Positions 1 to 64,000 of a stretch of 64,000 nt of DNA are shown here, piece after piece. Each line of letters begins with the position of its first letter. Position 1 is the stretch's first letter. Under the pieces are notes generated by a model, which had not been told where the DNA came from, did not search any database, and worked only from the letters and a program-made list of their open reading frames with translations. A program made the translations under genes and the position numbers. Origin of the DNA: Rothia similimucilaginosa (GTDB lineage Bacteria > Actinomycetota > Actinomycetes > Actinomycetales > Micrococcaceae); contig NZ_JAOVAM010000001.1 in NCBI RefSeq assembly GCF_029850875.1, positions 124,001 through 188,000 on the forward strand, given 5' to 3'.

Positions 1-244
1 TAGCCATTTCCGTGGAGGGAGAATCCCCACCACGCATGGTCTTCGGAAGCCCGACGAAAACCTCCACCACCTCGTTCACCTCAATCAGCTTGCGCAAAAC
101 ACGGCGGTCAGAGTTCTTCTTCGCGTCGCGGCGTAATGTCTTGAGCGGGGTGGCAAGGATGCCGTCGGGGTCGCTGAGGGCGGTGCCGACGCGAGCATTA
201 CCCACATCGACGCCCATCCGCACTCCCCGCTGGAATTCTGCCAT
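1..244 (-). CDS. ruvX: Holliday junction resolvase-like YqgF/RuvX, partial (3' end outside window)
   Basis: The minus strand reads from an ATG at 244 to the window edge, giving about 81 N-terminal residues. They include the YqgF-fold start GVDVGNARVGTALSD with its catalytic-type aspartate, followed by GILATPLKTL and FVGLPKTMRG, which are typical of the RuvX/YqgF family. This family is an RNase-H-fold nuclease linked to Holliday junction resolution and pre-16S rRNA processing. The start lies 2 nt beyond the alaS stop codon, so the two genes are almost certainly co-transcribed, as is usual in actinobacteria. The C-terminal half is missing because of the window boundary, not a mutation. Confidence 0.9.
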   Translation of the reverse strand, partial: MAEFQRGVRMGVDVGNARVGTALSDPDGILATPLKTLRRDAKKNSDRRVLRKLIEVNEVVEVFVGLPKTMRGGDSPSTEMA

Positions 245-246
245 AT

Positions 247-2934
247 TTAGGCCTGAGCCTGTGCGATAGCGTCGCGGACAGCGTCCAGTGCAGCACCAAT
301 CTTGGATGCATCCTGGCCACCACCCTGAGCGACGTCGTCCTTACCGCCGCCACCGCCGCCGAGAACACCGGCAGCGACGCGGACCAGAGCGCCAGCCTTC
401 ACGCCAGCCTCACGAGCGCCCTCATTGGTTGCCACCAGGATAACGGGGTGACCATTAGCCACACCCACCACAGCAACAACCGCAGCCTCGGAGCCGAAGC
501 GCGAACGCAAATTCAGAGCCAGCTCACGAACGCCGTTAGCGTCCAGTTCGCCAGCGTCATGCGCCAGAACGCGAACAGAACCGATGGTCTGTGCATTCTC
601 CAGCAACTTGCCAGCCTCAGCCTGCAGCTTCTCGCGGCGCAGCTGAGCCAGTTCCTTCTCAGCAGCCTTCAGCTTAGCCAGAGTCTGGTTAATCTTCTCC
701 GGCAGATCAGCGGAGGACTGAACCTTCATCAGACCGGTCAGCTGGTTCACCAGGGTACGCTCAGCAGTCAGGTGGTTGAAGGAGTCCAGACCCACCAGAG
801 CCTCAACACGGCGGTTACCGGAGCCAACAGAACCCTCAGTCAGCAGGGTCAGGGAACCAACCTCAGCGGACGAACCAACGTGGGTACCACCGCACAGCTC
901 GCGGGAGAACTCGCCACCGATTTCAACAACACGCACCACGTCGCCGTACTTCTCGCCGAAGAGGCTCATAGCGCCAAGAGCCTTAGCCTCAGCCAGTGGC
1001 ATCTCACGGGTAATCACCTGGTGGTTATCGCGAATAGCGAGGTTTGCTACCTCTTCAACCTCACGCTTAGCAGACTCGGACAGGCCCTCGCCCCATGCGA
1101 AGTCGAAGCGCAGGTAGCCTTCCTTGTTGAAGGAGCCGCGCTGAGTTGCTTCATTACCCAACACCTGGTGCAGAGCTGCGTGAATAATGTGGGTACCGGA
1201 GTGTGCCTTCTCACCGTCGCGGCGACGCTGAACGTCAACCTGTGCCACAACCTCAGCACCGGTGTGAACCTCGCCCTCACGTACAACGGCGCGGTGAACA
1301 CTCAGGCCCTTCACGGGCTGCTGAACGTCCTGAACGTCAATGATGAAGCCGTTGCCGGTAATAACACCGGTATCAGCTGCCTGGCCACCAGCCTCAGCGT
1401 AGAACGGAGTCTCATCCAGGACAACCTCAATCTTGTCGCCAGCCTTAGCTGCGGGAACAGATACGCCGTCCACCAGGATTGCACGCAGGTGAGTCTCAGT
1501 ACGCAGCTCGGTGTAACCGGTGAAGATGGAGCCACGCTCATCCACGAGCTTACGCAGCTCGGACAGGTCAGCGAACGCGCCCTTCTTCGCCTTAGCGTCA
1601 GCCTGTGCACGGTGACGCTGCTCAGCCATCAGCTCACGGAAAGCCTTCTCGTCAACCTTCACGCCAGCCTCAGCAGCCATCTCCAGGGTCAGGTCAATCG
1701 GGAAGCCGTAGGTGTCGTGCAGAGCAAACGCCTCAGCACCGGAAACAGCGTTGGAGCCGTCCTTCTTAGCGGCAGCAACTGCCTCTTCCAGACGCTCAGT
1801 ACCGGTCTCAATGGTATGCAGGAACGCCTTCTCCTCAGCGTAGGCAATGCGGGAAATACGCTCGAAGTCATCACCCACGTACGGGAAAGCACCCTTCATA
1901 GCCTCGCAAGACGCCGGGAACAGCACGGGCAGGCAAGGCTCAGTCACGCCCAGCAGACGCATCGCACGGATAGCGCGGCGCATCAGACGGCGCAGAATGT
2001 AGCCGCGACCCTCATTGGAGGGGGTGACACCGTCAGCAATCAGCATGAGGGAGGAGCGGATGTGGTCAGCCACCACGCGCATACGCACGTCGTCCTCGTA
2101 GCCTTCGTCCTCAGGGGACTCAGAGCCGTGGTACTTCTTACCGGACAGTTTGGATGCTGCATCCAAAACCGGGCGAACCTGGTCGGTCTCGTAGAAGTTC
2201 TCAACACCCTGCAACAGCATTGCCAGGCGCTCAACACCCAGGCCGGTATCAATGTTCTTCTTCGGCAGCTCACCCAGAATCTCGAAGTCATCCTTGCCGA
2301 GGCCCTCGCCACGCTGGTACTGCATAAACACGAGGTTCCAAATCTCAATGTAACGGTCGTCGTCAGCCGCCGGGCCGCCTTCCTTACCATAGGCGGGGCC
2401 ACGGTCATAGAAAATCTCCGAGTCGGGACCTGCAGGGCCGGGCTGACCAGTGGACCAGTAGTTTTCCTTCATGCCCATACGCTGAATACGCTCAGCGGGG
2501 AACCCAACGGTCTTAGTCCAAATCTCGAATGCTTCTTCGTCACCCTCGTAGATGGTGACCCACAAACGCTCGGGGTCCAGGCCAAAACCACCCTGATCCT
2601 GAGAGGTAGTCAGCAACTCGTAAGCGAAAGGAATCGCCTTCTCCTTGAAGTAATCACCGAAGGAGAAGTTACCAGCCATCTGGAAGAAGGTACCGTGACG
2701 CGCAGTCTTACCGACCTCTTCAATGTCCAGGGTGCGGATGCACTTCTGTACGCTGGTCGCGCGGGAGAACGGAGGGGTCTCACGGCCCAAAAAGTAGGGA
2801 ATGAACGGCACCATACCGGCAATAGTGAACATAGCGCCGGGCTCGTTCGAAATCAGCGATGCCGAAGGCACCACAGTATGGCCGCGGGAAGCGAAGAAAT
2901 CGATCCAGCGCTTAGAAATCTCCTGTGAGAGCAT
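247..2934 (-). CDS. alaS: alanine--tRNA ligase
   Basis: This 895-residue protein is full length for AlaRS. It charges tRNA-Ala with alanine in the cytosol. The class II catalytic core occupies roughly the first 460 residues, beginning LSQEISKRWIDFFASRGH. It is followed by the editing domain with the zinc and editing motif HSGTHIIHAAL and the later CGGTHV cysteine/histidine pair. The C-terminal DHHA1-type domain carries a long coiled-coil (LAKLKAAEKELAQLRREK) and the glycine-rich GVLGGGGGGKDD motif. It is followed 2 nt later by ruvX and preceded by a 131-nt gap after the DUF948-linked gene. The start at 2934 gives the canonical N-terminus without extension. Confidence 0.98.
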   Translation of the reverse strand: MLSQEISKRWIDFFASRGHTVVPSASLISNEPGAMFTIAGMVPFIPYFLGRETPPFSRATSVQKCIRTLDIEEVGKTARHGTFFQMAGNFSFGDYFKEKAIPFAYELLTTSQDQGGFGLDPERLWVTIYEGDEEAFEIWTKTVGFPAERIQRMGMKENYWSTGQPGPAGPDSEIFYDRGPAYGKEGGPAADDDRYIEIWNLVFMQYQRGEGLGKDDFEILGELPKKNIDTGLGVERLAMLLQGVENFYETDQVRPVLDAASKLSGKKYHGSESPEDEGYEDDVRMRVVADHIRSSLMLIADGVTPSNEGRGYILRRLMRRAIRAMRLLGVTEPCLPVLFPASCEAMKGAFPYVGDDFERISRIAYAEEKAFLHTIETGTERLEEAVAAAKKDGSNAVSGAEAFALHDTYGFPIDLTLEMAAEAGVKVDEKAFRELMAEQRHRAQADAKAKKGAFADLSELRKLVDERGSIFTGYTELRTETHLRAILVDGVSVPAAKAGDKIEVVLDETPFYAEAGGQAADTGVITGNGFIIDVQDVQQPVKGLSVHRAVVREGEVHTGAEVVAQVDVQRRRDGEKAHSGTHIIHAALHQVLGNEATQRGSFNKEGYLRFDFAWGEGLSESAKREVEEVANLAIRDNHQVITREMPLAEAKALGAMSLFGEKYGDVVRVVEIGGEFSRELCGGTHVGSSAEVGSLTLLTEGSVGSGNRRVEALVGLDSFNHLTAERTLVNQLTGLMKVQSSADLPEKINQTLAKLKAAEKELAQLRREKLQAEAGKLLENAQTIGSVRVLAHDAGELDANGVRELALNLRSRFGSEAAVVAVVGVANGHPVILVATNEGAREAGVKAGALVRVAAGVLGGGGGGKDDVAQGGGQDASKIGAALDAVRDAIAQAQA

Positions 2935-3066
2935 CTCGTTCCTTAGAGTAATCTGTGCGAAATTCTAAATTAGTCTACTGACCTATGGTGCCTGCCCGAG
3001 AGCAAAATGGCTAATTGAGCCAGTCTCGTACCGTGGTTTACGGGCGAAGACACCACGTTTTAAAAC

Positions 3067-3564
3067 CTAGTTGAAGAAGCCGTCACCGAGCTGACGGTCA
3101 CGCGCAATGCGCTGCTCACGCGCTCGCTTCTGCGCCTCTTCCAAGGAGGCAATCTCAGCCTCCACCTCAATAAGTTCACGCTCAGCCAGGCGGCGGTTCG
3201 TGGACTCAATCTCAGTCGAGCTCATCTTGCGCTCCCAGGTATCCAGGGAGCCAGGACGCAGATCCTGCTTCTGGCGCTCCACCTTAGCGTTGAGCTCCAT
3301 CTCCTTTTCCTGCATGCCCTCACGCACGCGAGCGGCGAACTCAACAGCACGCAACGCATACGGCTGCAGGGGCTTGCCAATCGGCGAATCGAAGAACTTT
3401 CCCATCTGAGACTCCGGGTTGAGGGCCAGTTCACCGTGCTCACGCATGAGCAGGGCGCTGCCGGGGGTACGCTGAGCAGGTTCGGAGGCGGTGGCACGCT
3501 TGGAAGCAAAGTAACCAACCGCCGCGCCGGCGCCAAGCAGAAGAGCTGAACGAAGCAGACCCAT
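3067..3564 (-). CDS. conserved actinobacterial small protein with N-terminal membrane helix
   Basis: This 165-residue protein begins with a short hydrophobic segment (LLRSALLLGAGAAVGYFASKR). The rest is mostly charged and helical (LAERELIEVEAEIASLEEAQKRARE), probably a coiled coil. It looks like the small protein that follows DUF948 in many Micrococcales between rpsD and alaS (DUF6167-like). I infer the family from position and composition, not from a catalytic motif. Its ATG overlaps the stop of the DUF948 gene as TAATG, so translation is probably coupled. Function is unknown; the helix plus coiled coil suggests a membrane-associated partner of the upstream protein. Confidence 0.75.
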   Translation of the reverse strand: MGLLRSALLLGAGAAVGYFASKRATASEPAQRTPGSALLMREHGELALNPESQMGKFFDSPIGKPLQPYALRAVEFAARVREGMQEKEMELNAKVERQKQDLRPGSLDTWERKMSSTEIESTNRRLAERELIEVEAEIASLEEAQKRAREQRIARDRQLGDGFFN

Positions 3565-3998
3565 TAGTTCTCACCACCTGCAGAGTAAGAGGACTGTGCC
3601 GAACCATACTGACCGCCAGCGTTGTTGTTGCCGGTGCCGTGTGCGTCGCCGGGCTTACCTCCGCGGAACGCCTGACGCACACCGTAGGAGAAGGACGCAA
3701 CCTTAATCAGCGGCTGACCCACAGTCGAGGTCACCAGCGAGGACAGCGCAGAAACATTCGCAGACGCATCTGAAACGTTCGAGGTGATGTCGTCAACCTT
3801 CTCCAGCTGCTCATTGGTGGTTACCACAGTGCGGGTCACCTCTTCAATGAGGGGGCCGGTGCTCTGGTTCAGCGAACGAATCGTCACGATAAGCTCATCA
3901 AATACCTTAGTCAGGCGAATAATGGGTAGCGCAAGAAGAGCCACCAGAATCGCAAAAACTCCTGCTGCAATCAGGCCCGCAATATCTCCGCCGGTCAT
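3564..3998 (-). CDS. DUF948 domain-containing protein
   Basis: This 144-residue protein has one N-terminal transmembrane segment (IAGLIAAGVFAILVALLALPIIRL). A helical region follows with the repeated polar pattern seen in DUF948 proteins (LNQSTGPLIEEVTRTVVTTNEQLEKVDDIT), then a low-complexity Gly/Ser/Asn tail. DUF948 proteins are small membrane-anchored proteins of unknown function; a general stress or envelope role is suggested for some. It is the first gene of a short operon with the next small protein, overlapping it by TAATG. The roughly 300-nt region upstream, which also carries the rpsD terminator, should hold its promoter. Confidence 0.85.
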   Translation of the reverse strand: MTGGDIAGLIAAGVFAILVALLALPIIRLTKVFDELIVTIRSLNQSTGPLIEEVTRTVVTTNEQLEKVDDITSNVSDASANVSALSSLVTSTVGQPLIKVASFSYGVRQAFRGGKPGDAHGTGNNNAGGQYGSAQSSYSAGGEN

Positions 3999-4302
3999 CT
4001 ATAACCCCATTCCGCTCAATGCATGATGCTTATCAAATAGTCGTACAGGACCGCATGCCACCGTGGCATGCAGCCGGATTGTGCGTACAGATCAGGACTG
4101 TACACACAGTTCAATCCCTTATTTTAGTCGAAAAATCCTTCAAGCGCCCCCTAAACTCTCATGAAACTCCCAGCGACGGAAGATTCACAGGTTCAGTGGC
4201 GCCACTGCTCTCTGGTGTATATACCCAAAAACCCGCGCGTTAAACGGGAACAACCCGCCCCCACCGAACGGTGCAGGACGGGTTGCTTCTCGAAAATCGA
4301 GA
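3999..4302. other. intergenic region with two hairpins and rpsD terminator
   Basis: This region lies between the DUF948 gene and rpsD. It holds a perfect 8-bp inverted repeat with a 3-nt loop at 4053-4071 (GCATGCCA/TGGCATGC), a second 6-bp one at 4085-4103 (GTACAG/CTGTAC), and the rpsD terminator near 4251-4285. The first two lie just upstream of the DUF948 start and could be operator or leader elements. No gene is seen here. Confidence 0.5.
4251..4285 (-). terminator. hairpin downstream of rpsD
   Basis: Arms CAACCCG (4251-4257) and CGGGTTG (4279-4285) flank a loop of about 21 nt, 18 nt past the rpsD stop. The minus-strand copy runs into a short TT/CC stretch rather than a long U tract, so it is a moderate intrinsic terminator. 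Confidence 0.5.
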
Positions 4303-4935
4303 TTATGCCAGACGCGAGTAGTACTCAACGACCAGCTGCTCGTCGCAGATCACGGGGATCTCTTCGCGCTTGGGCTTACGCTCAAGCTTTGCGTGCAGCT
4401 TCTCAATCTCAACGTTCAGGTACGCGGGAACCTCGGGCAGAACTGCCTGGTTCTCACCTGCAGCCGCAGCCTGGAAGGGGGTGGTCTTCTCAGCCTTGGG
4501 GTGAACGTGGATCAACTGGCCGGGCTTAACCTGGAACGAGGGGCGGTCCACGCGAACGCCGTCAACCATGATGTGACGGTGAACAACCATCTGACGCGCC
4601 TGTGCAATGGTGCGGGCGAAGCCTGCACGCAGAACCAGAGCGTCGAGGCGGGTCTCGAGCAGCTCGACCATGTTCTTACCGGTCTGGCCCTCAATACGCT
4701 TTGCCTCGAGGTATGCGCGGCGCATCTGTGCCTCGCGAATGTTGTACTGAGCGCGCAGACGCTGCTTTTCCTTCAGCTGGGTAGCGTAGTTGGAGTCAGC
4801 CTTCTTGCGGGCACGGCCGTGCTGGCCGGGGCCGTAAGGACGACGCTCGAGGTACTTTTCTGCCTTCGGGGTCAGTGCAATGCCCAGGGCACGGGACTGA
4901 CGCACGGTACGGCGGGGGCGGTTGTGGTTTGCCAC
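4303..4935 (-). CDS. rpsD: 30S ribosomal protein S4
   Basis: This 210-residue protein is one of the primary 16S rRNA-binding proteins that nucleate 30S assembly. The N-terminal rRNA-binding domain starts ANHNRPRRTVRQSRALGIAL and contains RRPYGPGQHGRAR. The S4 RNA-binding domain covers about residues 90-155 (ETRLDALVLRAGFARTIAQA, then HRHIMVDGVRVDRPS). The N-terminal zinc-ribbon cysteines found in many S4 proteins are absent, so this is the zinc-independent (C-minus) form. It stands alone, away from the rpsM-rpsK-rpoA operon, in the arrangement usual for Micrococcales. Its 5' region contains a hairpin that may form a leader. Confidence 0.98.
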   Translation of the reverse strand: MANHNRPRRTVRQSRALGIALTPKAEKYLERRPYGPGQHGRARKKADSNYATQLKEKQRLRAQYNIREAQMRRAYLEAKRIEGQTGKNMVELLETRLDALVLRAGFARTIAQARQMVVHRHIMVDGVRVDRPSFQVKPGQLIHVHPKAEKTTPFQAAAAGENQAVLPEVPAYLNVEIEKLHAKLERKPKREEIPVICDEQLVVEYYSRLA

Positions 4936-5287
4936 AGTTCGTATTCCTTTTCTTTAGCGGTTGGCACGGCTCATAACGCATATACGGTGATGTGCTGAGC
5001 ATTTCCCATGGGTGTGGGTGTGCCATTGTTCTGGTGGTCTGGCCTCCGGTAGGCCGCCCACGGTTTGGGCGGTGGAGAGTAGAGAGCAGCCGCACTCTCG
5101 GTACTATGAGCTACCCGATGATCAGTTTCTACCCCGTTACCGGGACGGACGCTGCGTTTTGGGTAGTCTGCCAGCCACCTTTCTAGTGTAGCCACTCAAG
5201 GTAGGTCAGGGAGGAGGAACTGACTATGATATTAAACATAGCGTCTACTGTATGCTCAACAAGCTTTTTCTGGTTTACAAATATAAG
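4936..5287. promoter_or_regulatory. rpsD upstream/leader region
   Basis: This gene-free stretch of about 350 nt upstream of rpsD should contain its promoter and leader. At 5054-5072 there is a perfect 7-bp inverted repeat (CCGCCCA/TGGGCGG, 5-nt loop). On the transcript it would form a stable GC hairpin about 120 nt before the start codon. S4 autoregulates through leader RNA in other bacteria; that this hairpin does so is inference. Confidence 0.35.
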
Positions 5288-5327
5288 AAGTCGGCTCTAA
5301 GGGAAAAAAATCTCCTAGAGCCGACTT
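5288..5327 (-). terminator. strong hairpin terminator of exported protein gene
   Basis: A perfect 12-bp inverted repeat (AAGTCGGCTCTA at 5288-5299, TAGAGCCGACTT at 5316-5327) has a 16-nt A-rich spacer. It lies 30 nt past the stop of the 5357-5869 gene and marks its end on the minus strand. Confidence 0.75.
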
Positions 5328-5356
5328 ACTCTCATATAGGTGGAACCTTAAATTTC

Positions 5357-5869
5357 TTAGATGCCGTAGCCGTAGTTATCGTAAACGCTGGTATTGTTAG
5401 CAGTGTTGGTGTCTACAGCAGTGTTAGGGATGTAGTCGGTGGTAACCACAATCTTGTTACGCTTGGAGTGGTTCAAGTAGTGGCCATGAGCCCAGTCAAG
5501 ACGAATCTGCTCGCCGGGACCCAGCTCACCGCGGAGGGTTACCATAAAGGTGTGGGAGTTGACACGAGCAATCTTGATCTTGGTTGACATGGGAGTAGTG
5601 AGGGTTAAAGAGGTGTTCCGGACGGGGGCACCGCTCATATCCTCGACGGTTACGTAGAAACGAGTTCCGCTGGGCAGGTTGCCTGAGGCGGAGCCTGCAT
5701 TCCCTAGATAGAGCTGGCCGATGGTGGCTAGGCCGGGAACCGGAGCGAAAGAACTTACGTTGGTGTAGGCATTAACAGAGGTAGGTGCGGTAGCTGCCTC
5801 TGCAGGAGTCAGGGCTGCACCGCCCAGGGCTAGAGCGCCTACAAGGGTTGCAGTCAGGGTCTTTTTCAT
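5357..5869 (-). CDS. exported protein of unknown function
   Basis: I place the start at the ATG at 5869 because it begins a clean Sec signal peptide: MKK, then a hydrophobic core (LTATLVGALALGGAAL) and an AEA-A cleavage site near residue 25. A TTG six codons upstream is also open. The mature protein of about 145 residues is rich in Thr, Asn and Tyr with alternating hydrophobic strands (TRFYVTVEDMSGAPV, HTFMVTLRGELGPGEQIRLDW), suggesting a secreted beta-sandwich. No cysteine lipobox, LPxTG signal or enzymatic motif is visible. It follows another exported protein gene on the same strand but has its own terminator. Function is unrecognised; adhesion or envelope decoration is only a guess. Confidence 0.8.
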   Translation of the reverse strand: MKKTLTATLVGALALGGAALTPAEAATAPTSVNAYTNVSSFAPVPGLATIGQLYLGNAGSASGNLPSGTRFYVTVEDMSGAPVRNTSLTLTTPMSTKIKIARVNSHTFMVTLRGELGPGEQIRLDWAHGHYLNHSKRNKIVVTTDYIPNTAVDTNTANNTSVYDNYGYGI

Positions 5870-6086
5870 GATAAGTACATCATCCAATCTCTAAAGATGC
5901 GAAAGCGTGAGCAATATGTCGAGGAGGGGCCGACTACTAGGTCTCAACCAATCAGTGGCACACCTAAGATTTTAGCAAGCTAAAGGCTGACTATGTATTC
6001 GGTTTTTACTTCCTTTTATGGGGGCAAAAACACTCCATTTGCGCCTTATCAGCCCCCATGCGGGGCTTTTAGAGGGTATCACAGAG

Positions 6087-6119
6087 CGGGGGAGGGATAT
6101 GTAACCCCTCCCCCGCTTA
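6087..6119 (-). terminator. GC-rich hairpin terminator of the Tat-exported protein gene
   Basis: Long inverted-repeat arms AGCGGGGGAGGG and CCCCTCCCCCGCTT are separated by an 8-nt A/T loop. The hairpin lies 56 nt beyond the stop of the 6175-7299 gene. A smaller hairpin (AGCCCC/GGGGCT) lies next to it at about 6053-6069. Confidence 0.65.
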
Positions 6120-6174
6120 ACCCTTTCCCTATGAGTCTAACTATAGACACAAAGAGTTGGATTTACCTTTGATC

Positions 6175-7299
6175 TTACCAGATACCATCGGCATACATGA
6201 GCTGGTAGCCAAGCTGGGTGTCCTGGCCACGAGTGAGTCCAACCAGCTGGGCGTTGAAGAAGGTCACAGCATTGGAGGTGGAACCATTGAAGCCGGTACC
6301 GGCAGCGCCTGCAGAGGTGGTCTTCTGGAAGGCACCAATCTCGTTGGAGTAGACGTAGCCGCTACCGGTGTAGGTAACAGCCTTGGTGTCACCGCTGGTG
6401 TCGTGAGCCCAACCAGAGAACTGGATGGTGGCACCGGCGAAACGCTTTTTGCTCTTGTTCCAGTTGTCTACACTCTTGGTGTAGGCGTTCAGCAGGCAGG
6501 CCTCGTCAACAGAGGAGCCAACGGAAGAACGGACCTCATCGAAGCTGGGGGGCAGGAAGCCAACGGGGCGAACACCAATGGCAGTGTAGATTGCGCCAGA
6601 GCCAATAACGGTACCATCACGCCAGTGGGAGTTAACGAAGTCAACAGCGTCGCCCTTGGTGGCTGCAGTGTTGGGCTTGATGGCGAAGAGCCACTTGAGA
6701 TGGTTACCCTCGGCAACACCGGTCTCTTCACCGAACTCGCCAGCACCCAGGTTGTTGTAGCGGCCGTCAGCAGAGTAGACGTCGATGTAGGAAGAGGCAT
6801 GGGAGACGTCGCGCTGGTTAGGAGCATTGGGATCATCCACGTTGACAGCTGCGGGAGAATCGTCAGCTACACCGGTGCTGGTGTTCCATTTGTTGTTGGC
6901 AGGCCATTCAGCAGGCATCTGGGCGGAACGGATCTTGCCGCCGCCGAAGAGCTTGTTGATAGCGGGAGAGGTGGCAACGTTACGCTGAGCGAACTCGAAG
7001 CCGAAGGGCAGCTGAGGAACGTCCAGAACACCACCGTTGGTTACCTGCACACGCAGGTTGGAGGTTCCTAGGGCACCGTTGGAGCTAGCGTTATTGTTGT
7101 ACCAGAAACGAATGGTGGTGTTCTGCAGGTTGGGCAGAGCGGCCAGACGCCTCTGGAAGACAGCCTCTACCTGTGCGTCGATGTCAGCGGGGCAGGGAGA
7201 AGAAGCCGCGTAAACGGGAACCGACGCAGACGCAACAACCACAGGAGCTGCCCAGGCAACACCCTTTGCTAGGGTGCGTCGGGAAAAACCGTGAGTCAT
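6175..7299 (-). CDS. twin-arginine-signal exported protein, unknown function
   Basis: The start at 7299 is supported by an AAGGA ribosome site and by the N-terminus MTHGFSRRTLAKG, a twin-arginine signal. A hydrophobic stretch (VAWAAPVVVASASVPVYA) and a probable cleavage near residue 31 follow. The mature protein of about 343 residues has many aromatic and Asn/Gly residues (FWYNNNASSNGALG, GYQLMYADGIW) and a regular strand-like pattern. No catalytic motif or cell-wall anchor is visible. Tat export implies folding, and possibly cofactor binding, before secretion. It sits directly upstream of the Sec-exported 5357-5869 gene, and the two interrupt the usual rarA-rpsD neighbourhood, so they are probably lineage-specific surface or secreted proteins. 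Confidence 0.8.
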   Translation of the reverse strand: MTHGFSRRTLAKGVAWAAPVVVASASVPVYAASSPCPADIDAQVEAVFQRRLAALPNLQNTTIRFWYNNNASSNGALGTSNLRVQVTNGGVLDVPQLPFGFEFAQRNVATSPAINKLFGGGKIRSAQMPAEWPANNKWNTSTGVADDSPAAVNVDDPNAPNQRDVSHASSYIDVYSADGRYNNLGAGEFGEETGVAEGNHLKWLFAIKPNTAATKGDAVDFVNSHWRDGTVIGSGAIYTAIGVRPVGFLPPSFDEVRSSVGSSVDEACLLNAYTKSVDNWNKSKKRFAGATIQFSGWAHDTSGDTKAVTYTGSGYVYSNEIGAFQKTTSAGAAGTGFNGSTSNAVTFFNAQLVGLTRGQDTQLGYQLMYADGIW

Positions 7300-7507
7300 G
7301 TGTAACTTTTCCTTAAAGTATTTAGGGAGAAATAAGACGTGTAAATACCACAAAGCTCTATGAAAACACAATGCTCTCACAGATGTACTTACAACTCCTT
7401 AATTATAGACCCGTAAGCTAGAAAAGCAGACGTAATCGCCCAAGTTTCTTTCGTATTCTGTTAACCACAGAGCGTCTGGCTTCCTCTCTTTTCTTTGCAG
7501 ATTTTCA

Positions 7508-8959
7508 CTAGGCGGGCTCGCGTAGGCAGGCTATTTTTTTCAGACGCTCCCCTATCTGTCCCTCAGCCCCAAAAACTGTGGGAGTATAGTAGACCTTCCC
7601 CACCAGAGCCTCAGGGGCATATTGTTGGCGGGCCACCCCGTTCTTCTGATCGTGAGGGTAGACATAGCCCTTACCATGCCCCAGTGCAGTAGCCCCCGGG
7701 TAGTGACCATCGCGCAGATGAACCGGAACCGGCCCTGCCAAGCCCGCACGGACGTCCGCCAACGCCCCATCGATAGCCCGGTACACGGCATTCGACTTAG
7801 GGGCAGACGCTAGATGAATCGTCGCCTGCGCCAAATTCAACCGAGCCTCCGGCAGCCCCACCAGCTGAACAGCCTGAGCAGCATTCACGGCAGCAGTCAG
7901 GGCCGTGGGGTCAGCCATACCGATATCCTCACTGGCATGAACAATCAGGCGGCGGGCAATAAACCGGGGGTCCTCCCCCGCCTCAATCATGCGCGCTAGA
8001 TAGTGTAGGGCAGCATCCACGTCTGAGCCACGAATCGACTTAATAAAGGCACTGGTGACGTCGTAGTGCTGATCGCCCTGCTTATCATAGTGCACCACCG
8101 ACCGATTGACCGCCAAGCTCGCGTGCTCTGCCGTCACCGGCAGGGGCTGCTTGACCGAATACTCAACCCCGGCGTCCTCAGCCTCACTAAACGCAATCGC
8201 AACCGCCGCCTCCAGCGAGGTTAGGGAGCGGCGAGCATCGCCTCCAGAAACTGCCGCGAGGTGGGCGCGCGCATCCGCATCAATGACCGCCGCGCCGCCA
8301 AAACCGCGCGGGTCAGCCAACGCACGGTCAATCAGGTGCTCAATATCGGACTGCTCCAGCGAATGAACCCGCAACAGCAGCGAGCGCGAAAGCAGCGGCG
8401 AAATAATGCTGAACGACGGGTTCTCCGTCGTAGCCGCCACCAGAATCACCCAGCGGTTCTCCACGCCGGGTAGGAGCGCATCCTGCTGAGCCTTCGTGAA
8501 ACGGTGAATCTCATCGAGGAAGAGTACGGTAGTCGTGCCGTACATATCGCGGTCGAGCAGCGCCTGATCCATGACAGCGCGAACATCCTTCACGCCCGCG
8601 GTAATCGCCGAAAGCTCCACGAACTTACGACCCGGCGCGCGCGCAATCACATGCGCCAGGGTGGTCTTGCCCGTACCCGGAGGGCCGTATAGAATCACCG
8701 AAGACGGGCCAGCCGGTCCGGCGTTCTCCCCCGCCAATACGCGCAAAGGCGCACCCGGAGTCAGCAGATGATCCTGGCCGAGAACCTCATCAATAGTGCG
8801 CGGACGCATACGCACCGCCAACGGTGCACGAGACGCCGAACGGGAAGAGTGCGCACGCGACGCAGAGGCACGCGAGGAGGGCTCCTCAGCGGGCGCGCCA
8901 ATCAGGCTCACGCGGTCCCCGTCATCGGGCAATTCAAGATCAAAGAGGGAATCAGCCAT
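7508..8959 (-). CDS. rarA: replication-associated recombination protein RarA (MgsA), AAA+ ATPase
   Basis: This 483-residue AAA+ protein acts at stalled replication forks and ssDNA gaps. Walker [10 protein letters not shown] lies near residues 92-100 and Walker [10 protein letters not shown] near 146. The sensor region [19 protein letters not shown] and the family C-terminal signature [20 protein letters not shown] are present, so the protein is complete. The N-terminal 45 residues are an Arg/Ser/Ala-rich extension ([18 protein letters not shown]) before the conserved [17 protein letters not shown]. It keeps the actinobacterial order aspS - rarA, with dtd and a small kinase gene in between. 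Confidence 0.96.
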
Positions 8960-9047
8960 AGTCTTACTCTATCGTTTTGCAGGCTTGAGGTGGGCGCGGG
9001 GTGCGGATTTAGCTCGCGGCGTGACGCCATACGGGTTTTCGATGGGG

Positions 9048-9112
9048 TTTCGATAGGTTAGTGTCTTCGCCGTGGGTTTTACACCCCGGGGCAATCCACT
9101 AACCTATCGAAA
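9048..9112. repeat. palindromic repeat, family A, copy 1 (divergent)
   Basis: A perfect 16-bp inverted repeat (TTTCGATAGGTTAGTG at 9048-9063, CACTAACCTATCGAAA at 9097-9112) flanks a 33-nt GC-rich centre. The arms share the GGTTAGTGTCTTC/CACTAACC core with the elements at 12314-12374 and 13460-13530. It lies between dtd and rarA. Confidence 0.7.
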
Positions 9113-9120
9113 GCGCCGGC

Positions 9121-9555
9121 CTAGAGGGTCTCACTATCTAGGATCAGGGTTACCGGACCGTCATTGACCAGCTCCACCTGCATGTCCGCACCGAATACGC
9201 CGGTCTCCACGTGCAGGCCATGCTCACGCAACGCCTGAACATAATCGTTGAACAGCGGCTCACTCACCGCGCCGGGCGCAGCAGCAGACCAGGAGGGGCG
9301 GCGGCCCTTCTTCGCATCCCCGTACAGGGTGAACTGGCTGACCGCCAGCACGGGTGCACCCTCATCGAGCAGTGACTTTTCTCCCTCCAGCAGGCGCAGG
9401 TTCGCGGTCTTATCGGCAAGCTTCGCAATCTGCGCCGCACCGTCACCGTGCGTGATGCCGACCAGAATCAGGTAGCCGGGCTGCTCAATCGCGCCGACCG
9501 TCTCACCGTTCACGCGCACCACCGCGCGGGTCACACGCTGAATAACAGCTCGCAT
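9121..9555 (-). CDS. dtd: D-aminoacyl-tRNA deacylase
   Basis: This 144-residue protein is the usual DTD length. It hydrolyses D-aminoacyl-tRNA and mischarged glycyl-tRNA-Ala, protecting translation. It begins [18 protein letters not shown], as the family does. It carries both signature motifs, [17 protein letters not shown] (catalytic SQxT) and [12 protein letters not shown] (NxGPxT cross-subunit motif). It stands as a single gene between rarA and a P-loop kinase gene, bounded downstream by a palindromic repeat. Confidence 0.97.
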
Positions 9556-9660
9556 CGTTCACCTTTCAACTGGGTTCATCTTTCAACTTGGAGCCGGCCT
9601 TCACCGGGCTCATACATCTCACTCAACACCGCTCTCGGCGGCTGGTTTAGGGCAGCCGCC

Positions 9661-10188
9661 TCAGAGCACGCCGCGCAGCTGCACGGCACGCAAAAACTGG
9701 TTCGCCGCCCGCGGGGTACGAAACTCAATAAAACGCTTCTGCAGATGCTGCCCGCGAGCCTCCGCCAGCAACTCACCGACGTGCGGGTAGCTCCTCCACG
9801 TGTACCGAATCATGTTGTCCGGGTCACGCAGAATATTCTTCAATGGCGGCTCCACATTATCAGCCCACAGCCTCTGACCCGTCACCGCACGGCGCACCGT
9901 CCGGCGAACCACACGCCATATGACTACCGCACGGCTATAGCGCAAGTAAATCACCACATCCGCACGCTCCAGCAGGCGGCCACGCACCTGCGGATACTGC
10001 CACTCCGTAATCCACGCAGGCCGATCAATGAGCGCCTGAACATCCGCCTCAAAACTAGGGCGCGGAGTCCAGTTCGGACCCCAATGCAACGAGTCCATCT
10101 CCGTATGCGGAATGTCCAGGAGGCGCCCTAACCGCGCCGCGAACGTCGTCTTACCGCTACCGCTCGGGCCGGCAACCAGAATACGCAT
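9661..10188 (-). CDS. small P-loop nucleotide kinase (FlaR/adenylate-kinase-like)
   Basis: This 175-residue protein starts MRILVAGPSGSGKTTFAARL with a textbook Walker A. An acceptor region (DIPHTEMDSLHWGPNW) and an Arg-rich lid-like segment (RAVVIWRVVRRTVRRAVTG) follow. The family, often called topology modulation protein or FlaR-like, consists of P-loop kinases whose substrate is not settled. C-terminal helix-rich residues finish within the usual length, so it looks intact. It follows aspS after about 200 nt containing a hairpin, so it is probably an independent unit. Calling it an adenylate kinase would overstate the evidence. Confidence 0.8.
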   Translation of the reverse strand: MRILVAGPSGSGKTTFAARLGRLLDIPHTEMDSLHWGPNWTPRPSFEADVQALIDRPAWITEWQYPQVRGRLLERADVVIYLRYSRAVVIWRVVRRTVRRAVTGQRLWADNVEPPLKNILRDPDNMIRYTWRSYPHVGELLAEARGQHLQKRFIEFRTPRAANQFLRAVQLRGVL

Positions 10189-10244
10189 GCTCCCCTCCCC
10201 CTTTACTTAGTACACAGATCGGCACGCACGCCAGTTGAGACAAA

Positions 10245-10287
10245 GGGCGGGCTGTGACCCTGCACAGGCAGAATACACAGCCCACCC
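10245..10287 (-). terminator. hairpin downstream of aspS
   Basis: Arms GGGCGGGCTGTG (from about 10245) and CACAGCCCACCC (to about 10287) form a near-perfect 12-bp stem roughly 100 nt past the aspS stop. There is no clear U-run, so termination is probable but not certain. Confidence 0.45.
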
Positions 10288-10384
10288 TCAACGGCGACCC
10301 CGGCACAACTCAACGCCCGCCGGGTCCACGCCGCACAGGCCCACACCCCTACGGGGCGCATGACCAAAGACTAGAGAAGACTAA

Positions 10385-12172
10385 CTACTCTTCGTCCTTC
10401 TTCTTCGGCTTGAAATCAACGCCAGCTTCCTTACGCTGCTCCGGAGTAATCGGTGCAGGAGCCGCAGTCAGCGGATCGTAACCATTACCGGTCTTCGGGA
10501 ACGCAATAACCTCGCGGATCGAATCAACGCCAGCCAGCAGAGACACAATACGGTCCCAACCGAACGCAATACCACCCATGGGCGGTGCGCCGTACTTGAA
10601 CGCATCCAGCAGGAAGCCGAACTTCTCCTGAGCCTCTTCCTCACCAATGCCCATCACAGCGAACACGCGTTCCTGCACGTCACGGCGGTGAATACGGATC
10701 GAACCGCCACCAATCTCGTTACCGTTGCAGACAATGTCGTAAGCGTACGCCAGAGCCGAACCCGGGTCGGTGTCGAAAGTATCCATGAACTCGGGCTTCG
10801 GGGAGGTGAACGCGTGGTGCACAGCAGTCCACGCGGAGTGACCCAGAGCCACGTCACCGGACTCAGTAGCGTCAGCAGAAGACTCGAACATGGGAGCGTC
10901 AACAACCCACACGAAGGACCACTCGCCGTCCTTAATCAGGCCGGTACGGTGACCAATCTCAACACGCGCAGCACCCAGCAGTGCGCGGGAAGCCTTAGCC
11001 TCCCCAGCAGCGAAGAAGATGCAGTCGCCGGGCTTCGCGCCGGTAGCCTCAGCCAGGCCAGCACGCTCAGCATCAGTAATGTTCTTAGCAACCGGACCGG
11101 TCAGCTCGCCATCCTCCTGAATGAGGACATAAGCCAGGCCCTTAGCACCACGCTGCTTAGCCCATTCCTGCCAAGCGTCCAAAGTACGGCGAGGCTGAGA
11201 AGCACCACCGGGCATGACCACAGCACCCACGTAAGGAGCCTTGAACACGCGGAAAGTGGTGTCCTTGAAGTACTCGGTCAGCTCAGTCAGCTCCAGACCA
11301 AAACGCAGGTCAGGCTTATCCGAACCGTACTTCTCCATCGCATCCTTGTAGGTCATGCGCTGAATCGGGCGGGGAACCTTCACATCAATCAGGTTCCACA
11401 CAGCCTCAACGATGCGTTCGCCCAGGTCAATGATGTCTTCCTGATCAACGAACGAAGCCTCAATGTCCAGCTGAGTGAACTCAGGCTGACGGTCCGCACG
11501 GAAATCCTCGTCACGGTAGCAGCGAGCAATCTGGTAGTACTTCTCAATACCGCCCACCTGCAGCAGCTGCTTGAACAGCTGCGGGGACTGCGGCAGCGCG
11601 TACCAAGAACCCGGAGCCAGACGAGCCGGCACCAGGAAGTCACGCGCACCCTCAGGGGTGGAACGGGTCAGGGTCGGGGTCTCAACCTCAATGTAGCCGT
11701 CCTCGGCCAGCAGGTTGCGTGCCGCACGGTTCGCGTCCGAACGCAGGCGCATGATGCGAGCCGGCTCCGGGCGGCGAAGATCCAGGTAGCGGTAGCGCAG
11801 GCGCGCCTCCTCACCCACCTCAACGTGCTCGTCAATCTGGAAAGGCAGCGGAGCGGCAGTGTTCAGCACCTCAACGGCGGACACCTCAACCTCAATCTCG
11901 CCAGTCGCCAGGTTCGGGTTCTCGTTACCCTCCGGGCGCTTAGAAACCTGGCCGGTCACGCGCAGAACGTACTCATTACGCAGGTGCTCAAAGTCAGCCT
12001 CATTGTGGAAAACGCACTGGGTGACGCCCTCGCGGTCACGCAGGTCAACGAAGGCGACACCACCGTGGTCGCGGCGGCGAGCCACCCAACCGGTCAGGGT
12101 AACAGTCTCTCCAATATTTGCGGCGGTCAGCTCGCCGTTGGTGTGAGTGCGAAGCACAGACATTCCTTTCAT
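10385..12172 (-). CDS. aspS: aspartate--tRNA ligase
   Basis: This class II synthetase charges tRNA-Asp. The N-terminal OB-fold anticodon-binding domain ([24 protein letters not shown]) is followed by the catalytic core: motif 2 in the [23 protein letters not shown] region and motif 3 in the [11 protein letters not shown] region near the C-terminus. A bacterial GAD insert lies between them. I chose the ATG at 12172 because GAGGTG lies at a good distance upstream. The next ATG at 12163 has its purine-rich stretch directly adjacent, while the longer frame back to 12247 adds non-conserved residues. At about 595 residues it is the normal bacterial length. Confidence 0.97.
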
Positions 12173-12313
12173 AGCGCGCACCTCACGACTATAGACAGTA
12201 GCCGGGTACACGCGGTTGATGATATGCGCACACTGCGTGCGCCTCATATATTGTATCCCCTCTAGGCATGTCGAGGGCAGAAAATGGGGTGAGGAGGCAG
12301 GACGCGGGTTTGT

Positions 12314-12374
12314 ACCATAGGTTAGTATCTTTTGTCGTAGTTAAAAACCATGGCAGAAGACACTAACCTATGGT
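12314..12374. repeat. palindromic repeat, family A, copy 2
   Basis: Arms ACCATAGGTTAGTATCTT (12314-12331) and its near-complement at 12357-12374 flank a centre containing GTCGTAGTTAAAAACCATGG. It matches the element at 13460-13530 over most of its length, including the asymmetric centre. It begins 20 nt past the stop of the AbiEi/DUF559 gene. Confidence 0.85.
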
Positions 12375-12394
12375 CGAAATTTGTAGCGTTAGCC

Positions 12395-13342
12395 TTACCG
12401 TATGAGCAGTCCCCGAAGATGGGCAATAAATTCCCGCTCTTTCTGAAAAATATCAGCCCAGGTTAGATGCACGATTCTCCAGCCGGCGCGGGTTAGAGCG
12501 CGGTCACGGGCAGCCTCGTAGCGGTCCCTGCCGGGGTGGTCCACGTATTTCTGTTCACCGTCGAACTCGAGAATGAGCCGCGCCTCGGGCCAGGCGAAGT
12601 CCACCCGATAGTTACGCCCCTCGCACGAAATCGGGTACTGCGTCATGGGGGTAGGTAACTCATGTTCCATGAGTAGGCACCGGGTGAGGCTTTCACCAGC
12701 CGACTCGCTGGATGCATCCACCGCCTGTGCCAGGAGGGGCCCTGCGGAACCGCCATAGCCGGTGAGATTCAGCAGAGTCTCGATAACTTCGTGGGGTTCC
12801 ATTAGTCCCCGTCGCATGATGGAGTCGGCGAGGACTACCGCCTCCCGAAAGGGCATAGTGCGAGCGCAATCCTGCAGTGTACGAGCCACCGTTGTCACCA
12901 TGACGTGTGTACCGGGTATTGCGGTCACTGCATTAGGGTCAAAACCTCGCCTATGCCTGCAGATGCGCCCTCTATCGGATGGGCTAGTGGCGGTACTGTA
13001 CACATGCACGATTGAAGGCACGTTGAGTACATCTAGCCCCCAGAGTGCAGCTGCTGATGTGTGTGAGAAAACCCCCTGAAGACCCATGAGGTAGGCGGCA
13101 ATGCACCGTACCGCGAGCCGCTCATCAGGAGTGAGCACCTGAGCATCGCGGGTGTAAATATAGGCTCCTCGCTGAATACGTTGCAATGTTCCTGCCGCTA
13201 TCATCGCACGGATATGCCGGGCTCCAATGCCTCGTGAGTTAAGGATGCGAGGGGTGAGCACGAGAGGGTATAGCTCGGCTGCACGTGTGATTGGGCCTTG
13301 CACGGCTGGGGTTTGGGGATTCAGGATATTTACGGTATTCAT
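12395..13342 (-). CDS. AbiEi-like N-terminal domain plus DUF559 (nuclease-like) protein
   Basis: This protein of about 315 residues starts at the ATG at 13342 (MNTVNILNPQ); an upstream extension to 13435 is non-conserved. Residues about 20-70 form a winged-helix-like AbiEi_4-type segment (HIRAMIAAGTLQRIQRGAYIY), followed by the antitoxin-family core (VFSHTSAAALWGLDVL). Residues about 240-310 match DUF559 with a PD-(D/E)XK-like pattern (YRVDFAWPEARLILEFDGE, then RDRALTRAGWRIVHLTW). In actinobacteria such fusions are annotated as type IV toxin-antitoxin AbiEi-family or endonuclease-like; activity is unproven. No AbiEii-type toxin gene is adjacent. It lies between aspS and hisS with one repeat A copy on each side, which suggests a mobile cassette. 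Confidence 0.75.
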   Translation of the reverse strand: MNTVNILNPQTPAVQGPITRAAELYPLVLTPRILNSRGIGARHIRAMIAAGTLQRIQRGAYIYTRDAQVLTPDERLAVRCIAAYLMGLQGVFSHTSAAALWGLDVLNVPSIVHVYSTATSPSDRGRICRHRRGFDPNAVTAIPGTHVMVTTVARTLQDCARTMPFREAVVLADSIMRRGLMEPHEVIETLLNLTGYGGSAGPLLAQAVDASSESAGESLTRCLLMEHELPTPMTQYPISCEGRNYRVDFAWPEARLILEFDGEQKYVDHPGRDRYEAARDRALTRAGWRIVHLTWADIFQKEREFIAHLRGLLIR

Positions 13343-13392
13343 GGCTTTATCCTGACAGTCTCTGCGAAGTCGTGGAATCTGTTCGTGAAATC

Positions 13393-13436
13393 TGTGGATA
13401 ACTTCGCTGTTTTTAGGGAAATATCCACTATCCACA
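13393..13436. other. inverted DnaA-box-like sequences
   Basis: TGTGGATAA at 13393-13401 is the exact complement of the DnaA consensus TTATCCACA. CTATCCACA at 13428-13436 matches with one mismatch, and together they form an inverted pair (TGTGGATA/TATCCACA). They lie 50-95 nt upstream of the AbiEi/DUF559 start. Confidence 0.4.
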
Positions 13437-13459
13437 GGTTTAGGTTGTATCTCAGAATT

Positions 13460-13530
13460 TTTGTGCCATGGGTTAGTGTCTTCTGTCGTAGGTAAAAACC
13501 ATGGCAGAAGACACTAACCCATGGCACAAA
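13460..13530. repeat. palindromic repeat, family A, copy 3 (perfect 25-bp arms)
   Basis: A perfect 25-bp inverted repeat occupies 13460-13484 and 13506-13530, with core CCATGGGTTAGTGTCTTCT. The 21-nt centre GTCGTAGGTAAAAACCATGGC is nearly the same as in copy 2. The long perfect arms and shared centre show a dispersed intergenic element, not a simple terminator. Confidence 0.88.
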
Positions 13531-13557
13531 TCTGCCCAGTACAAATCCACACAGCGC

Positions 13558-13606
13558 AACAAAAACCCGCCCGGCAAGGAGGTCAATCCTCCCCACCAGG
13601 CGGGTA
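13558..13606 (-). terminator. hisS terminator
   Basis: An extended hairpin (ACCCGCC...GGCGGGT outer stem, AGGAGG/CCTCC inner stem) lies about 80 nt past the hisS stop. On the minus strand it is followed by five U residues (AAAAA just before 13564 on the plus strand). Confidence 0.75.
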
Positions 13607-13687
13607 CATATCCAGGCTTAGAGTAGTCAGATACTACAGTGGCCAAACCCCACAGGGTATGACGGGCCCCTACTATTTACCTACTAT

Positions 13688-15049
13688 TTACAGGCCCTCA
13701 GCACGCACAATCTGAACGTGCAGGTCCTCAGCCGGCGGCATCCATGAAGCCGGATCAGCAGCCACCTGCTCACCCGAACGGATGTCCTTCACCTCATGAA
13801 CCGGGGCACCCGACTCATCCGAGGAAATGAACCACACGAACGGAATGCCGCGCTTCTCAGCGTACTTAATCTGCTTACCGAACTTCGCCGCATTCGCAGA
13901 CACCTCGCAGGCAATGCCGCGGGCACGCAGTGCATCCGCAACATCATTCGCAGCAGACCAGCCCTCATCATTTGTCAAGGCAACGAACACAGCCGAAGGC
14001 ACCTTACGGCTCGCCTGCGCAAAACCCTGCGACAGAATACGAGCCACCACACGGGTCACACCAATCGACAGGCCAACACCCGGGTATGTCTTCTTACCAT
14101 TCGACGCCAGCGACTCATAACGGCCACCCGAGCAGATCGAACCCAGCGACTCGTGACCAACCAGCACAGTCTCATACACGGTGCCAGTGTAGTAGTCCAG
14201 GCCACGAGCAATCGACAGGTCAGCCAGCACCTTACCCGGCGCACGGCGAGACGCCTCCTCAATGACCTCAGCCAGCTCAGCAAGACCCTGATCCAGCAGC
14301 TCATGCTCCACCGAATACTTAGCGGCAAGCGCACGCACCTGCTCCACAAAAGAAGCATCCTCAGTGCGGATCTGCGCCAGCTCCAAGGCGGCAGCGGCAG
14401 CATCCGCGCTCGCACCAGCCTCAGCCTGCAACTCCTCAGCCACGCGCTCAACACCGATCTTCTCCAGCTTGTCAATAGAACGCAGAACAGCCGCAGTATC
14501 AGTCAAACCCAGACCCAGGTAGAAACCCTCAGCCAGCTTGCGGTTATTCACACGCAGCTTGAACTCAGGAATCGGCAGCTTCGACAGCGCATCAACAACA
14601 ACCAACGCCAGGGTCACGTCGTAACGGAACGGCAGCTCGCCGTCACCAACCACGTCAATATCAGCCTGAGTGAACTCGCGGGCACGACCCTCCTGCGGAC
14701 GCTCACCACGCCACACCTTCTGAATCTGGTAACGCGAGAACGGGAAATTCAGGTAACCGGCGTTCTCCACCACGTAACGGGCAAACGGCACGGTCAGGTC
14801 AAAGTGCAGAGCCAGCTTTTCCTTAGCCTTAGCAGCCTCATCCTCCTGCAGGCGAGAAATTGCGTAAACTTCCTTGTCAATCTCACCCTTGCGCAGCAGC
14901 TGCTCAATAGTCTCTACCGAACGAGTCTCAATCGGGGAGAAACCGTGCAACTCAAAAGTCTCACGCAAAGTGTCCAGAACATGATTCTCAACCAACCGCT
15001 CAGCCGGAAGGTACTCGGGAAAACCAGACAGCGAAGCCTTGCGAGCCAT
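13688..15049 (-). CDS. hisS: histidine--tRNA ligase
   Basis: This 453-residue class II synthetase charges tRNA-His. The start at 15049 (MARKASLSGFPEYLPAERL) has an AAGGAG site 8 nt upstream. Present are motif 1, the LHFDLTVPFARYV motif, the FTQADIDVVGDGELPF region, and the histidine-A signature ARGLDYYTGTVYE. The C-terminal anticodon-binding domain runs from about residue 350 (VPSAVFVALTNDEGWSAA). The layout with aspS downstream is standard in actinobacteria, although the AbiEi/DUF559 cassette now separates them. It is divergent from the DUF349 gene. Confidence 0.97.
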   Translation of the reverse strand: MARKASLSGFPEYLPAERLVENHVLDTLRETFELHGFSPIETRSVETIEQLLRKGEIDKEVYAISRLQEDEAAKAKEKLALHFDLTVPFARYVVENAGYLNFPFSRYQIQKVWRGERPQEGRAREFTQADIDVVGDGELPFRYDVTLALVVVDALSKLPIPEFKLRVNNRKLAEGFYLGLGLTDTAAVLRSIDKLEKIGVERVAEELQAEAGASADAAAAALELAQIRTEDASFVEQVRALAAKYSVEHELLDQGLAELAEVIEEASRRAPGKVLADLSIARGLDYYTGTVYETVLVGHESLGSICSGGRYESLASNGKKTYPGVGLSIGVTRVVARILSQGFAQASRKVPSAVFVALTNDEGWSAANDVADALRARGIACEVSANAAKFGKQIKYAEKRGIPFVWFISSDESGAPVHEVKDIRSGEQVAADPASWMPPAEDLHVQIVRAEGL

Positions 15050-15342
15050 ACGCGATACTCCTTGACAAAGAACTCGACAACAAAACCCCCGGAACACCTC
15101 CGGGCATATCTACCCATCATACCAACACCCACCCCAGCACAGCACCCACTCCCCCAGCACAACCCGCACAAACCCGCGGCTAGCAGGTTCGCCCACAACA
15201 CAACACGACCAGACACTACTCACACACACCCCACAGAGGCTATGCTTAGGAGGTGCACACGCACACCCAAACGGGTGCCCACCACTGGGAACAGCGCATA
15301 GGCGCCCCACCCCCAGCACCCCCGAGTGAAAGAGTTATAGCG

Positions 15343-16611
15343 GTGACTACCAAACCCGACGACACTGTAAACCTCGAAAAGGCACGCCAGTACGGCCGCG
15401 TCTCCGAGGACGGCCACGTCTTCGTCATTGTCGACGGCGAAGAATACGCAGTAGGCCAGCTGCCCGGCGCCTCCGAAGAAGAAGCACTCAGCTACTTCGC
15501 CCGCAAATTTGAAAATGTCGAGGCGCAGGTTTCCCTGCTCGAATCCCGCCTCGCCAACAACGCCCCTGCCGCAGACCTGCAGAAGGGCATCACCTCCATC
15601 GGCGCACAAATCGGTGTGCGCAACATGGTCGGCGACTACACCGGCCTGCAGAAGCGCCTCATCTCCCTCGCAGAGCAGATCACTGAACTCGGCGAAAAGC
15701 AGCAGCAGGCACGCAGCGAAAACCGTGAACGCGCCCTCGCCGTCCGTGAAGAAATCGTCGCCGAAGCCGAACAGATTGCCGGCCAGGACCCTGACCAGAT
15801 TCACTGGAAGAACTCCCACTCCCGCATGAACGAACTGTTCGAAGCGTGGAAGAAAGCACAGCGCGAAATTCACCTGGCAAAGAGCGTAGAGGACGAGCTG
15901 TGGAAGCGTTTCCGTGCAGCTCGCACCACCTTCGACCGCAACCGCCGCGCGCACTTCTCGCAGCTGGACGACCGCAACGCACGCATCAAGCGTGCCAAGG
16001 AAGAGCTGATTGCGCGTGCGGAAGAGCTGTCCACCTCCACTGACTGGTCTGAGGCTTCCCGCGCATACGGAGATCTGATGCGCGCCTGGAAGCAGGTACC
16101 CCGCGGCCACCGTCGTGAGGACGACAAGCTGTGGGCACGCTTCCGCGCGGCACAGGACGTGTTCTTCAACGCCCGTAACGAAGCCGAAGCAGCGCAGGAC
16201 GCAGTCTACGCCGAAAACCTCAAGGTCAAGGAAGCACTGCTCGAAGAAGCACGCGCACTCCTGCCCGTCGAAGACATTGAGGCTGCAAAGGCAGCCTTCG
16301 ACAAGATCCTGGACCGCTGGGATGCGGCAGGCCGCGTGCCCCGCAACGACCTGCGCCGCGTCGACGGCGAACTGCGCCGTATTCAGGACGAAATCAACGG
16401 CGCCGAAGAGGCAAAGTGGAAGCGCAACGACCCCGCCAAGGCAGCCCGGGCGAACTCCCTGCTCGCACAGATTGAGGACTCCCTCGCCGAGCTGGAGGCA
16501 GAGCTCACCGCAGCTGAGAAGGGCGGCGACTCCAAGAAGATCGCCAAGGCTAAGGAAGCTCTGGAGGCGCGCCGCGCCTGGGCAGCAACCCTGCAGGGCT
16601 TCGGCAACTAG
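15343..16611 (+). CDS. DUF349 domain-containing protein
   Basis: The GTG start at 15343 (then TTKPDDTVNLEKARQYGRV) is preferred because earlier in-frame residues are His/Pro-rich and non-conserved. The protein of about 422 residues is highly charged and almost wholly helical. It contains repeated DUF349 units, each with a conserved W and F/R pattern (NELFEAWKKAQREIHLAKSV, LMRAWKQVPRGHRREDDKLW, KILDRWDAAGRVPRNDLRRV). A C-terminal coiled coil follows (LAQIEDSLAELEAELTAAEK). DUF349 proteins are conserved in actinobacteria beside rel and hisS; their function is unknown. It is transcribed away from hisS and ends in a strong hairpin. Next to it, on the other side, lies the defence-like island. Confidence 0.9.
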   Translation: MTTKPDDTVNLEKARQYGRVSEDGHVFVIVDGEEYAVGQLPGASEEEALSYFARKFENVEAQVSLLESRLANNAPAADLQKGITSIGAQIGVRNMVGDYTGLQKRLISLAEQITELGEKQQQARSENRERALAVREEIVAEAEQIAGQDPDQIHWKNSHSRMNELFEAWKKAQREIHLAKSVEDELWKRFRAARTTFDRNRRAHFSQLDDRNARIKRAKEELIARAEELSTSTDWSEASRAYGDLMRAWKQVPRGHRREDDKLWARFRAAQDVFFNARNEAEAAQDAVYAENLKVKEALLEEARALLPVEDIEAAKAAFDKILDRWDAAGRVPRNDLRRVDGELRRIQDEINGAEEAKWKRNDPAKAARANSLLAQIEDSLAELEAELTAAEKGGDSKKIAKAKEALEARRAWAATLQGFGN

Positions 16612-16638
16612 GGTCTAGCCGGAGTTCTAGCCGACAGG

Positions 16639-16686
16639 TAAGTGCCCGGGGTGCTGGCTGCTAGAGGCTGGCGCCCCGGGTTACTT
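16639..16686 (+). terminator. terminator of the DUF349 gene
   Basis: Arms AAGTGCCCGGGGTGC and GCGCCCCGGGTTACTT form a long GC stem with a small internal branch, about 28 nt past the stop. A T-rich stretch (TTGTCTC) follows on the plus strand. Confidence 0.7.
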
Positions 16687-16700
16687 GTCTCATTAACGCC

Positions 16701-16765
16701 GAGAAGCCACATGTGTTTCAAGAAGCTACCATTATCGTGGCTTTTCGAAACGCATGTGGCTTCTG
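16701..16765. repeat. palindromic repeat, family B, left island boundary
   Basis: Arms AGAAGCCACATGTGTTTC... (16702-16730) and ...GAAACGCATGTGGCTTCT (16737-16764) form a near-perfect palindrome of about 28 bp per arm. Each arm carries the submotif AGAAGC-(C/T)AC twice. It is about 85% identical to the element at 26294-26359 at the other end of the four-gene island. Confidence 0.85.
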
Positions 16766-16823
16766 GGAGGGGCATGAAGAGACGATGCATGTACCCGCCA
16801 ATATTCGATGGGGAGGAATCCGG

Positions 16824-18122
16824 CTAAGACTCTTCCCCAGCAATAATCTGCAAGTTCTGAATACCGCCCTGATTCACCATATCCAGAGCTAGAATACGCA
16901 ACGGCGACAGAATATCCTCAATCGGTGCCAGCGGATCGATAAATGTAGACACCGGCTGAAAACGCTTAATGGGTTCAGAGTAGCTTTCATCAGTAAGAAC
17001 CTGCATAAACCCGTCAAAAGTTCTCACCAAGATTGGGCTACTAGTATCGCCTACCAAGCCAACACGAATGCGGAATCCCCCAGAAGTGCGACGTTCTTTC
17101 GCATGTTCCCGAAGAAGAGAGAAGAAATCTATAAGAGCCTTCTCAATGTCGGCTGACATGCAATGATTAGGTTTTCCAACTGGATACTGATTTGAAGCGG
17201 ATGGCTTATTGTATACGCCCCCGAGCTGATACGCTCCCACCAAAGTCCCGTCATCGTGCAGGTATTTGCGATATTTACCAGCAATTGTTTGAGGTAAGTT
17301 CCGAATCACCCACCGGCGCATTCCTTTGACGTGTTCTCCTTGATTCCAAATAAAATTAAATTCAGTCTCGATTTTTTCTTCTTTTGAACAATTTCCTCGC
17401 CGTGAAGCAATGAGATAGGAATAAGCCCACGGGTTAGTATGCTGAATAGCTTTATCTCTATCCACTGAACCCGCAGAGATTTTAGGGGTTACAGGAACGG
17501 CTGCGATTGCTAGGAATACGCCTTGTTCAGGGTTGAGTGCTTCTGTCGCTTCTTCAAAGTACCCCTGTAGAGTCTTTTCCTGCTCAGCCCTACGCTGGAA
17601 ACGCTCACGGAAACCGCGCTCAATATCCCGATAGGTCATCGGTTTTGTATGGGGGCCGTTACGGCGTGGAGCAGAAAAATTATTCTTCTCCTCCCGAGCA
17701 AAATGGGGAGCATCCACCGAATCCGGAATATGCATTAGTACAAGATATTTTTCATCCGGGTTTTCTCCACAAGAAATTTTATTGAACTCCAGGCCTACAA
17801 CCGGAGGGTCAATTTTGGTATAGGCAATATTCAACATCTGCTGTTCTTCTGTAGCAGTCCATTCACAAGGGTGTATAGATCCAGCAATATCGGATGCTCC
17901 TTCGCCCACACCATAAATAATCCATCCGCCGCCGCTATTCGCCATAGCAGCGATATCCTTAGCAATTTCTTGTTTAGATTTATCCTCTTTGAGATTTGGA
18001 ACAACTCGTTTCATGTCAAAGTCCGCAGTCTCTTCCAGGCCTTCCTCAATAGCCTTTTCAATAAGCTCCAGCGTGAGATCCCCAGGCTCCAAACCCAGGG
18101 CACGGTGAATGGGTGTAAACAT
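16824..18122 (-). CDS. AlbA_2 (Schlafen-like) putative ATP-binding protein
   Basis: This 432-residue protein has an AAGGAG site 6 nt before its ATG. Residues about 25-75 carry the AlbA_2/divergent AAA_4 signature: a DFDMK acidic motif, then EIAKDIAAMANSGGGWIIYGV. This domain occurs in Schlafen-like and putative transcriptional or RNA-processing proteins, often in defence loci. The remaining 350 residues match no family I can name; a middle segment (AYSYLIASRRGNCSKEEKIE) and a hydrophobic C-terminal region are visible. It is the last gene of the island. It has visibly lower GC than its neighbours and lies 184 nt past the methyltransferase with a hairpin between, so it may be transcribed separately. 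Its role is inferred from context only. Confidence 0.8.
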   Translation of the reverse strand: MFTPIHRALGLEPGDLTLELIEKAIEEGLEETADFDMKRVVPNLKEDKSKQEIAKDIAAMANSGGGWIIYGVGEGASDIAGSIHPCEWTATEEQQMLNIAYTKIDPPVVGLEFNKISCGENPDEKYLVLMHIPDSVDAPHFAREEKNNFSAPRRNGPHTKPMTYRDIERGFRERFQRRAEQEKTLQGYFEEATEALNPEQGVFLAIAAVPVTPKISAGSVDRDKAIQHTNPWAYSYLIASRRGNCSKEEKIETEFNFIWNQGEHVKGMRRWVIRNLPQTIAGKYRKYLHDDGTLVGAYQLGGVYNKPSASNQYPVGKPNHCMSADIEKALIDFFSLLREHAKERRTSGGFRIRVGLVGDTSSPILVRTFDGFMQVLTDESYSEPIKRFQPVSTFIDPLAPIEDILSPLRILALDMVNQGGIQNLQIIAGEES

Positions 18123-18242
18123 TAGAACTCCTTATCAAAAGAGGAAATACCCATAGAATCTGAGTGCTATCCGCCCTCAAAACTCAGTATAGATTCCTCA
18201 CGAAATTTCTGCCCCTGAATCAGTCAAATTGTGCAGGTATGC

Positions 18243-18293
18243 GGGAGGGCTGCGTGCCCGCCGAGCTTAACTCAGCCAGCACACAGCCCTCCC
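18243..18293 (-). terminator. hairpin between methyltransferase and AlbA_2 genes
   Basis: Arms GGGAGGGCTGCGTG (18243-18256) and CACACAGCCCTCCC (18280-18293) form a 14-bp stem with one mismatch, just past the methyltransferase stop. There is no U-run, so it may be a weak terminator, attenuator or RNA-stability element. Confidence 0.5.
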
Positions 18294-18306
18294 CCCATCG
18301 AATCAG

Positions 18307-21300
18307 CTACTTAGCGGTTCGCCTACGAGCGCGAGGCTTCTTAGCCGGCTTAGCCGCTTCCTCCGCCGCAATCAGCTCCTGATAGCGCTCAAAAAGAATC
18401 TCCAGGCGCTTCGCTTCAGAAGAACAACGACGCGACGCACCAAAAGCGACATCCACCGCAGAATCCAACTCATCATGAGCCGCACGCAACGCCGGATCCA
18501 TCGTCGCCAACGAAGCATACATCTTAGCCAGCGGCACAGGCTCACCCGCACGCTCCTCAATCGCCTCACGCGCAGCCAACACCTTACGGCCCGCAGCAAT
18601 CACCTTACGACGCTGCTCCTCGGAAACCTCGGGAAGCGGAAGGTTATTCCACACGACTGTGTTGGAGAAACTCAGACGAGACTCCAATCGTCCACCGATA
18701 GCCTTCTGCCAAGTAATGAACATAGACGACGAAATAACCGCAAAAAGGAAACTGTCCGGGTCAATAGCTGTATAGACTTTATCCCCCGAAATTACTTCAG
18801 GCGACAAACGTGCCACCGTATAGTACGGACGAAGTTCAGAAACCACACGAGGGATACCTACATAAGCATCTGTGGGCTGATGATTCTCATCAAAAAGGTG
18901 CGGAGTAGCTGCCTTCAGCTGAGTCGCTTTCTTCGTGCTCTGAGATCGCATCTCAGCTACAGCTGCCACACGTGCACTCAGCACCGGGCTAGAGGCGATC
19001 TCTTCTTCGGTTGCGTTCTCCAACCAGAGGCACCAGCGATCCAGCCCCTGTACCAGCTCCTTACCCATACGGAAAGGACGCAGGTAACGAGCCGCCACCG
19101 GGTCAGCGGCAAGCGCCGGGTAGTCCTCCACCTCAACGACTAGATTTCCACCATCTGTCGGTTTTGACCCGAAATACGCCAACGGAAGCTGTGCAGAGAG
19201 AGGGTTAGAACGTTTCTTAACCAGCACATTCGGGCCCTCCACCAGATAGGCATTCAGAGCATGTACCGGGTCCTGCTCTATCGTGCGGCGAGCTGACCAA
19301 TCGTAGTCAAAGACACGCACGCTACGCTTCTCCGGAGCTACCGAACGAGTAAATCCGGTAATCACGCAGTGCACAGCAGCCTTACCGGCAGCTTCCGACT
19401 CCCACGGGAAGGAACGGTACGCAAACTTAATACGCCAGCCATCCCGGAAAAGCGGGCCAAAGAGCGAAGGCACCGGCTGGCCCTGAACAATCGAATTCGT
19501 AGACACGAAGGCAAACTCGCCCGGAACCACTTTCACATCCAGCGCTTCAGCCTGTTCCTGAAGGGTTTTCAGGTAGCGGGCAGCCTTAGCGAACCATGCC
19601 GTCGCAAAATCCAGGTAGCCAGCATAGTCATCACCCCACGCCAAGCGCATACCCTGTTCTTGCTCTTCGTCCTTCTTCGCCTGACCCACGAAGGGCGGGT
19701 TACCCGCAATGTAGACACGCACGCCATCCGCCACATCCTGCGCGGTCACCGGCAGAACCTTTGACCAATCACGGTCCACCTGCTCGCCCGAGGCCTCATC
19801 AACCTCAGTCAGGGCATCGCCCTCAAGAATGTGGGCGCTATGAGCCAGAGGAAGACGCACCGGAGCATAACCAAACTCCTCCATCATCTTCTGGTCCATC
19901 TGACGCTCCACCAAAAACATCGCCGTACGCGCAATCGACGCGGGCCACGGATCAAGCTCCAAACCATAGAAATTATCGATGGTTACCAGCGGCTCAATCG
20001 AGCGGGCACGCTTACGCACGCCCTCACTCACACCAGCCGTACCCACGACCAGCGAACCCAGCTCACTCTCATCGATCTGACCCAGATTACGCAGGCGCAC
20101 CAGAATATCCAGCTCCAGCTTACGCATCTCACGGTAGGCAATAATGATGAAGTTACCGCAACCACACGCCGGATCCATGAAGCGAATATTCGCCAGTTCA
20201 CGGCGCAGGTTACGCAGGCGAGTCGGCTCATCCGACTTATCTACCGCGTTCGTGAACTTATCCCGCAACTCATCCAGGAACAACGGGTTCAAGGTCTTCA
20301 GCACATCCTCCTCCGAGGTATAGTGCTCACCCATCTCACGACGAGTCTTCGCGTCACGCACCGACTGGAACATCGAACCAAAAATAGCCGGAGAAACCTT
20401 CGACCAATCACGCTCCGAAGTCGCCAACAGCTGCTGACGGAACGTCTTCGCCACCGCGCCGCTCATCTCAGCAGGAAGCGGCACAGCATCCGCAAACATG
20501 CCGCCATTCACGTACTTAAAGCCAGACAGATACTCCGGAGCATCCGCCACAGCCGAGGCACCCGAAGGCTTCTTATTCAGCAGGTCGAAGAGCTCATTCA
20601 GGCGCTGCGCCAGATCCGTACCCTCCTGATGAGTACCACGAATCATCCGCTCAAACGAGTTCGAATCCTCAGACTCAGACCACATCTGCGTATCATCAGC
20701 AAACAACAAGAACAGCAGACGCGCCATCACCGTCGAAATCTGAGCCTCCGACATGCCAGCCTTCGCCAACGACTCAAAAAGACCCGCCATCTGATTCGAC
20801 GCAACACGAGTCTCATTCACCGTCTCAACATCAAAACCACGACGCATACGGTCCAAAAGGTCCAGAATCGACACGCCATTCACAATGTCGTCAGAGGTCA
20901 GATACAGCAGAGCACAACGCTCCGACAACGCCTCAACCTGAGCCTCATCCATCACCAACAGCTCATGACGAGTCAAACGCGACGACGAAGCGCTCGGCCA
21001 ACGCCACACCTGACGCGGCGTAAAACCAACACCCTCCTGCACAAAAATGCACAGGCGGTGCATGCTCAACGCACGCAGCGTACGGTCAACCTCAAGCTGC
21101 GAAGTGTTCGACGGAATACGGTCCACACGGCACACCCACACCGGAATGCCCGACTGCGCCGCCACACACTCCACCTTCAACACGCCAGAAGGAACCAGCG
21201 GATCATCCACCTTCACGGTCTGAAACGAGGAATCTCCCAAATCCGACTCATCCCAGCCCAGAGATTCCCTAAAGAAATCACCCAGGCGACCCTCCACCAG

Positions 21301-21348
21301 GTACGAACGCGCCTGGTCCAGGTCATCATCAGGCCACATAACGGCCAT
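18307..21348 (-). CDS. N6-adenine DNA methyltransferase, MmeI/Eco57I-like
   Basis: This 1013-residue protein has an AAGGAG site 7 nt before ATG. The methyltransferase core is clear: GEHYTSEEDVLK at about 340-351, SAM-binding motif I DPACGCGNF at 392-400, YGLELDPWPA at about 461-470, and catalytic motif IV NPPF at 550-553. A target-recognition-like region follows (ARYLRPFRMGKELVQGLDRW, RVVSELRPYYTVARLSPEV). The C-terminus (LDSAVDVAFGASRRCSSEAKRLEILFERYQ in shorter words: an MmeI_C-like helix bundle) closes the protein. The first ~330 residues resemble the N-terminal half of large PglX/Eco57I-type enzymes but show no clear PD-(D/E)XK nuclease triad. It probably marks self DNA by adenine methylation while the PLD-helicase neighbour supplies attack. 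Alternatives are a type IIG restriction enzyme with a divergent nuclease, or a PglX-like component. Confidence 0.85.
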   Translation of the reverse strand: MAVMWPDDDLDQARSYLVEGRLGDFFRESLGWDESDLGDSSFQTVKVDDPLVPSGVLKVECVAAQSGIPVWVCRVDRIPSNTSQLEVDRTLRALSMHRLCIFVQEGVGFTPRQVWRWPSASSSRLTRHELLVMDEAQVEALSERCALLYLTSDDIVNGVSILDLLDRMRRGFDVETVNETRVASNQMAGLFESLAKAGMSEAQISTVMARLLFLLFADDTQMWSESEDSNSFERMIRGTHQEGTDLAQRLNELFDLLNKKPSGASAVADAPEYLSGFKYVNGGMFADAVPLPAEMSGAVAKTFRQQLLATSERDWSKVSPAIFGSMFQSVRDAKTRREMGEHYTSEEDVLKTLNPLFLDELRDKFTNAVDKSDEPTRLRNLRRELANIRFMDPACGCGNFIIIAYREMRKLELDILVRLRNLGQIDESELGSLVVGTAGVSEGVRKRARSIEPLVTIDNFYGLELDPWPASIARTAMFLVERQMDQKMMEEFGYAPVRLPLAHSAHILEGDALTEVDEASGEQVDRDWSKVLPVTAQDVADGVRVYIAGNPPFVGQAKKDEEQEQGMRLAWGDDYAGYLDFATAWFAKAARYLKTLQEQAEALDVKVVPGEFAFVSTNSIVQGQPVPSLFGPLFRDGWRIKFAYRSFPWESEAAGKAAVHCVITGFTRSVAPEKRSVRVFDYDWSARRTIEQDPVHALNAYLVEGPNVLVKKRSNPLSAQLPLAYFGSKPTDGGNLVVEVEDYPALAADPVAARYLRPFRMGKELVQGLDRWCLWLENATEEEIASSPVLSARVAAVAEMRSQSTKKATQLKAATPHLFDENHQPTDAYVGIPRVVSELRPYYTVARLSPEVISGDKVYTAIDPDSFLFAVISSSMFITWQKAIGGRLESRLSFSNTVVWNNLPLPEVSEEQRRKVIAAGRKVLAAREAIEERAGEPVPLAKMYASLATMDPALRAAHDELDSAVDVAFGASRRCSSEAKRLEILFERYQELIAAEEAAKPAKKPRARRRTAK

Positions 21349-21471
21349 AAAAATACTCCTTCACAAGAGAATAGTGAACCAACCGATTCACAGAAAAACT
21401 ACACACAGCCCCGCGGTGCGAGACGCTTCACCGCGCCCCGCACCACAGGCCGTAGCACCCACCGGGGCGCA

Positions 21472-24400
21472 CTAACGCACGGGATTCTTCCCCTCAAAAT
21501 CAGGATTTGCAATCGCCAACGAACACACCACACGTGCCATCTGCATATCAGATTCCTTCACCAACAGCTCATCATCCTGCTGCATGCGCAACAACGCATC
21601 CAACAAAGAGCGGTTATCCGCCTTACGGCGCAACATACGGCGAAGCTCAGACTCAGCCTGACGACGCAACGGGTAATGGTACAGCTTATCCAGCACCTTC
21701 TGCTCCCGCTCCTGCAGTTCCAAAGTATCCAGCGAAGCCGTGCTATCAGCCCCGTAGAAACAACGGAACACCTGACGACGCACACCACGCAGATTACCGT
21801 GCGTCGTACCTTCCTGCCGCAAAACGTACTGAGTCAACTTCTGCTGCAGGTCATAATCCTTCGGGTCAGTTTCCTGACTCGGCGTCGAATACTCAGCATA
21901 GAACAAGCCTAGAGCCTTCGCCGGCGGCACCATGCTCTCCTTCGTGCTGTCCGTAGCCGGGTCATACGACCTCACCGCAAACAGGTCGATCTCAGAGTTC
22001 GTGCGCACATACGACACCATCAAAGCATTATCATCCGCCGGATGAACAGCCGACTCACCGCGCAACGCACGAGTAGCCAAACGCTTATCCTGCATCTTCA
22101 TAATCCGCTCAGCATGCTCAGGACGATTCTTCGCAAAATCAGCCCAACGCTCCGCAGCCTCAGACACCGCGTCGATACCCTCTTCCTCAGGCTCCTCGCT
22201 ATCCAGATTGCCCGAGTAGAAATCCTCAAGAGTACGAGCCGCAGCATCATCAGAAGACATATCAGTAAAGAACGCCTGGTCAGCACCAAAAGCCTCAGCC
22301 GCAGACTCCAAACGCTCACGAATACGCGAACGCAACTTCAAAGTCTTTTCCACCGTCTGATGCGAAATCAGATACACATTCACCTCATGATGAACCTGAC
22401 CTACACGGTCCACACGACCCGCACGCTGAATCAAACGAATAATCGCCCACGGCAAGTCATAGTTCACCACCACGTGAGCATCCTGAAGGTTCTGGCCCTC
22501 AGACAGCACGTCGGTCGCTACCAGCACACGCAGCTCAGGAGCATTCAGAGCAGGAGCCTCCGTGTCAGAGGCCTGCTCCGTCGGCACACGGTTCGACACC
22601 GGCGAGAACCGACGAGCATACGAAGCCGGATCATTAGTATCACCAGCGACCGCAGCCACATTCTCAACGCCCAGCTTCTGCAGGCCCTCAGCAATGTAGT
22701 ACGCAGTGTCCTTATACTCCGTGAACACCAGCACCTTATCATTCGCGTGCTTCTGCTCAATCAAATCACGCAGAGCATGAAGCTTCGAGTCAGTCTCAAC
22801 CTGCCACGTGCCAAAACGCCCCAGCATAGCCTTAATCAGCTCGCTATCATGCTGCAAATCATCATGCAGACGAGACGTAAACACAGTCGACGAAACCCAC
22901 TTCGTCTGAGCCGGCGCACTCTGAACCAAGCTCTCATACATCTGCTCCAGGTTTCCACCCAAATCCTGAACCTGCAGGCCATCCACAGACTCAAAATCAG
23001 CCGCGTCAGAACCCTCCAGACCCAACTGGTCATCCGAGAAACTACCCGTCGGAACACTCAGCTGGTGGTCAATCGCATAAATCCACAACTCATTACGAAT
23101 CAACTGACGAGTCAACGACTGAATAAACGAATAACCCGAAGAGCTCAAACGCTTATACAGGCCCGAAAGCACAAAGCCACGCACATTACCGCGACCCGAA
23201 CGAGCCGCCTCAATAATCGCCTTATCCTCCGGAGAATGGTGCGCATTCGGGTTGTCATACCCAGAAATGTCATAACGCGGCAGACGCAAATCCCTCAAAT
23301 CATCAAGGGTCTGGTCGTCCTCCATAAAACGGGCAGGGTCGTCAGCCTTAAAGCTATGGCTCACCGGCTGCGACACCCAATCCGGGTAATAGAACTTACC
23401 CGTCGACAGCTCCAGGTAGCTGCGCTCCTTCGTCACCAAACCATCAGGAGAAGTCCACATCTCCGTCGGTGCCTGGCGCTTAGTGTACGCACGAGTACGA
23501 CGCACCAGATGGTCACTCATCAACGTGCGCCAATCCTCCGGCTCCTCAGAAATCTCAAAAGCACGCAGAGTCGACAGGTTACCCTCCAGCTTGTCGAACT
23601 TCTTCGAGTACTTCTCCAGACCCTTCTCCGGAATGATGCCCAGGTCAGCATCCTCATCAAGATACAGAGCCAGCTGCGCCTTCACATCACTAAACGACAA
23701 GTTAAACGGGGTCGCAGTCAGAAGCAGAACACGCGACTCATTACGCGAGACATACTCCTTAATAGCACGCCACACCTGCGTATTCTCATTACGCAGATTA
23801 TGCGACTCATCACAAATCACCAGCTGATAACGCGCCAAATCAGGCAACTCAGCAGCCGCCATCGAATAGCGAACCACCTTACCCACCACGTCATACTCGC
23901 TCAGATGCTTATCCCACATCTGCTCCAAGTTCTTCGGGCACAACACCAGAACGCGCATATTCTCTTCGTTCTGCAACATCGACGCCACAGCAATCGCAGT
24001 CAAAGTCTTACCCAGACCCACCACGTCACCCAACATCGTGCCACCACGGCGCATCAAACGGCGCGCCAAAGTATGAGCAGCCGACTTCTGATAGTCCATC
24101 AGCATATGCTCCAAACGCGGAGAAAGCGCATACTCCTGCTCACCAAAACGAGCATCCTCAGACAGCTCGTAGCAGACCTTCATATACACGTCATACGGGT
24201 CAGCCGGCTCAACCCACGACTGATCAATCAAATCAATAATCTCGCGGGTAATATCAAACGACGTACGCTCACGCCACAGCTTCTCAAACCAATTCTTCAA
24301 CTTCGCCGCATGATCCGAATCAGTCAACTCAACATTGAGCTCCAAATTCGTGTGCAAACCCGGACGAGTAAAGTTCGAAGAACCCACAAAACTCATCACC

Positions 24401-24909
24401 GGATGCAGATTGCCAGGCTTCGGAGTGTGCGCAACATACGTCTTACCGTGCAACGCCTGCTTCGTATACACCTTCATCTGCACACGGCCAGACTCCAAAT
24501 GCTCCTTCAAAGTCAACAAAGCCTGACGACGCGCAGAGCTCGTACCACCAGCCATCAGCTGACCACGCAAATGCTGAACCAGCTCATCACGATAACCCGC
24601 ACGCTCATCATTCTTCGGCACCAAAGACACCGACTCGCCGCGCATCTCCGCCTGCGCCTCACGATGCATCTGCTCCGTAATCGAACGCCGCACCATACCC
24701 AGCAGAATACGAGCCACCGGAGTGCCCGGCTCAAACGGAGCCTGACCAATCTCATCAGCGAACTCATCCCACGCGCTTAAGTTCATATAGCCCGTCGCAA
24801 TATCCAGACGATCATAGTACTTCATCGTGCGATGCAGTGCGTCAGCAAGCTTTGCGCCCTTACCCTCCCCCTGCGGAAGGTAACCAAGATTATCGTAAAT
24901 TTCAGCCAT
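21472..24909 (-). CDS. phospholipase D-like / SNF2-family helicase fusion
   Basis: This 1145-residue protein has AAAGG 8 nt before its ATG. The N-terminal PLD-like domain has H154-x-K156 and GSSNFTRPGL at 176-185; the usual HKD aspartate is not at the expected place, as in other helicase-linked PLD domains. The SNF2 core follows: Walker A DVVGLGKT at about 304-311, DESH box at 367-370, and motif III TAT at 398-400. The C-terminal helicase half has VLVFTEYKDTAYYIAEGL, LRVLVATDVLSEGQNLQ and arginine-finger motif QRAGRVDRVGQ. The last ~250 residues have no assignment. Such fusions occur in phage-defence loci with DNA methyltransferases and may translocate on and cut unmodified DNA. It follows the HEPN gene by 44 nt and precedes the methyltransferase by 123 nt. 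Confidence 0.9.
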   Translation of the reverse strand: MAEIYDNLGYLPQGEGKGAKLADALHRTMKYYDRLDIATGYMNLSAWDEFADEIGQAPFEPGTPVARILLGMVRRSITEQMHREAQAEMRGESVSLVPKNDERAGYRDELVQHLRGQLMAGGTSSARRQALLTLKEHLESGRVQMKVYTKQALHGKTYVAHTPKPGNLHPVMSFVGSSNFTRPGLHTNLELNVELTDSDHAAKLKNWFEKLWRERTSFDITREIIDLIDQSWVEPADPYDVYMKVCYELSEDARFGEQEYALSPRLEHMLMDYQKSAAHTLARRLMRRGGTMLGDVVGLGKTLTAIAVASMLQNEENMRVLVLCPKNLEQMWDKHLSEYDVVGKVVRYSMAAAELPDLARYQLVICDESHNLRNENTQVWRAIKEYVSRNESRVLLLTATPFNLSFSDVKAQLALYLDEDADLGIIPEKGLEKYSKKFDKLEGNLSTLRAFEISEEPEDWRTLMSDHLVRRTRAYTKRQAPTEMWTSPDGLVTKERSYLELSTGKFYYPDWVSQPVSHSFKADDPARFMEDDQTLDDLRDLRLPRYDISGYDNPNAHHSPEDKAIIEAARSGRGNVRGFVLSGLYKRLSSSGYSFIQSLTRQLIRNELWIYAIDHQLSVPTGSFSDDQLGLEGSDAADFESVDGLQVQDLGGNLEQMYESLVQSAPAQTKWVSSTVFTSRLHDDLQHDSELIKAMLGRFGTWQVETDSKLHALRDLIEQKHANDKVLVFTEYKDTAYYIAEGLQKLGVENVAAVAGDTNDPASYARRFSPVSNRVPTEQASDTEAPALNAPELRVLVATDVLSEGQNLQDAHVVVNYDLPWAIIRLIQRAGRVDRVGQVHHEVNVYLISHQTVEKTLKLRSRIRERLESAAEAFGADQAFFTDMSSDDAAARTLEDFYSGNLDSEEPEEEGIDAVSEAAERWADFAKNRPEHAERIMKMQDKRLATRALRGESAVHPADDNALMVSYVRTNSEIDLFAVRSYDPATDSTKESMVPPAKALGLFYAEYSTPSQETDPKDYDLQQKLTQYVLRQEGTTHGNLRGVRRQVFRCFYGADSTASLDTLELQEREQKVLDKLYHYPLRRQAESELRRMLRRKADNRSLLDALLRMQQDDELLVKESDMQMARVVCSLAIANPDFEGKNPVR

Positions 24910-24953
24910 GAAAATAACCTTTACATGTGAGTGATTAAAAGTGAGTGAAAAAA

Positions 24954-26177
24954 TTAGGCAGCCAACAGCGCCTTAGCCAGCTCCAACTGCGCCTTAACCT
25001 TCGCAGTACGACGCTTACGGCCAAAAGTCGCCAACACAGCCGACTCAACATCCTGACCCTCATCCATCAGCTCAGGATTCTGCTCATAGAAGCGCCACGC
25101 GTTCGCAATCTCAACCGGGCTAATCTGGTCAAACTCGCGCACCGCACCATCAACCGAAGGACGGAACTCGCCATACTCCTCGCGCGGCTCCTCAACATGC
25201 CACACGAACTTATGCTCATCCACCTGCAGCTCAGGCATGCGGTCAGCCAAACGGATAATCCAGTCGCGGTTCTTCTTCGCCAAACGGCTCACACCAAAGC
25301 ACTGCGCCGCCAAAGTCGCCAAACGATCAGCCTGAACCGGACCCTCAGCAGACACAATCTCTTCAAGAGCAGCAGACATCTGCTCCTTAGAACGCTTGCT
25401 GCGCAGCGAATCAAAAATGTCACGGTCACCCAGCGAAATCGGCTCCCACGGCTCAAACGGGTAACGGCCCTCCCCCACCGCGAGGCACAGCTGAGGGACC
25501 GAGGAATCAGAGACCGGTGCCGGCTGAGCAGTCGAAGCGGCAGGCGCAGGCTGGGCAGGTCGCGGAACCGGTGCCGGACGAGCCGGGCGAGTAAACGCAC
25601 CACGAGGCGCAGACACCTCAGTCTTCACCTCACGGGCAGTCGACGCAGCCTGACGAACCTCCTCATCCAACTCACGACGAACCGGAGCCGCCTCACCAGC
25701 ACCAAACAAATCAGCATGCACACGATTCAGCTGGCCCTCACACCACGCCTGCTGCTCCGACGCACCCAACGCCTCAAAAAGACGAGCCGCCGAATCATAG
25801 ATACGCACCGCGTCATTACGGTCCAAATCAACATAATGCGCGCTCTTATTACGGAAAATACGCAAATCTTGCGCATAAGTACGCACCTTACGAGCACCGT
25901 CAGGTTCAAAAGGGAACCTGTCATTCTGGGGACCCACACCTTCAGTAAACATACGAAGCTGAACCTGAAGGTCCTTCGGGTTATACAGATCAGGATGACG
26001 GAGGCGGTCACGATTCTCATCATGAATCTTCAAAATGATGGTCCAGCCACGCTCTTCAAGAACCTTCTGAGGCATGAACTCCTTCTGAGCCAACAACTCA
26101 GTCAGCAGAGGGTCAAGCTCACGGCTCAGATAATACAGGCACGAGGAAATGTGAGTGTTTGCCTTTTCAATAGACAT
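24954..26177 (-). CDS. Swt1-type HEPN domain protein with DUF3320-like C-terminus
   Basis: I start this protein at the ATG at 26177 (MSIEKANTH, 407 residues). A longer frame to 26225 adds 16 non-conserved residues; no strong ribosome site is seen at either. Residues 1-140 resemble Swt1-type HEPN domains: helix-rich, with the Rx4-6H signature as RNKSAH at 109-114, the motif used by HEPN ribonucleases. A Pro/Ala/Thr-rich linker (about 175-225) leads to a segment like DUF3320 (ALEEIVSAEGPVQADRLATL, CFGVSRLAKKNRDW), a domain seen at the ends of defence-related helicases. It is the first gene of the island operon, so it could be a sensor or an RNase effector. That role is inference; the domain calls are by eye. 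Confidence 0.75.
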   Translation of the reverse strand: MSIEKANTHISSCLYYLSRELDPLLTELLAQKEFMPQKVLEERGWTIILKIHDENRDRLRHPDLYNPKDLQVQLRMFTEGVGPQNDRFPFEPDGARKVRTYAQDLRIFRNKSAHYVDLDRNDAVRIYDSAARLFEALGASEQQAWCEGQLNRVHADLFGAGEAAPVRRELDEEVRQAASTAREVKTEVSAPRGAFTRPARPAPVPRPAQPAPAASTAQPAPVSDSSVPQLCLAVGEGRYPFEPWEPISLGDRDIFDSLRSKRSKEQMSAALEEIVSAEGPVQADRLATLAAQCFGVSRLAKKNRDWIIRLADRMPELQVDEHKFVWHVEEPREEYGEFRPSVDGAVREFDQISPVEIANAWRFYEQNPELMDEGQDVESAVLATFGRKRRTAKVKAQLELAKALLAA

Positions 26178-26293
26178 ATAAAAACCATTTCGTTGTATGT
26201 GCAGCGGCGACCATTGCCACCACATTCATTATGCCTAATGAGAACGACATATGCGTACCGGTTCGTCATAATGGAACCCAACCCGCTTAACAG

Positions 26294-26359
26294 CGAAAAG
26301 CCACATGTGTTTCGAGAAGCCACCAAAGAAGTGGCTTTTCGAAACACCTGTGGCTTCTC
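26294..26359. repeat. palindromic repeat, family B, right island boundary
   Basis: Arms GAAAAGCCACATGTGTTTCG... (26295-26323) and ...GAAACACCTGTGGCTTCTC (26331-26359) form a 29-bp near-perfect palindrome. It is about 85% identical to 16701-16765. It lies about 115 bp upstream of the HEPN start and 35 bp from the rel terminator. Confidence 0.85.
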
Positions 26360-26382
26360 AACGTAAAGACCAGAAAATAGAA

Positions 26383-26418
26383 ATCCGGCCCGTCTACTCC
26401 ATCAAGAGTAGCGGGCCG
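26383..26418 (-). terminator. rel terminator
   Basis: Arms CGGCCCG-T-CTACT (26386-26398) and AGTAG-CGGGCCG (26407-26418) form a strong stem about 70 nt past the rel stop. On the minus strand a U-rich tract (GGATTTCTATTTTC) follows. Confidence 0.75.
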
Positions 26419-26486
26419 AACGGTTAACTCAAGAGTACAAAAACCAGCACCCCAAAATCAACACATGAAGGATATTTCTAAAGAGC

Positions 26487-28964
26487 CTACGCCTCCGAGG
26501 GCTTCGCGCCGGTCAGGCGGTACGCCTTGTACACGCCCGTCACGTTACGGACCACGTTCAGCACGTGCTCCAGCATGAAACGGTCACCCAGTTCCAGGGC
26601 AAAGCGGTCCACCACGGTACGATCCTCCGAGGTGTGCACGCGCGCATCCAGGATGTTTACGCCCGACTCAGAGATAGCGCGAATCAGGTCGCTCAGCAGG
26701 CCCTTACGGTCCAGTGCCTCCACCTGAATCTGCACACGGTACGTAGCAGTCGGCGAAGACGCCCACTTGACCGTGGTCACGCGCGGCTCCTCATCAGCGT
26801 TACGCATGTTCGGGCAATCTCGGCGGTGCACCGAAATACCGTTGTAGCGGGTCACAATGCCGATAATGTCATCCGGAGGAACCGGGGTGCAGCAGCGCGC
26901 AATCTTCGTCAACACGCCCTCAGCACCCGGCACAATCACGCCGTTATCGCCAATCGCCTTGCGGGTGGACTTCAGCAGCGTCTCGTCAAAGTCGTTGACC
27001 TCAACCTCAGGCGCCGGCTCATCGCCGCGATGCACCTCAACCAGGGTTTCGATGACCTGCTTCGGCGCAATCTCATGCTCACCAATCGCACGGTACAGCG
27101 ACGCCACATCATTCTTATGCAGCAGCTGAGCCACCTGAGTCATAATCTCCGGGCTCATCATCTTCTGCAACGGCAACTCACTGTTACGCATGCTCTTCGT
27201 CAGCATCTCGCGGCCGGCGAGCAGCGCCTCCAGGCGGCGTTCCTTCGCAAAATACTGACGAATCTTCGTGCGAGCGCGTGAGGAGCGAACGAACTTCAGC
27301 CAGTCCTCACTGGGGCCAGCATCCTCGTTCTTCGTGGTCATAATTTCCACGGTGGCGCCGGTGGGCAGGACCGTGTGCAGCGGTACCAGGCGGCCGTTGA
27401 CCTTCGCGCCGACGGTGCGGTCGCCGACCTCGCTGTGGATGGCATAGGCAAAGTCCACGGGGGTGGAGCCGTTGGGCAGGGCGATTGCTTCGCCGTTGGG
27501 GGTGAGTACGACGATTTCGTCGGTGTCGAGGGTGTCAGCCAGCGACTCGTAGAACTTCTCCGACTCGGGGTTGGAGTTCGAAATTTCGGCGATGGACTGC
27601 AGGATGCCGACGTTCATCATCGCCGAGGTCTGGGTGCCCGGCTCCTTCGGGTCCTTCGCGGGCGCGCCGCCACGAGCTGCGACCTTCTCACCGCGCGACG
27701 CCGCCTTGTAGCGCCAGTGCGCCGCCACACCGTACTCGGCCTCTTCATGCATCTTATAGGTGCGAATCTGAATTTCAAGCGGCAGGTTACCCGGACCGTA
27801 CACAGTCAAATGCAACGACTGGTAGTTATTGTTCTTCGGGTTCTTAATGTAGTCCTTGAAACGGCCGGTCATCGACGGCCACAAGGACAGCACGTGACCG
27901 AGCACGGTGTAGCACTCTGCCTCTTCCTCAACCATGATACGCACGGCGAGAATGTCATTAATCTCGTCGAAGCTGCGGCCCTTCGTCTTCATCTTCTGAT
28001 GAATCGAATAGTAGTGCTTGGGGCGGCCCGTCACGGTCGCCTCAATACCGACCTGCGCCAGGCGCTCCTTAATCTTGGTGCGCGCCTCGTTCAGGAACTT
28101 TTCGAGGGCGGGGGTGCGTTCGCCGACCATGCGCACCATTTCGGCGTAAATTTCCGGGCTCATAGCGGCGAAGGACAGGTCCTCCAGCTCCCACTTGATC
28201 GTGTTCAGGCCCAGGCGGTGCGCGAGCGGCGCGTAAATCTTTAGGGTCTCTTCTGCCTTCTTCGCGGCAGAAGCCTGCGGCACAAAACGCCAGGTGCGGG
28301 CGTTGTGCAGGCGGTCGGCAAGCTTGATGAGCAGCACACGGATGTCCTTGCTCATAGACAGCACGAGCTTACGAATCGTCTCAATGGAGGCGTTCTCGCC
28401 GTAGGTCATCTTGTCTAGCTTGGTCACGCCGTCGACCAGGTAGGCGACCTCCTCACCGAACTCGTCAGTAAGCTGCTCCATCGTGTAGTCGGTGTCTTCC
28501 ACCGTGTCATGTAGCAGGCCAGCGGCGAGCACGGGGCCGGTCGCGCCCATCTCAGCAAGAATCGCGGTCACAGCAACCGGATGGGTGATGTACGGGTCGC
28601 CACTCTTACGCTTCTGACCCTCGTGGCAGCGGTTCGCCACCTCGTAGGCGCGCTGCAGCACCTGGATGTCTTCGTCCGGGTGGTAGCGGCGCACGGCACG
28701 CACGACCGGCGCAATCATCGGGGAGAAACGGATAGTGCCGCCGTGCGAATCGGGCGCCTCTATCTTGCCGCTGCGGCTACCGAATACCAGGCGGTTCGGC
28801 ACACGTCCGCCAGCAGCCATGACGCGGTGCGAGCCGCGTTTCTTCTTTGCGTCAGACGAATCAGTTTCAGGCAGAGGAATCGGGCCAGCGGGCCGAACCG
28901 CGGGCTTCTCGGCGGTCCCTGCAGATTTCTCAGCGTTGATGTTCACGGCAGGTTCTGCACTCAT
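26487..28964 (-). CDS. rel: bifunctional (p)ppGpp synthetase/hydrolase, RelA/SpoT family
   Basis: This 825-residue stringent-response enzyme makes and degrades (p)ppGpp on ribosomes during amino-acid starvation. AAAGGAG lies 6 nt before the ATG. A Pro/Ala-rich N-terminal extension of about 75 residues precedes the HD hydrolase domain (HDTVEDT at 152-158). The synthetase domain follows (YYSIHQKMKTKGRSFDEIND region), then TGS (about 490-550, VVLTPNGEAIALPNGSTPVDF) and a C-terminal ACT domain (about 745-815). Both catalytic domains look intact, as expected for the single long Rel of actinobacteria. It follows the secD-secF unit; the defence-like island begins just downstream. Confidence 0.97.
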   Translation of the reverse strand: MSAEPAVNINAEKSAGTAEKPAVRPAGPIPLPETDSSDAKKKRGSHRVMAAGGRVPNRLVFGSRSGKIEAPDSHGGTIRFSPMIAPVVRAVRRYHPDEDIQVLQRAYEVANRCHEGQKRKSGDPYITHPVAVTAILAEMGATGPVLAAGLLHDTVEDTDYTMEQLTDEFGEEVAYLVDGVTKLDKMTYGENASIETIRKLVLSMSKDIRVLLIKLADRLHNARTWRFVPQASAAKKAEETLKIYAPLAHRLGLNTIKWELEDLSFAAMSPEIYAEMVRMVGERTPALEKFLNEARTKIKERLAQVGIEATVTGRPKHYYSIHQKMKTKGRSFDEINDILAVRIMVEEEAECYTVLGHVLSLWPSMTGRFKDYIKNPKNNNYQSLHLTVYGPGNLPLEIQIRTYKMHEEAEYGVAAHWRYKAASRGEKVAARGGAPAKDPKEPGTQTSAMMNVGILQSIAEISNSNPESEKFYESLADTLDTDEIVVLTPNGEAIALPNGSTPVDFAYAIHSEVGDRTVGAKVNGRLVPLHTVLPTGATVEIMTTKNEDAGPSEDWLKFVRSSRARTKIRQYFAKERRLEALLAGREMLTKSMRNSELPLQKMMSPEIMTQVAQLLHKNDVASLYRAIGEHEIAPKQVIETLVEVHRGDEPAPEVEVNDFDETLLKSTRKAIGDNGVIVPGAEGVLTKIARCCTPVPPDDIIGIVTRYNGISVHRRDCPNMRNADEEPRVTTVKWASSPTATYRVQIQVEALDRKGLLSDLIRAISESGVNILDARVHTSEDRTVVDRFALELGDRFMLEHVLNVVRNVTGVYKAYRLTGAKPSEA

Positions 28965-29339
28965 TCCAGGCTCCTTTGGACGTAACAGCGATGGCCTGAG
29001 CCCCCGAATCTGCTCGTCGTTGAAAGGCGTGGATGCGGGCGCGCAGTATCTTCTACCTTTATCCTACCCAGCACGCGGATATGAGCCAAAATATGCGCGT
29101 AAACTATGCCGCGCTGCGAAATATTAGGCCGGTGACACATTAGCCCGGCGAACATGAGGTTCAGCGGGGAACAAGGAGGCGCCACTCCCCCGGCTCTGCT
29201 ACCCCACGCCACTGCTAGAACAAGCCATGGGGAACAAACCAGCGGATATAAAACCGCGGGCACGCTAAAGGGGAGCCGACACCTTTCGGTATCGACTCCC
29301 CTATCGTTAGCAACGCCAGTAGCGCTGGCGGAACGTTGG
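28965..29339. promoter_or_regulatory. rel upstream region and secF terminator
   Basis: This gene-free stretch of about 375 nt holds the presumed rel promoter nearest rel. At 29269-29302 it holds an imperfect hairpin (AGGGGAGCCGA/TCGACTCCCCT with inner ACCTTTCGGT) that closes the yajC-secD-secF unit. No ORF with coding character is seen. Confidence 0.45.
29269..29302 (-). terminator. terminator of the secD-secF unit
   Basis: An 11-bp stem (AGGGGAGCCGA with TCGACTCCCCT, one mismatch) lies about 40 nt past the secF stop. A short U-containing tail follows on the minus strand. Confidence 0.6.
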
Positions 29340-30488
29340 CTAACCGTTCAGGTTCACGCGGTGAATCTCAATGGTTGCACGTGCTGGCTTCTTAGCGGGC
29401 TTCTCGGTTGCTTTCTTGACCTCTGCGGAATCCTCGGACTTCTCAGCTTCGGCGGGCTCCTCCGAAGAGTCACCCTCAGCCTCGTCAGCGTCCTTGAGGT
29501 TGCCGCTCTCCACCTTCGCGGTGTGCTCACGAATCTGAGCCTCCCCCAAACGCAGCGAAGCATACAGCGGAGCAGACACGAACAGCGTGCCGAACATGCC
29601 CACCAGAATACCCACAAACAGCGACAGGGACAGGTCCTGCAAAGTACCCGCACCCAGGATAAAGGCACCAATGAACAGGATCGCGCCCACCGGCAGAACA
29701 CCCACAATAGCGGTGTTAATCGAACGGACCAGGGTCTGGTTCACCGCCAGGTTAATCTGCTCGGCAAAGGTCGTGTCACGACGTTCCAGCACATCCTCGG
29801 TGTTCTCACGGATCTTATCGAACACCACCACCGAGTCGTACAGCGAGTAGCTCAGAATCGTCAAGAAACCAATAATTGCACTCGGAGTGATCTCGAAGCC
29901 GAACGCGGCGTACAGGCCAACCGTCACCACCACGGTGAAGAACAGGCCCGCAATAGACGCCAGCGACATCTTCCAGGTACGGAAGTAGAACGCCATACCA
30001 ATCAGCGCAAGCACCACAAACGCGACCAGACCCCAGAATGCCTGACGGGTCACATCCGCGCCCCAGGTCGGGCCCACAAACGAGGAGGTCACGTCATTCT
30101 CAGAGACGCCGTAACCCTCCTGCAAAGCGGCCTTCACCTGCAGAGTCTCATCATCGCTGAGCTTGCTCATCTGGGCACGAATCGTACCCGGCGCAATATT
30201 GGTCACGCGAACATCCGAAGCGTCCTTCGCCTTCTCGTGAATAATGCGCTCACCCGTAGCAGTATCAACGTGCGCGGTCTTCGAGACCACGAACTCCGAA
30301 CCGCCACGGAAATCAATGCCCAAGTTGAAGCCGCCACCAACAGCCGGAATCAGAACCGAAACGGCCATCAGCACAGTAGCCAGTAGCAGCCACAGGCGGC
30401 GCTTACCCACGAAGGGGTACGAGCGGGCGCCCGAATGCAGGTCATTACCGAAGCGGGCAAAAGCATTAGGTTTCACATCGGTAGCCAT
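29340..30488 (-). CDS. secF: protein-export membrane protein SecF
   Basis: This 382-residue partner of SecD uses proton motive force to help SecYEG release exported proteins. The first membrane helix (RLWLLLATVLMAVSVLIPAV) is followed by the periplasmic domain beginning GFNLGIDFRGGSEFVV. Five more helices include the family motif region SYSLYDSVVVFDKIREN. A charged C-terminal tail of about 55 residues (rich in Glu, Ala and Lys) is longer than in E. coli and is common in actinobacteria. Its start lies 2 nt after the secD stop, so the two are translated together. Confidence 0.97.
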   Translation of the reverse strand: MATDVKPNAFARFGNDLHSGARSYPFVGKRRLWLLLATVLMAVSVLIPAVGGGFNLGIDFRGGSEFVVSKTAHVDTATGERIIHEKAKDASDVRVTNIAPGTIRAQMSKLSDDETLQVKAALQEGYGVSENDVTSSFVGPTWGADVTRQAFWGLVAFVVLALIGMAFYFRTWKMSLASIAGLFFTVVVTVGLYAAFGFEITPSAIIGFLTILSYSLYDSVVVFDKIRENTEDVLERRDTTFAEQINLAVNQTLVRSINTAIVGVLPVGAILFIGAFILGAGTLQDLSLSLFVGILVGMFGTLFVSAPLYASLRLGEAQIREHTAKVESGNLKDADEAEGDSSEEPAEAEKSEDSAEVKKATEKPAKKPARATIEIHRVNLNG

Positions 30489-30490
30489 GC

Positions 30491-32182
30491 TTAGCTCTCC
30501 TTCTTCTCATCAGAAGCAGACTCGTCAGCCTCAGCGGCAGTACGCTCTGCACGGCGACGCTCAGCAATGCTCAGCTGCTTCTCCTCCGGGCTGCGGAGGC
30601 GACCGGCACCACGGTACAGCGGCGTAGCGCCCAGCGACTCAGGCGACAAGCCCGAGTGGCGGTGACCCTCACCGAAGTAGCGGGTATTCGCCAGCAGAGT
30701 CAGCATCGGGTGGGTGAACAGGTACACAACCACAAGGTCAGCAATCGCAGTCAAACCAAGGGTGAACGCGAAGCCCTTCACCGAACCGACCGACACCACG
30801 TACAGCACCACAGCAGCCAGCAGGTTCACAGCCTTCGACGCCAGAATAGTGCGGGATGCACGCTGCCAACCGTGGTTCACCGCCGACGGGATCGTGCGGC
30901 CCGCACGGATCTCATCACGGATACGCTCAAAGTAGACGATGAACGAGTCAGCCGTAGCACCAATCGCCACAATCAGACCCGCCACACCAGCCAGGGACAG
31001 GCGGTAGTTCAACGCCCAGCCCAGCAGCGCAATCGCCTCATACGAGATGATGCCCGCAACAATCAGCGACGCAATCGTCACAAAGCCCAGCAGACGGTAC
31101 TGGAACAGCGAGTAGACAAACACCAGCAGCAGACCAATCAGGCCGGTCAGCAGACCCACACGCAACTGCTCCGAACCCAGGGTCGCAGAAATCTGCTGCT
31201 CCGACTGGATCGTGAAGCTAATCGGCAGGGCACCGTACTTGAGCTGATCGGCGAGAGCCTTCGCCTCCTGCTCGGTGAAGTTACCGGTAATCTGCGGCTT
31301 GCCGTCAGAAATCACTGCCTGCGACACCGGGGAAGACAGCACCTTGCCGTCCAGCAGAATCGCGAAGCGGGCACGCGGATCATGTGCGTTCTGCGCACGA
31401 ATCGCGTTCAGGCGAGAAGTAATGTTCTGGAACTTCTCACGAGCCTCATCGTTGAACTGAATGTTCACAGCCCAACGGCCCGTAGTCACGCCCTGGCCGC
31501 TCGTCTCCTGCGAGTGGCTTGCGGTAGAAATATCGCTACCGCTCAGCTCCACAGGACCCAGAATGTACTTCTCCTGACCGTCAGTGGAGCACGCCACCAT
31601 CGGCTTAGTCGGGTCCGCACTATCGGCGTCCTCATTGCGTGCCGCGGTGCAGTCCTTCGCCTCGTACTGCTTGTACAGATCCGCAGTAATCCAGTTACGG
31701 TCCGAACCATTAGTCGGCTCCGCAGACGGCTTGGGCAGCTTATCGTCCGCAGTGCGGGCATCCTCAGCCACCGCAGTACCGGCACCAGACAGCAGCACCG
31801 GGCGGAACGTCATATTTGCAGACGCCTGAATCAGCTGACGAGTCTCAGCGCTCATCGTTCCGGGAACCGAAACAACTACGTTATTGCCCGAGCCGAAGGA
31901 GGTGGTAACCTCCGCCTCCGAAACGCCGGCACCATCAACGCGCTGACGAATAATCTCAACCGCCTGGTTCAACTGCTCCTGGGAGACGTTCTCATCCGAA
32001 GAGCCATTGACCTTCGGAGAAAGAATCATTTGAGTACCACCCGAAAGGTCCAGGGCGAGCTTCGGTGCCCAAGAACCTCCCGAGTAGGTGGTGCCGAAAA
32101 TACCGGCAGCCATAACAACCATGAGCAGGACCATCGAGAGGAGTGCCCCTCGCGCGGCTGCAAGCGGTGAACGCTTAGCCAT
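30491..32182 (-). CDS. secD: protein translocase subunit SecD
   Basis: This 563-residue subunit of the SecDF accessory complex has AAGGAA 6 nt before its ATG. One N-terminal helix precedes the LALDLSGGTQMILSP motif, the characteristic D-LxGG-T element. A large extracytoplasmic domain follows, including an Asp/Glu-rich insertion of about 100 residues (near TADDKLPKPSAEPTNGSDRN). Five C-terminal helices contain the GATADSFIVYFERIRDE motif. It is preceded by yajC, which often shares its operon, and is followed directly by secF. Confidence 0.97.
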   Translation of the reverse strand: MAKRSPLAAARGALLSMVLLMVVMAAGIFGTTYSGGSWAPKLALDLSGGTQMILSPKVNGSSDENVSQEQLNQAVEIIRQRVDGAGVSEAEVTTSFGSGNNVVVSVPGTMSAETRQLIQASANMTFRPVLLSGAGTAVAEDARTADDKLPKPSAEPTNGSDRNWITADLYKQYEAKDCTAARNEDADSADPTKPMVACSTDGQEKYILGPVELSGSDISTASHSQETSGQGVTTGRWAVNIQFNDEAREKFQNITSRLNAIRAQNAHDPRARFAILLDGKVLSSPVSQAVISDGKPQITGNFTEQEAKALADQLKYGALPISFTIQSEQQISATLGSEQLRVGLLTGLIGLLLVFVYSLFQYRLLGFVTIASLIVAGIISYEAIALLGWALNYRLSLAGVAGLIVAIGATADSFIVYFERIRDEIRAGRTIPSAVNHGWQRASRTILASKAVNLLAAVVLYVVSVGSVKGFAFTLGLTAIADLVVVYLFTHPMLTLLANTRYFGEGHRHSGLSPESLGATPLYRGAGRLRSPEEKQLSIAERRRAERTAAEADESASDEKKES

Positions 32183-32281
32183 AATGTTCCTTCTTCGTGT
32201 GAATAGTATTGAGTGTTCTACAGATTCCGTAACGCGAAAACCCGACGCCGCTCACTGGGCGCCGGGCTCATACGCTCTGAA

Positions 32282-32641
32282 TTACTTAGCAGTATCAGAA
32301 GAGGTATCGGAAGCGGGAGCTTCGGATGCGGTAGCCTCGTACACGTCCTCGGTCAGGGGCGCCGCGGGGGCTTCCTCCTCGACGACGGCCATAATCGCGT
32401 TCAGTGCCAGGGTGATAACAACACCGTCCGCAATCTGAAGCTGCAGCTTGTTGTTCTCAAGGTCAGTGCTGACAACGGTGCCGTAGATGCCGGAACCAGT
32501 CATCACCTGGGTGCCGGGGACGAGAGACTGCTGCATTGCGCGCAGTTCCTCCATCTGCTTACGCTGACGCTTCTGGGCGGAGAACATCATCCATGCCAGC
32601 AGCGCCATCATGGCGATCATAATCAGGAGGTTAAAATCCAT
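32282..32641 (-). CDS. yajC: preprotein translocase subunit YajC
   Basis: The 119-residue protein starts at the ATG at 32641 (MDFNLLIMIAMMALLAWMMF). A longer open frame upstream is non-coding in character. It has one N-terminal helix, then the YajC signature (QKRQRKQMEELRAMQQSLVPGTQVM, in the cytoplasmic domain) and GIYGTVVSTDLENNKLQLQI, then an acidic Ala-rich tail. YajC associates with SecDF in protein export. It lies 99 nt before secD; an imperfect GC hairpin in that gap (about 32238-32270) could attenuate transcription. Confidence 0.95.
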   Translation of the reverse strand: MDFNLLIMIAMMALLAWMMFSAQKRQRKQMEELRAMQQSLVPGTQVMTGSGIYGTVVSTDLENNKLQLQIADGVVITLALNAIMAVVEEEAPAAPLTEDVYEATASEAPASDTSSDTAK

Positions 32642-33043
32642 GGTCTCACTTTCACATCCGCACCCGTGCCGCTCACCGCGAGGGTTGAGCGTACCAGAAG
32701 GTGTGGAATCGTAGATACAGTACGTATCCATCCTACGCGAGAGCATGAGCTTTAGCGCCCCGAACCAGCGTTTTTGTGAGGTTAACCTGAGTTTTGGACT
32801 CTCTCGGCGTAATTTTATGTCGCCAATAAAGACCAGCAGAGCCCGGTAGAGCCCAATGGAACCCGACAGCGCCTGCAGAACCGGTAGAAGAGCTTGCCGC
32901 GTCTGCAGAAGAGCTACCGTGCCTGTAGAAAAGCTACCGGGGTACAGAGAAGCCCGCAGGAGGCGGATACCTCCCACGGGCTACTACAGTGTTATCAGCT
33001 GGTGCGGGGCTAAAGCTGATACGGGGCTAGAGCTGATGCGGAT
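32642..33043. other. ruvB-yajC intergenic region with short tandem repeats
   Basis: This 402-nt gap holds two adjacent 20-bp repeats (CGTCTGCAGAAGAGCTACCG at 32900-32919, a relative at 32920-32939, and a partial copy near 32870). It also holds the ruvB terminator at 32951-32982 and the beginning of a 17-bp tandem repeat at the ruvB end. No gene is supported. Confidence 0.55.
32951..32982 (-). terminator. ruvB terminator hairpin
   Basis: Arms AGCCCGCAGGAGG (32951-32963) and CCTCCCACGGGCT (32970-32982) form a strong stem with a 6-nt loop, about 60 nt past the ruvB stop. A pyrimidine-rich tail follows on the minus strand. Confidence 0.6.
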
Positions 33044-33053
33044 CTAGAGCTGA
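32998..33053. repeat. 17-bp tandem repeat, 3.3 copies, overlapping the ruvB 3' end
   Basis: Units begin GCTGRTRCGGGGCTARA at 32998, 33015 and 33032, with a partial fourth at 33049. The ruvB stop codon lies in the third unit. The 17-bp period is not a multiple of three, so expansion would not preserve the frame. Confidence 0.8.
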
Positions 33054-34147
33054 ATCTCCGGCGCTTCCAAGCCGAGGTGCTCCCACGCCGCGGGCAGAGC
33101 CACACGACCGCGCGGGGTGCGACCAATCAGGCCCTCACGCACCAGGTACGGTTCGGCAACCGTCTCCACGGTCTCCGTCTCTTCACCCACCGCAATGGCG
33201 AGGGTGGACAGACCCACCGGGCCGCCGCCGAACTTGTGGATCAGCGCCTCCAGCACGGCGCGGTCCAGGCGGTCCAGGCCGCGCGAATCCACCTCGTACA
33301 TGTCCAACGCGGTTGCGGCATCGGTCGCGTTAATGCGATCCACACCGTTCACCAGCGCCCAGTCACGCACACGGCGCAGCAGGCGGTTCGCGATACGCGG
33401 CGTGCCGCGGGAACGACCGGCAATCTCGGTGAAACCCTCGGAGGTAATCTGCATATCCATCAGACCCGCGCTGCGGCGCAGTACCAGCTCCAGCTCCTCC
33501 ACCGAGTAGAACTCCAAGTGACCGGTAAAGCCGAAGCGGTCACGCAGAGGACCGGGCAGCAGACCCGCACGGGTCGTCGCACCCACCAGGGTGAACTGCG
33601 GCAGCTCCAGCGGAATGGAAGTCGCACCCGCGCCCTTACCGACCACAATGTCCACACGGAAATCTTCCATCGCCATGTAGAGCATTTCCTCAGCCGGGCG
33701 GCTCATACGGTGGATCTCATCCAGGAACAACACCTCACCGGGGGTCAGCGAAGACAGAATCGCCGCCAAATCACCCGAATGCTGAATCGCCGGGCCGGAG
33801 GTGATGCGCAGCGGCGCCTCCATCTCTGCCGCAATAATCATCGCGAGAGTGGTCTTGCCCAGACCGGGAGGGCCCGACAGTAGCACATGGTCGGCGCTAC
33901 GGCCACGCATCTTCGAAGCCTCCAGCACCAGGGACAGCTGCTGACGCACACGGCGCTGACCCACAAAGTCGTCCAGGGACTTAGGGCGCAGTGCCGCCTC
34001 AATCATCTTCTCTTCAGGCTCTTCTTCCATCGCCACCAGGCGCTGGGCGGGAGCTGAAGACGCCTGAGTGCCGGGCACCTGACCGGGAAAATACCCGCCG
34101 GAAACCAGGGACGCCGCGGGCTGCGGCTCATAGGGATTCTGGCTCAT
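33044..34147 (-). CDS. ruvB: Holliday junction branch migration helicase RuvB
   Basis: This 367-residue AAA+ motor drives branch migration with RuvA. The conserved core starts near residue 45 ([15 protein letters not shown]). Walker A is [10 protein letters not shown], Walker [10 protein letters not shown], and sensor 1 lies in [21 protein letters not shown]. The winged-helix C-terminus ends in the family pattern ([17 protein letters not shown]). The first ~40 residues are a variable Pro/Ala/Gln-rich extension. It lies 54 nt after ruvA in the ruvC-ruvA-ruvB order. Confidence 0.97.
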
Positions 34148-34201
34148 AGAATTCTTCTTTCACAAAAGTTTGAGTGGGATACATCGAACAGGGCGCGCCG
34201 C

Positions 34202-34822
34202 TTAGTGGCGGCCCACCGTGTTCTGAGTACCCAAGGATGCGAGCACACCGCGCAGAGCCACACCCACCGGCTCAGTCTCTGCGGCAGGGTTGTGCTGCAC
34301 GTAAGCGTCAATAGCGGCGGAAGCGTCCTTCTCGCTCCAGCCCAGAGAGGTGAGAGCGTCAAGCACCTGCGGCTTCCAGACAATGCCCTGGCTCAGCGGC
34401 AGCTCATCAGTCTGACCATCGCTGAGAATCAGCTTGCCGGCAAGCTCCAGTACAATACGGCGGGCACCCTTCGGGCCAATACCGGGAACCTTCGTGAACG
34501 CCTTATCGTCACCGGTCGCCACGGCACGCTCCACCTCAGCGGCAGTGTGAACACTCAACACCGCCAGAGCAATACGAGGACCAATACCGGAAACCGAAAG
34601 CATCATATCGAACACTTCACGCTCGGCAGGCTCCGAAAAACCGTAGAGAGTCATCGACTCTTCACGCACAATCATAGTGGTCAGTACGGTAGCTTCCTCA
34701 CCCGTGCGTAGCTTGGAGAGAGTACGCGCGGTCGCGTACACGAGCATGCCGAAACCGTTCACGTTAATCACCGCATGATCAAGGCCCACCTGAGCCACAC
34801 GACCGGTCAGGGATGCAATCAT
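34202..34822 (-). CDS. ruvA: Holliday junction branch migration protein RuvA
   Basis: The start at 34822 (MIASLTGRVAQVGLDHAVI) has AAGGTGGAG upstream; the longer frame to 34909 is not conserved. The 206-residue protein has the N-terminal OB fold, the tandem helix-hairpin-helix segment (FDMMLSVSGIGPRIALAVLS, then FTKVPGIGPKGARRIVLEL) that binds the four-way junction, and the C-terminal domain III that contacts RuvB (LDALTSLGWSEKDASAAIDA). It lies between ruvC and ruvB. Confidence 0.97.
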   Translation of the reverse strand: MIASLTGRVAQVGLDHAVINVNGFGMLVYATARTLSKLRTGEEATVLTTMIVREESMTLYGFSEPAEREVFDMMLSVSGIGPRIALAVLSVHTAAEVERAVATGDDKAFTKVPGIGPKGARRIVLELAGKLILSDGQTDELPLSQGIVWKPQVLDALTSLGWSEKDASAAIDAYVQHNPAAETEPVGVALRGVLASLGTQNTVGRH

Positions 34823-35054
34823 TTCTCTCCACCTTTCAACACCGCGCCCCCGGGTTGAGGCTCGCGGCAGTGTGAGGGCACCGGGAACTCCGGCACCCAC
34901 AGAACGCACTCCCCCAATTCAACGGGGAGACACTACAAGTATATTAGAATATTTCTTCTGAAATCAAGCATATATTCGAACTTCTTAGCGAATACACGCA
35001 AGCTAGCAGGAGGCAGCGCACAGACCCACGAAGGCACCTCTAGCGGCGGCATCT

Positions 35055-35744
35055 CTAGCGGCGAGCACGCGCCTCCGCTTCCATCCAGGCACGCTGCGCC
35101 GGAGTCAACGACCCGCCACGGCGCGCCTGCACCGGGCGTGAACCCTGGTGAGTCTGCGTCTGGGCCGCCATGTTGATACCCGAACCGATGCCGCCGCCAC
35201 GCCAGCCGTGACAGATTGCAATCGCCAGGGCATCGGCAGCATCAGCGGGCTTCGGCATGGAATCCAGCCCCAAAATGCGGGTCACCATACGACCCACGGA
35301 CGCCTTATCGGCGCGGCCGCTACCGGTCACCGCCGCCTTCACCTCCGAAGGGGTATGGAAGAACACTGGCACGCCGCGCATCGCCGCCGCAGAAATCACC
35401 GCGCCCGAAGCATGCGCCGTACCAATCACCGTGTTCACCTGCTCCTGCGCAAAGATACGCTCAATCGCCAGGGCATCCGGCTTATAGGTATCCAGCCAGT
35501 GGGAGGCGGCGTTGAAAATCCAGAGAATACGCTGGTCCAGGGACTCCGCCGGGATCGTGCCGGCAACACCCACGTTCACGAAGTGCGCCTTACGGTCGGC
35601 GGTCATATCGAGCATGGAGAAGCCGCAGCGGGTCAGACCCGGGTCAACACCCATGATGCGGGTTGCACCCGGCACACGCTCCACAGCGGCGGCAGTACGG
35701 TTCTCACGCATGCTATCGCGTGCGGCAGGTTGAGCAGCGGCCAT
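35055..35744 (-). CDS. ruvC: crossover junction endodeoxyribonuclease RuvC
   Basis: This RNase-H-fold nuclease resolves Holliday junctions after RuvAB branch migration. The core begins [16 protein letters not shown] with the first catalytic Asp. It continues through [13 protein letters not shown] (second acidic residue) and ends near [15 protein letters not shown], which has the final acidic pair. Two ATGs (35747 and 35744) and a TTG at 35762 are possible starts. I favour 35744 for its spacing to AAAGGGG, with low certainty. A C-terminal basic tail (rich in Arg, Ala and Gln) of about 40 residues is extra. A 230-nt gap separates it from ruvA, so it may have its own promoter. Confidence 0.95.
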
Positions 35745-35923
35745 CATCTCCCCTTTCGACAAACTCCCTCTAGAATCTCTAGATTCTAGCCCTTCAGAAT
35801 CCTAGCACCCGGCACCGGGGCGTGCCACGAGCGCGGTCATAACGAGCACAGTCACCACAAGTACAGCCACCGTGCGCCCCGCGAAAAGCACCCAGCGCAT
35901 CCCCCAAATAGCCCCAAGACGCT

Positions 35924-35982
35924 AAGAAGCCACTCCCCCAACCAGCCACCCTACGGCGGCTCGGTTAAAGGAGCGGCTTCTT
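35924..35982 (-). terminator. yebC terminator hairpin
   Basis: Arms AAGAAGCCACTCC (35924-35936) and GGAGCGGCTTCTT (35970-35982), with one mismatched pair, flank a 33-nt centre 29 nt past the yebC stop. The tail on the minus strand is not very U-rich. Confidence 0.6.
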
Positions 35983-36010
35983 CAAGCATCAGATATCAGA
36001 ATCCGAGTGA

Positions 36011-36769
36011 TTACTCAGCTTCCAGCTCTGCCATGACCTCAGCAGAAACGTTAGCGTTCGAGTAGACGTTCTGAACGTCGTCGAGCTCTTCAATAGCGTC
36101 TGCCAGCTTCATGAACTTCTTAGCACCCTCAGCGTCCAGGTCAACCTGCATGGTCGGGCGGAAGACCGGGTCATCGTTGTTGTACTCCAGGCCAGCCTCG
36201 TCCAGTGCCTTACGGATCTCGGGCAGGTCGGTCGGTGCGGAAACAACGGTGAACACGTCGCCCTCGTCCAGAACCTCTTCGGCGCCTGCATCCAGAACAG
36301 CCATCAGAACGTCGTCCTCGGTCAGACCGTCAGTCTTGGTGACCTCAGCAACGCCCTTACGCTCGAACAGGAACGCAACCGAACCCTGATCAGCCATGGT
36401 GCCACCGTTACGGGTCACAGCCAGGCGAACCTCAGACGCTGCACGGTTACGGTTATCGGTCAGACACTCAATGTACAGAGCGGTACCCTGCGGGCCGCGT
36501 GCTTCGTACATGATTTCGGTGTAGTCAATGGTCTCACCGGTCAGGCCAGCGCCACGCTTGATTGCGCGGTCAATGTTGTCGTTAGGAACGGAGTTCTTCT
36601 TCGCCTTCGACACAGCCAGGTCAAGAGCGGGGTTACCAGCAATATCAGCGCCACCCATACGTGCCGCAACTTCAATTGCCTTAATGAACTTCGCGAAAGC
36701 CTTCGCGCGCTTAGCGTCGATAGCAGCCTTCTTGTGCTTAGTAGTCGCCCATTTAGAGTGACCGGACAT
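36011..36769 (-). CDS. yebC: YebC/PmpR family protein
   Basis: This 252-residue protein begins with the signature [20 protein letters not shown] and continues with [20 protein letters not shown] and [18 protein letters not shown]. Family members are described as DNA-binding regulators, and more recently as translation factors that relieve ribosome stalling; which applies here cannot be told from sequence. It is a single gene upstream of ruvC, as often found in actinobacteria, and has its own terminator. Confidence 0.95.
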
Positions 36770-36901
36770 TCGTATCTCCCTTAGTCAAAACCTCCGTGCG
36801 GGCACGGCGAAACGTCCCACGCACCGTACTGTACTCACATAACTATACCGTAGCGGAGGCGCACACCACCTCAGAAAGTGCACGCCACCGCCAGGAATAG
36901 G

Positions 36902-37669
36902 CTAGCGGGGGCGCGACGCAGCCGAAGCGCGCGCCTTCTCCACCAGCGAGTCGTCAATAGTGTTCGGCGTGAACTCGCCAAACTTACGCTGAGCCGCCTG
37001 CTCAATCAGGTAGTCCGAAATCTTCGGGTTCTTCGGCAGCAGCGAACCGTGCAGGTAGGTGCCAATCACATTGTGCACGCGCGCACCCTCATGCGAGTCG
37101 GTCACGTTGTTGCCCTCACCCTTGGTGACGGTCGCCAGCGGGGTGCAGCCGGAACCCAGGTAAGTCAGGCCCGAGTGGTTCTCAAAACCAATCACGGTGC
37201 CGAACTCCTCAGACTCCTCCACGATGTTGCCGATCAGGCGGTCATCGCCGCCGACCGTGTGCGCATCAAAAATGCCGATACCCTTCAGCACCTCACCCTC
37301 ACGGGTGCGGAACTCCTTGCCGAACAGCTGGTACAGGCCACAAATGACGAGCATCGGCACGCCAGCCTCAGCCAGCGAGCGCAGCGTGTCACCGTTCGCG
37401 TGCAGGTCGTCCTGAATCACGGACTGACCCGAGTCCTGGCCGCCGCCACCCAGAATGATGTCAACATCTTCCGGGAAAGGCTGACCGGGGTTGTGGTCCA
37501 GAATCTGCACGTCAAAGCCGTGCGCCTGCGCGCGACGAGCCAACGCCAGAGTGTTACCCCAGTCGCCGTAAATGTTCATGTCGAGCGGGTACAGCTGCAG
37601 AATACGCAGAGTCTTACCGTTATTGGGGCCGGAGGCGGGGGTGCCCTCAAAAGTGTGAGTTGCCGTCAT
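36902..37669 (-). CDS. gatD: lipid II isoglutaminyl synthase glutaminase subunit GatD
   Basis: This 255-residue class I glutamine amidotransferase-like protein supplies ammonia to MurT for amidating the D-Glu residue of the peptidoglycan stem peptide. The nucleophile is Cys110 in PMLVICGLYQLFG and the catalytic His is H207 in VIGTYLHGSLLPKNP. The conserved IILGGGGQDSGQ loop is present. The ATG overlaps the murT stop as TAATG, so the two subunits are translationally coupled, as expected for a stable complex. Confidence 0.95.
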   Translation of the reverse strand: MTATHTFEGTPASGPNNGKTLRILQLYPLDMNIYGDWGNTLALARRAQAHGFDVQILDHNPGQPFPEDVDIILGGGGQDSGQSVIQDDLHANGDTLRSLAEAGVPMLVICGLYQLFGKEFRTREGEVLKGIGIFDAHTVGGDDRLIGNIVEESEEFGTVIGFENHSGLTYLGSGCTPLATVTKGEGNNVTDSHEGARVHNVIGTYLHGSLLPKNPKISDYLIEQAAQRKFGEFTPNTIDDSLVEKARASAASRPR

Positions 37670-38943
37670 TAGGAGACCCTCTCAACGTCAGTGATCTTTG
37701 CGAGCTCTTCACGCAGAGCCAGCATTGCGGTGTAGGTGCAGAAAATACGCATGGGCGCGTTACCGCTGGAGGCAATGAAGCCCTTGAGCGCATCGGCGAG
37801 GTTCTCGTTGACCTCGTCAACCTTCACGCCGTCATGCTCCAGGCGCAGCGCCATATCCCAGGCACGCACACCCGAAACCATCTGCACGCCGGTCTTCTTC
37901 AAGCTGTCGAAGTCAACATCCCACAGCCAGGACACGTCACGACCGTCAGCGTACTGGTCGTTAATCGTGATCATGGTGGCGTAGTCGTCAGCGTTCGCGC
38001 TCGCCAGGGACAGGCGGAAACCGCTCGGGTTCTTCACCAGCAGCAGCTGCAGCGGGCGGCCGTTCACGTTCAGAGTCTCACCGCGACCGAAGGCGGGGGT
38101 AATCTTCGCCAGCTCCGCGATGAGCTTATCTTCGTTGAGCTTCTCGCCCATGACGGCGCGGGTCAGCGCCATAGCGCCTGCCGCGTTGAAGATGTTGTAA
38201 ATGCCGTAGAGGTTGATCTCGCCGACTCGCTCCACACCCGCCAGGTCGAAGGTTGCGGAGGTGCCGGAGAACGCGGTCAGGGTGACATCAGCCTCGGGCA
38301 GGGTTGCCTTCGCGACAGTGCCGCCGCGCATCTCATCGTCCGAGGGGAAGTACGAGCGCAGGGACTCATCCAGACCGTAATACTTGACGGTCACGCCAGG
38401 CTGCACGTTCTCAGCGAGGGAGCGGATGCGCGGGTCCTCACGGTTGAGCACCACGGTACCGGTCGTTGCGGAGGCGACGGTCGCCAGCATGCGGCGGGTC
38501 GTGTCAATCTCACCGAAACGGTCCAGCTGGTCACGCAGAACGTTCAGCAACAGAGCGTAGTCGGGCTTGACGGCCTTGACGAAGTGCACGGCGTGCGCCT
38601 CGTCCAGCTCAAGCACAGCAATATCAGCGTCAAGCTTGCCGCCGAGGGTCATCTCGCCCAGCAGTGCCGCGGCGACACCGCGCACAAAGTTCGAACCGGT
38701 GCGGTTAGTGAAAACCTTCAGACCCTGAGCTTCAAGCAGCTGCACAGCCATCTTCGTGGTGGTGGTCTTACCGTTCGTGCCGGAGACAACAACCACACCG
38801 TAGGGCAGCTTCGCGAGCTCTTCAGCGACGAAGTCGGGGTGCAATTTTTCCATGACAAGGCCGGGGAAGGCGGAGCCGCCGCCGCGAAGCTTAGTCGCGG
38901 CGCGTACGCCCTGGCCGAGAAGACGAATGAGGGGTTTGGACAT
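37669..38943 (-). CDS. murT: lipid II isoglutaminyl synthase subunit MurT (Mur ligase family)
   Basis: This protein of about 424 residues starts at MSKPLIRLLGQG; an ATG three codons upstream at 38952 is also possible. The Mur-ligase ATP site is VVVVSGTNGKTTTTK. NRTGSNFVRGV and LELDEAHAVHFVKAVKPDY follow, with the C-terminal DUF1727 domain (GEINLYGIYNIFNAAGAMAL onward). It uses ATP and GatD-derived ammonia to amidate lipid II D-glutamate, a modification that aids crosslinking and resistance to host enzymes. The segment where staphylococcal MurT has a four-cysteine zinc ribbon contains no cysteine here. Confidence 0.95.
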   Translation of the reverse strand: MSKPLIRLLGQGVRAATKLRGGGSAFPGLVMEKLHPDFVAEELAKLPYGVVVVSGTNGKTTTTKMAVQLLEAQGLKVFTNRTGSNFVRGVAAALLGEMTLGGKLDADIAVLELDEAHAVHFVKAVKPDYALLLNVLRDQLDRFGEIDTTRRMLATVASATTGTVVLNREDPRIRSLAENVQPGVTVKYYGLDESLRSYFPSDDEMRGGTVAKATLPEADVTLTAFSGTSATFDLAGVERVGEINLYGIYNIFNAAGAMALTRAVMGEKLNEDKLIAELAKITPAFGRGETLNVNGRPLQLLLVKNPSGFRLSLASANADDYATMITINDQYADGRDVSWLWDVDFDSLKKTGVQMVSGVRAWDMALRLEHDGVKVDEVNENLADALKGFIASSGNAPMRIFCTYTAMLALREELAKITDVERVS

Positions 38944-39091
38944 GCTTACCATTTTAGTACACGCACGCCAGCGGCTGAATGGTCCGCCGGGCCCGTTCGC
39001 TCATGCCGGACGGGGCGGGGTTACTGGGGGGGTTTTGGTGTGGGGCTCCGGCTAGGGCGGAGCGCCGGGGGTATTAAAACAGCGAGCCCGT

Positions 39092-40294
39092 TTAGAACAG
39101 AGAACCCTGCACCCTCACCCGCGTGAACTCCTTCGCGGGCTCCACCAGCACGTTCCGCCACGCGGCAGTATTCACCAGGAACGCCGCGTCAGCATCGCCG
39201 GTGTGGGCGCTCAAAAACTGACCCGCCGCACCGGTACAGAAGAAACCAGCCGCTCCGCTCTCGGTTCCGGAATCGCCCAGACCGGGATCACACGGTGCCA
39301 GAGGTTCGGGTGATTGCGCCCGCAGAGCCGCGTAGGGGCGGTTCATGGCAAGCGACGGAATCCACGGCTCATCCAGGGCGGTGAGCGGCACCTCCAGCTC
39401 GGTGCGTGCTAGTTCGGCGAGCGCTTCGCGGGCGCGGGCAACCGCCTCCTGATGGGCAACACGAAGCTGCGCGCCGGGCAGCGGGTTCGTCCAGGCGCGG
39501 TACTTGCTCGCCACCTGCTTGACCTGCGGAATCTTCGCGAGAGCGGTCACGGCGTCCTCGGCGCGGCGAATGGCAAGCCCGTCGGGTGCGAGCGCAATGT
39601 AGGTGGCGGTGGCGACCGCCTGCTCATCCAGGCGGCGCGGGGTCGAATGCAGGGAGCTCGTGCCGACCTTGTGCGTGCCGTCGGGGAAGGTCGCGATGTA
39701 GAGGCGATGCTCCAGCATAGCGTAGGCGCGCATGGATTCGGTGAGCGTTCCGGGGTACAGGTGCGCGCTGTGCAGGGCGGTAAATTCGTCGCGGGCGGTG
39801 CAGCGCGGGCACTGCTGGCCACGCTGGATGCGGGTGCCCTCCGGGCAGGGTACGCGGCGGATTCCCGCGGATTCGGTGGCGGCGTCATTGCTCGTGCCGG
39901 TGGTGTATCCGGCGCAGTAGCGGTAGAGTTCCCCCTCGCTATCGCGCGGAATGCGCAACCCCAGGTAGGCGCCGGGGGTCAATGGAATCTGGATGCGAAC
40001 CCCGCTCGGGCGGTAAACCTGGGCGGGGTTGCTTTCCTGGATAGGGGCGTTCTCCCCCGCCGTGTGAGATGTCGTCTGAGGCGCTGAGTTGCGCACTCCT
40101 TCAGCGGCTCCGCCGGGTACGACGGGCTCCACCTCAATCAGCGGGCGGCGGTTGGACCAACGGATCTGCCTCCAGATGAGCAGCTGCGGCGCGCTTGCAA
40201 AATCACCGGCACCGGCGGCATTACCGGCGGTGGCATCAGCAGGCATGGCAGAAAACTCGTCGAAAGCGGTCTCAAGCAGGTTGGGGTAGTCCAT
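39092..40294 (-). CDS. DUF2797 domain-containing protein
   Basis: This 400-residue protein has a DUF2797-like core: GYTTG near 130, a cysteine pair CPRC (with an earlier C-P-E-G segment), the H-S-A-H stretch, then YIATFPDGTHKVGTSSLHST and RRLDEQAVATATYIAL. The pattern recalls a small GIY-YIG-like fold with a metal-binding Cys cluster. The N-terminal ~100 residues and a C-terminal acidic Gly-rich part (PLAPCDPGLGDSGTESG) are less conserved. DUF2797 has no established function. It is transcribed toward murT but separated by about 150 nt, so operon membership is uncertain. Confidence 0.75.
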   Translation of the reverse strand: MDYPNLLETAFDEFSAMPADATAGNAAGAGDFASAPQLLIWRQIRWSNRRPLIEVEPVVPGGAAEGVRNSAPQTTSHTAGENAPIQESNPAQVYRPSGVRIQIPLTPGAYLGLRIPRDSEGELYRYCAGYTTGTSNDAATESAGIRRVPCPEGTRIQRGQQCPRCTARDEFTALHSAHLYPGTLTESMRAYAMLEHRLYIATFPDGTHKVGTSSLHSTPRRLDEQAVATATYIALAPDGLAIRRAEDAVTALAKIPQVKQVASKYRAWTNPLPGAQLRVAHQEAVARAREALAELARTELEVPLTALDEPWIPSLAMNRPYAALRAQSPEPLAPCDPGLGDSGTESGAAGFFCTGAAGQFLSAHTGDADAAFLVNTAAWRNVLVEPAKEFTRVRVQGSLF

Positions 40295-40793
40295 AGCATT
40301 CCACTCTAGCGGGTCTGGCTAGTTCTCTCACGGGGTGGGGGGGCGGTGCATCCGGTATCGCACCTTCGGTGGCGCATCCTCATGCGTTCAGTACAGGCGC
40401 ATATCCTCGGAAGGAAAAAGAGGCCAGCGTCCTTCACGCTGATCCGCACCCCCGCAGTGTTGCCGTGCGTTCACGCACGGCGGGGTGGGTTCTCAGCTGA
40501 GGCGCTGACCTCTGTGGTTGAGGCAGGGCGCTTACCCTGCCAAGCCCGAAAGCGATCGGTGACCGCTATTTTTCGGTGAGCTATGCGGTGTTCATGGAAG
40601 CCGGAAGCTTCCCCGCAGCGTCGCTGCATTTAAAACTTTGCCATACATAGCAGACGTAACATCATTCAAATGAGCGTTAAACACCTAATCTACGCATTTA
40701 TGAAGCAAATTTTTTCTGCACTGGTTTGCAAATTGAAGCAATGGGTGCAGATTCGCAAACTCACCAAGCCTCTCAACCGGCGCACCGGGCCAT
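40295..40793. other. 499-nt intergenic region
   Basis: No convincing gene is seen between DUF2797 and the HIT protein gene. Two hairpins are visible: a perfect 7-bp one at 40463-40480 (CCGTGCG/CGCACGG) and one near 40522-40542 (GGCAGGG/CCCTGCC). The last ~180 nt before the HIT stop are AT-richer than their surroundings. A 77-codon open frame on the plus strand (40346-40579) lacks a ribosome site and protein-like composition. Confidence 0.5.
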
Positions 40794-41369
40794 CTAGCTG
40801 AGGCGGGCAAACCCCTCCGCAATCGCAGAACGCATATCATCCAGCGTGCGGGACATAGTCTTGGTGTGAGCGATAATCGGCAGGAAATTCGTATCCCCAC
40901 TCCAGCGCGGCAGAATGTGCTGATGCAGGTGATCAGCAATGCCCGCGCCGCCCACCTTGCCCTGATTAATGCCAATGTTGAAGCCGTCATTATGCGACAC
41001 CTCGCGCAGAACCTTCATAGCGAGCTGGGTCAGCTGCGCAATCTCCATGGTTTCCGCCTCGGTCGCATCATCGTAAAACGGGATGTGGCGATACGGGCAG
41101 ACCAGCAGGTGCCCGGGGTTGTACGGGTAGAGGTTGAGAATCACGAAGGCGTGCTCGCCGCGGTGCACAATCAGCGACTCCTCATCACTGCGGCTGGGCG
41201 CAGTGCAGAAAGGGCAGGTCTTCTCGGTGTAGTCCTTCTGGCCGCCGCTCACGTAGGCGGTGCGGTGAGGGGTCCACAGGCGCTGGAACTGGTCCGGTGC
41301 GCCGGGCAGCTCGAAGGAATCCTGCACCGAGGCTGCGGTGCCATGCTCGGGGGTCGTGTTCTCGCTCAT
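40794..41369 (-). CDS. HIT family hydrolase/phosphorylase
   Basis: This 191-residue protein is of the HIT superfamily. The histidine triad is H147-L-H149-Q-H151 in DHLHQHILPRW, with the family helper motif NPGHLLVCPYRHIPFYDDAT near 84-103. An N-terminal Cys pair C52-x-x-C55 (TCPFC) is typical of actinobacterial AP4A-phosphorylase or ATP-adenylyltransferase-like HIT proteins that bind zinc. They act on dinucleoside polyphosphates or nucleotidyl conjugates; the exact substrate cannot be read here. Its start has no close upstream partner on the same strand. Confidence 0.9.
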   Translation of the reverse strand: MSENTTPEHGTAASVQDSFELPGAPDQFQRLWTPHRTAYVSGGQKDYTEKTCPFCTAPSRSDEESLIVHRGEHAFVILNLYPYNPGHLLVCPYRHIPFYDDATEAETMEIAQLTQLAMKVLREVSHNDGFNIGINQGKVGGAGIADHLHQHILPRWSGDTNFLPIIAHTKTMSRTLDDMRSAIAEGFARLS

Positions 41370-41456
41370 AGTCCCATTCTATAACCCGCACGCGGCAACG
41401 GGAACGCCCGGCCCGTCATGCGTGCCAGATATGAGATAACTCCCCCGGCAGCGCGC

Positions 41457-42119
41457 TTAGCTGTGCTGCTTTTCCAAGTGAATGATGCGGGTGGCACCCT
41501 CAAAGGTCATGGGGAAGCTCAGCACGCCGTCCTCCATGACGAATTCCTTGGTTTCCTTATCGGAGGCGTACGGCGCGTGGCTCAGCTTCGCATGGTCCAC
41601 GTGCGAAATGTAGCTGAAGTTGCCGGTCTTCGCCTCGAAAGTGCCAACCCAGAAGGGGGTTGCCAGCTCTTCGTGGTTCAGGTGGTAGGTGACCTCGATA
41701 ATGCCGTCGTGAATGACTGCGTCCATGTAGTTCTCGAGATTGGTAGAGTCCTGCTGAACCCAGGTGCCGTCCATGATTTTCTGCGAGCGCGCAACGGCTG
41801 CCGAGGAAGGCATGGGCGCCGCGGTGTATGCGGTCTGTTCCTGAGCATCCGGCGTATAGCTACCGGCACCCGCCGGCGCGGGGGTTTCAGTGGGCTGGGT
41901 CGCGGTAGGGTGAATCGACGGGTCCTGCGAGGTATTGACCGCCGCCTTAATTCCGGTGCTGTCGTCGCCGGGGGCGGGAACGGCGCTGGGCTCGACGGTT
42001 TCAAAAGCTGCGGGGTCAACAACCGCACTTGCGGAGGCGTTATTCGGTGCGGGTGCACACGCGGTGAGAGAGAGCGCGCCGAGTAGAGCGAGCGCGCCCA
42101 GAGTGGACTTAGGTACCAC
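41457..42119 (-). CDS. lipoprotein of unknown function
   Basis: This 220-residue protein begins MVPKSTLGALALLGALSLTAC with a lipobox LTAC, so Cys21 should be lipid-modified and the protein held on the outer face of the membrane. Residues about 25-115 are a Pro/Ala/Thr-rich disordered linker. The C-terminal ~100 residues look folded with alternating strands (IMDGTWVQQDSTNLENYMD, IIEVTYHLNHEELATPFWV). No known domain is recognised. A promoter is likely in the 414-nt gap upstream. Confidence 0.8.
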   Translation of the reverse strand: MVPKSTLGALALLGALSLTACAPAPNNASASAVVDPAAFETVEPSAVPAPGDDSTGIKAAVNTSQDPSIHPTATQPTETPAPAGAGSYTPDAQEQTAYTAAPMPSSAAVARSQKIMDGTWVQQDSTNLENYMDAVIHDGIIEVTYHLNHEELATPFWVGTFEAKTGNFSYISHVDHAKLSHAPYASDKETKEFVMEDGVLSFPMTFEGATRIIHLEKQHS

Positions 42120-42533
42120 GAACGTGTCCTAACAGAGTTATGTGTTTGAGTGAGTTTGTGAGTTGAGTGGTGCCTCCCCGTGAGTGAGGTGGGGATACGA
42201 CGACACCCCGTAGCGCATTGAGGCTACAGGGCGTTCGATAACCGGCACGGTAGATAGTTTATAGGCTCTGGCTAGGAGTTTCACCAGTGGCGGCCATTTT
42301 TAAAAGATAGTTTGGTCACATTAGATCTTAAGTTGAGGGGTTTTTCGCGCACACGAGCCCCAATTTGCACTCTCCACGGGCTAATTTTGCCTCGACAAGG
42401 CGAAATATCCCGCACGGTGGCGTGGGCGGCAATTTTCTTGCCTTCGTCTTGCCTTCGCGTGGGCTCGGCACCCAAACCCACCGCTTCAATAAGTATGCGG
42501 TGTGGGTTTGAGCGCCAAGCCTCAACTGAACTG
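42120..42533. other. intergenic region: channel terminator and lipoprotein promoter
   Basis: This 414-nt gap lies between the potassium channel end and the lipoprotein start. The hairpin at 42473-42508 (CAAACCCACCGC with GCGGTGTGGGTTT, one bulge) probably ends the channel transcript. The AT-rich segment nearer the lipoprotein likely holds its promoter. No gene is seen. Confidence 0.45.
42473..42508 (-). terminator. terminator-like hairpin downstream of the channel gene
   Basis: A 12-bp stem with one bulged base lies 26 nt past the channel stop. No U-run follows. Confidence 0.45.
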
Positions 42534-44165
42534 TTATATCTGCGCTGCTATCTGCGCTACCGCAACCTCATGAGATGCCGAGGAGTCGGCAGGTTCACCA
42601 GCCCGCGCGGCGCCGGGCGCGGTGTTCGGGGTAGCCTCCGCAGAAGCTGCCGCAGCAGCACCCGGAGCGCCAGGAGTACCAGGGGCAGTAAAGCCCGCGG
42701 CGGCGCTGAAACCGGCGCGGCGTGCCGCCTCCGCCTCCGAAGGAACCGGGTGCACGCCGTCCTCATCCACGACCTCACGCAACGTGTAATCGTGGGCTTC
42801 ACGGCGCGCATACTCACGAGCTAGCAGGGCGCGCAGCTCAGAAATCTCCTGGCGAAGATCGTCCACGTCAGCCTTGGTTGCGGGGTGCTCCTGTTCCTCC
42901 ACTCCCCCGATTTTCTCGATAATCCAGCTCGCGAGCGCACCGGTAGCAACCGCGACCAAGCCCCCGCCGTACAGCATGACGATCACGGCGATGACCCTGC
43001 CGATACCGGTGACCGGGTAAACGTCTCCGTAGCCGACCGTGGCGAGGGTCGTGAACATCCACCAGTAGGCGGTGGGCAGGTCACGAATCATCGCGCCCGG
43101 CTCGGAGGACTCCACCGAATAGATCGACAGGGCAAACATGATGATGAAGATCGCGGTGTAGCCGAAGAGCTTCATCCCCAGTTCGGAGAGCCTCTTGTAT
43201 TGGCGGTTGGCGGTCAGGTGAATCATGGCCAGGAAGCTAACGATACGCCACGCCGGCAGCAGCACGATGGCCAGGTTCATCAGGTTGTGCGTGATGAAGT
43301 AGAGTCGCCGCGGCGCCAGGTACAGGCGCACGCAGTAGTCGGCGGCGAAGAGGCCCCACAGAATCATCTGAATGATGTTGAGGTACCCGTCGTACGGCTC
43401 CTGAATACGCGTGCTCATGATGGGCGCGGCGAACGCAAGCAGGTACAGCACGGACGCCACGAACATGGGCGTGGAAGTGCGGTCTTCCCACGCGGCCAGG
43501 TTCTTCTCGCCGCGGTACTTGCTGAGCGTGCGGAAGAGGCGGGTTCGCGGAGTGCGACGCGGCGGGTCCGTGACGGTGCGGGTGACCGTGCGAATGGTCG
43601 TGGTGTGCGTTTCGGGTTCGCCCGCGTCAATAATCTCGGCGGCACTATCAGGGTTACCCTGGGTGCCTGCCTTCTGGGTGCCAGCTTTCTGGTCGCCCTT
43701 GCCGTGCGGGTGATGCGTGGTGCGGGTGATGCGACGCTCCTCGCGGTGCGTACCGTCCGGCGCGTCGGTGGTGGCGTACTCTTCGACGACCTCTTCGTAG
43801 TCGTCGTCGGGGTCCAGGTCGGTGGAGTAGACGGAGTGGGTGCTGTCCAGGCGGGCGCTATCAATCTGCACGGCATCAACCTGTACTGCCTCCATGCCGG
43901 GGGCGGTAGCCTCTGCGGGGCTACTTGCTGCAGCACTAGTTTTGGCGGCACTGGATTCTGCCGGTGCCGACTGGGTATAACCAGCCTTCGTGGTATTCTC
44001 AGCGGCGGCTTCAGATGCGGTAGTTTCAGATGCAACAGTTTCAGGGCGCGCAGACGCACCCACCGGGCTGTTCCCCGGAATATTGCCCGAGGTATTCCCC
44101 GAGGTATTGGGTGCTGTGCCGTTCTTTACCGTGTTGTCTGTCTGGTTCTGTTCTGCCTTATCCAT
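42534..44165 (-). CDS. voltage-gated-type potassium channel with long disordered tails
   Basis: The start at 44165 (MDKAEQNQTDN, 543 residues) is preferred; the 119 upstream codons are Arg-rich and unlikely to be translated. Residues 1-230 are low-complexity Ser/Thr/Ala/Glu. Helices follow near 234-252, 262-284, 292-318 and 330-350 (S1-S6-like), then the pore loop with selectivity filter TVGYGD at 376-381, then the last helix (GRVIAVIVMLYGGGLVAVATG). A coiled-coil stretch (VDDLRQEISELRALLAREYA) and another Ala/Gly/Pro tail end it. The filter marks K+ conduction; there is no cyclic-nucleotide or RCK domain. Divergent from the 44404 lipoprotein gene. Confidence 0.9.
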   Translation of the reverse strand: MDKAEQNQTDNTVKNGTAPNTSGNTSGNIPGNSPVGASARPETVASETTASEAAAENTTKAGYTQSAPAESSAAKTSAAASSPAEATAPGMEAVQVDAVQIDSARLDSTHSVYSTDLDPDDDYEEVVEEYATTDAPDGTHREERRITRTTHHPHGKGDQKAGTQKAGTQGNPDSAAEIIDAGEPETHTTTIRTVTRTVTDPPRRTPRTRLFRTLSKYRGEKNLAAWEDRTSTPMFVASVLYLLAFAAPIMSTRIQEPYDGYLNIIQMILWGLFAADYCVRLYLAPRRLYFITHNLMNLAIVLLPAWRIVSFLAMIHLTANRQYKRLSELGMKLFGYTAIFIIMFALSIYSVESSEPGAMIRDLPTAYWWMFTTLATVGYGDVYPVTGIGRVIAVIVMLYGGGLVAVATGALASWIIEKIGGVEEQEHPATKADVDDLRQEISELRALLAREYARREAHDYTLREVVDEDGVHPVPSEAEAARRAGFSAAAGFTAPGTPGAPGAAAAASAEATPNTAPGAARAGEPADSSASHEVAVAQIAAQI

Positions 44166-44403
44166 AGTGTGAATGATACTCCACGCCGTTGCGTTTGCGT
44201 TTCTATTTCGTTGCACTGTGGTCTTCGTCTGGCGGTCTTTACGCCGTGCTGTGGTCTTTGCACGGTGAGCATTTAACCTGACACAATATGTGGTGTATCC
44301 ATCACGTCGGTTGCGCCGCCCCGCAATGTTACTGCCTCGCAGTGTTGCTGCCCCGTTGCGTTGCGGTCCCGTTGCGTTGCCGACCCGCACATCGGAGTGC
44401 TTC
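44166..44403. promoter_or_regulatory. divergent promoter region of channel and lipoprotein genes
   Basis: This 238-nt region separates two divergent starts. It is rich in short direct repeats (GTTGCGTTGC near 44353 and 44370; CTGTGGTCTT twice in 44215-44265). These could be regulator binding sites, but no motif is recognised. Confidence 0.35.
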
Positions 44404-45318
44404 ATGCCTTCACACACCGCCGCTTTCCAGACCCTGTTCTTCCGCCAGTCAGGTTTCCGCCAGCTGGGCGCGAGCCTCTGCCTGTCAGGTGCGCTCGCCG
44501 TCGCCCTGGGTGGGTGCGCCACCTTGAATTCCTCCCCTTCTGCTTCTGCGGAGGCTTCGTCTGAGCCGACGGCGGCGAGCCACGCAACGGCGCCGGTGAT
44601 TCAGGATTCTGAGGGTTTCCGCCTGTTTACGGGCCGCGGCGCGGTTGAGGAGGCGGTCTTTGAGGGCCCCGCGGCTCCCGCTACTTATTCGTATGTGGAG
44701 TTTGAGCGTCGCGGTGAGCCTGAGGGCACTATGAAGGTTTCGGTCGCGGACGGTTCGGGTACCACGGTTGAGGTGATTGCTGGCGGTTCGGGTGAGGGTG
44801 CGGGCGTGTGGGTTCGTAATACGGCGAGCGCGACGGCGCCGAGTCCTTCTAGTACCGGTCCTTCTGGTTCCGCTAAGTCTGCCGGTGCGGTGAGTGTGCC
44901 GTATAGTTCGGCGCGTGTGACGGCTTCGACCTCGCAGCTGACTGATGACGCGCAGTGGATGGTATCGGTTCGTGCGGCGGGCGTGGATGCTTCGGGCAAG
45001 TTCACTGCGCCTGATGGTGTGCCATTGACGAGTCAGGGCGCGGAGGTTGGTGAGATTCAGATGCAGGGCAGCCGCGGTTTTGTGCACGATACGGGTGCGA
45101 GCGGCGGTTCGGTGGCTGTGGAGAACCGTTCGGGTGCGAAGATGACGGTGTATTGTGCGGGTGTGGATCGTAAGGAGCGTAGTGTGCCTGCGGGTGGTCG
45201 CGTGTTTGTGGAGGATTTGGGGGTGCGTGCTTCGGCGGGTTCTCCCCTGTTTTGTGGTGTGGTGACTTCTGATAGTGCTGCTAGCTGGAATGTTACGGCG
45301 CTCGGCGGTCGCGCCTAA
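44404..45318 (+). CDS. lipoprotein/secreted protein of unknown function
   Basis: The start at 44404 (MPSHTAAFQTLFFRQSGFRQ) gives a signal peptide ending in a lipobox (VALGGC, Cys38). The mature part is Ser/Ala/Gly-rich at first (SSPSASAEASSEPTAAS), then a beta-rich domain of about 250 residues (TFDDVEGPAAPATYSYVEFERR-like pattern) with two Cys near the C-terminus (VYCAGVDRK and SPLFCGVV). These could form a disulfide outside the cell. I do not recognise a family. It is divergent from the potassium channel gene, so the two may share control. Confidence 0.75.
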   Translation: MPSHTAAFQTLFFRQSGFRQLGASLCLSGALAVALGGCATLNSSPSASAEASSEPTAASHATAPVIQDSEGFRLFTGRGAVEEAVFEGPAAPATYSYVEFERRGEPEGTMKVSVADGSGTTVEVIAGGSGEGAGVWVRNTASATAPSPSSTGPSGSAKSAGAVSVPYSSARVTASTSQLTDDAQWMVSVRAAGVDASGKFTAPDGVPLTSQGAEVGEIQMQGSRGFVHDTGASGGSVAVENRSGAKMTVYCAGVDRKERSVPAGGRVFVEDLGVRASAGSPLFCGVVTSDSAASWNVTALGGRA

Positions 45319-45461
45319 CAGCAGCCGCAGCGTTCAGAGTGTGGTGGGTGCGCCTCCGCAAGCCCGCGCTTACTCCCCCGGAAAACCAGCAAACACGCGG
45401 CAAAGCTACGCATCAGCACGGTGTATAACCCACTCCCCTTATGGTGACAAGTAGTCGCCAA

Positions 45462-45479
45462 GCTTAGCCATAGCTAAGC
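45462..45479. promoter_or_regulatory. operator-like palindrome upstream of D-lactate dehydrogenase-type gene
   Basis: A perfect 7-bp inverted repeat GCTTAGC (45462-45468) / GCTAAGC (45473-45479) with a 4-nt spacer lies about 80 nt before the 45558 start. Its size and position fit a repressor operator, for example GntR-type, or a small hairpin. Confidence 0.4.
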
Positions 45480-45557
45480 GGAAAAGACGGCGTTCAAAGG
45501 AAGATACTGGAATAAAGACAGCATTCACACACCTGTCACCAGTAAGGAAGCAAGATC

Positions 45558-48464
45558 ATGACCGTCGTGTCAAATACATCTGAAGCCCTCAAGTCCCCCT
45601 ACGCGGACACCCTCAACCGTCTACTTTCCGATGCACGCGCAGAAGCCGTCGAATCCAGCGTCTCCGAACTCGAACGCCTCGCTATTGCACACGACGCATC
45701 CCACTACCTGCTCGTGCCCGCCGGCCTGATCCGCCCCGATTCCGCCGAAGATGTCGCCAACATCTTCCGCGCAGCCGGCGACCTCGGCCTGCCCCTCACC
45801 TTCCGTTCCGGCGGTACCTCCCTCTCCGGTCAGTCCAGCGGTGACGGCCTGATGGTCGACACCCGCCGCCACTTCAAGAAGATTGAGGTCCTTGAAGACG
45901 GCAAGAAGGTGCGTGTGCAGCCCGGCGCGACCATTATGATGGTCAACAACTACCTGGCACCTTACGGCTACAAGCTCGGCCCCGACCCGGCATCCTGGTC
46001 CGCATGCACCATCGGTGGCGTGGTCGCTAACAACTCCTCCGGCATGTCTTCGGGTACCAAGTACAACACGTACAACACCCTGGACTCCATGGTGTTCGTA
46101 CTGCCCAGCGGCACCATCATTGATACCGCCGAGCCGGACGCCGACCAGAAGTTGCGCTCCCTCGAACCTGAACTTCACGAGGGTCTGCTGCGCCTGCGCA
46201 AGCGCGTGCTTGAGAACCCCGAATCCATGGCGAAGATTCGCCAGCAGTACTCCATGAAGAACACCATGGGTTACGGCCTGAACTCCCTGGTCGACTTTGA
46301 AACCCCGGTCGATATTCTGCAGCACCTGCTAATCGGTTCGGAGGGCACCCTCGGCTTCGTTGCTTCGGCAACCTACCGCACCCTGCCGATCCTGAAGAAC
46401 ACCTCGACCGGCCTGCTCGTGTTCGACAACCTGATTGATGCGGCACGCTCCGTGCCCGAACTGGTTGCTAACAAGCTCGCTACCGTCGAGCTGATGGACG
46501 CCACCAGTATTCGTGTGGCTCAGCGTACCGGTCAGGCTGCGGAGGCGCTCGCCGCCATCGACGTGAAGGACCACGCCGCCCTGCTGGTTGAGTTCCAGGG
46601 CAACTCTGAGCAGGAACTGAGCGACCTTGCCGCCGCAGCAGCACCCATGTTTAAGAGCCTGCCGGTGGCTTCGCCGGTGTCGATGACCAGCAAGCTGTCT
46701 GAGCGTAACGCCCTGTGGGCGGCACGCCGCGGCCTGTACACCACCGTTGCGGGCAACCGCCCCTCCGGCACGAACGCGCTGCTTGAAGACGTGGTCGTGC
46801 CCGTCGAGGTTCTGGGCAACACCTGTAGCGACCTGACCAAGCTGTTCGACGCCCACGGCTACCAGGACTCCGTGATCTTCGGTCACGCGAAGGACGGTAA
46901 CATCCACTTCATGCTGAACGAGCAGTTCCGCAACCCGAAGCAGCTGGACCGCTACCGCGAGTTCACTGAAGAAATGGTTCAGCTGATCCTTTCCGCTGAC
47001 GGCTCACTGAAGGCTGAGCACGGTACCGGTCGCATCATGGCTCCGTTTGTGAGCCGCCAGTTCGGTGACGAGCTCTTCGACGTGATGCGCCAGATTAAGC
47101 GCCTCATTGACCCGAAGGGCTTCATGAACCCCGGCGTGCTGATTACCGAGCCGGACACCGACTATGTAACCGACCTGAAGGTCGCCGAAACCGTCGAGGA
47201 AGAAGTCGACCGCTGCGTGGAATGCGGCTACTGCGAGCCGGTCTGCCCCTCCCGCAACCTGACTTTGACCCCGCGCCAGCGCATCGTGATGCGCCGTGAG
47301 ATTGCTGCCGCTGAGGCGAACGGCGACCACGAGCTCGCTGAGCGTCTGCGTAAGGAGTACGAGTACAACGGCATCGACACCTGCGCCGTGGACGGCATGT
47401 GCCAGACCCGCTGCCCCGTGAACATTAACACCGGTGACCTGATTCGCCGCCTGCGTTCTGAGAACCAGGACAAGCTGACTGCTACCGGCTGGAAGGTTGC
47501 CGCACAGCAGTGGGGCGTCATGGATAAGGTCGCCGGCAAGGCCCTGACCGTGGCTAAGAAGCTGCCGTTCCCCGTGGTTCACGGCACCACCAACATTGCC
47601 CGTAAGGTCATGGGTGATGACATGGTGCCTTCCTACAAGAAGGACCTGCCGGTCGGTGGCCCGGCACGTAAGCCGCACAAGGACGCAACCGCTGAGATTG
47701 TGTTCTTCCCCGCCTGCGTGAACTCCATGTTCGGCGGCGTGGACGGCGACGGCAAGCACGACCCGGTCAACGCAACTCAGGCGTTCATTCGCCTGTGTGA
47801 GCGTGCGGGCGTGAAGTACCGCGTCCCTGACAATATTGGTGAGATGTGCTGCTCCACCCCGTGGAAGTCGAAGGGCTTCACCGACGGCTACTCGATTATG
47901 AGCGACCGTGTGTTGAAGTCTCTGTGGGAGGCTACTGACGGTGGCCGCCTGCCGGTTGTGTGTGACGCTTCGTCCTGTACTGAGGGTCTTGAGGTGATGC
48001 GCCAGAAGGTGATTAAGGCGCTTGAGCACAAGATTGTGAACGGCTTGAAGCCGGGTGAGCCGGACTTCTCGCGTCTGCGCATGTACGATGCGGTTCAGTT
48101 TGCCGCCGATAACATGCTGGATAAGCTGGCCGTGTCTGCTCCCCTGCCGTCGGTTGCTCTGCACCCGACCTGTTCGATGACTCACTTGGGTACTCAGCCT
48201 GCGTTTGAGAAGATTGCGAACGCGATGAGTGACGACGTGTACGTGCCGAAGAACTGGGGTTGCTGTGGTTATGCGGGTGACCGCGGTATGTTGCACCCGG
48301 AGCTGACGGCGAGCGCTACGGAGGCGGAGGCTGCGGAGCTGAGCGGCCAGAAGCAGTTCGCCGCATACATTTCGGCGAACCGTACCTGTGAGCAGGGTAT
48401 GACGGAGGCGACCGGCCGCAGCTACCAGAACGTGCTGCAGCTGTTGGAACGCACCACCCGCTAA
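45558..48464 (+). CDS. FAD/4Fe-4S D-lactate-dehydrogenase-type oxidoreductase
   Basis: This 968-residue protein fuses a GlcD/Dld-type flavin domain to an iron-sulfur C-terminus. The FAD-binding PCMH domain (about 40-220) has TFRSGGTSLSGQSSGDGLMV. The FAD-oxidase C-terminal domain runs to about 540 (AEHGTGRIMAPFV). Two 4Fe-4S clusters follow: CVECGYCEPVCPSRN and CAVDGMCQTRCPVNIN. Two CCG-type Cys repeats are FFPACVNSMFGG...GEMCCSTPW and HPTCSMTHLG...WGCCGYAGDRG. Such proteins oxidise D-lactate or another 2-hydroxy acid and pass electrons to quinone. Substrate is inferred from family. It is a single gene with an operator-like palindrome upstream and a strong terminator. Confidence 0.93.
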   Translation: MTVVSNTSEALKSPYADTLNRLLSDARAEAVESSVSELERLAIAHDASHYLLVPAGLIRPDSAEDVANIFRAAGDLGLPLTFRSGGTSLSGQSSGDGLMVDTRRHFKKIEVLEDGKKVRVQPGATIMMVNNYLAPYGYKLGPDPASWSACTIGGVVANNSSGMSSGTKYNTYNTLDSMVFVLPSGTIIDTAEPDADQKLRSLEPELHEGLLRLRKRVLENPESMAKIRQQYSMKNTMGYGLNSLVDFETPVDILQHLLIGSEGTLGFVASATYRTLPILKNTSTGLLVFDNLIDAARSVPELVANKLATVELMDATSIRVAQRTGQAAEALAAIDVKDHAALLVEFQGNSEQELSDLAAAAAPMFKSLPVASPVSMTSKLSERNALWAARRGLYTTVAGNRPSGTNALLEDVVVPVEVLGNTCSDLTKLFDAHGYQDSVIFGHAKDGNIHFMLNEQFRNPKQLDRYREFTEEMVQLILSADGSLKAEHGTGRIMAPFVSRQFGDELFDVMRQIKRLIDPKGFMNPGVLITEPDTDYVTDLKVAETVEEEVDRCVECGYCEPVCPSRNLTLTPRQRIVMRREIAAAEANGDHELAERLRKEYEYNGIDTCAVDGMCQTRCPVNINTGDLIRRLRSENQDKLTATGWKVAAQQWGVMDKVAGKALTVAKKLPFPVVHGTTNIARKVMGDDMVPSYKKDLPVGGPARKPHKDATAEIVFFPACVNSMFGGVDGDGKHDPVNATQAFIRLCERAGVKYRVPDNIGEMCCSTPWKSKGFTDGYSIMSDRVLKSLWEATDGGRLPVVCDASSCTEGLEVMRQKVIKALEHKIVNGLKPGEPDFSRLRMYDAVQFAADNMLDKLAVSAPLPSVALHPTCSMTHLGTQPAFEKIANAMSDDVYVPKNWGCCGYAGDRGMLHPELTASATEAEAAELSGQKQFAAYISANRTCEQGMTEATGRSYQNVLQLLERTTR

Positions 48465-48490
48465 AAAGTTGAGCGCATAGCGGCATAAAG

Positions 48491-48536
48491 AAGGGACCCG
48501 GCGAGCTATCCAATCGGATGGCCTGCCGGGTCCCTT
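48491..48536 (+). terminator. strong terminator of the D-lactate dehydrogenase-type gene
   Basis: A perfect 12-bp stem (AAGGGACCCGGC at 48491-48502, GCCGGGTCCCTT at 48525-48536) lies 27 nt past the stop. AT-rich sequence follows and marks a sharp GC drop. Confidence 0.85.
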
Positions 48537-48667
48537 GAATCATATATACCCTCATTATAATTTTCATTCTTGGACACCATAAATTAATACAAAATAAATA
48601 TATTTCATGATAATATTAAAATAAAATATATCCATTATCAACAATATTTTCCTTCCAGAATGCAAAG

Positions 48668-50422
48668 ATGTCACTGATTACACTACTCAAGAAAGGATTA
48701 ACTATTTTGAATCTTGAACTTTTCAAAACCTTGACTACTCTCAGTCAAAAAAGAGTAGAAATACTTATACTAATTACAGTTTTATTCGTCATAACATCAA
48801 TAATTTACTTCGTCAATAAATCAAAAACAGACAGAAAAGATTTATCTACAATATGTGCTGCATCTATCTTTATTGAGATATCTTTTGCTCTACCAATTGC
48901 GCTAAACCTAAGCTTTCAAAAAGAGGGATCTGGGCCAGTCCTACTCCAATCACTTCTAACTATAAGTGGCGGACTAGTTGTTCTACTAGGCTATATAGAA
49001 AACCGCAGGAAGAACAACATCGATGAATCGAAAAACATCGATGAAAAAAATCAAAAAATGCACGCTTCGCGATACGAGAGAAATACAAAATCTATTGAAC
49101 TTATATTCTCCAAAAAAACACCAGCCGCAATTTCTGCGGTGCACAGCCTGTGCAAGATTACAGATGAATGGGTTGATGAATACATTAATGGCGATGAGAA
49201 AACTAATCGCAGTAGCAAACAAGAAGCTCAGTCAATAATAAATGTATTATGCGCCTACGTCAGAGAGTACGGGAAACCATCAAGTGATAAACACCATGAA
49301 ACAGTCTGTAAAATCATCATGAAAGAAATACATAATAGGCTTAATAAGTCAGACAACGGTTATTCTGATTGGAGTGACTTCACGTTCGACTTCGAAGGCG
49401 CGACTTTTACCTACCCGATTATATTTAAAAATGTTGCTGATATTAATAAAATAAATCTCGACGGTTGCACATTTGTAAATGATTTAGAAATTTACTTTTC
49501 TATAGAATATAATAATCAAGATACCTCAAGAGAAATTATTATTAATCACTGCACATTTAAAGGTTCAGTCATTTTAGCCTCCAGCAAATTCACTCAGAGT
49601 GAAATTATTCGAGCAACTGCATCTAATATTGCGCTCGAAGATTCACATTTTGCCAAGGGTTCAAAACTAGAAATAAAAAATCTTTGTCCACCAGATTATT
49701 ACTCAGAGGGGGATAACCCCAAAAGTAAGGGGGTTGAACTACCTATATATGTTTATGGAGATTTACCTGCCAATACATCATTTAAAAACACGCCGCAACC
49801 CCATATTATTATCGGCCAAAAATATGATTCTAGGGATCCCAACTATTCAGGAGCAATCCAACATACAACAATCCAAGGGAACATACTTATTGAAAAATGT
49901 GACAATGCTTCCTTTGAAATACCCGACAGGCATACATTTAATGGAGAAATCAATATATCCTGCAGTGAAGAAAATCTTAATGAAGTAAAAATTAATGACT
50001 GCATTCTAAATGAAAAGGCGACAATCAAGGCAGCAAACATTAAGGAGATGGGTTTCATCGATACAATATTTAATCGTGGTTTAGATATAGACTGTTCAGA
50101 AAAAATTGAAACCCTGACTGCATGTAATGCCACCTTCCATATAAACGGTTCCACTAATCATCAGGGAGTCGATTTTATTAACAGCAAGTCAAAGGTAACA
50201 ATCAAAGCACAATATATTACATTACTAAATCTTAATGGATCTAATTTTTATACACGCTTTATTTTGGAGGTGCCTGAAATTGAAAAAATGGAAGCCATAA
50301 GGACAAAATTCCATGTTAAACCCAATCTATCAAAAACAAAAACAATCAAAAATCATGATTTCTCGAATTGCGAATACTACGACAGTAATCAAAAGAAATA
50401 CATACCTTTGACACATCCATAA
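48668..50422 (+). CDS. AT-rich membrane-anchored pentapeptide-like protein
   Basis: This 584-residue protein has codon use and GC far below the rest of the window. Two or three N-terminal helices (VEILILITVLFVITSIIYFV; ASIFIEISFALPIALNLSF; LQSLLTISGGLVVLLGYI) precede a coiled segment. A conserved-looking segment like that before pentapeptide repeats follows (AISAVHSLCKITDEW, then QSIINVLCAYVREYG). From about residue 255 to the end it is a degenerate right-handed beta-helix with short repeats (INLDGCTFVND, INHCTFKGSVILASSKFTQS). No Shine-Dalgarno is obvious. Function is unknown; family members are mostly uncharacterised. The composition suggests acquisition from an AT-rich host. Confidence 0.75.
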   Translation: MSLITLLKKGLTILNLELFKTLTTLSQKRVEILILITVLFVITSIIYFVNKSKTDRKDLSTICAASIFIEISFALPIALNLSFQKEGSGPVLLQSLLTISGGLVVLLGYIENRRKNNIDESKNIDEKNQKMHASRYERNTKSIELIFSKKTPAAISAVHSLCKITDEWVDEYINGDEKTNRSSKQEAQSIINVLCAYVREYGKPSSDKHHETVCKIIMKEIHNRLNKSDNGYSDWSDFTFDFEGATFTYPIIFKNVADINKINLDGCTFVNDLEIYFSIEYNNQDTSREIIINHCTFKGSVILASSKFTQSEIIRATASNIALEDSHFAKGSKLEIKNLCPPDYYSEGDNPKSKGVELPIYVYGDLPANTSFKNTPQPHIIIGQKYDSRDPNYSGAIQHTTIQGNILIEKCDNASFEIPDRHTFNGEINISCSEENLNEVKINDCILNEKATIKAANIKEMGFIDTIFNRGLDIDCSEKIETLTACNATFHINGSTNHQGVDFINSKSKVTIKAQYITLLNLNGSNFYTRFILEVPEIEKMEAIRTKFHVKPNLSKTKTIKNHDFSNCEYYDSNQKKYIPLTHP

Positions 50423-50503
50423 AATTTCGATACACGAAGCTAGCCAATTAATAACCAATATAGCTTCTTATGTTCATAATTTCTAAGTAAATAACACTAA
50501 TAT

Positions 50504-50545
50504 AAGGACCTGACATGCTTCTCAAAATATGCTTGTCAGGTCCTT
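50504..50545 (+). terminator. terminator of the AT-rich gene
   Basis: A perfect 12-bp stem (AAGGACCTGACA at 50504-50515, TGTCAGGTCCTT at 50534-50545) is followed by TTAAATTTTT. The last base abuts the stop of the convergent 50546 gene. Confidence 0.8.
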
Positions 50546-50830
50546 TTAAATTTTTGCACATATTCTCAATAAAATATTGGCAAGACGAGCATGAAGCTCC
50601 CCGTCAACCTCCGTCACGATAATGACCGGCTTACCGCCCGCGACCTTGCTTGCGCGCTGGAGCACATCAGCCCCATCTTCACCGGGAGCCACAGGGATAA
50701 CGTGGCACTCCCCTCCCGCCTTCTGCGCGGCGAGCGCAACAAGTGCCTTGTGTTCCGGGTTTCGGCGAGCAGACAGGTTGAAACGACCCGCAATACGAGC
50801 CCGTTCCTTCATCACTTCGATGCTTGCCAT
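50546..50830 (-). CDS. small protein of unknown function
   Basis: This 94-residue frame has AAAGGA 7 nt before its ATG at 50830. A second ATG at 50812 (MKERARIAGRFNLSARRNPE) overlaps the stop of a 29-codon frame upstream as TGATG, suggesting coupling, and may be the true start. The N-terminal half is basic. The C-terminal half (DVLQRASKVAGGKPVIIVTE, then VDGELHARLANIL) has an alternating hydrophobic pattern that is antitoxin-like only in a loose sense. No family recognised. It is convergent with the AT-rich gene and ends at the shared terminator. Confidence 0.55.
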   Translation of the reverse strand: MASIEVMKERARIAGRFNLSARRNPEHKALVALAAQKAGGECHVIPVAPGEDGADVLQRASKVAGGKPVIIVTEVDGELHARLANILLRICAKI

Positions 50831-50901
50831 TCTTCAATCCTTTCAAATGCACCTTCTACGATAAAGGCTGTTGCTTCTTCGTAAGCGGCGTTGCTTTCCA
50901 T
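50812..50901 (-). CDS. 29-residue ORF, possibly the end of a decayed gene
   Basis: ATG at 50901 encodes MESNAAYEEATAFIVEGAFE and a short IEEWQASK tail. Its TGA overlaps the next ATG (TGATG). The same frame stays open upstream for over 40 codons with protein-like content (LRYYIVKENRPLNSI), so this could be the C-terminus of a truncated protein that lost its start. No ribosome site lies before 50901. Confidence 0.35.
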   Translation of the reverse strand: MESNAAYEEATAFIVEGAFERIEEWQASK

Positions 50902-51014
50902 AATACTATTCAGGGGTCGGTTCTCTTTGACTATGTAATAGCGAAGGCACAGGTATACCCGCGCAAGCACCGTGCTTGACCGCCGCCGTCGCGCAAAAAG
51001 ATTGGGAACAACTA

Positions 51015-51056
51015 GGTGCGAGTACAGGATTTCAAACGAACCCTAGTGCGCTACCG
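51015..51056 (-). other. tRNA-like remnant
   Basis: On the minus strand the segment contains a D-arm-like GGTAGCGCAC. Directly after it comes a T-arm-like stem GGGTT/AATCC with a 7-nt loop, and an acceptor-like end CTGTACTCGCACC. The anticodon arm is missing and the T loop is not canonical. It could be a decayed tRNA or an attachment-site remnant. Confidence 0.3.
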
Positions 51057-51087
51057 TAGACACACCATATGGCACAGACACACAAAA

Positions 51088-51117
51088 AGAGGTAGGGCTG
51101 ACAATAGCCCTACCTCT
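51088..51117 (-). terminator. terminator of small membrane protein gene
   Basis: A perfect 12-bp stem (AGAGGTAGGGCT at 51088-51099, AGCCCTACCTCT at 51106-51117) is followed on the minus strand by five U residues, 27 nt past the 51144 gene stop. Confidence 0.85.
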
Positions 51118-51143
51118 AAGATGTTTTAAGATAGCACGGTTGA

Positions 51144-51326
51144 CTAGTCATGATTCCTGAATGCAAAGAAGTACATGGTAGCCGATACCAAACCCATACC
51201 TAAGGAAATCATAAGAACGTTTGGTGAACAAAGATTTCCCATTCCCTGAATCACTGTCAAGAACAGACAGGAAAGAGAAAATACGAGGATAAAAGCACCG
51301 ATGCTCTGAAAATTAATACTTTTCAT
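51144..51326 (-). CDS. small two-helix membrane protein
   Basis: A perfect AAGGAGG lies 8 nt before the ATG at 51326, so expression is well supported. The 60-residue product begins MKSINFQSIGAFILVFSLSC and has two predicted helices (AFILVFSLSCLFLTVIQGM and VLMISLGMGLVSATMYFFAF) with a short charged end (RNHD). No family is recognised. A strong terminator follows. It shares the MKS start and two-helix layout with the 51437-51592 product upstream, suggesting a related pair of small membrane proteins. Immunity or toxin-type roles are possible but unproven. Confidence 0.75.
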   Translation of the reverse strand: MKSINFQSIGAFILVFSLSCLFLTVIQGMGNLCSPNVLMISLGMGLVSATMYFFAFRNHD

Positions 51327-51436
51327 AATATACCTCCTTGATTGCTTATAATGCACCTCGGCAGCTCCATGCAGCTACTGCCAGCTGAGCGGCCAAACCG
51401 GGAAGACCCCCAGCCCCCTTTTCTCAGTTGCAGCAC

Positions 51437-51592
51437 CTATTTTCGGCTATTAGATAGTCCAATAATCAATACTGCTATCGAGATGCCGTAGAGAATTCCA
51501 AGCACTAGGTCACTGGCATTTGACACTACATTCAAGATAGTTGCCTCAATCAAGAACATCATGCCAAAAAGAACATACTTATTCGACTTCAT
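51437..51592 (-). CDS. 51-residue two-helix membrane protein
   Basis: ATG at 51592 has GAGGGAG 9 nt upstream. The 51-residue product starts MKSNKYVLFGMMFLIEATIL and has two hydrophobic segments (YVLFGMMFLIEATILNVV and LVLGILYGISIAVLIIGL), ending SNSRK. It lies 110 nt upstream of the similarly built 60-residue protein on the same strand. The frame is short and easily missed by annotation. Coding is supported by the ribosome site, hydrophobic pattern and position. Confidence 0.65.
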   Translation of the reverse strand: MKSNKYVLFGMMFLIEATILNVVSNASDLVLGILYGISIAVLIIGLSNSRK

Positions 51593-51780
51593 ATGCCCGT
51601 GCTCCCTCAATAATCAACAGCGATACATTATTTTCAAGACCATCCAGCTACCCATTTTCTGAATGGCTATGGATGTTCGCCTTACTACCACATTAGCAAT
51701 CTGAAGCTAAAAACTAGCCCACGACACAACTTTCTGCACCCAACCGCACTCCCCCACCCGCGCCTCCTCAAAACACAAAG

Positions 51781-51823
51781 AGACCACCCCTCCGCAGCTT
51801 GTCGCCGCAAAGGGGGTGGTTTC
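51781..51823 (-). terminator. thrS terminator
   Basis: Arms AGACCACCCC (51781-51790) and GGGGGTGGTTTCT (to about 51823) form a stem with small mismatches about 30 nt past the thrS stop. The minus-strand tail TCTTTGTGTTTTG is U-rich. Confidence 0.6.
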
Positions 51824-51852
51824 TATATATGAGCTAGACCAGAAGCCTAGTA

Positions 51853-53886
51853 CTACTCAGCAGCCTCCGTGCTGGGCTTGGGGTCTTCGTTCACGCGGTT
51901 GCGGATATGCTCCACAATACGTGCCACAGCCTCATCCACGGGCACACCGTTCTCCTGCTTGTTGCCGCGGAAACGGAACGAAACAGCGCCGTGCTCCGCA
52001 TCCTCACCGCCAGCAATCAGAATGAACGGAACCTTCTCAGTAGACGCAGTACGAATCTTCTTGGTGAAGCGGTCCGAACCGTAATCCACCTCAACACGCA
52101 CACCGTGTGCACGCAGCTTATCCGCGATCTCGGTCATGTAGTCGTTGAACGCCTCAGCCACCGGCACACCAATCACCTGGACCGGCGACAGCCATGCCGG
52201 GAACGCACCCGCATAGTGCTCAGTCAGCACACCCAAGAAGCGCTCAATCGAGCCGAACTTCGCCGAGTGAATCATGACCGGCTCCTGCACGGTGCCGTCC
52301 GCAGCCTGGTACTCCAGACCGAAACGGCTCGGCTGGTTGAAGTCGTACTGAACAGTCGACATCTGCCAGGTACGGCCAATCGCGTCCTTCGCCTGAACCG
52401 AAATCTTCGGACCGTAGAACGCAGCACCACCCGGATCCGGGACGAGCTCCAGGCCGGTCTCCTTCGCAACCTGCTCCAGAACCGCGGTAGCCGCCTCCCA
52501 CTGCTCATCAGTACCGATGAACTTATCCTTCTTATCACCCTCAGTGTCGCGGGTCGACAGCTCAAGGTAGAAGTCAGTCATGCCGAAGTCCTCAAGCAGG
52601 CTCAGCATGAACTTCAGCAGGTGACGCACCTCGTCCGGTGCCTGCTCCTTGGTCACATACGAGTGGGAGTCGTCCTGGCTGATCATGCGCACGCGGGTCA
52701 GGCCCTGCAGCACGCCGGACTTCTCGTCACGGTACACGGTGCCGAACTCGAAGAAACGCAGCGGCAGCTCACGGTACGAACGGCCACGAGAACGGTAAAT
52801 CTCGTTGTGCATCGGGCAGTTCATAGCCTTCAGACGGTAGTTACCGTTATCCAGCTCCATGGAGGGGAACATGCCGTCCGCATAGTACGGAAGGTGACCG
52901 GAAGTATAGAACAGGTCTTCCTTCGAAATGTGCGGAGTGCTGACGTACTGGAAACCCTCCTGAATGTGGCGGGTACGCACGTAGTCTTCCATCTCGCGCT
53001 TAATCACGCCACCCTTAGGGTGAATCACCGGCAGGCCGGGGCCAATGTTCTTCGGGAAAGAGAACAGGTCCAGCTCACGGCCCAGGCGGCGGTGGTCACG
53101 GCGCTCCGCCTCAGCGATACGCTCCTTGTACGCCACCAGCTCGTCCTTAGTCGGCCAAGCGGTACCGTAAATACGCTGCAGCATGGGGTTCTTCTCAGAA
53201 CCGCGCCAGTACGCGCCACCGGCACGCATCAGAGCGTAACCGTTAGCGATCAGCTTGGTGTTCGGCAGGTGCGGACCGCGGCAGAGGTCCTTCCAGACGG
53301 TCTCGCCGGTCTTCGGGTGCACGTTGTCGTAGATGGTGATTTCACCCTCGCCGACCTCCACGGATGCGCCCTCGGCAGCATCCGCACCAGAACCGGGGCC
53401 CTGGGTCAGGGAGAGCAGCTCCAGCTTGTACGGCTCGTTCGCCATCTCGGCGACAGCCTCGTCGTGGGTGACCACGCGGCGGCGGAACAGCTGACCGGAC
53501 TTGATGATCTTAATCATCGACTTCTCGATCTTCTTCAGATCTTCCGGGGTGAAGGGCTCAGCCACATCAAAGTCAAAGTAGAAGCCGTCAGTAATGTACG
53601 GGCCAATGCCCAGCTTGGCGTCCTTGCGGTACTCCTGTACCGCCTGCGCCATCACGTGCGCAGCGGAGTGGCGCAGAACGTTCAGGCCGTCCGGTTCGTG
53701 AATGAAAACCGGTTCAACGGAGTCGCCAGCAGACAGCTCGTGGGAGAGATCAACGAGCACGCCGTTCACGCGTGCCACAACGATCTTCGGGTCGTCAGCG
53801 AACAGCTCAGCGGCAGTCTTCGCGGTGACCTCGCGCTCCTCACCAGAAACGTTAATAACAATTGCTGAAGATTCAGCGGCAGACAT
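51853..53886 (-). CDS. thrS: threonine--tRNA ligase
   Basis: This 677-residue class II synthetase charges tRNA-Thr. The start at 53886 ([17 protein letters not shown]) has AAGGAG 5-6 nt upstream; the longer frame is non-conserved. The N-terminal TGS domain is followed by the editing domain with [10 protein letters not shown] and a later His pair. The catalytic core has the zinc cysteine in [10 protein letters not shown], then [16 protein letters not shown] and [12 protein letters not shown]. The C-terminal anticodon domain starts near [16 protein letters not shown]. It stands alone with its own terminator, and the ArsR gene lies upstream on the same strand. Confidence 0.97.
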
Positions 53887-54018
53887 AAGTCTCCTTAACT
53901 CAGGCGCAAGCGTGCCACTGTGGGCGCCGCGGGTGCGCATACTATTCCGCACTGTACAGGTGCACGGACACACACCATCTTACAACGGCTCCCAGCCAAC
54001 GCTCAGCTTGAGGGCAGA

Positions 54019-54462
54019 CTAGTCCACATGATGCTCACGCGTATGCTCATAAACATCAAGCACAATATGGCTAATGTGGTGGTCTTTCAGACGGTAAATC
54101 GTGGCACGCCCCCGCTGCTCACGGTCAATCACGTGCGCCTCACGCAGGATGCGCAGGTGGTGCGATGCGAGCGGCTGCGAAATACCCAGGCAGGTGTGCA
54201 GTTCGCTCACGCTATGCGGGCGGTGCATCAGGTGGTGTGCAATCGCCAGGCGCAGCGGGTTCGCGAGCGCAGAGAAAATCGCCACGGACGGGCCGAACTG
54301 TTCCTCCCAGTCTTTGGGGCCACTGCCTTCGAGGAGGGGAGCGTTAGCGGGCACCTCATGGGCATGCTCAGCTACATGCGCCGCCACATGTTCTGCGGGG
54401 TGGTGGGTGTTAGTTTCGGTCTGTTTTGTGTGATGGTGGTCTGTGTGATGGCTCTGAGTCAT
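54019..54462 (-). CDS. ArsR/SmtB family metal-responsive repressor with His-rich N-terminus
   Basis: This 147-residue DNA-binding repressor has a winged helix-turn-helix at about 60-125 (FSALANPLRLAIAHHLMHRP; SQPLASHHLRILREAHVID). The C-terminal helix carries D127-x-H129-x10-H140-x2-E143, the alpha-5 zinc site of SmtB/CzrA-type sensors; zinc or cobalt binding would release it from DNA. The first 35 residues hold eleven His (MTQSHHTDHHHTKQ onward), probably a metal-collecting tail. Regulators of this type usually control zinc or cobalt efflux or uptake. No transporter is adjacent, so its target is unseen. Confidence 0.88.
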   Translation of the reverse strand: MTQSHHTDHHHTKQTETNTHHPAEHVAAHVAEHAHEVPANAPLLEGSGPKDWEEQFGPSVAIFSALANPLRLAIAHHLMHRPHSVSELHTCLGISQPLASHHLRILREAHVIDREQRGRATIYRLKDHHISHIVLDVYEHTREHHVD

Positions 54463-54536
54463 AGTATTTTCACCTTAAGTACAGGAAAGGGGGCACGTCA
54501 AGAAAGTGCCACTTGCAGAGCTACCCAGCTGCAGAG

Positions 54537-55427
54537 TTACAATGCACCCGCCTCCGAACAGACATTCACCAGTTCACCAATACCTTCAATGCGGGTGCGC
54601 ACCGTCTGACCCGGTTTCAACCACTGACGCGGATGTAACGACAGGCCAACCCCGGCGGGGGTACCCGTCGCCACCAAATCACCCGGCTCCAGAGTCATGA
54701 ACCGCGAAATATAGGACAATAGCTGCGCCGGGGTGAACACCATATTCGCCGTCGTGCCGCGCTGACGCACCACGCCATCCACCTCGCAGACCAGCTCCAG
54801 GCCAGCAACCGGATCAACCTCATCGGGGCTCACAATCACCGGACCGAACGGAGTCATCGCATCCCAGTTCTTACCCTGGAACCACTCCGAGGAACGACCC
54901 TGCCAGTCACGCACCGACACATCATTCATGACCGTGTACCCCATCAGAGCCTCAAGTGCCTGCTCCTCCGTGGCGTTACGCAGGCGAGCGCCCACGACCA
55001 GGCATAGCTCAACCTCCCAGTCGACCTTCGTGCTGCCGGTGCCGTCAGCGGCGGGCATGCGGATCTGCTCGCCGGGGCCAATCAGCGCGTTCGGAAACTT
55101 CGCGAACAGCGCCGGATGCTCGGGCACCTCAAGGTTCATTTCTGCGGCGTGGTCGCGGTAGTTCAGGCCGGCGCACACAATCTTGCCGGGCTTATCCAGC
55201 GGGCGAATAAAGGGTAGGGAGTTCCACAGCTCCTCGCCGTAGCCCATGACGGTCGCGCCGTTCTCCTTCAGGATTGCCACGGCGTTCTTCGGGTCGCCAA
55301 AGTTCAGGCGGAACCGGCTGTAGAAATTCAGTAGCGGGCTGAGCTTCGCCGGAAGCCCGTACACGGTCTCTTCAAAGAAGCAGACCGCGCGGCTGCCCTT
55401 CGAGTCTTTAATCTGTGCCCAACGCAT
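54537..55427 (-). CDS. fumarylacetoacetate hydrolase (FAH) family protein
   Basis: This 296-residue protein has the FAH fold. KIVCAGLNYRDHAAEMNL opens the domain near residue 90. The acidic metal ligands lie in TKVDWEVELCLVVG, and MNDVSVRDWQGRSSEW is typical. The C-terminus has TPAQLLSYISRFMTLEPGDL and the GTPAGVGL motif. Family members cleave or decarboxylate 2-keto/4-keto acids, including oxaloacetate and aromatic degradation products; the substrate here is unknown. It is in a minus-strand run with a lipoate-ligase-like gene upstream, about 130 nt away. Confidence 0.92.
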   Translation of the reverse strand: MRWAQIKDSKGSRAVCFFEETVYGLPAKLSPLLNFYSRFRLNFGDPKNAVAILKENGATVMGYGEELWNSLPFIRPLDKPGKIVCAGLNYRDHAAEMNLEVPEHPALFAKFPNALIGPGEQIRMPAADGTGSTKVDWEVELCLVVGARLRNATEEQALEALMGYTVMNDVSVRDWQGRSSEWFQGKNWDAMTPFGPVIVSPDEVDPVAGLELVCEVDGVVRQRGTTANMVFTPAQLLSYISRFMTLEPGDLVATGTPAGVGLSLHPRQWLKPGQTVRTRIEGIGELVNVCSEAGAL

Positions 55428-55513
55428 GGATGCTCCTTCGCTTCAGGTAGGGGTGGTTTGAGGTGGGTTAGAGGTAAAAGTCAGAGGTAAAAATGAGCGA
55501 AATCAGCCCTGTG

Positions 55514-55550
55514 AATCACTCCAGCGAATCACTCCAGCGAATCACTCAGT
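55514..55550. repeat. 13-bp tandem repeat (about 2.8 copies)
   Basis: GAATCACTCCAGC is repeated head to tail, with a partial third copy ending in GAATCACTCAG, just past the lipoate-ligase-like gene stop. Confidence 0.7.
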
Positions 55551-55558
55551 AAGCCGCT

Positions 55559-56257
55559 TCAGCGAAAACCGTTTTGGGCGTACACCTCAACAATGGCGTC
55601 TTCCAGGTCTTCCATAAGCAGGGCGGGGTTCGCATCCTGCGCCGCACCGACCGTGGCAGGGTCCAGCTCCATGCCGAGGGCACGGTACACATCCGCGGTG
55701 ACCGCCCGCAGTGGTGCAGAATCAGAGACCACAATGCCGGTGCTGAACCACCAGCCGCCGGTCACCACACGCTGGGCGGTACCGACCAGCTTAATGCGGC
55801 CACCACCTGCGGAGGCGGGAAGCTGCGCGTGCACCGAATACTCGCCGGGGCAGTACTCCCCCGGGATCTCGCCCATGCGTGCATCCACGCCAACTTCGCG
55901 TAGCGCCTGTGCATACATGGAACCGAACAGTTCGTAGCGTAGGGTGTTGCCGCTGCGGGCGTCGGAGGCGGGCTGAAAATGGTCCACGACCAGGCACCCC
56001 TGATGGTAGGCGGCGGCATGCCCGCCGACCTTGCGCACCAGCACCTCAAAACCGTGCTCGGCGCACGCCGCGGAGGCAGCCGCGAAGCCGGGGTTCAGTT
56101 CGTCACGGCGGCCGAACGCAACCGTCGGGTTCGGCTGATATATGCGTAGGGTTGCTTCACGCTGCCCGCTTGCCACCTCGCGGAGCATCTGCACCGTCTG
56201 ATCGTGGTGAATGAGGATATCGCCGGATTCGGGGCCGGTCTCTCGAATAATCTGCAC
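55559..56257 (-). CDS. lipoate--protein ligase A-like protein
   Basis: This 232-residue protein starts at a GTG at 56257. It has the biotin/lipoate A/B ligase fold: YQPNPTVAFGRRDELNPGF, the binding motif RKVGGHAAAYHQGCLVVDHF, the EYCPGEYSVHA loop, and the probable catalytic Lys in RIKLVGTAQRVVTGGWW. Family members attach lipoate to dehydrogenase subunits or GcvH, or transfer octanoyl groups. It is somewhat short, without the small C-terminal accessory domain of LplA, so an amidotransferase-like role is also possible. It precedes the FAH-family gene. Confidence 0.85.
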   Translation of the reverse strand: MQIIRETGPESGDILIHHDQTVQMLREVASGQREATLRIYQPNPTVAFGRRDELNPGFAAASAACAEHGFEVLVRKVGGHAAAYHQGCLVVDHFQPASDARSGNTLRYELFGSMYAQALREVGVDARMGEIPGEYCPGEYSVHAQLPASAGGGRIKLVGTAQRVVTGGWWFSTGIVVSDSAPLRAVTADVYRALGMELDPATVGAAQDANPALLMEDLEDAIVEVYAQNGFR

Positions 56258-56363
56258 GTTCCTATTTTACGGTTACGCCCGCCACAGGTCCTACGGCTCC
56301 CCACATTACGGAAACGCCCACCTGGGTAGCTAAAACCTAGTAATCCCCCTCCCCCTCCGCTAG

Positions 56364-57899
<1,536 letters not shown>

Positions 57900-57968
57900 C
57901 CGGTCAGGCTCTAGAAGTTGTTCCTTATGCGGCGACTCTAGACTCTGAACCCCGCGAAATGAGCATAT

Positions 57969-58005
57969 AAAAAGCCCCCGGGACTCTGAATCTCGGGGGC
58001 TTTTT
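57969..58005. terminator. bidirectional terminator between convergent genes
   Basis: Arms AAAAAGCCCCCG (57969-57980) and CGGGGGCTTTTT (57994-58005) form a perfect 12-bp stem with A/T runs on both sides. It can end the GH1 transcript (+) and the GNAT transcript (-). Confidence 0.9.
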
Positions 58006-58017
58006 CATATATAACAC

Positions 58018-59172
58018 TTAGTCCATGGGCAGGTCATTCAGACTGGTCGAGACGTACTCCCACCAGGTCGGCACCAACCCGGCATTCATCGCAACCCTCT
58101 GCGAGAGGATATGCGACGGGCTTGTACCGTAGAACGGCAGGTACCCTTCCGCCAGGGTCAGACGTGCGGCATCACGCACCAGCACGCTGGCGATGCCAGC
58201 ACCGCGCCAGGAGGGCAGCACGTCAATACCGATTTGGCGCATTATCGGCGAATCATCGCTCACACCCACGAGGGCGATAGGGTCTGTGAGCGCAGGGTCG
58301 CTCTCCCCTGCCACAGTTACTTCGGATGTCTCAGATGCATTCTCTTCCACTGGGTATGCGGCGAGCACCAACACATCCGGGCGGGTCACGCTAAAGCCCA
58401 GCGCATTCGAGTAGCGCTTATCCCCACGGAAACGCTCAAACTGCTCAGCGTCCAGCAGCTCCACGCACAGGCGAGTTACGCGCGCCTCCGTGTCCTCCGG
58501 GTCAACCTCAAGCGCGCCCGCGGAGGCGTTTGCCTCCCTGCGGATGGTGCGCTCGCCGGTGATTTCGGCAAGCAGCGCCGCCTTCAGTTCGGCAGGGTCA
58601 ACGCGGCGCATCATACCCACACCGGGTACGGCGCACTTGACTTCCTGCGCCTGCACGCCCTCGGGTACGACCGAGTTCAGCAGGGCGCGGCCGGGCGTGT
58701 AGTAGACGCTCGTGCCGCTGACCTGCAGCGTGTAAGGGGTAACCAGTTCGTTGAGCTGGCGCAGCGGCGCGTAGTCGCCCAGCCAGTTCGACTGGTCTCC
58801 AAGCATGTAGTCGATAGCCCTGTCGAGCACACGCGGATGCTTGGCGCAGAGAATACCGACGCTCGCGTAGTTGGCGACGCGCAACTCCCATATGTCGTCG
58901 TTGCGGCGACGTGCGGCGCCCATCTTCTCGGAGGGCGGCTGCACGGCGGCGAGTAGCGGCAGGCTTTCGGCTTCCGGGTAGTCGCGTAGCTCTTCGAGGG
59001 CGCGGCTAATCGAGCCGGGTGCCTGGCAGAAATCCGCCTCCAGCTGGGTGTGCAGGATGTGCCGGGCACGGTCCGCGGTGGTCACAGCGCCTCGGTTCAT
59101 AGCTCCCCGGTTCACAGCGCCGCGGGTTGCCTGAGCTCCCCGAGTGGGTTCGGTTCCTTGAGTATCAGTCAC
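58018..59172 (-). CDS. GNAT-like N-acetyltransferase-domain protein
   Basis: This 384-residue protein has a GNAT-like C-terminal half. IGIDVLPSWRGAGIASVLVRDAARLTLAEG gives the acetyl-CoA-binding motif A (RGxGxA form), followed by YGTSPSHILSQRVAMNAGL. The N-terminal ~200 residues include the segment KMGAARRRNDDIWELRVANY and do not match a family I know. Similar two-part proteins are annotated only as hypothetical acetyltransferases. The substrate is unknown. It lies 28 nt downstream of uvrA on the same strand, so it is probably co-transcribed with it. Confidence 0.75.
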   Translation of the reverse strand: MTDTQGTEPTRGAQATRGAVNRGAMNRGAVTTADRARHILHTQLEADFCQAPGSISRALEELRDYPEAESLPLLAAVQPPSEKMGAARRRNDDIWELRVANYASVGILCAKHPRVLDRAIDYMLGDQSNWLGDYAPLRQLNELVTPYTLQVSGTSVYYTPGRALLNSVVPEGVQAQEVKCAVPGVGMMRRVDPAELKAALLAEITGERTIRREANASAGALEVDPEDTEARVTRLCVELLDAEQFERFRGDKRYSNALGFSVTRPDVLVLAAYPVEENASETSEVTVAGESDPALTDPIALVGVSDDSPIMRQIGIDVLPSWRGAGIASVLVRDAARLTLAEGYLPFYGTSPSHILSQRVAMNAGLVPTWWEYVSTSLNDLPMD

Positions 59173-59200
59173 GTAGGTTTCCTCTAGGTCAAGTTCTCGA

Positions 59201-62089
59201 CTAGTTCAGGATCTCGGCAAGGAACACACCGGTGTGCGAGCCCTTCACCTGAGCCACCTGTTCCGGGGTACCTTCAGCAATCACGGTGCCGCCGCCACTA
59301 CCACCTTCGGGCCCCATGTCGATAATCCAGTCGGCACACTTGACCACGTCCAGGTTGTGCTCGATGGTGATGACGCTATTGCCCTTGTCAACCAGCGATT
59401 GCAGCACGGTGAGCAGCTTGCGGATATCTTCAAAGTGCAGGCCGGTGGTCGGCTCATCCAGCACGTAGATGGAGCGGCCGTTGGAGCGCTTCTGCAATTC
59501 GGTTGCAAGCTTCACGCGCTGCGCTTCACCGCCGGAGAGGGTGGTTGCAGGCTGGCCCAGGCGAATGTAGCCCAGGCCCACATCCACAAGGGTGTTCAGG
59601 TGGCGCGCAATCGGGGTGAATGCGGCAAAGAACTCTGCGGCTTCTTCCACGGGCATTTCGAGTACGTCGGCAATGGTCTTGCCCTTGTAGTACACTTCGA
59701 GGGTTTCGCGGTTGTAGCGCTTGCCGTGGCAGGTTTCGCAGGGTACGTACACGTCCGGCAGGAAGTTCATTTCAATCTTCAGGGTGCCGTCGCCGGAACA
59801 GTCCTCACAGCGGCCACCCTTGACGTTGAAGGAGAATCGGCCGGGGGTGTAGCCGCGCATTTTCGCTTCGCTGGTCTCTGCGAACAGCTTGCGGATATGG
59901 TCGAACACGCCGGTGTAGGTGGCGGGGTTCGAGCGCGGGGTGCGGCCGATGGGCGACTGGTCCACGTGAATGACCTTGTCCAGGTGTTCCAGGCCGTCGA
60001 TGCTCTTGTGGCGGCCGGGTACCTGCTTGGCGCCGTTGAGTTTGTTTGCCAGGGAGGTGTACAGAATGTCATTGACGAGGGTGGACTTACCCGAGCCAGA
60101 CACACCGGTCACCGCGGTAAATACGCCCAGCGGGAAGGACACGGTCACGTTCTTGAGGTTGTTTTTGCGGGCGCCGCGCACGGTCAGCTGACGCTTCTTG
60201 TCCACGGGGCGGCGGGATGCGGGCACCTCAATAGTGCGGCGGCCAGCCATGTAGTCGCCGGTAATGGACTTGGTGTTCTTCAGCAACTCCTCAAAGCTGC
60301 CGGAGTGCACGATTTCACCGCCGTGCTCGCCGGCGCCGGGTCCTACATCCACGATCCAGTCGGCTTCACGCATGGTGTCTTCGTCATGCTCGACCACAAT
60401 AAGCGTGTTACCCATATCGCGCAGCTTGGTGAGGGTTTCGATGAGGCGGCGGTTATCGCGCTGGTGCAGACCAATAGAGGGCTCGTCGAGCACGTAGAGC
60501 ACGCCAACCAGACCCGAACCGATCTGGGTTGCGAGGCGGATGCGCTGCGCCTCACCGCCGGAGAGCGTACCGGCGGAGCGTGAGAGGGTCAGGTAGTCCA
60601 GCCCCACGTCCAGCAGGAACTGCAGGCGCGCGTCAATTTCCTTGAGGACCTGCTCACCAATCTTGGCTTCACGGGCGCTGAGCTGCAGGCCACGCACAAA
60701 GCTAAGTGCGTCAGCTAGGGACAGGTCGGTAATATCTGCGATGGACTTGCCGCCAACCTTCACGCCGAGGATGGTCGGGTTCAGGCGCGCGCCGCCGCAG
60801 GAGGGGCAGGCGACCTGACGCATGTACTGTTCGTAGCGGTCGCGGGCGAAGTCCGATTCGGTTTCTTCGTGCTTGCGCTTGATGTACGCCTTCACGCCCT
60901 CGAATCCGGAAGTGTAGCGGCGTTCGCGGCCGAATCGGTTGCGGTAGGACACCTCAACCTTATAGTCCTTACCGTCCAGAATGGCAGCGCGGGTCTTGGC
61001 GGGCAGGTCTTTGAAGGGGGTGTTCAGGTCGAAGCCGAGCTCCTCCCCCAGACCCGCGAGCAGGCGCAGCCAGTATTCGGTGGTTGCTTTGCCCTGCGAC
61101 CAGGGAGCGATAGCGCCCTCGCCGAGGGTCAGGTCGGGGTTGGGTACGAGCAGGTCAGTGTCCACTTCCAGGCGCGAGCCGATGCCGTCGCAGGCGCTAC
61201 ACGCACCGAACGGCGAGTTGAAGGAGAAGGCTCGCGGCTCAATCGTGTCGATCTGTAGCGGGTGGTTGTTGGGGCAGGCGAGGTTTTCACTGAAGGAGCG
61301 GGTGCGTTCGGGGTCGTCCTGCTCACGATCCACGAAGTCGATGAGCACGCGGCCATCAGCAAGCTTGAGCGCGGTTTCGATAGAGTCGGTCAGGCGCTGG
61401 TGAATACCGTCCTTGATGACGATGCGGTCGACGACCACCTCGATGGTGTGCTTGTACTGCTTGGCGAGCTTGGGCGGGTCGGAGAGCTGCACGGTTTCAC
61501 CGTCCACGCGGGCGCGCGAGTAGCCCTGGGTCAGCAGGTCCTTGAAGAGGTCAACGAACTCGCCCTTACGTGCGCTGACAACGGGCGCGAGGATCTGCAG
61601 GCGGGTGCGTTCGGGGTACTCTTGCAGAATGTCCACGATTTGCTGCGGGGTCTGCTGGGTGATTTCTTCGCCACATTCGGGGCAGTGCGGGTGGCCGATG
61701 CGCGCCCAGAGCAGACGCATGTAATCGTAGATTTCGGTGATGGTACCGACGGTTGAGCGCGGGTTTTTGGAGGTGGACTTCTGGTCGATAGACACCGCCG
61801 GGGAGAGGCCCTCGATGAAGTCTACATCGGGCTTATCGACCTGTCCGAGGAACATACGCGCGTAGGAGGACAGCGACTCAACGTAGCGGCGCTGACCTTC
61901 CGCAAAGATGGTGTCGAAGGCGAGGGAGGACTTACCGGAGCCGGAGAGTCCGGTGAAGACGACCATTGCATCACGCGGAATGGTAAGGTCTACGTTCTTG
62001 AGGTTGTTTTCGCGGGCACCCTGAACCCGGATGCTGGTCAGATCGTTCGCTTTGAGTGCGGTGCTACCGTGTGCAGGGCGGGGTGTCAT
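59201..62089 (-). CDS. uvrA: excinuclease ABC subunit A
   Basis: The start at 62089 ([17 protein letters not shown]) has AAAGGA about 9 nt upstream; the 41 residues before it are non-conserved. The 962-residue damage-recognition ATPase of nucleotide excision repair has two ABC modules. Module 1 has Walker [16 protein letters not shown] and signature [19 protein letters not shown]. Module 2 has Walker [17 protein letters not shown] and [19 protein letters not shown]. Zinc-finger cysteines occur in [23 protein letters not shown] and [16 protein letters not shown]. It is complete. The GNAT gene follows 28 nt later and the MBL hydrolase gene precedes it. Confidence 0.98.
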
Positions 62090-62215
62090 CGAAAATCCTT
62101 TCGTCTTATCTTCGAACTTAAATTCTACACCCTCATGTCTTTCACCGGCGGGATTATGCGACCGGTGAAGGCCTGAGGGTGCAGTACTTATATGAGGCGG
62201 ACTGACAGGCACGGT

Positions 62216-62989
62216 TTACCAGCCGCGGGTTGCCCAGTCTTCCAGGTGTGGGCGCTCGTCACCGAGAGTGGTGGAGCGGCCGTGGCCGGGCAGCACGATT
62301 GCGTCATCTTCAAAGCCGCCGAAGAGCTTTTCGAGCACATTGGAGAAGAGTTCACTAAACTGCTGCGGGGAGTCGGTCTTGCCCACGCCGCCGGGGAAGA
62401 GAGTATCACCGGTGAATAGCAGGGTTGCGGGGGTGCCGTCTTCCCAGCTGGTTTCGAGGGTGTAGACGATGGATCCGGGGGTGTGGCCAGGCACGTGCAG
62501 CGAGCGGATGACGGTGTCGGAGCGGTAGAAGTCGAAGCTTTCGCCGCCGGCCAGCTCCTCTTCGACGGTGTAGTCTTCCTGCTCCTTAATAGCGGCTGCG
62601 TCAGCTGCACCTGCGGAGGTGACGGCACCGGTGAGGTGGTCGAGCTCCTTAATAGCGCGAATATGGTCCCAGTGGCCGTGGGTGACAAGGATGCCGGTCA
62701 GACCCACTGCCCGGGGCCTAAGGGAGTTGAAGTCCTCTTCCTTCTCCATAACGCGCACGCGACGGTCTTCCGAGTCAGTCAGTTCCAGCTGCGGGCAATC
62801 GTTCAGAAGCGCATCGAGGGTGTAGGCATAGAGTTCTTCTGCCTCGTCTGCGGGGTCAATGAGCACCTGCTCACCGGTGGCGCGCATGGTGATGAGGTAG
62901 ACGCTGTTGTCCATCTCGGAGACGCTGAACGCTCGGACAGTCAGTTCGGGGTTTTCAAAGATGAGGGTGGGTTCGGGGTAAGTAGTCAT
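62216..62989 (-). CDS. MBL-fold metallohydrolase (glyoxalase II-like)
   Basis: The start at 62989 (MTTYPEPTLIFENPELTVRA) gives 257 residues; the longer frame to 63112 is not conserved. The metal motif is THGHWDHIRA (HxHxDH type), then H in VPGHTPGSIVYTL, D in LFTGDTLFPGGVGKTD, and C-terminal H in VLPGHGRSTTLGDE. These fit the glyoxalase II/MBL-fold hydrolase family, commonly found beside uvrA in actinobacteria. The substrate is not fixed by sequence; a thioester or lactone is likely. Zinc in the active site is expected. Confidence 0.93.
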   Translation of the reverse strand: MTTYPEPTLIFENPELTVRAFSVSEMDNSVYLITMRATGEQVLIDPADEAEELYAYTLDALLNDCPQLELTDSEDRRVRVMEKEEDFNSLRPRAVGLTGILVTHGHWDHIRAIKELDHLTGAVTSAGAADAAAIKEQEDYTVEEELAGGESFDFYRSDTVIRSLHVPGHTPGSIVYTLETSWEDGTPATLLFTGDTLFPGGVGKTDSPQQFSELFSNVLEKLFGGFEDDAIVLPGHGRSTTLGDERPHLEDWATRGW

Positions 62990-64000
62990 AGTTCCAGTGT
63001 AGGGGTTCCCACATTGCAGGAGGAGTCTATATAGAGCACTTCCCTGTGAGCGCATTCGGCATTGACTGTGCGGGATGCACAGGGAACAGATACTGGAGCA
63101 CGCTCGGAACAAGCTCTAGCCAGGTCCCGTCTATCTGAGACTCCAGTGAAATTCCAAAGTTAAACAGAGAAGCGACTGCGCATCGATACACAGTCGCTTC
63201 TCATGACACCCAGGGGTATCTATCACTCACTCAAACACAAGCAACCCGAGGACTTTGGAAATCTCACGATTACTTGATGACTTAATGGTAGCAAACTTTT
63301 TGGGATTGTTTTGCCACTCGATTTGGCGCGGGGAGCCGGTTTTGGCGACTTGAGTCTCAATATAATCGTTCTGTAATAAAAATAGGTATTTTTTGGCTAT
63401 CCATACGTACCAATTTCATTTTACGGGTTTTGGCGTGACTTATTTCACCTAAAATAGGTTTAATATTTCCCCCATTTGGCGCTTCTGCACACCTTTGACC
63501 CAAGCTTCACACTTAGTAATTTTGAAGGCTCAATCCCCAGTTTTAGCCCGGTATTCCGCGGAAGTAGAGCTTTTATAACAAAACGATAACAGCAGCCCTA
63601 CCTTCAGGTTCACTGGGCACACCCACTGAAACTCCATTCAAAGAGCAAAACACCTAGTCAAAACTATATTTTCACAAAATACAAGATAGTGTGTCACTAA
63701 AAATCAACCTCTATAGATTGTTGATAAAACTTGACACTCAAGCAAGCATAGAGCCCAATTATTAACCCATACGTACCATTTACAGTCTCCGCAGAGGCCT
63801 CATTCGAGTCTCCATGAAAGGTTACAATCCCCTTCCACTAGGGGTTTTAGATTCCTTCAGTACCACACCGTTCAGCACCGAAAACGCCAATACGCTCCCC
63901 CTTTCACCGGCAACCACCCTGGGTGTTCACCCCATTTGCCGGTACCGGGCACGGTAAACTGCCGGGCACAGCAAAGCGGCGCCTCTCCCCCGCTGCGGGG
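62990..64000. other. gene-poor region at the window end (about 1 kb)
   Basis: No frame of 60 codons or more with protein character is found on either strand from 63113 on. It includes the perfect hairpin at 63167-63202, a 12-bp direct repeat (CCATACGTACCA at 63401-63412 and 63767-63778), a possible -35 element TTGACA at 63731 and a hairpin near 63824-63840. It is AT-richer than the surrounding genes until about 63850. It may be the long upstream region of a gene beyond the window, or carry a non-coding RNA. Confidence 0.4.
63167..63202. terminator. perfect 12-bp hairpin in gene-poor region
   Basis: Arms GAGAAGCGACTG (63167-63178) and CAGTCGCTTCTC (63191-63202) form a 12-bp stem with a 12-nt loop. 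It is terminator-like, but no gene ends immediately before it on either strand in the window. Confidence 0.5.

Follow-up and report, generated by a model that had tools for sequence, protein, structure and literature searches.

The restriction enzyme MmeI (Type IIL/IIG) carries its nuclease in the same chain as the methyltransferase. CglI, NgoAVII, and BceSIV each comprise a methyltransferase and an ATPase-driven PLD nuclease and have an asymmetric site, as set out in PMC4267653, which also mentions fused PLD-ATPase homologs with a citation of Xu et al. 2012. Type-2 BREX-related systems are described in a section of PMC12839542 as an HKD-SNF2 helicase with an N6 MTase, DUF499, and DUF3780, in which HEPN occurs fused to the DUF499 ATPase, and the passages on HEPN proteins in PMC3710099 assign this fused HEPN to the Swt1 family. 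The latter passages also cover PrrC, a HEPN RNase that adjoins the Type Ic restriction–modification (RM) system PrrI as a second line of defense, and MTES_1575, which has Swt1-HEPN and DUF3320 domains, and they report that DUF3320 overlaps a wHTH. Class 1 DISARM comprises DrmD, DrmMI, DrmC, DrmA, and DrmB.

The window analyzed here, a stretch of 64,000 nucleotides from a Rothia similimucilaginosa contig (NZ_JAOVAM010000001.1), contains an island of four minus-strand genes that according to ORF calls and Pfam encode, in this order, a HEPN_Swt1 + DUF3320 protein, a PLD-SNF2 helicase, an MmeI-family methyltransferase, and a SLFN_AlbA_2 protein (table 1). The original prediction had named four such genes in this order with palindromes on both sides, which ORF calls and repeat comparison confirm, and its domain names agree with Pfam, the methyltransferase being more precisely of the MmeI type. 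The island sits between two matching palindromes in the gap between what we take from their translations to be a DUF349 gene and rel, and the next gene beyond the former is presumably hisS. Each palindrome is self-complementary, the two share 83% identity over 72 nt, and an 18-mer derived from the repeat matches 4 sites in the window with two or fewer mismatches, compared with 0.05 expected. We rejected the idea that the palindromes are unique to the island because they belong to a small and dispersed family with 4 members in the host genome and, after merging of the listed matches, 9 to 14 in each of three congeners. Restriction cassettes bounded by palindromes were found repeatedly in the host's subclade, and sequence comparison indicates that the island was inserted at a variable site. 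The gaps between the helicase and methyltransferase genes (123 nt) and between the methyltransferase and AlbA_2 genes (184 nt) both hold G+C-rich hairpins, the one listed in table 1 being a possible terminator or attenuator. Because these gaps are looser than the 4-nt overlaps common among relatives, AlbA_2 may be transcribed apart.

Table 1. Features of the island and its surroundings, numbered from the first nucleotide of the window.
Feature	Position	Strand	Remarks
Gene taken to be DUF349	15253-16611	plus	left of island; family assigned from translation
Left palindromic repeat	16693..16767	none	island boundary, DUF349 side
SLFN_AlbA_2 protein, 432 aa	16824-18122	minus	accessory; Pfam SLFN_AlbA_2 3.8e-13
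G+C-rich hairpin, 23-bp arm	18243..18293	none	between methyltransferase and AlbA_2 genes
MmeI-family N6-adenine methyltransferase with target-recognition domain (TRD), 1013 aa	18307-21348	minus	Pfam, motifs
TRD variable block, residues 761-890	18679..19068	minus	dS 1.54, dN 0.355 between congeners
Methyltransferase N-terminal domain, residues 20-131	20956..21291	minus	predicted secondary structure
PLD-SNF2 helicase, 1145 aa	21472-24909	minus	predicted ATP-driven translocase and nuclease
PLD half-site H154-x-K156 ... G-S-S-N179	24373..24450	minus	invariant in 33/33 aligned sequences
HEPN_Swt1 + DUF3320 protein, 423 aa	24954-26225	minus	first gene of set; predicted RNase
HEPN domain, residues 33-154	25764..26129	minus	within block exchanged between congeners
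Right palindromic repeat	26286..26368	none	island boundary, rel side
Gene taken to be rel	26487-28964	minus	right of island; family assigned from translation

The helicase has 253 confirmed relatives, and we surveyed the best 80 outside loci among these using longest-ORF gene calls; many of the 80 loci end at contig ends, so that absences are to be read as lower bounds. A gene of the methyltransferase cluster lies within 1.3 kb downstream of the helicase in 56 of these loci and upstream in 14, counts that rest on a single-linkage BLAST cluster. The Pfam check took in 39 of the 56 downstream members, which with the enzymes of the window, L204, L012, L025, and L209 make 44, and one of the 14 upstream members (L077). 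MmeI_Mtase was matched in all but one of the 44; L046 is a contig-cut fragment. Ten loci fall into neither partner class: seven have 2.1 kb or less of contig after the helicase, L086 has an ORF of the same cluster after the helicase that was removed by the overlap filter, and L075 and L089 remain. Among close actinobacterial relatives the pair is present in 32 of 32, with a gap of −28 to +2 nt. All four genes occur together in none of the best 80 of 253 loci. Within the genus, judged by whether the helicase is present, they occur in 2 of 35 genomes (2 of the 59 that were searched), and in G021 the whole gene set was checked. The conserved unit, as judged from gene order, is the helicase–methyltransferase pair and not the foursome, and the pair is apparently a widespread, unnamed two-gene RM module. 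A search of open-license PMC papers found none describing a two-gene system of PLD-SNF2 and MmeI-type methyltransferase, and the literature searched yielded no restriction or phage assay of any island member. The proposal of a single undescribed four-gene system is only partly borne out: its defense character is supported and the partners expected of DISARM and BREX are not among the four genes, but these genes rarely co-occur, an outcome that the original prediction had itself named as refuting it. What recurs is the pair, to which HEPN or AlbA_2 is joined separately and in varying positions.

The HEPN protein matches HEPN_Swt1 (5.6e-10) and DUF3320 (5.7e-7) in Pfam, and its predicted RNase motif R125-N126-x3-H130 (RNKSAH at 125), which has the Rx4-6H form of the PrrC-like active site, is kept in 7/7 sequences. 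The C-terminal part is wHTH-like; residues 166–405 match positions 1696–1903 of the 1,903-position NCBIfam model for anti-phage protein ProA (2e-19, 68.6 bits, cut-off 1500), and the PADLOC profile PDC-S37 matches the C-terminus only (3.2e-10). The protein thus shares its C-terminal end with giant HEPN-helicase-Vsr-wHTH proteins such as MTES_1575, but it lacks their intervening helicase or REase part and has 423 aa compared with about 1,900. HEPN adjoins PLD-helicase/methyltransferase modules in three actinobacterial records outside the genus, two of them Rhodococcus, and among the best 80 of 253 helicase loci it was found near full length in L044 and as a partial copy at the edge of L050 (phmmer, 1e-3). 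Its placement varies between upstream, downstream, and divergent, and these recurrences are not fully independent since the L044 and L206 proteins are close to each other. Two further copies had no helicase match nearby, L003 within the about 4 kb examined and L207 within about 21 kb, where the neighbors are Shedu and a type II RM system. An alignment scan of IMG/VR for HEPN gave 73 pattern matches, none of which was confirmed. In the AlbA_2 protein the motif E31-x4-D36-x-K38 is kept in 8/8 aligned sequences, and a comparison with PDB sequences gave no match at 0.1. AlbA_2 was absent from the best 80 of 253 helicase loci (phmmer, 1e-3; many loci cut by contig ends); outside the genus it lies beside such a module in one record (Gordonia) and away from the pair in 8 of 9 relatives, within the DNA retrieved around them.

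Two congeners keep all four genes in the same order, with near-identical gaps and at the same site. Their helicases are near-identical and dS is 0.06–0.22 over most of the island backbone, whereas the HEPN block (residues 31–160) has a dS of 0.75 and a dN of 0.35 and the TRD block diverges further (table 1). Sequence comparison of this one genome pair shows the TRD and HEPN blocks to have been exchanged between congeners, a pattern suggestive of switches in specificity, with HEPN serving as a back-up like PrrC.

We consider it probable that the island is an RM cassette consisting of a two-component ATP-dependent core, a latent HEPN back-up, and an optional AlbA_2 protein. From the domains, motifs, pair conservation, and block exchange we infer how it might work. 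The MmeI-type single-chain methyltransferase would read a short, probably asymmetric site through its TRD and methylate an adenine of the host genome, its own nuclease-like fold probably being dead. On unmethylated DNA it would recruit or license the PLD-SNF2 protein, which would translocate by ATP hydrolysis and cut when two chains join their single HxK half-sites. Methylation as the mark of self and the PLD-helicase as the attacker of DNA, both part of the original prediction, remain likely. The HEPN protein would be a latent RNase, restrained by the RM complex or tethered to it via the wHTH part, and would act as a second line through translation arrest or cell suicide when a phage blocks restriction, like PrrC with PrrI. 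PrrC differs in containing an ABC-ATPase and in being encoded alongside hsdMSR, the island protein being a HEPN_Swt1 protein with DUF3320 that adjoins a PLD-helicase/MmeI-type pair. AlbA_2 may be a further RNase or a sensor. HEPN and AlbA_2 are mobile accessory genes that the host and a close relative have added to the core pair.

It is possible, if less to be expected, that defense genes have simply aggregated in one palindrome-bounded cassette: the pair would by itself make up the full RM system, and HEPN and AlbA_2 would be independent mobile genes with no functional coupling. Consistent with this, in 19 of the 32 close relatives the pair has no additional gene of like direction closer than 120 nt (the downstream side is cut in 5 of the 19), AlbA_2 relatives mostly lack the pair, and neighbors vary by locus (e.g., GmrSD, AAA_5, and HATPase families); however, the adjacency of HEPN-DUF3320 to the module in the three actinobacterial records and the exchange of the HEPN domain as a block, like the TRD, argue against this reading. 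We rejected the four genes as a fixed set, and a system requiring all four proteins is improbable: the conserved arrangement in the two congeners favors it, but none of the best 80 of 253 outside loci has the full set, a lower bound given the contig ends.

The methyltransferase could instead be a self-sufficient Type IIG restriction enzyme with the helicase as an unrelated neighbor. Pfam matches MmeI_Mtase (1.4e-74), MmeI_TRD (4.3e-60), MmeI_hel, and MmeI_C, so that besides the methyltransferase domain and the TRD it has the helical spacer and the C-terminal domain of MmeI. The catalytic motifs DPACGCGNF (392) and NPPF (550) are intact, and structural alignments with MmeI (PDB 5hr4) give 35–37% identity. 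The PADLOC profile REase_MTase_IIG matches residues 150–995 (3.7e-249) and, since the start of a second Type IIG profile matches residues 15–176 (6.6e-6), profile names leave room for a nuclease at the N-terminus. Unlike MmeI itself, the island enzyme has a PLD-helicase gene attached, and its match to MmeI begins only after the nuclease domain of the latter. Residues 20–131 have a predicted alpha-beta-beta-beta-alpha-beta order resembling the PD-(D/E)xK fold, but in 22/22 close relatives the predicted strand has no conserved (D/E)xK, with neither an acidic residue at 68–71 nor a lysine at 73, and the MmeI nuclease family is not among the Pfam families found in the 44 scanned methyltransferases. 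The REase-like reading rests on predicted element order and column conservation rather than a fold match because model residues outside 175–976 are barely tested, as the structural alignment (VIA-align) warns; on this basis the nuclease-like fold is probably dead. With helicase–methyltransferase adjacency spanning phyla as well, we regard a self-sufficient enzyme as very improbable, and the PADLOC label "Type IIG" misses the helicase partner.

Because the methyltransferase matches MmeI only past the nuclease domain and its N-terminus has no conserved (D/E)xK, the PLD-helicase encoded alongside is the likely nuclease of the module, an activity predicted from the invariant PLD motif and the conserved pair. 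The protein matches PLDc_2 (2.2e-12), SNF2-rel_dom (2.2e-14), and Helicase_C (1e-17) in Pfam, and its middling structure model (pLDDT 77) has SNF2-type and other SF2 motors as the 50 fold matches listed. The type is already catalogued: the PADLOC model "HKD+Snf2" (C3a139) matches it partially (1.3e-47), and an NCBIfam model named for a phospholipase D-like anti-phage protein scores 168.9 bits (1.7e-49) compared with a cut-off of 1100. No match was found in phage genome records at 1e-20. With CglI, NgoAVII, and BceSIV the island shares an ATPase-driven PLD nuclease, a methyltransferase, and a probably asymmetric site. In the CglI/NgoAVII class the PLD nuclease goes with a B3-like DNA-binding domain; no B3 family is among the island's 10 Pfam hits, but the C-terminal 250 residues of the helicase have no assigned family.

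With Type-2 BREX-related systems and Hma the island shares the HKD/PLD-SNF2 helicase fusion and an N6A methyltransferase, and with class 1 DISARM an SNF2 helicase, an adenine methyltransferase, and a PLD domain, here fused to the helicase. In searches with Pfam, PADLOC, and NCBIfam profiles, DrmA and DrmB, and likewise PglZ and BrxC, are not among the four genes, as originally noted, and we rejected membership of DISARM and of BREX; individual PADLOC matches do not place the gene set in one described system. DUF3780 and DUF1156 gave no Pfam hit within the island, and BREX-related membership was rejected since DUF499 was not found in the host genome (of 14 genomes in the control search, only that of Thermotoga maritima matched). 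It is hardly credible that the island is a reduced BREX-related or DISARM-like system whose missing ATPase or partner, DUF499 or DrmA/DrmB, is supplied from elsewhere in the genome. In its favor, the DrmD, DrmMI, and HmaA models give partial scores for the helicase and methyltransferase, and the genome holds one MZB match, a 943-aa ORF on contig C7. Against it, DUF499 was not found, PglZ appears genome-wide only below cut-off, and the MZB match need not be a DISARM gene, given that 8 of the 14 control genomes have this family too.

A broader extension of the RM cassette reading is speculative and rather unlikely as a whole: dead-nuclease MmeI-type methyltransferases and PLD-SNF2 translocases would form a widespread unnamed two-gene RM class whose actinobacterial members repeatedly capture a HEPN-wHTH guard, HEPN would be exchanged in parallel with the TRD so that specificity and suicide arm diversify together, and the cassettes would move within a lineage-specific palindrome. 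If the RM cassette reading is right, a common gene pair whose members are annotated separately, one as "Type IIG enzyme" or "DNA methyltransferase" and the other as "helicase-related protein", would be a single ATP-dependent RM system with an unusual division of recognition, methylation, and cutting. The HEPN add-on would then provide a compact, testable case, beyond the PrrC example, of an RM system that carries its own suicide back-up, for which the two congeners, with near-identical helicases and different TRD and HEPN blocks, offer a natural swap experiment.

In the window, the four island genes are flanked by rel and the DUF349 gene, with intergenic distances, from the HEPN gene to the AlbA_2 gene, of 44, 123, and 184 nt; the 123-nt and 184-nt stretches contain G+C-rich hairpins. 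All 35 genomes of the genus carry the DUF349 gene. In the congeners G010 and G001 (loci L302 and L303) DUF349 and rel are direct neighbors, separated by nothing large, in the congener G009 the site holds a palindrome, two ORFs (the larger Rce1-like), and a second palindrome, and in G021, the other carrier of the island, the same four genes lie between palindromes and are followed by three further palindrome-separated blocks ahead of DUF349, giving four blocks in all (L284). Scored by helicase presence, the island occurs in 2/35 genomes of the genus and 2/59 of all genomes searched. The rel-DUF349 gap is thus a variable insertion site holding the island.

Genes and bounding repeats of the island (window coordinates)
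Feature	Position	Strand	Basis or placement
HEPN_Swt1+DUF3320 gene	24954-26225	minus	ORF call + Pfam
PLD-SNF2 helicase gene	21472-24909	minus	ORF call + Pfam
MmeI-family N6-adenine methyltransferase gene	18307-21348	minus	ORF call + Pfam
SLFN_AlbA_2 gene	16824-18122	minus	ORF call + Pfam
Bounding palindromes	16693-16767 and 26286-26368		either side of four genes

The palindrome is a lineage-specific repeat of ~75 bp found in four of the 35 genomes of the genus. Its sites are clustered, with 8 of 13 gaps shorter than 10 kb in G021 (0.77 expected at random) and 5 of 13 in G009 (0.76 expected), and it brackets variable gene blocks in the window (16693-26368), G021 (L284), G009 (L288, L292), and G034 (L294, L295). 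The bounded content includes Type I R and S genes in G034, a Type IV-like PLD-helicase enzyme in G009, and MutH-type restriction enzyme, C5-methyltransferase, and HNH genes in G021, with matching ORF sizes in G034. Because ordinary or unassigned genes, such as those encoding DUF6318 and Cons_hypoth698 proteins, are also bounded in this way, the palindromes are markers of variable slots that often, but not only, hold restriction genes; they may be terminators, mobile elements, or recombination sites. Directly beside the AlbA_2 gene of G021, two genes encoding proteins of 694 and 543 aa lie between palindromes (L284:10012-14005); neither matches a PADLOC model or scores over the Pfam cut-off, and both are candidate unknown cassette genes.

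Elsewhere in the window, a 584-aa ORF (48668-50422) lies in a low-G+C stretch (35-46% vs. ~60% nearby), has only a weak Pentapeptide_3 match below the cut-off, and looks acquired. Near hisS, a 346-aa protein (12395-13435) matches DUF559 over the cut-off and MTES_1575 and AbiEi_4 weakly, below it, and is possibly a further conflict gene.

Genome contigs scanned with a helicase alignment yielded 253 confirmed relatives, and the best 80 of these were used for counts. Among these 80 loci, an ORF of the methyltransferase cluster lies downstream on the same strand in 56 (gaps of -34 to 1021 nt) and upstream in 14, and the remaining 10, mostly on cut contigs, fall in neither class. The downstream methyltransferase is there in each of the 32 most closely related actinobacterial loci (L037-L067, L078), -28 to +2 nt from the helicase gene, and each of these enzymes matches the window methyltransferase in phmmer; in 19 of these loci, 5 of them cut downstream, no other co-directional gene was found within 120 nt of the pair. 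Record titles place helicase relatives in Actinomycetota, Chloroflexota, Cyanobacteriota, Pseudomonadota, and others, with many MAGs among the records; the pair is also plasmid-borne, for example in Rhodococcus pyridinivorans, R. ruber, and R. opacus. Five of the 80 IMG/VR helicase loci retained are near full length (32-36% identity), and in three of the five a recognizable methyltransferase adjoins the helicase. The core of the island is therefore two genes, helicase and methyltransferase.

The HEPN gene is an accessory to this core and is differently placed at other loci. It is divergent from a helicase-methyltransferase pair in Rhodococcus globerulus (L044) and on R. erythropolis pCRE138 (L206), and begins at the end of the PLD-helicase gene on Paenarthrobacter pTC1 (L205). 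Because the HEPN proteins of L044 and L206 are closely alike in alignment while their helicases are unequally distant from the window helicase (7e-268 vs. 6e-56), HEPN seems, from sequence comparison, to move between modules, and these occurrences are not fully independent. In the plasmid collection, three records match the HEPN query over at least 80% of its length: L205 and L206, which adjoin PLD-helicase modules, and L207, where HEPN neighbors Shedu and a type II RM system and no helicase match was found nearby in ~21 kb; nor was one found near HEPN in ~4 kb at L003. RNxxxH is kept in seven of seven aligned stand-alone HEPN-DUF3320 proteins, and the island HEPN protein aligns through its C-terminal half with the last part of the NCBIfam model ProA (1903 residues) at 2e-19, far below the cut-off. 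HEPN_Swt1 is also found at the start of longer proteins (1121-1136 aa) whose genes lie near helicase-related genes on Rhodococcus plasmids (L225, L226); L226 has DUF1156 and DUF262 genes too, with a resemblance to BREX-related/Hma loci.

The AlbA_2 gene is an accessory as well. Among nine AlbA_2 relatives outside the genus whose surroundings were retrieved (L209-L213, L221-L224), only one (L209) is with the pair: on Gordonia terrae pPAE01, the genes for helicase, methyltransferase, and an AlbA_2 relative each overlap by 4 nt. The E-x4-D-x-K motif, which probably corresponds to Schlafen nuclease residues, is kept in 8/8 aligned sequences.

On Synechocystis pSYSX (L204), 675 nt separate a helicase relative from a DNA methyltransferase of 1100 aa downstream of it; two small genes, one VapC/PIN, lie in between, and the PIN gene is another RNase-type gene added to such a pair. 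Across positions 1-105000 of 106004, two DNA methyltransferases are annotated, in a gene table that is possibly incomplete, the second being a class I enzyme followed by one hypothetical gene and a restriction subunit S gene. Earlier reports place M.Ssp6803IV and V on pSYSX (PMC6604393), tie V to type I genes, and give the IV motif as GA(m6A)GGC, methylated at 1446 of 1451 wild-type sites (PMC7296061). Since V goes with type I genes and two methyltransferases are annotated, the helicase-linked enzyme is, by elimination, M.Ssp6803IV, in keeping with an adenine mark that is asymmetric and on one strand. With only ~20% identity to the window methyltransferase, it supports, as an indirect biochemical anchor, the class but not the recognition site of the latter.

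The island is a member of the RM systems in the broad sense. Its working is likened to the ATP-dependent CglI/NgoAVII kind (PMC4267653) and its motor-nuclease layout resembles the Type-2 BREX-related helicase (PMC12839542); its recognition module is that of MmeI. It may belong to the CglI class: the 10 Pfam hits include no B3 family, but the C-terminal 250 residues carry no family assignment. DISARM, BREX, and BREX-related/Hma membership were each rejected, as the island lacks a tested defining feature of each, and Type IIG membership was likewise rejected on sequence. RM-tied HEPN domains have been proposed to be restrained by the RM system and freed on its block, as is PrrC (PMC3710099); by analogy, the mechanism we favor is that the island HEPN would be restrained by the RM system and released once it is blocked.

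The window and G021 share 96.6% identity in the helicase, 93.6% in the methyltransferase outside the TRD (residues 705-907), and 63.5% within the TRD. Synonymous divergence (dS) is 1.54 at methyltransferase residues 761-890 vs. 0.06 at 1-200, and 0.75 at HEPN residues 31-160 vs. 0.16 at 246-423; the helicase (0.11-0.15) and rel (0.22-0.25) are low, and dS is also raised in methyltransferase 371-760, ahead of the variable TRD block (0.49-0.59), and in AlbA_2 past residue 165 (0.37-0.40). Because synonymous divergence itself falls in blocks, this is block exchange and not selection alone: in this one genome pair, TRD and HEPN segments have been exchanged as blocks. TRD exchange is the behavior of an RM system selected for new sites. 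The main interest of the island lies in its split core together with this HEPN/TRD block exchange, and HEPN exchange within the same operon, seen in a single genome pair, is apparently new and the most interesting single result.
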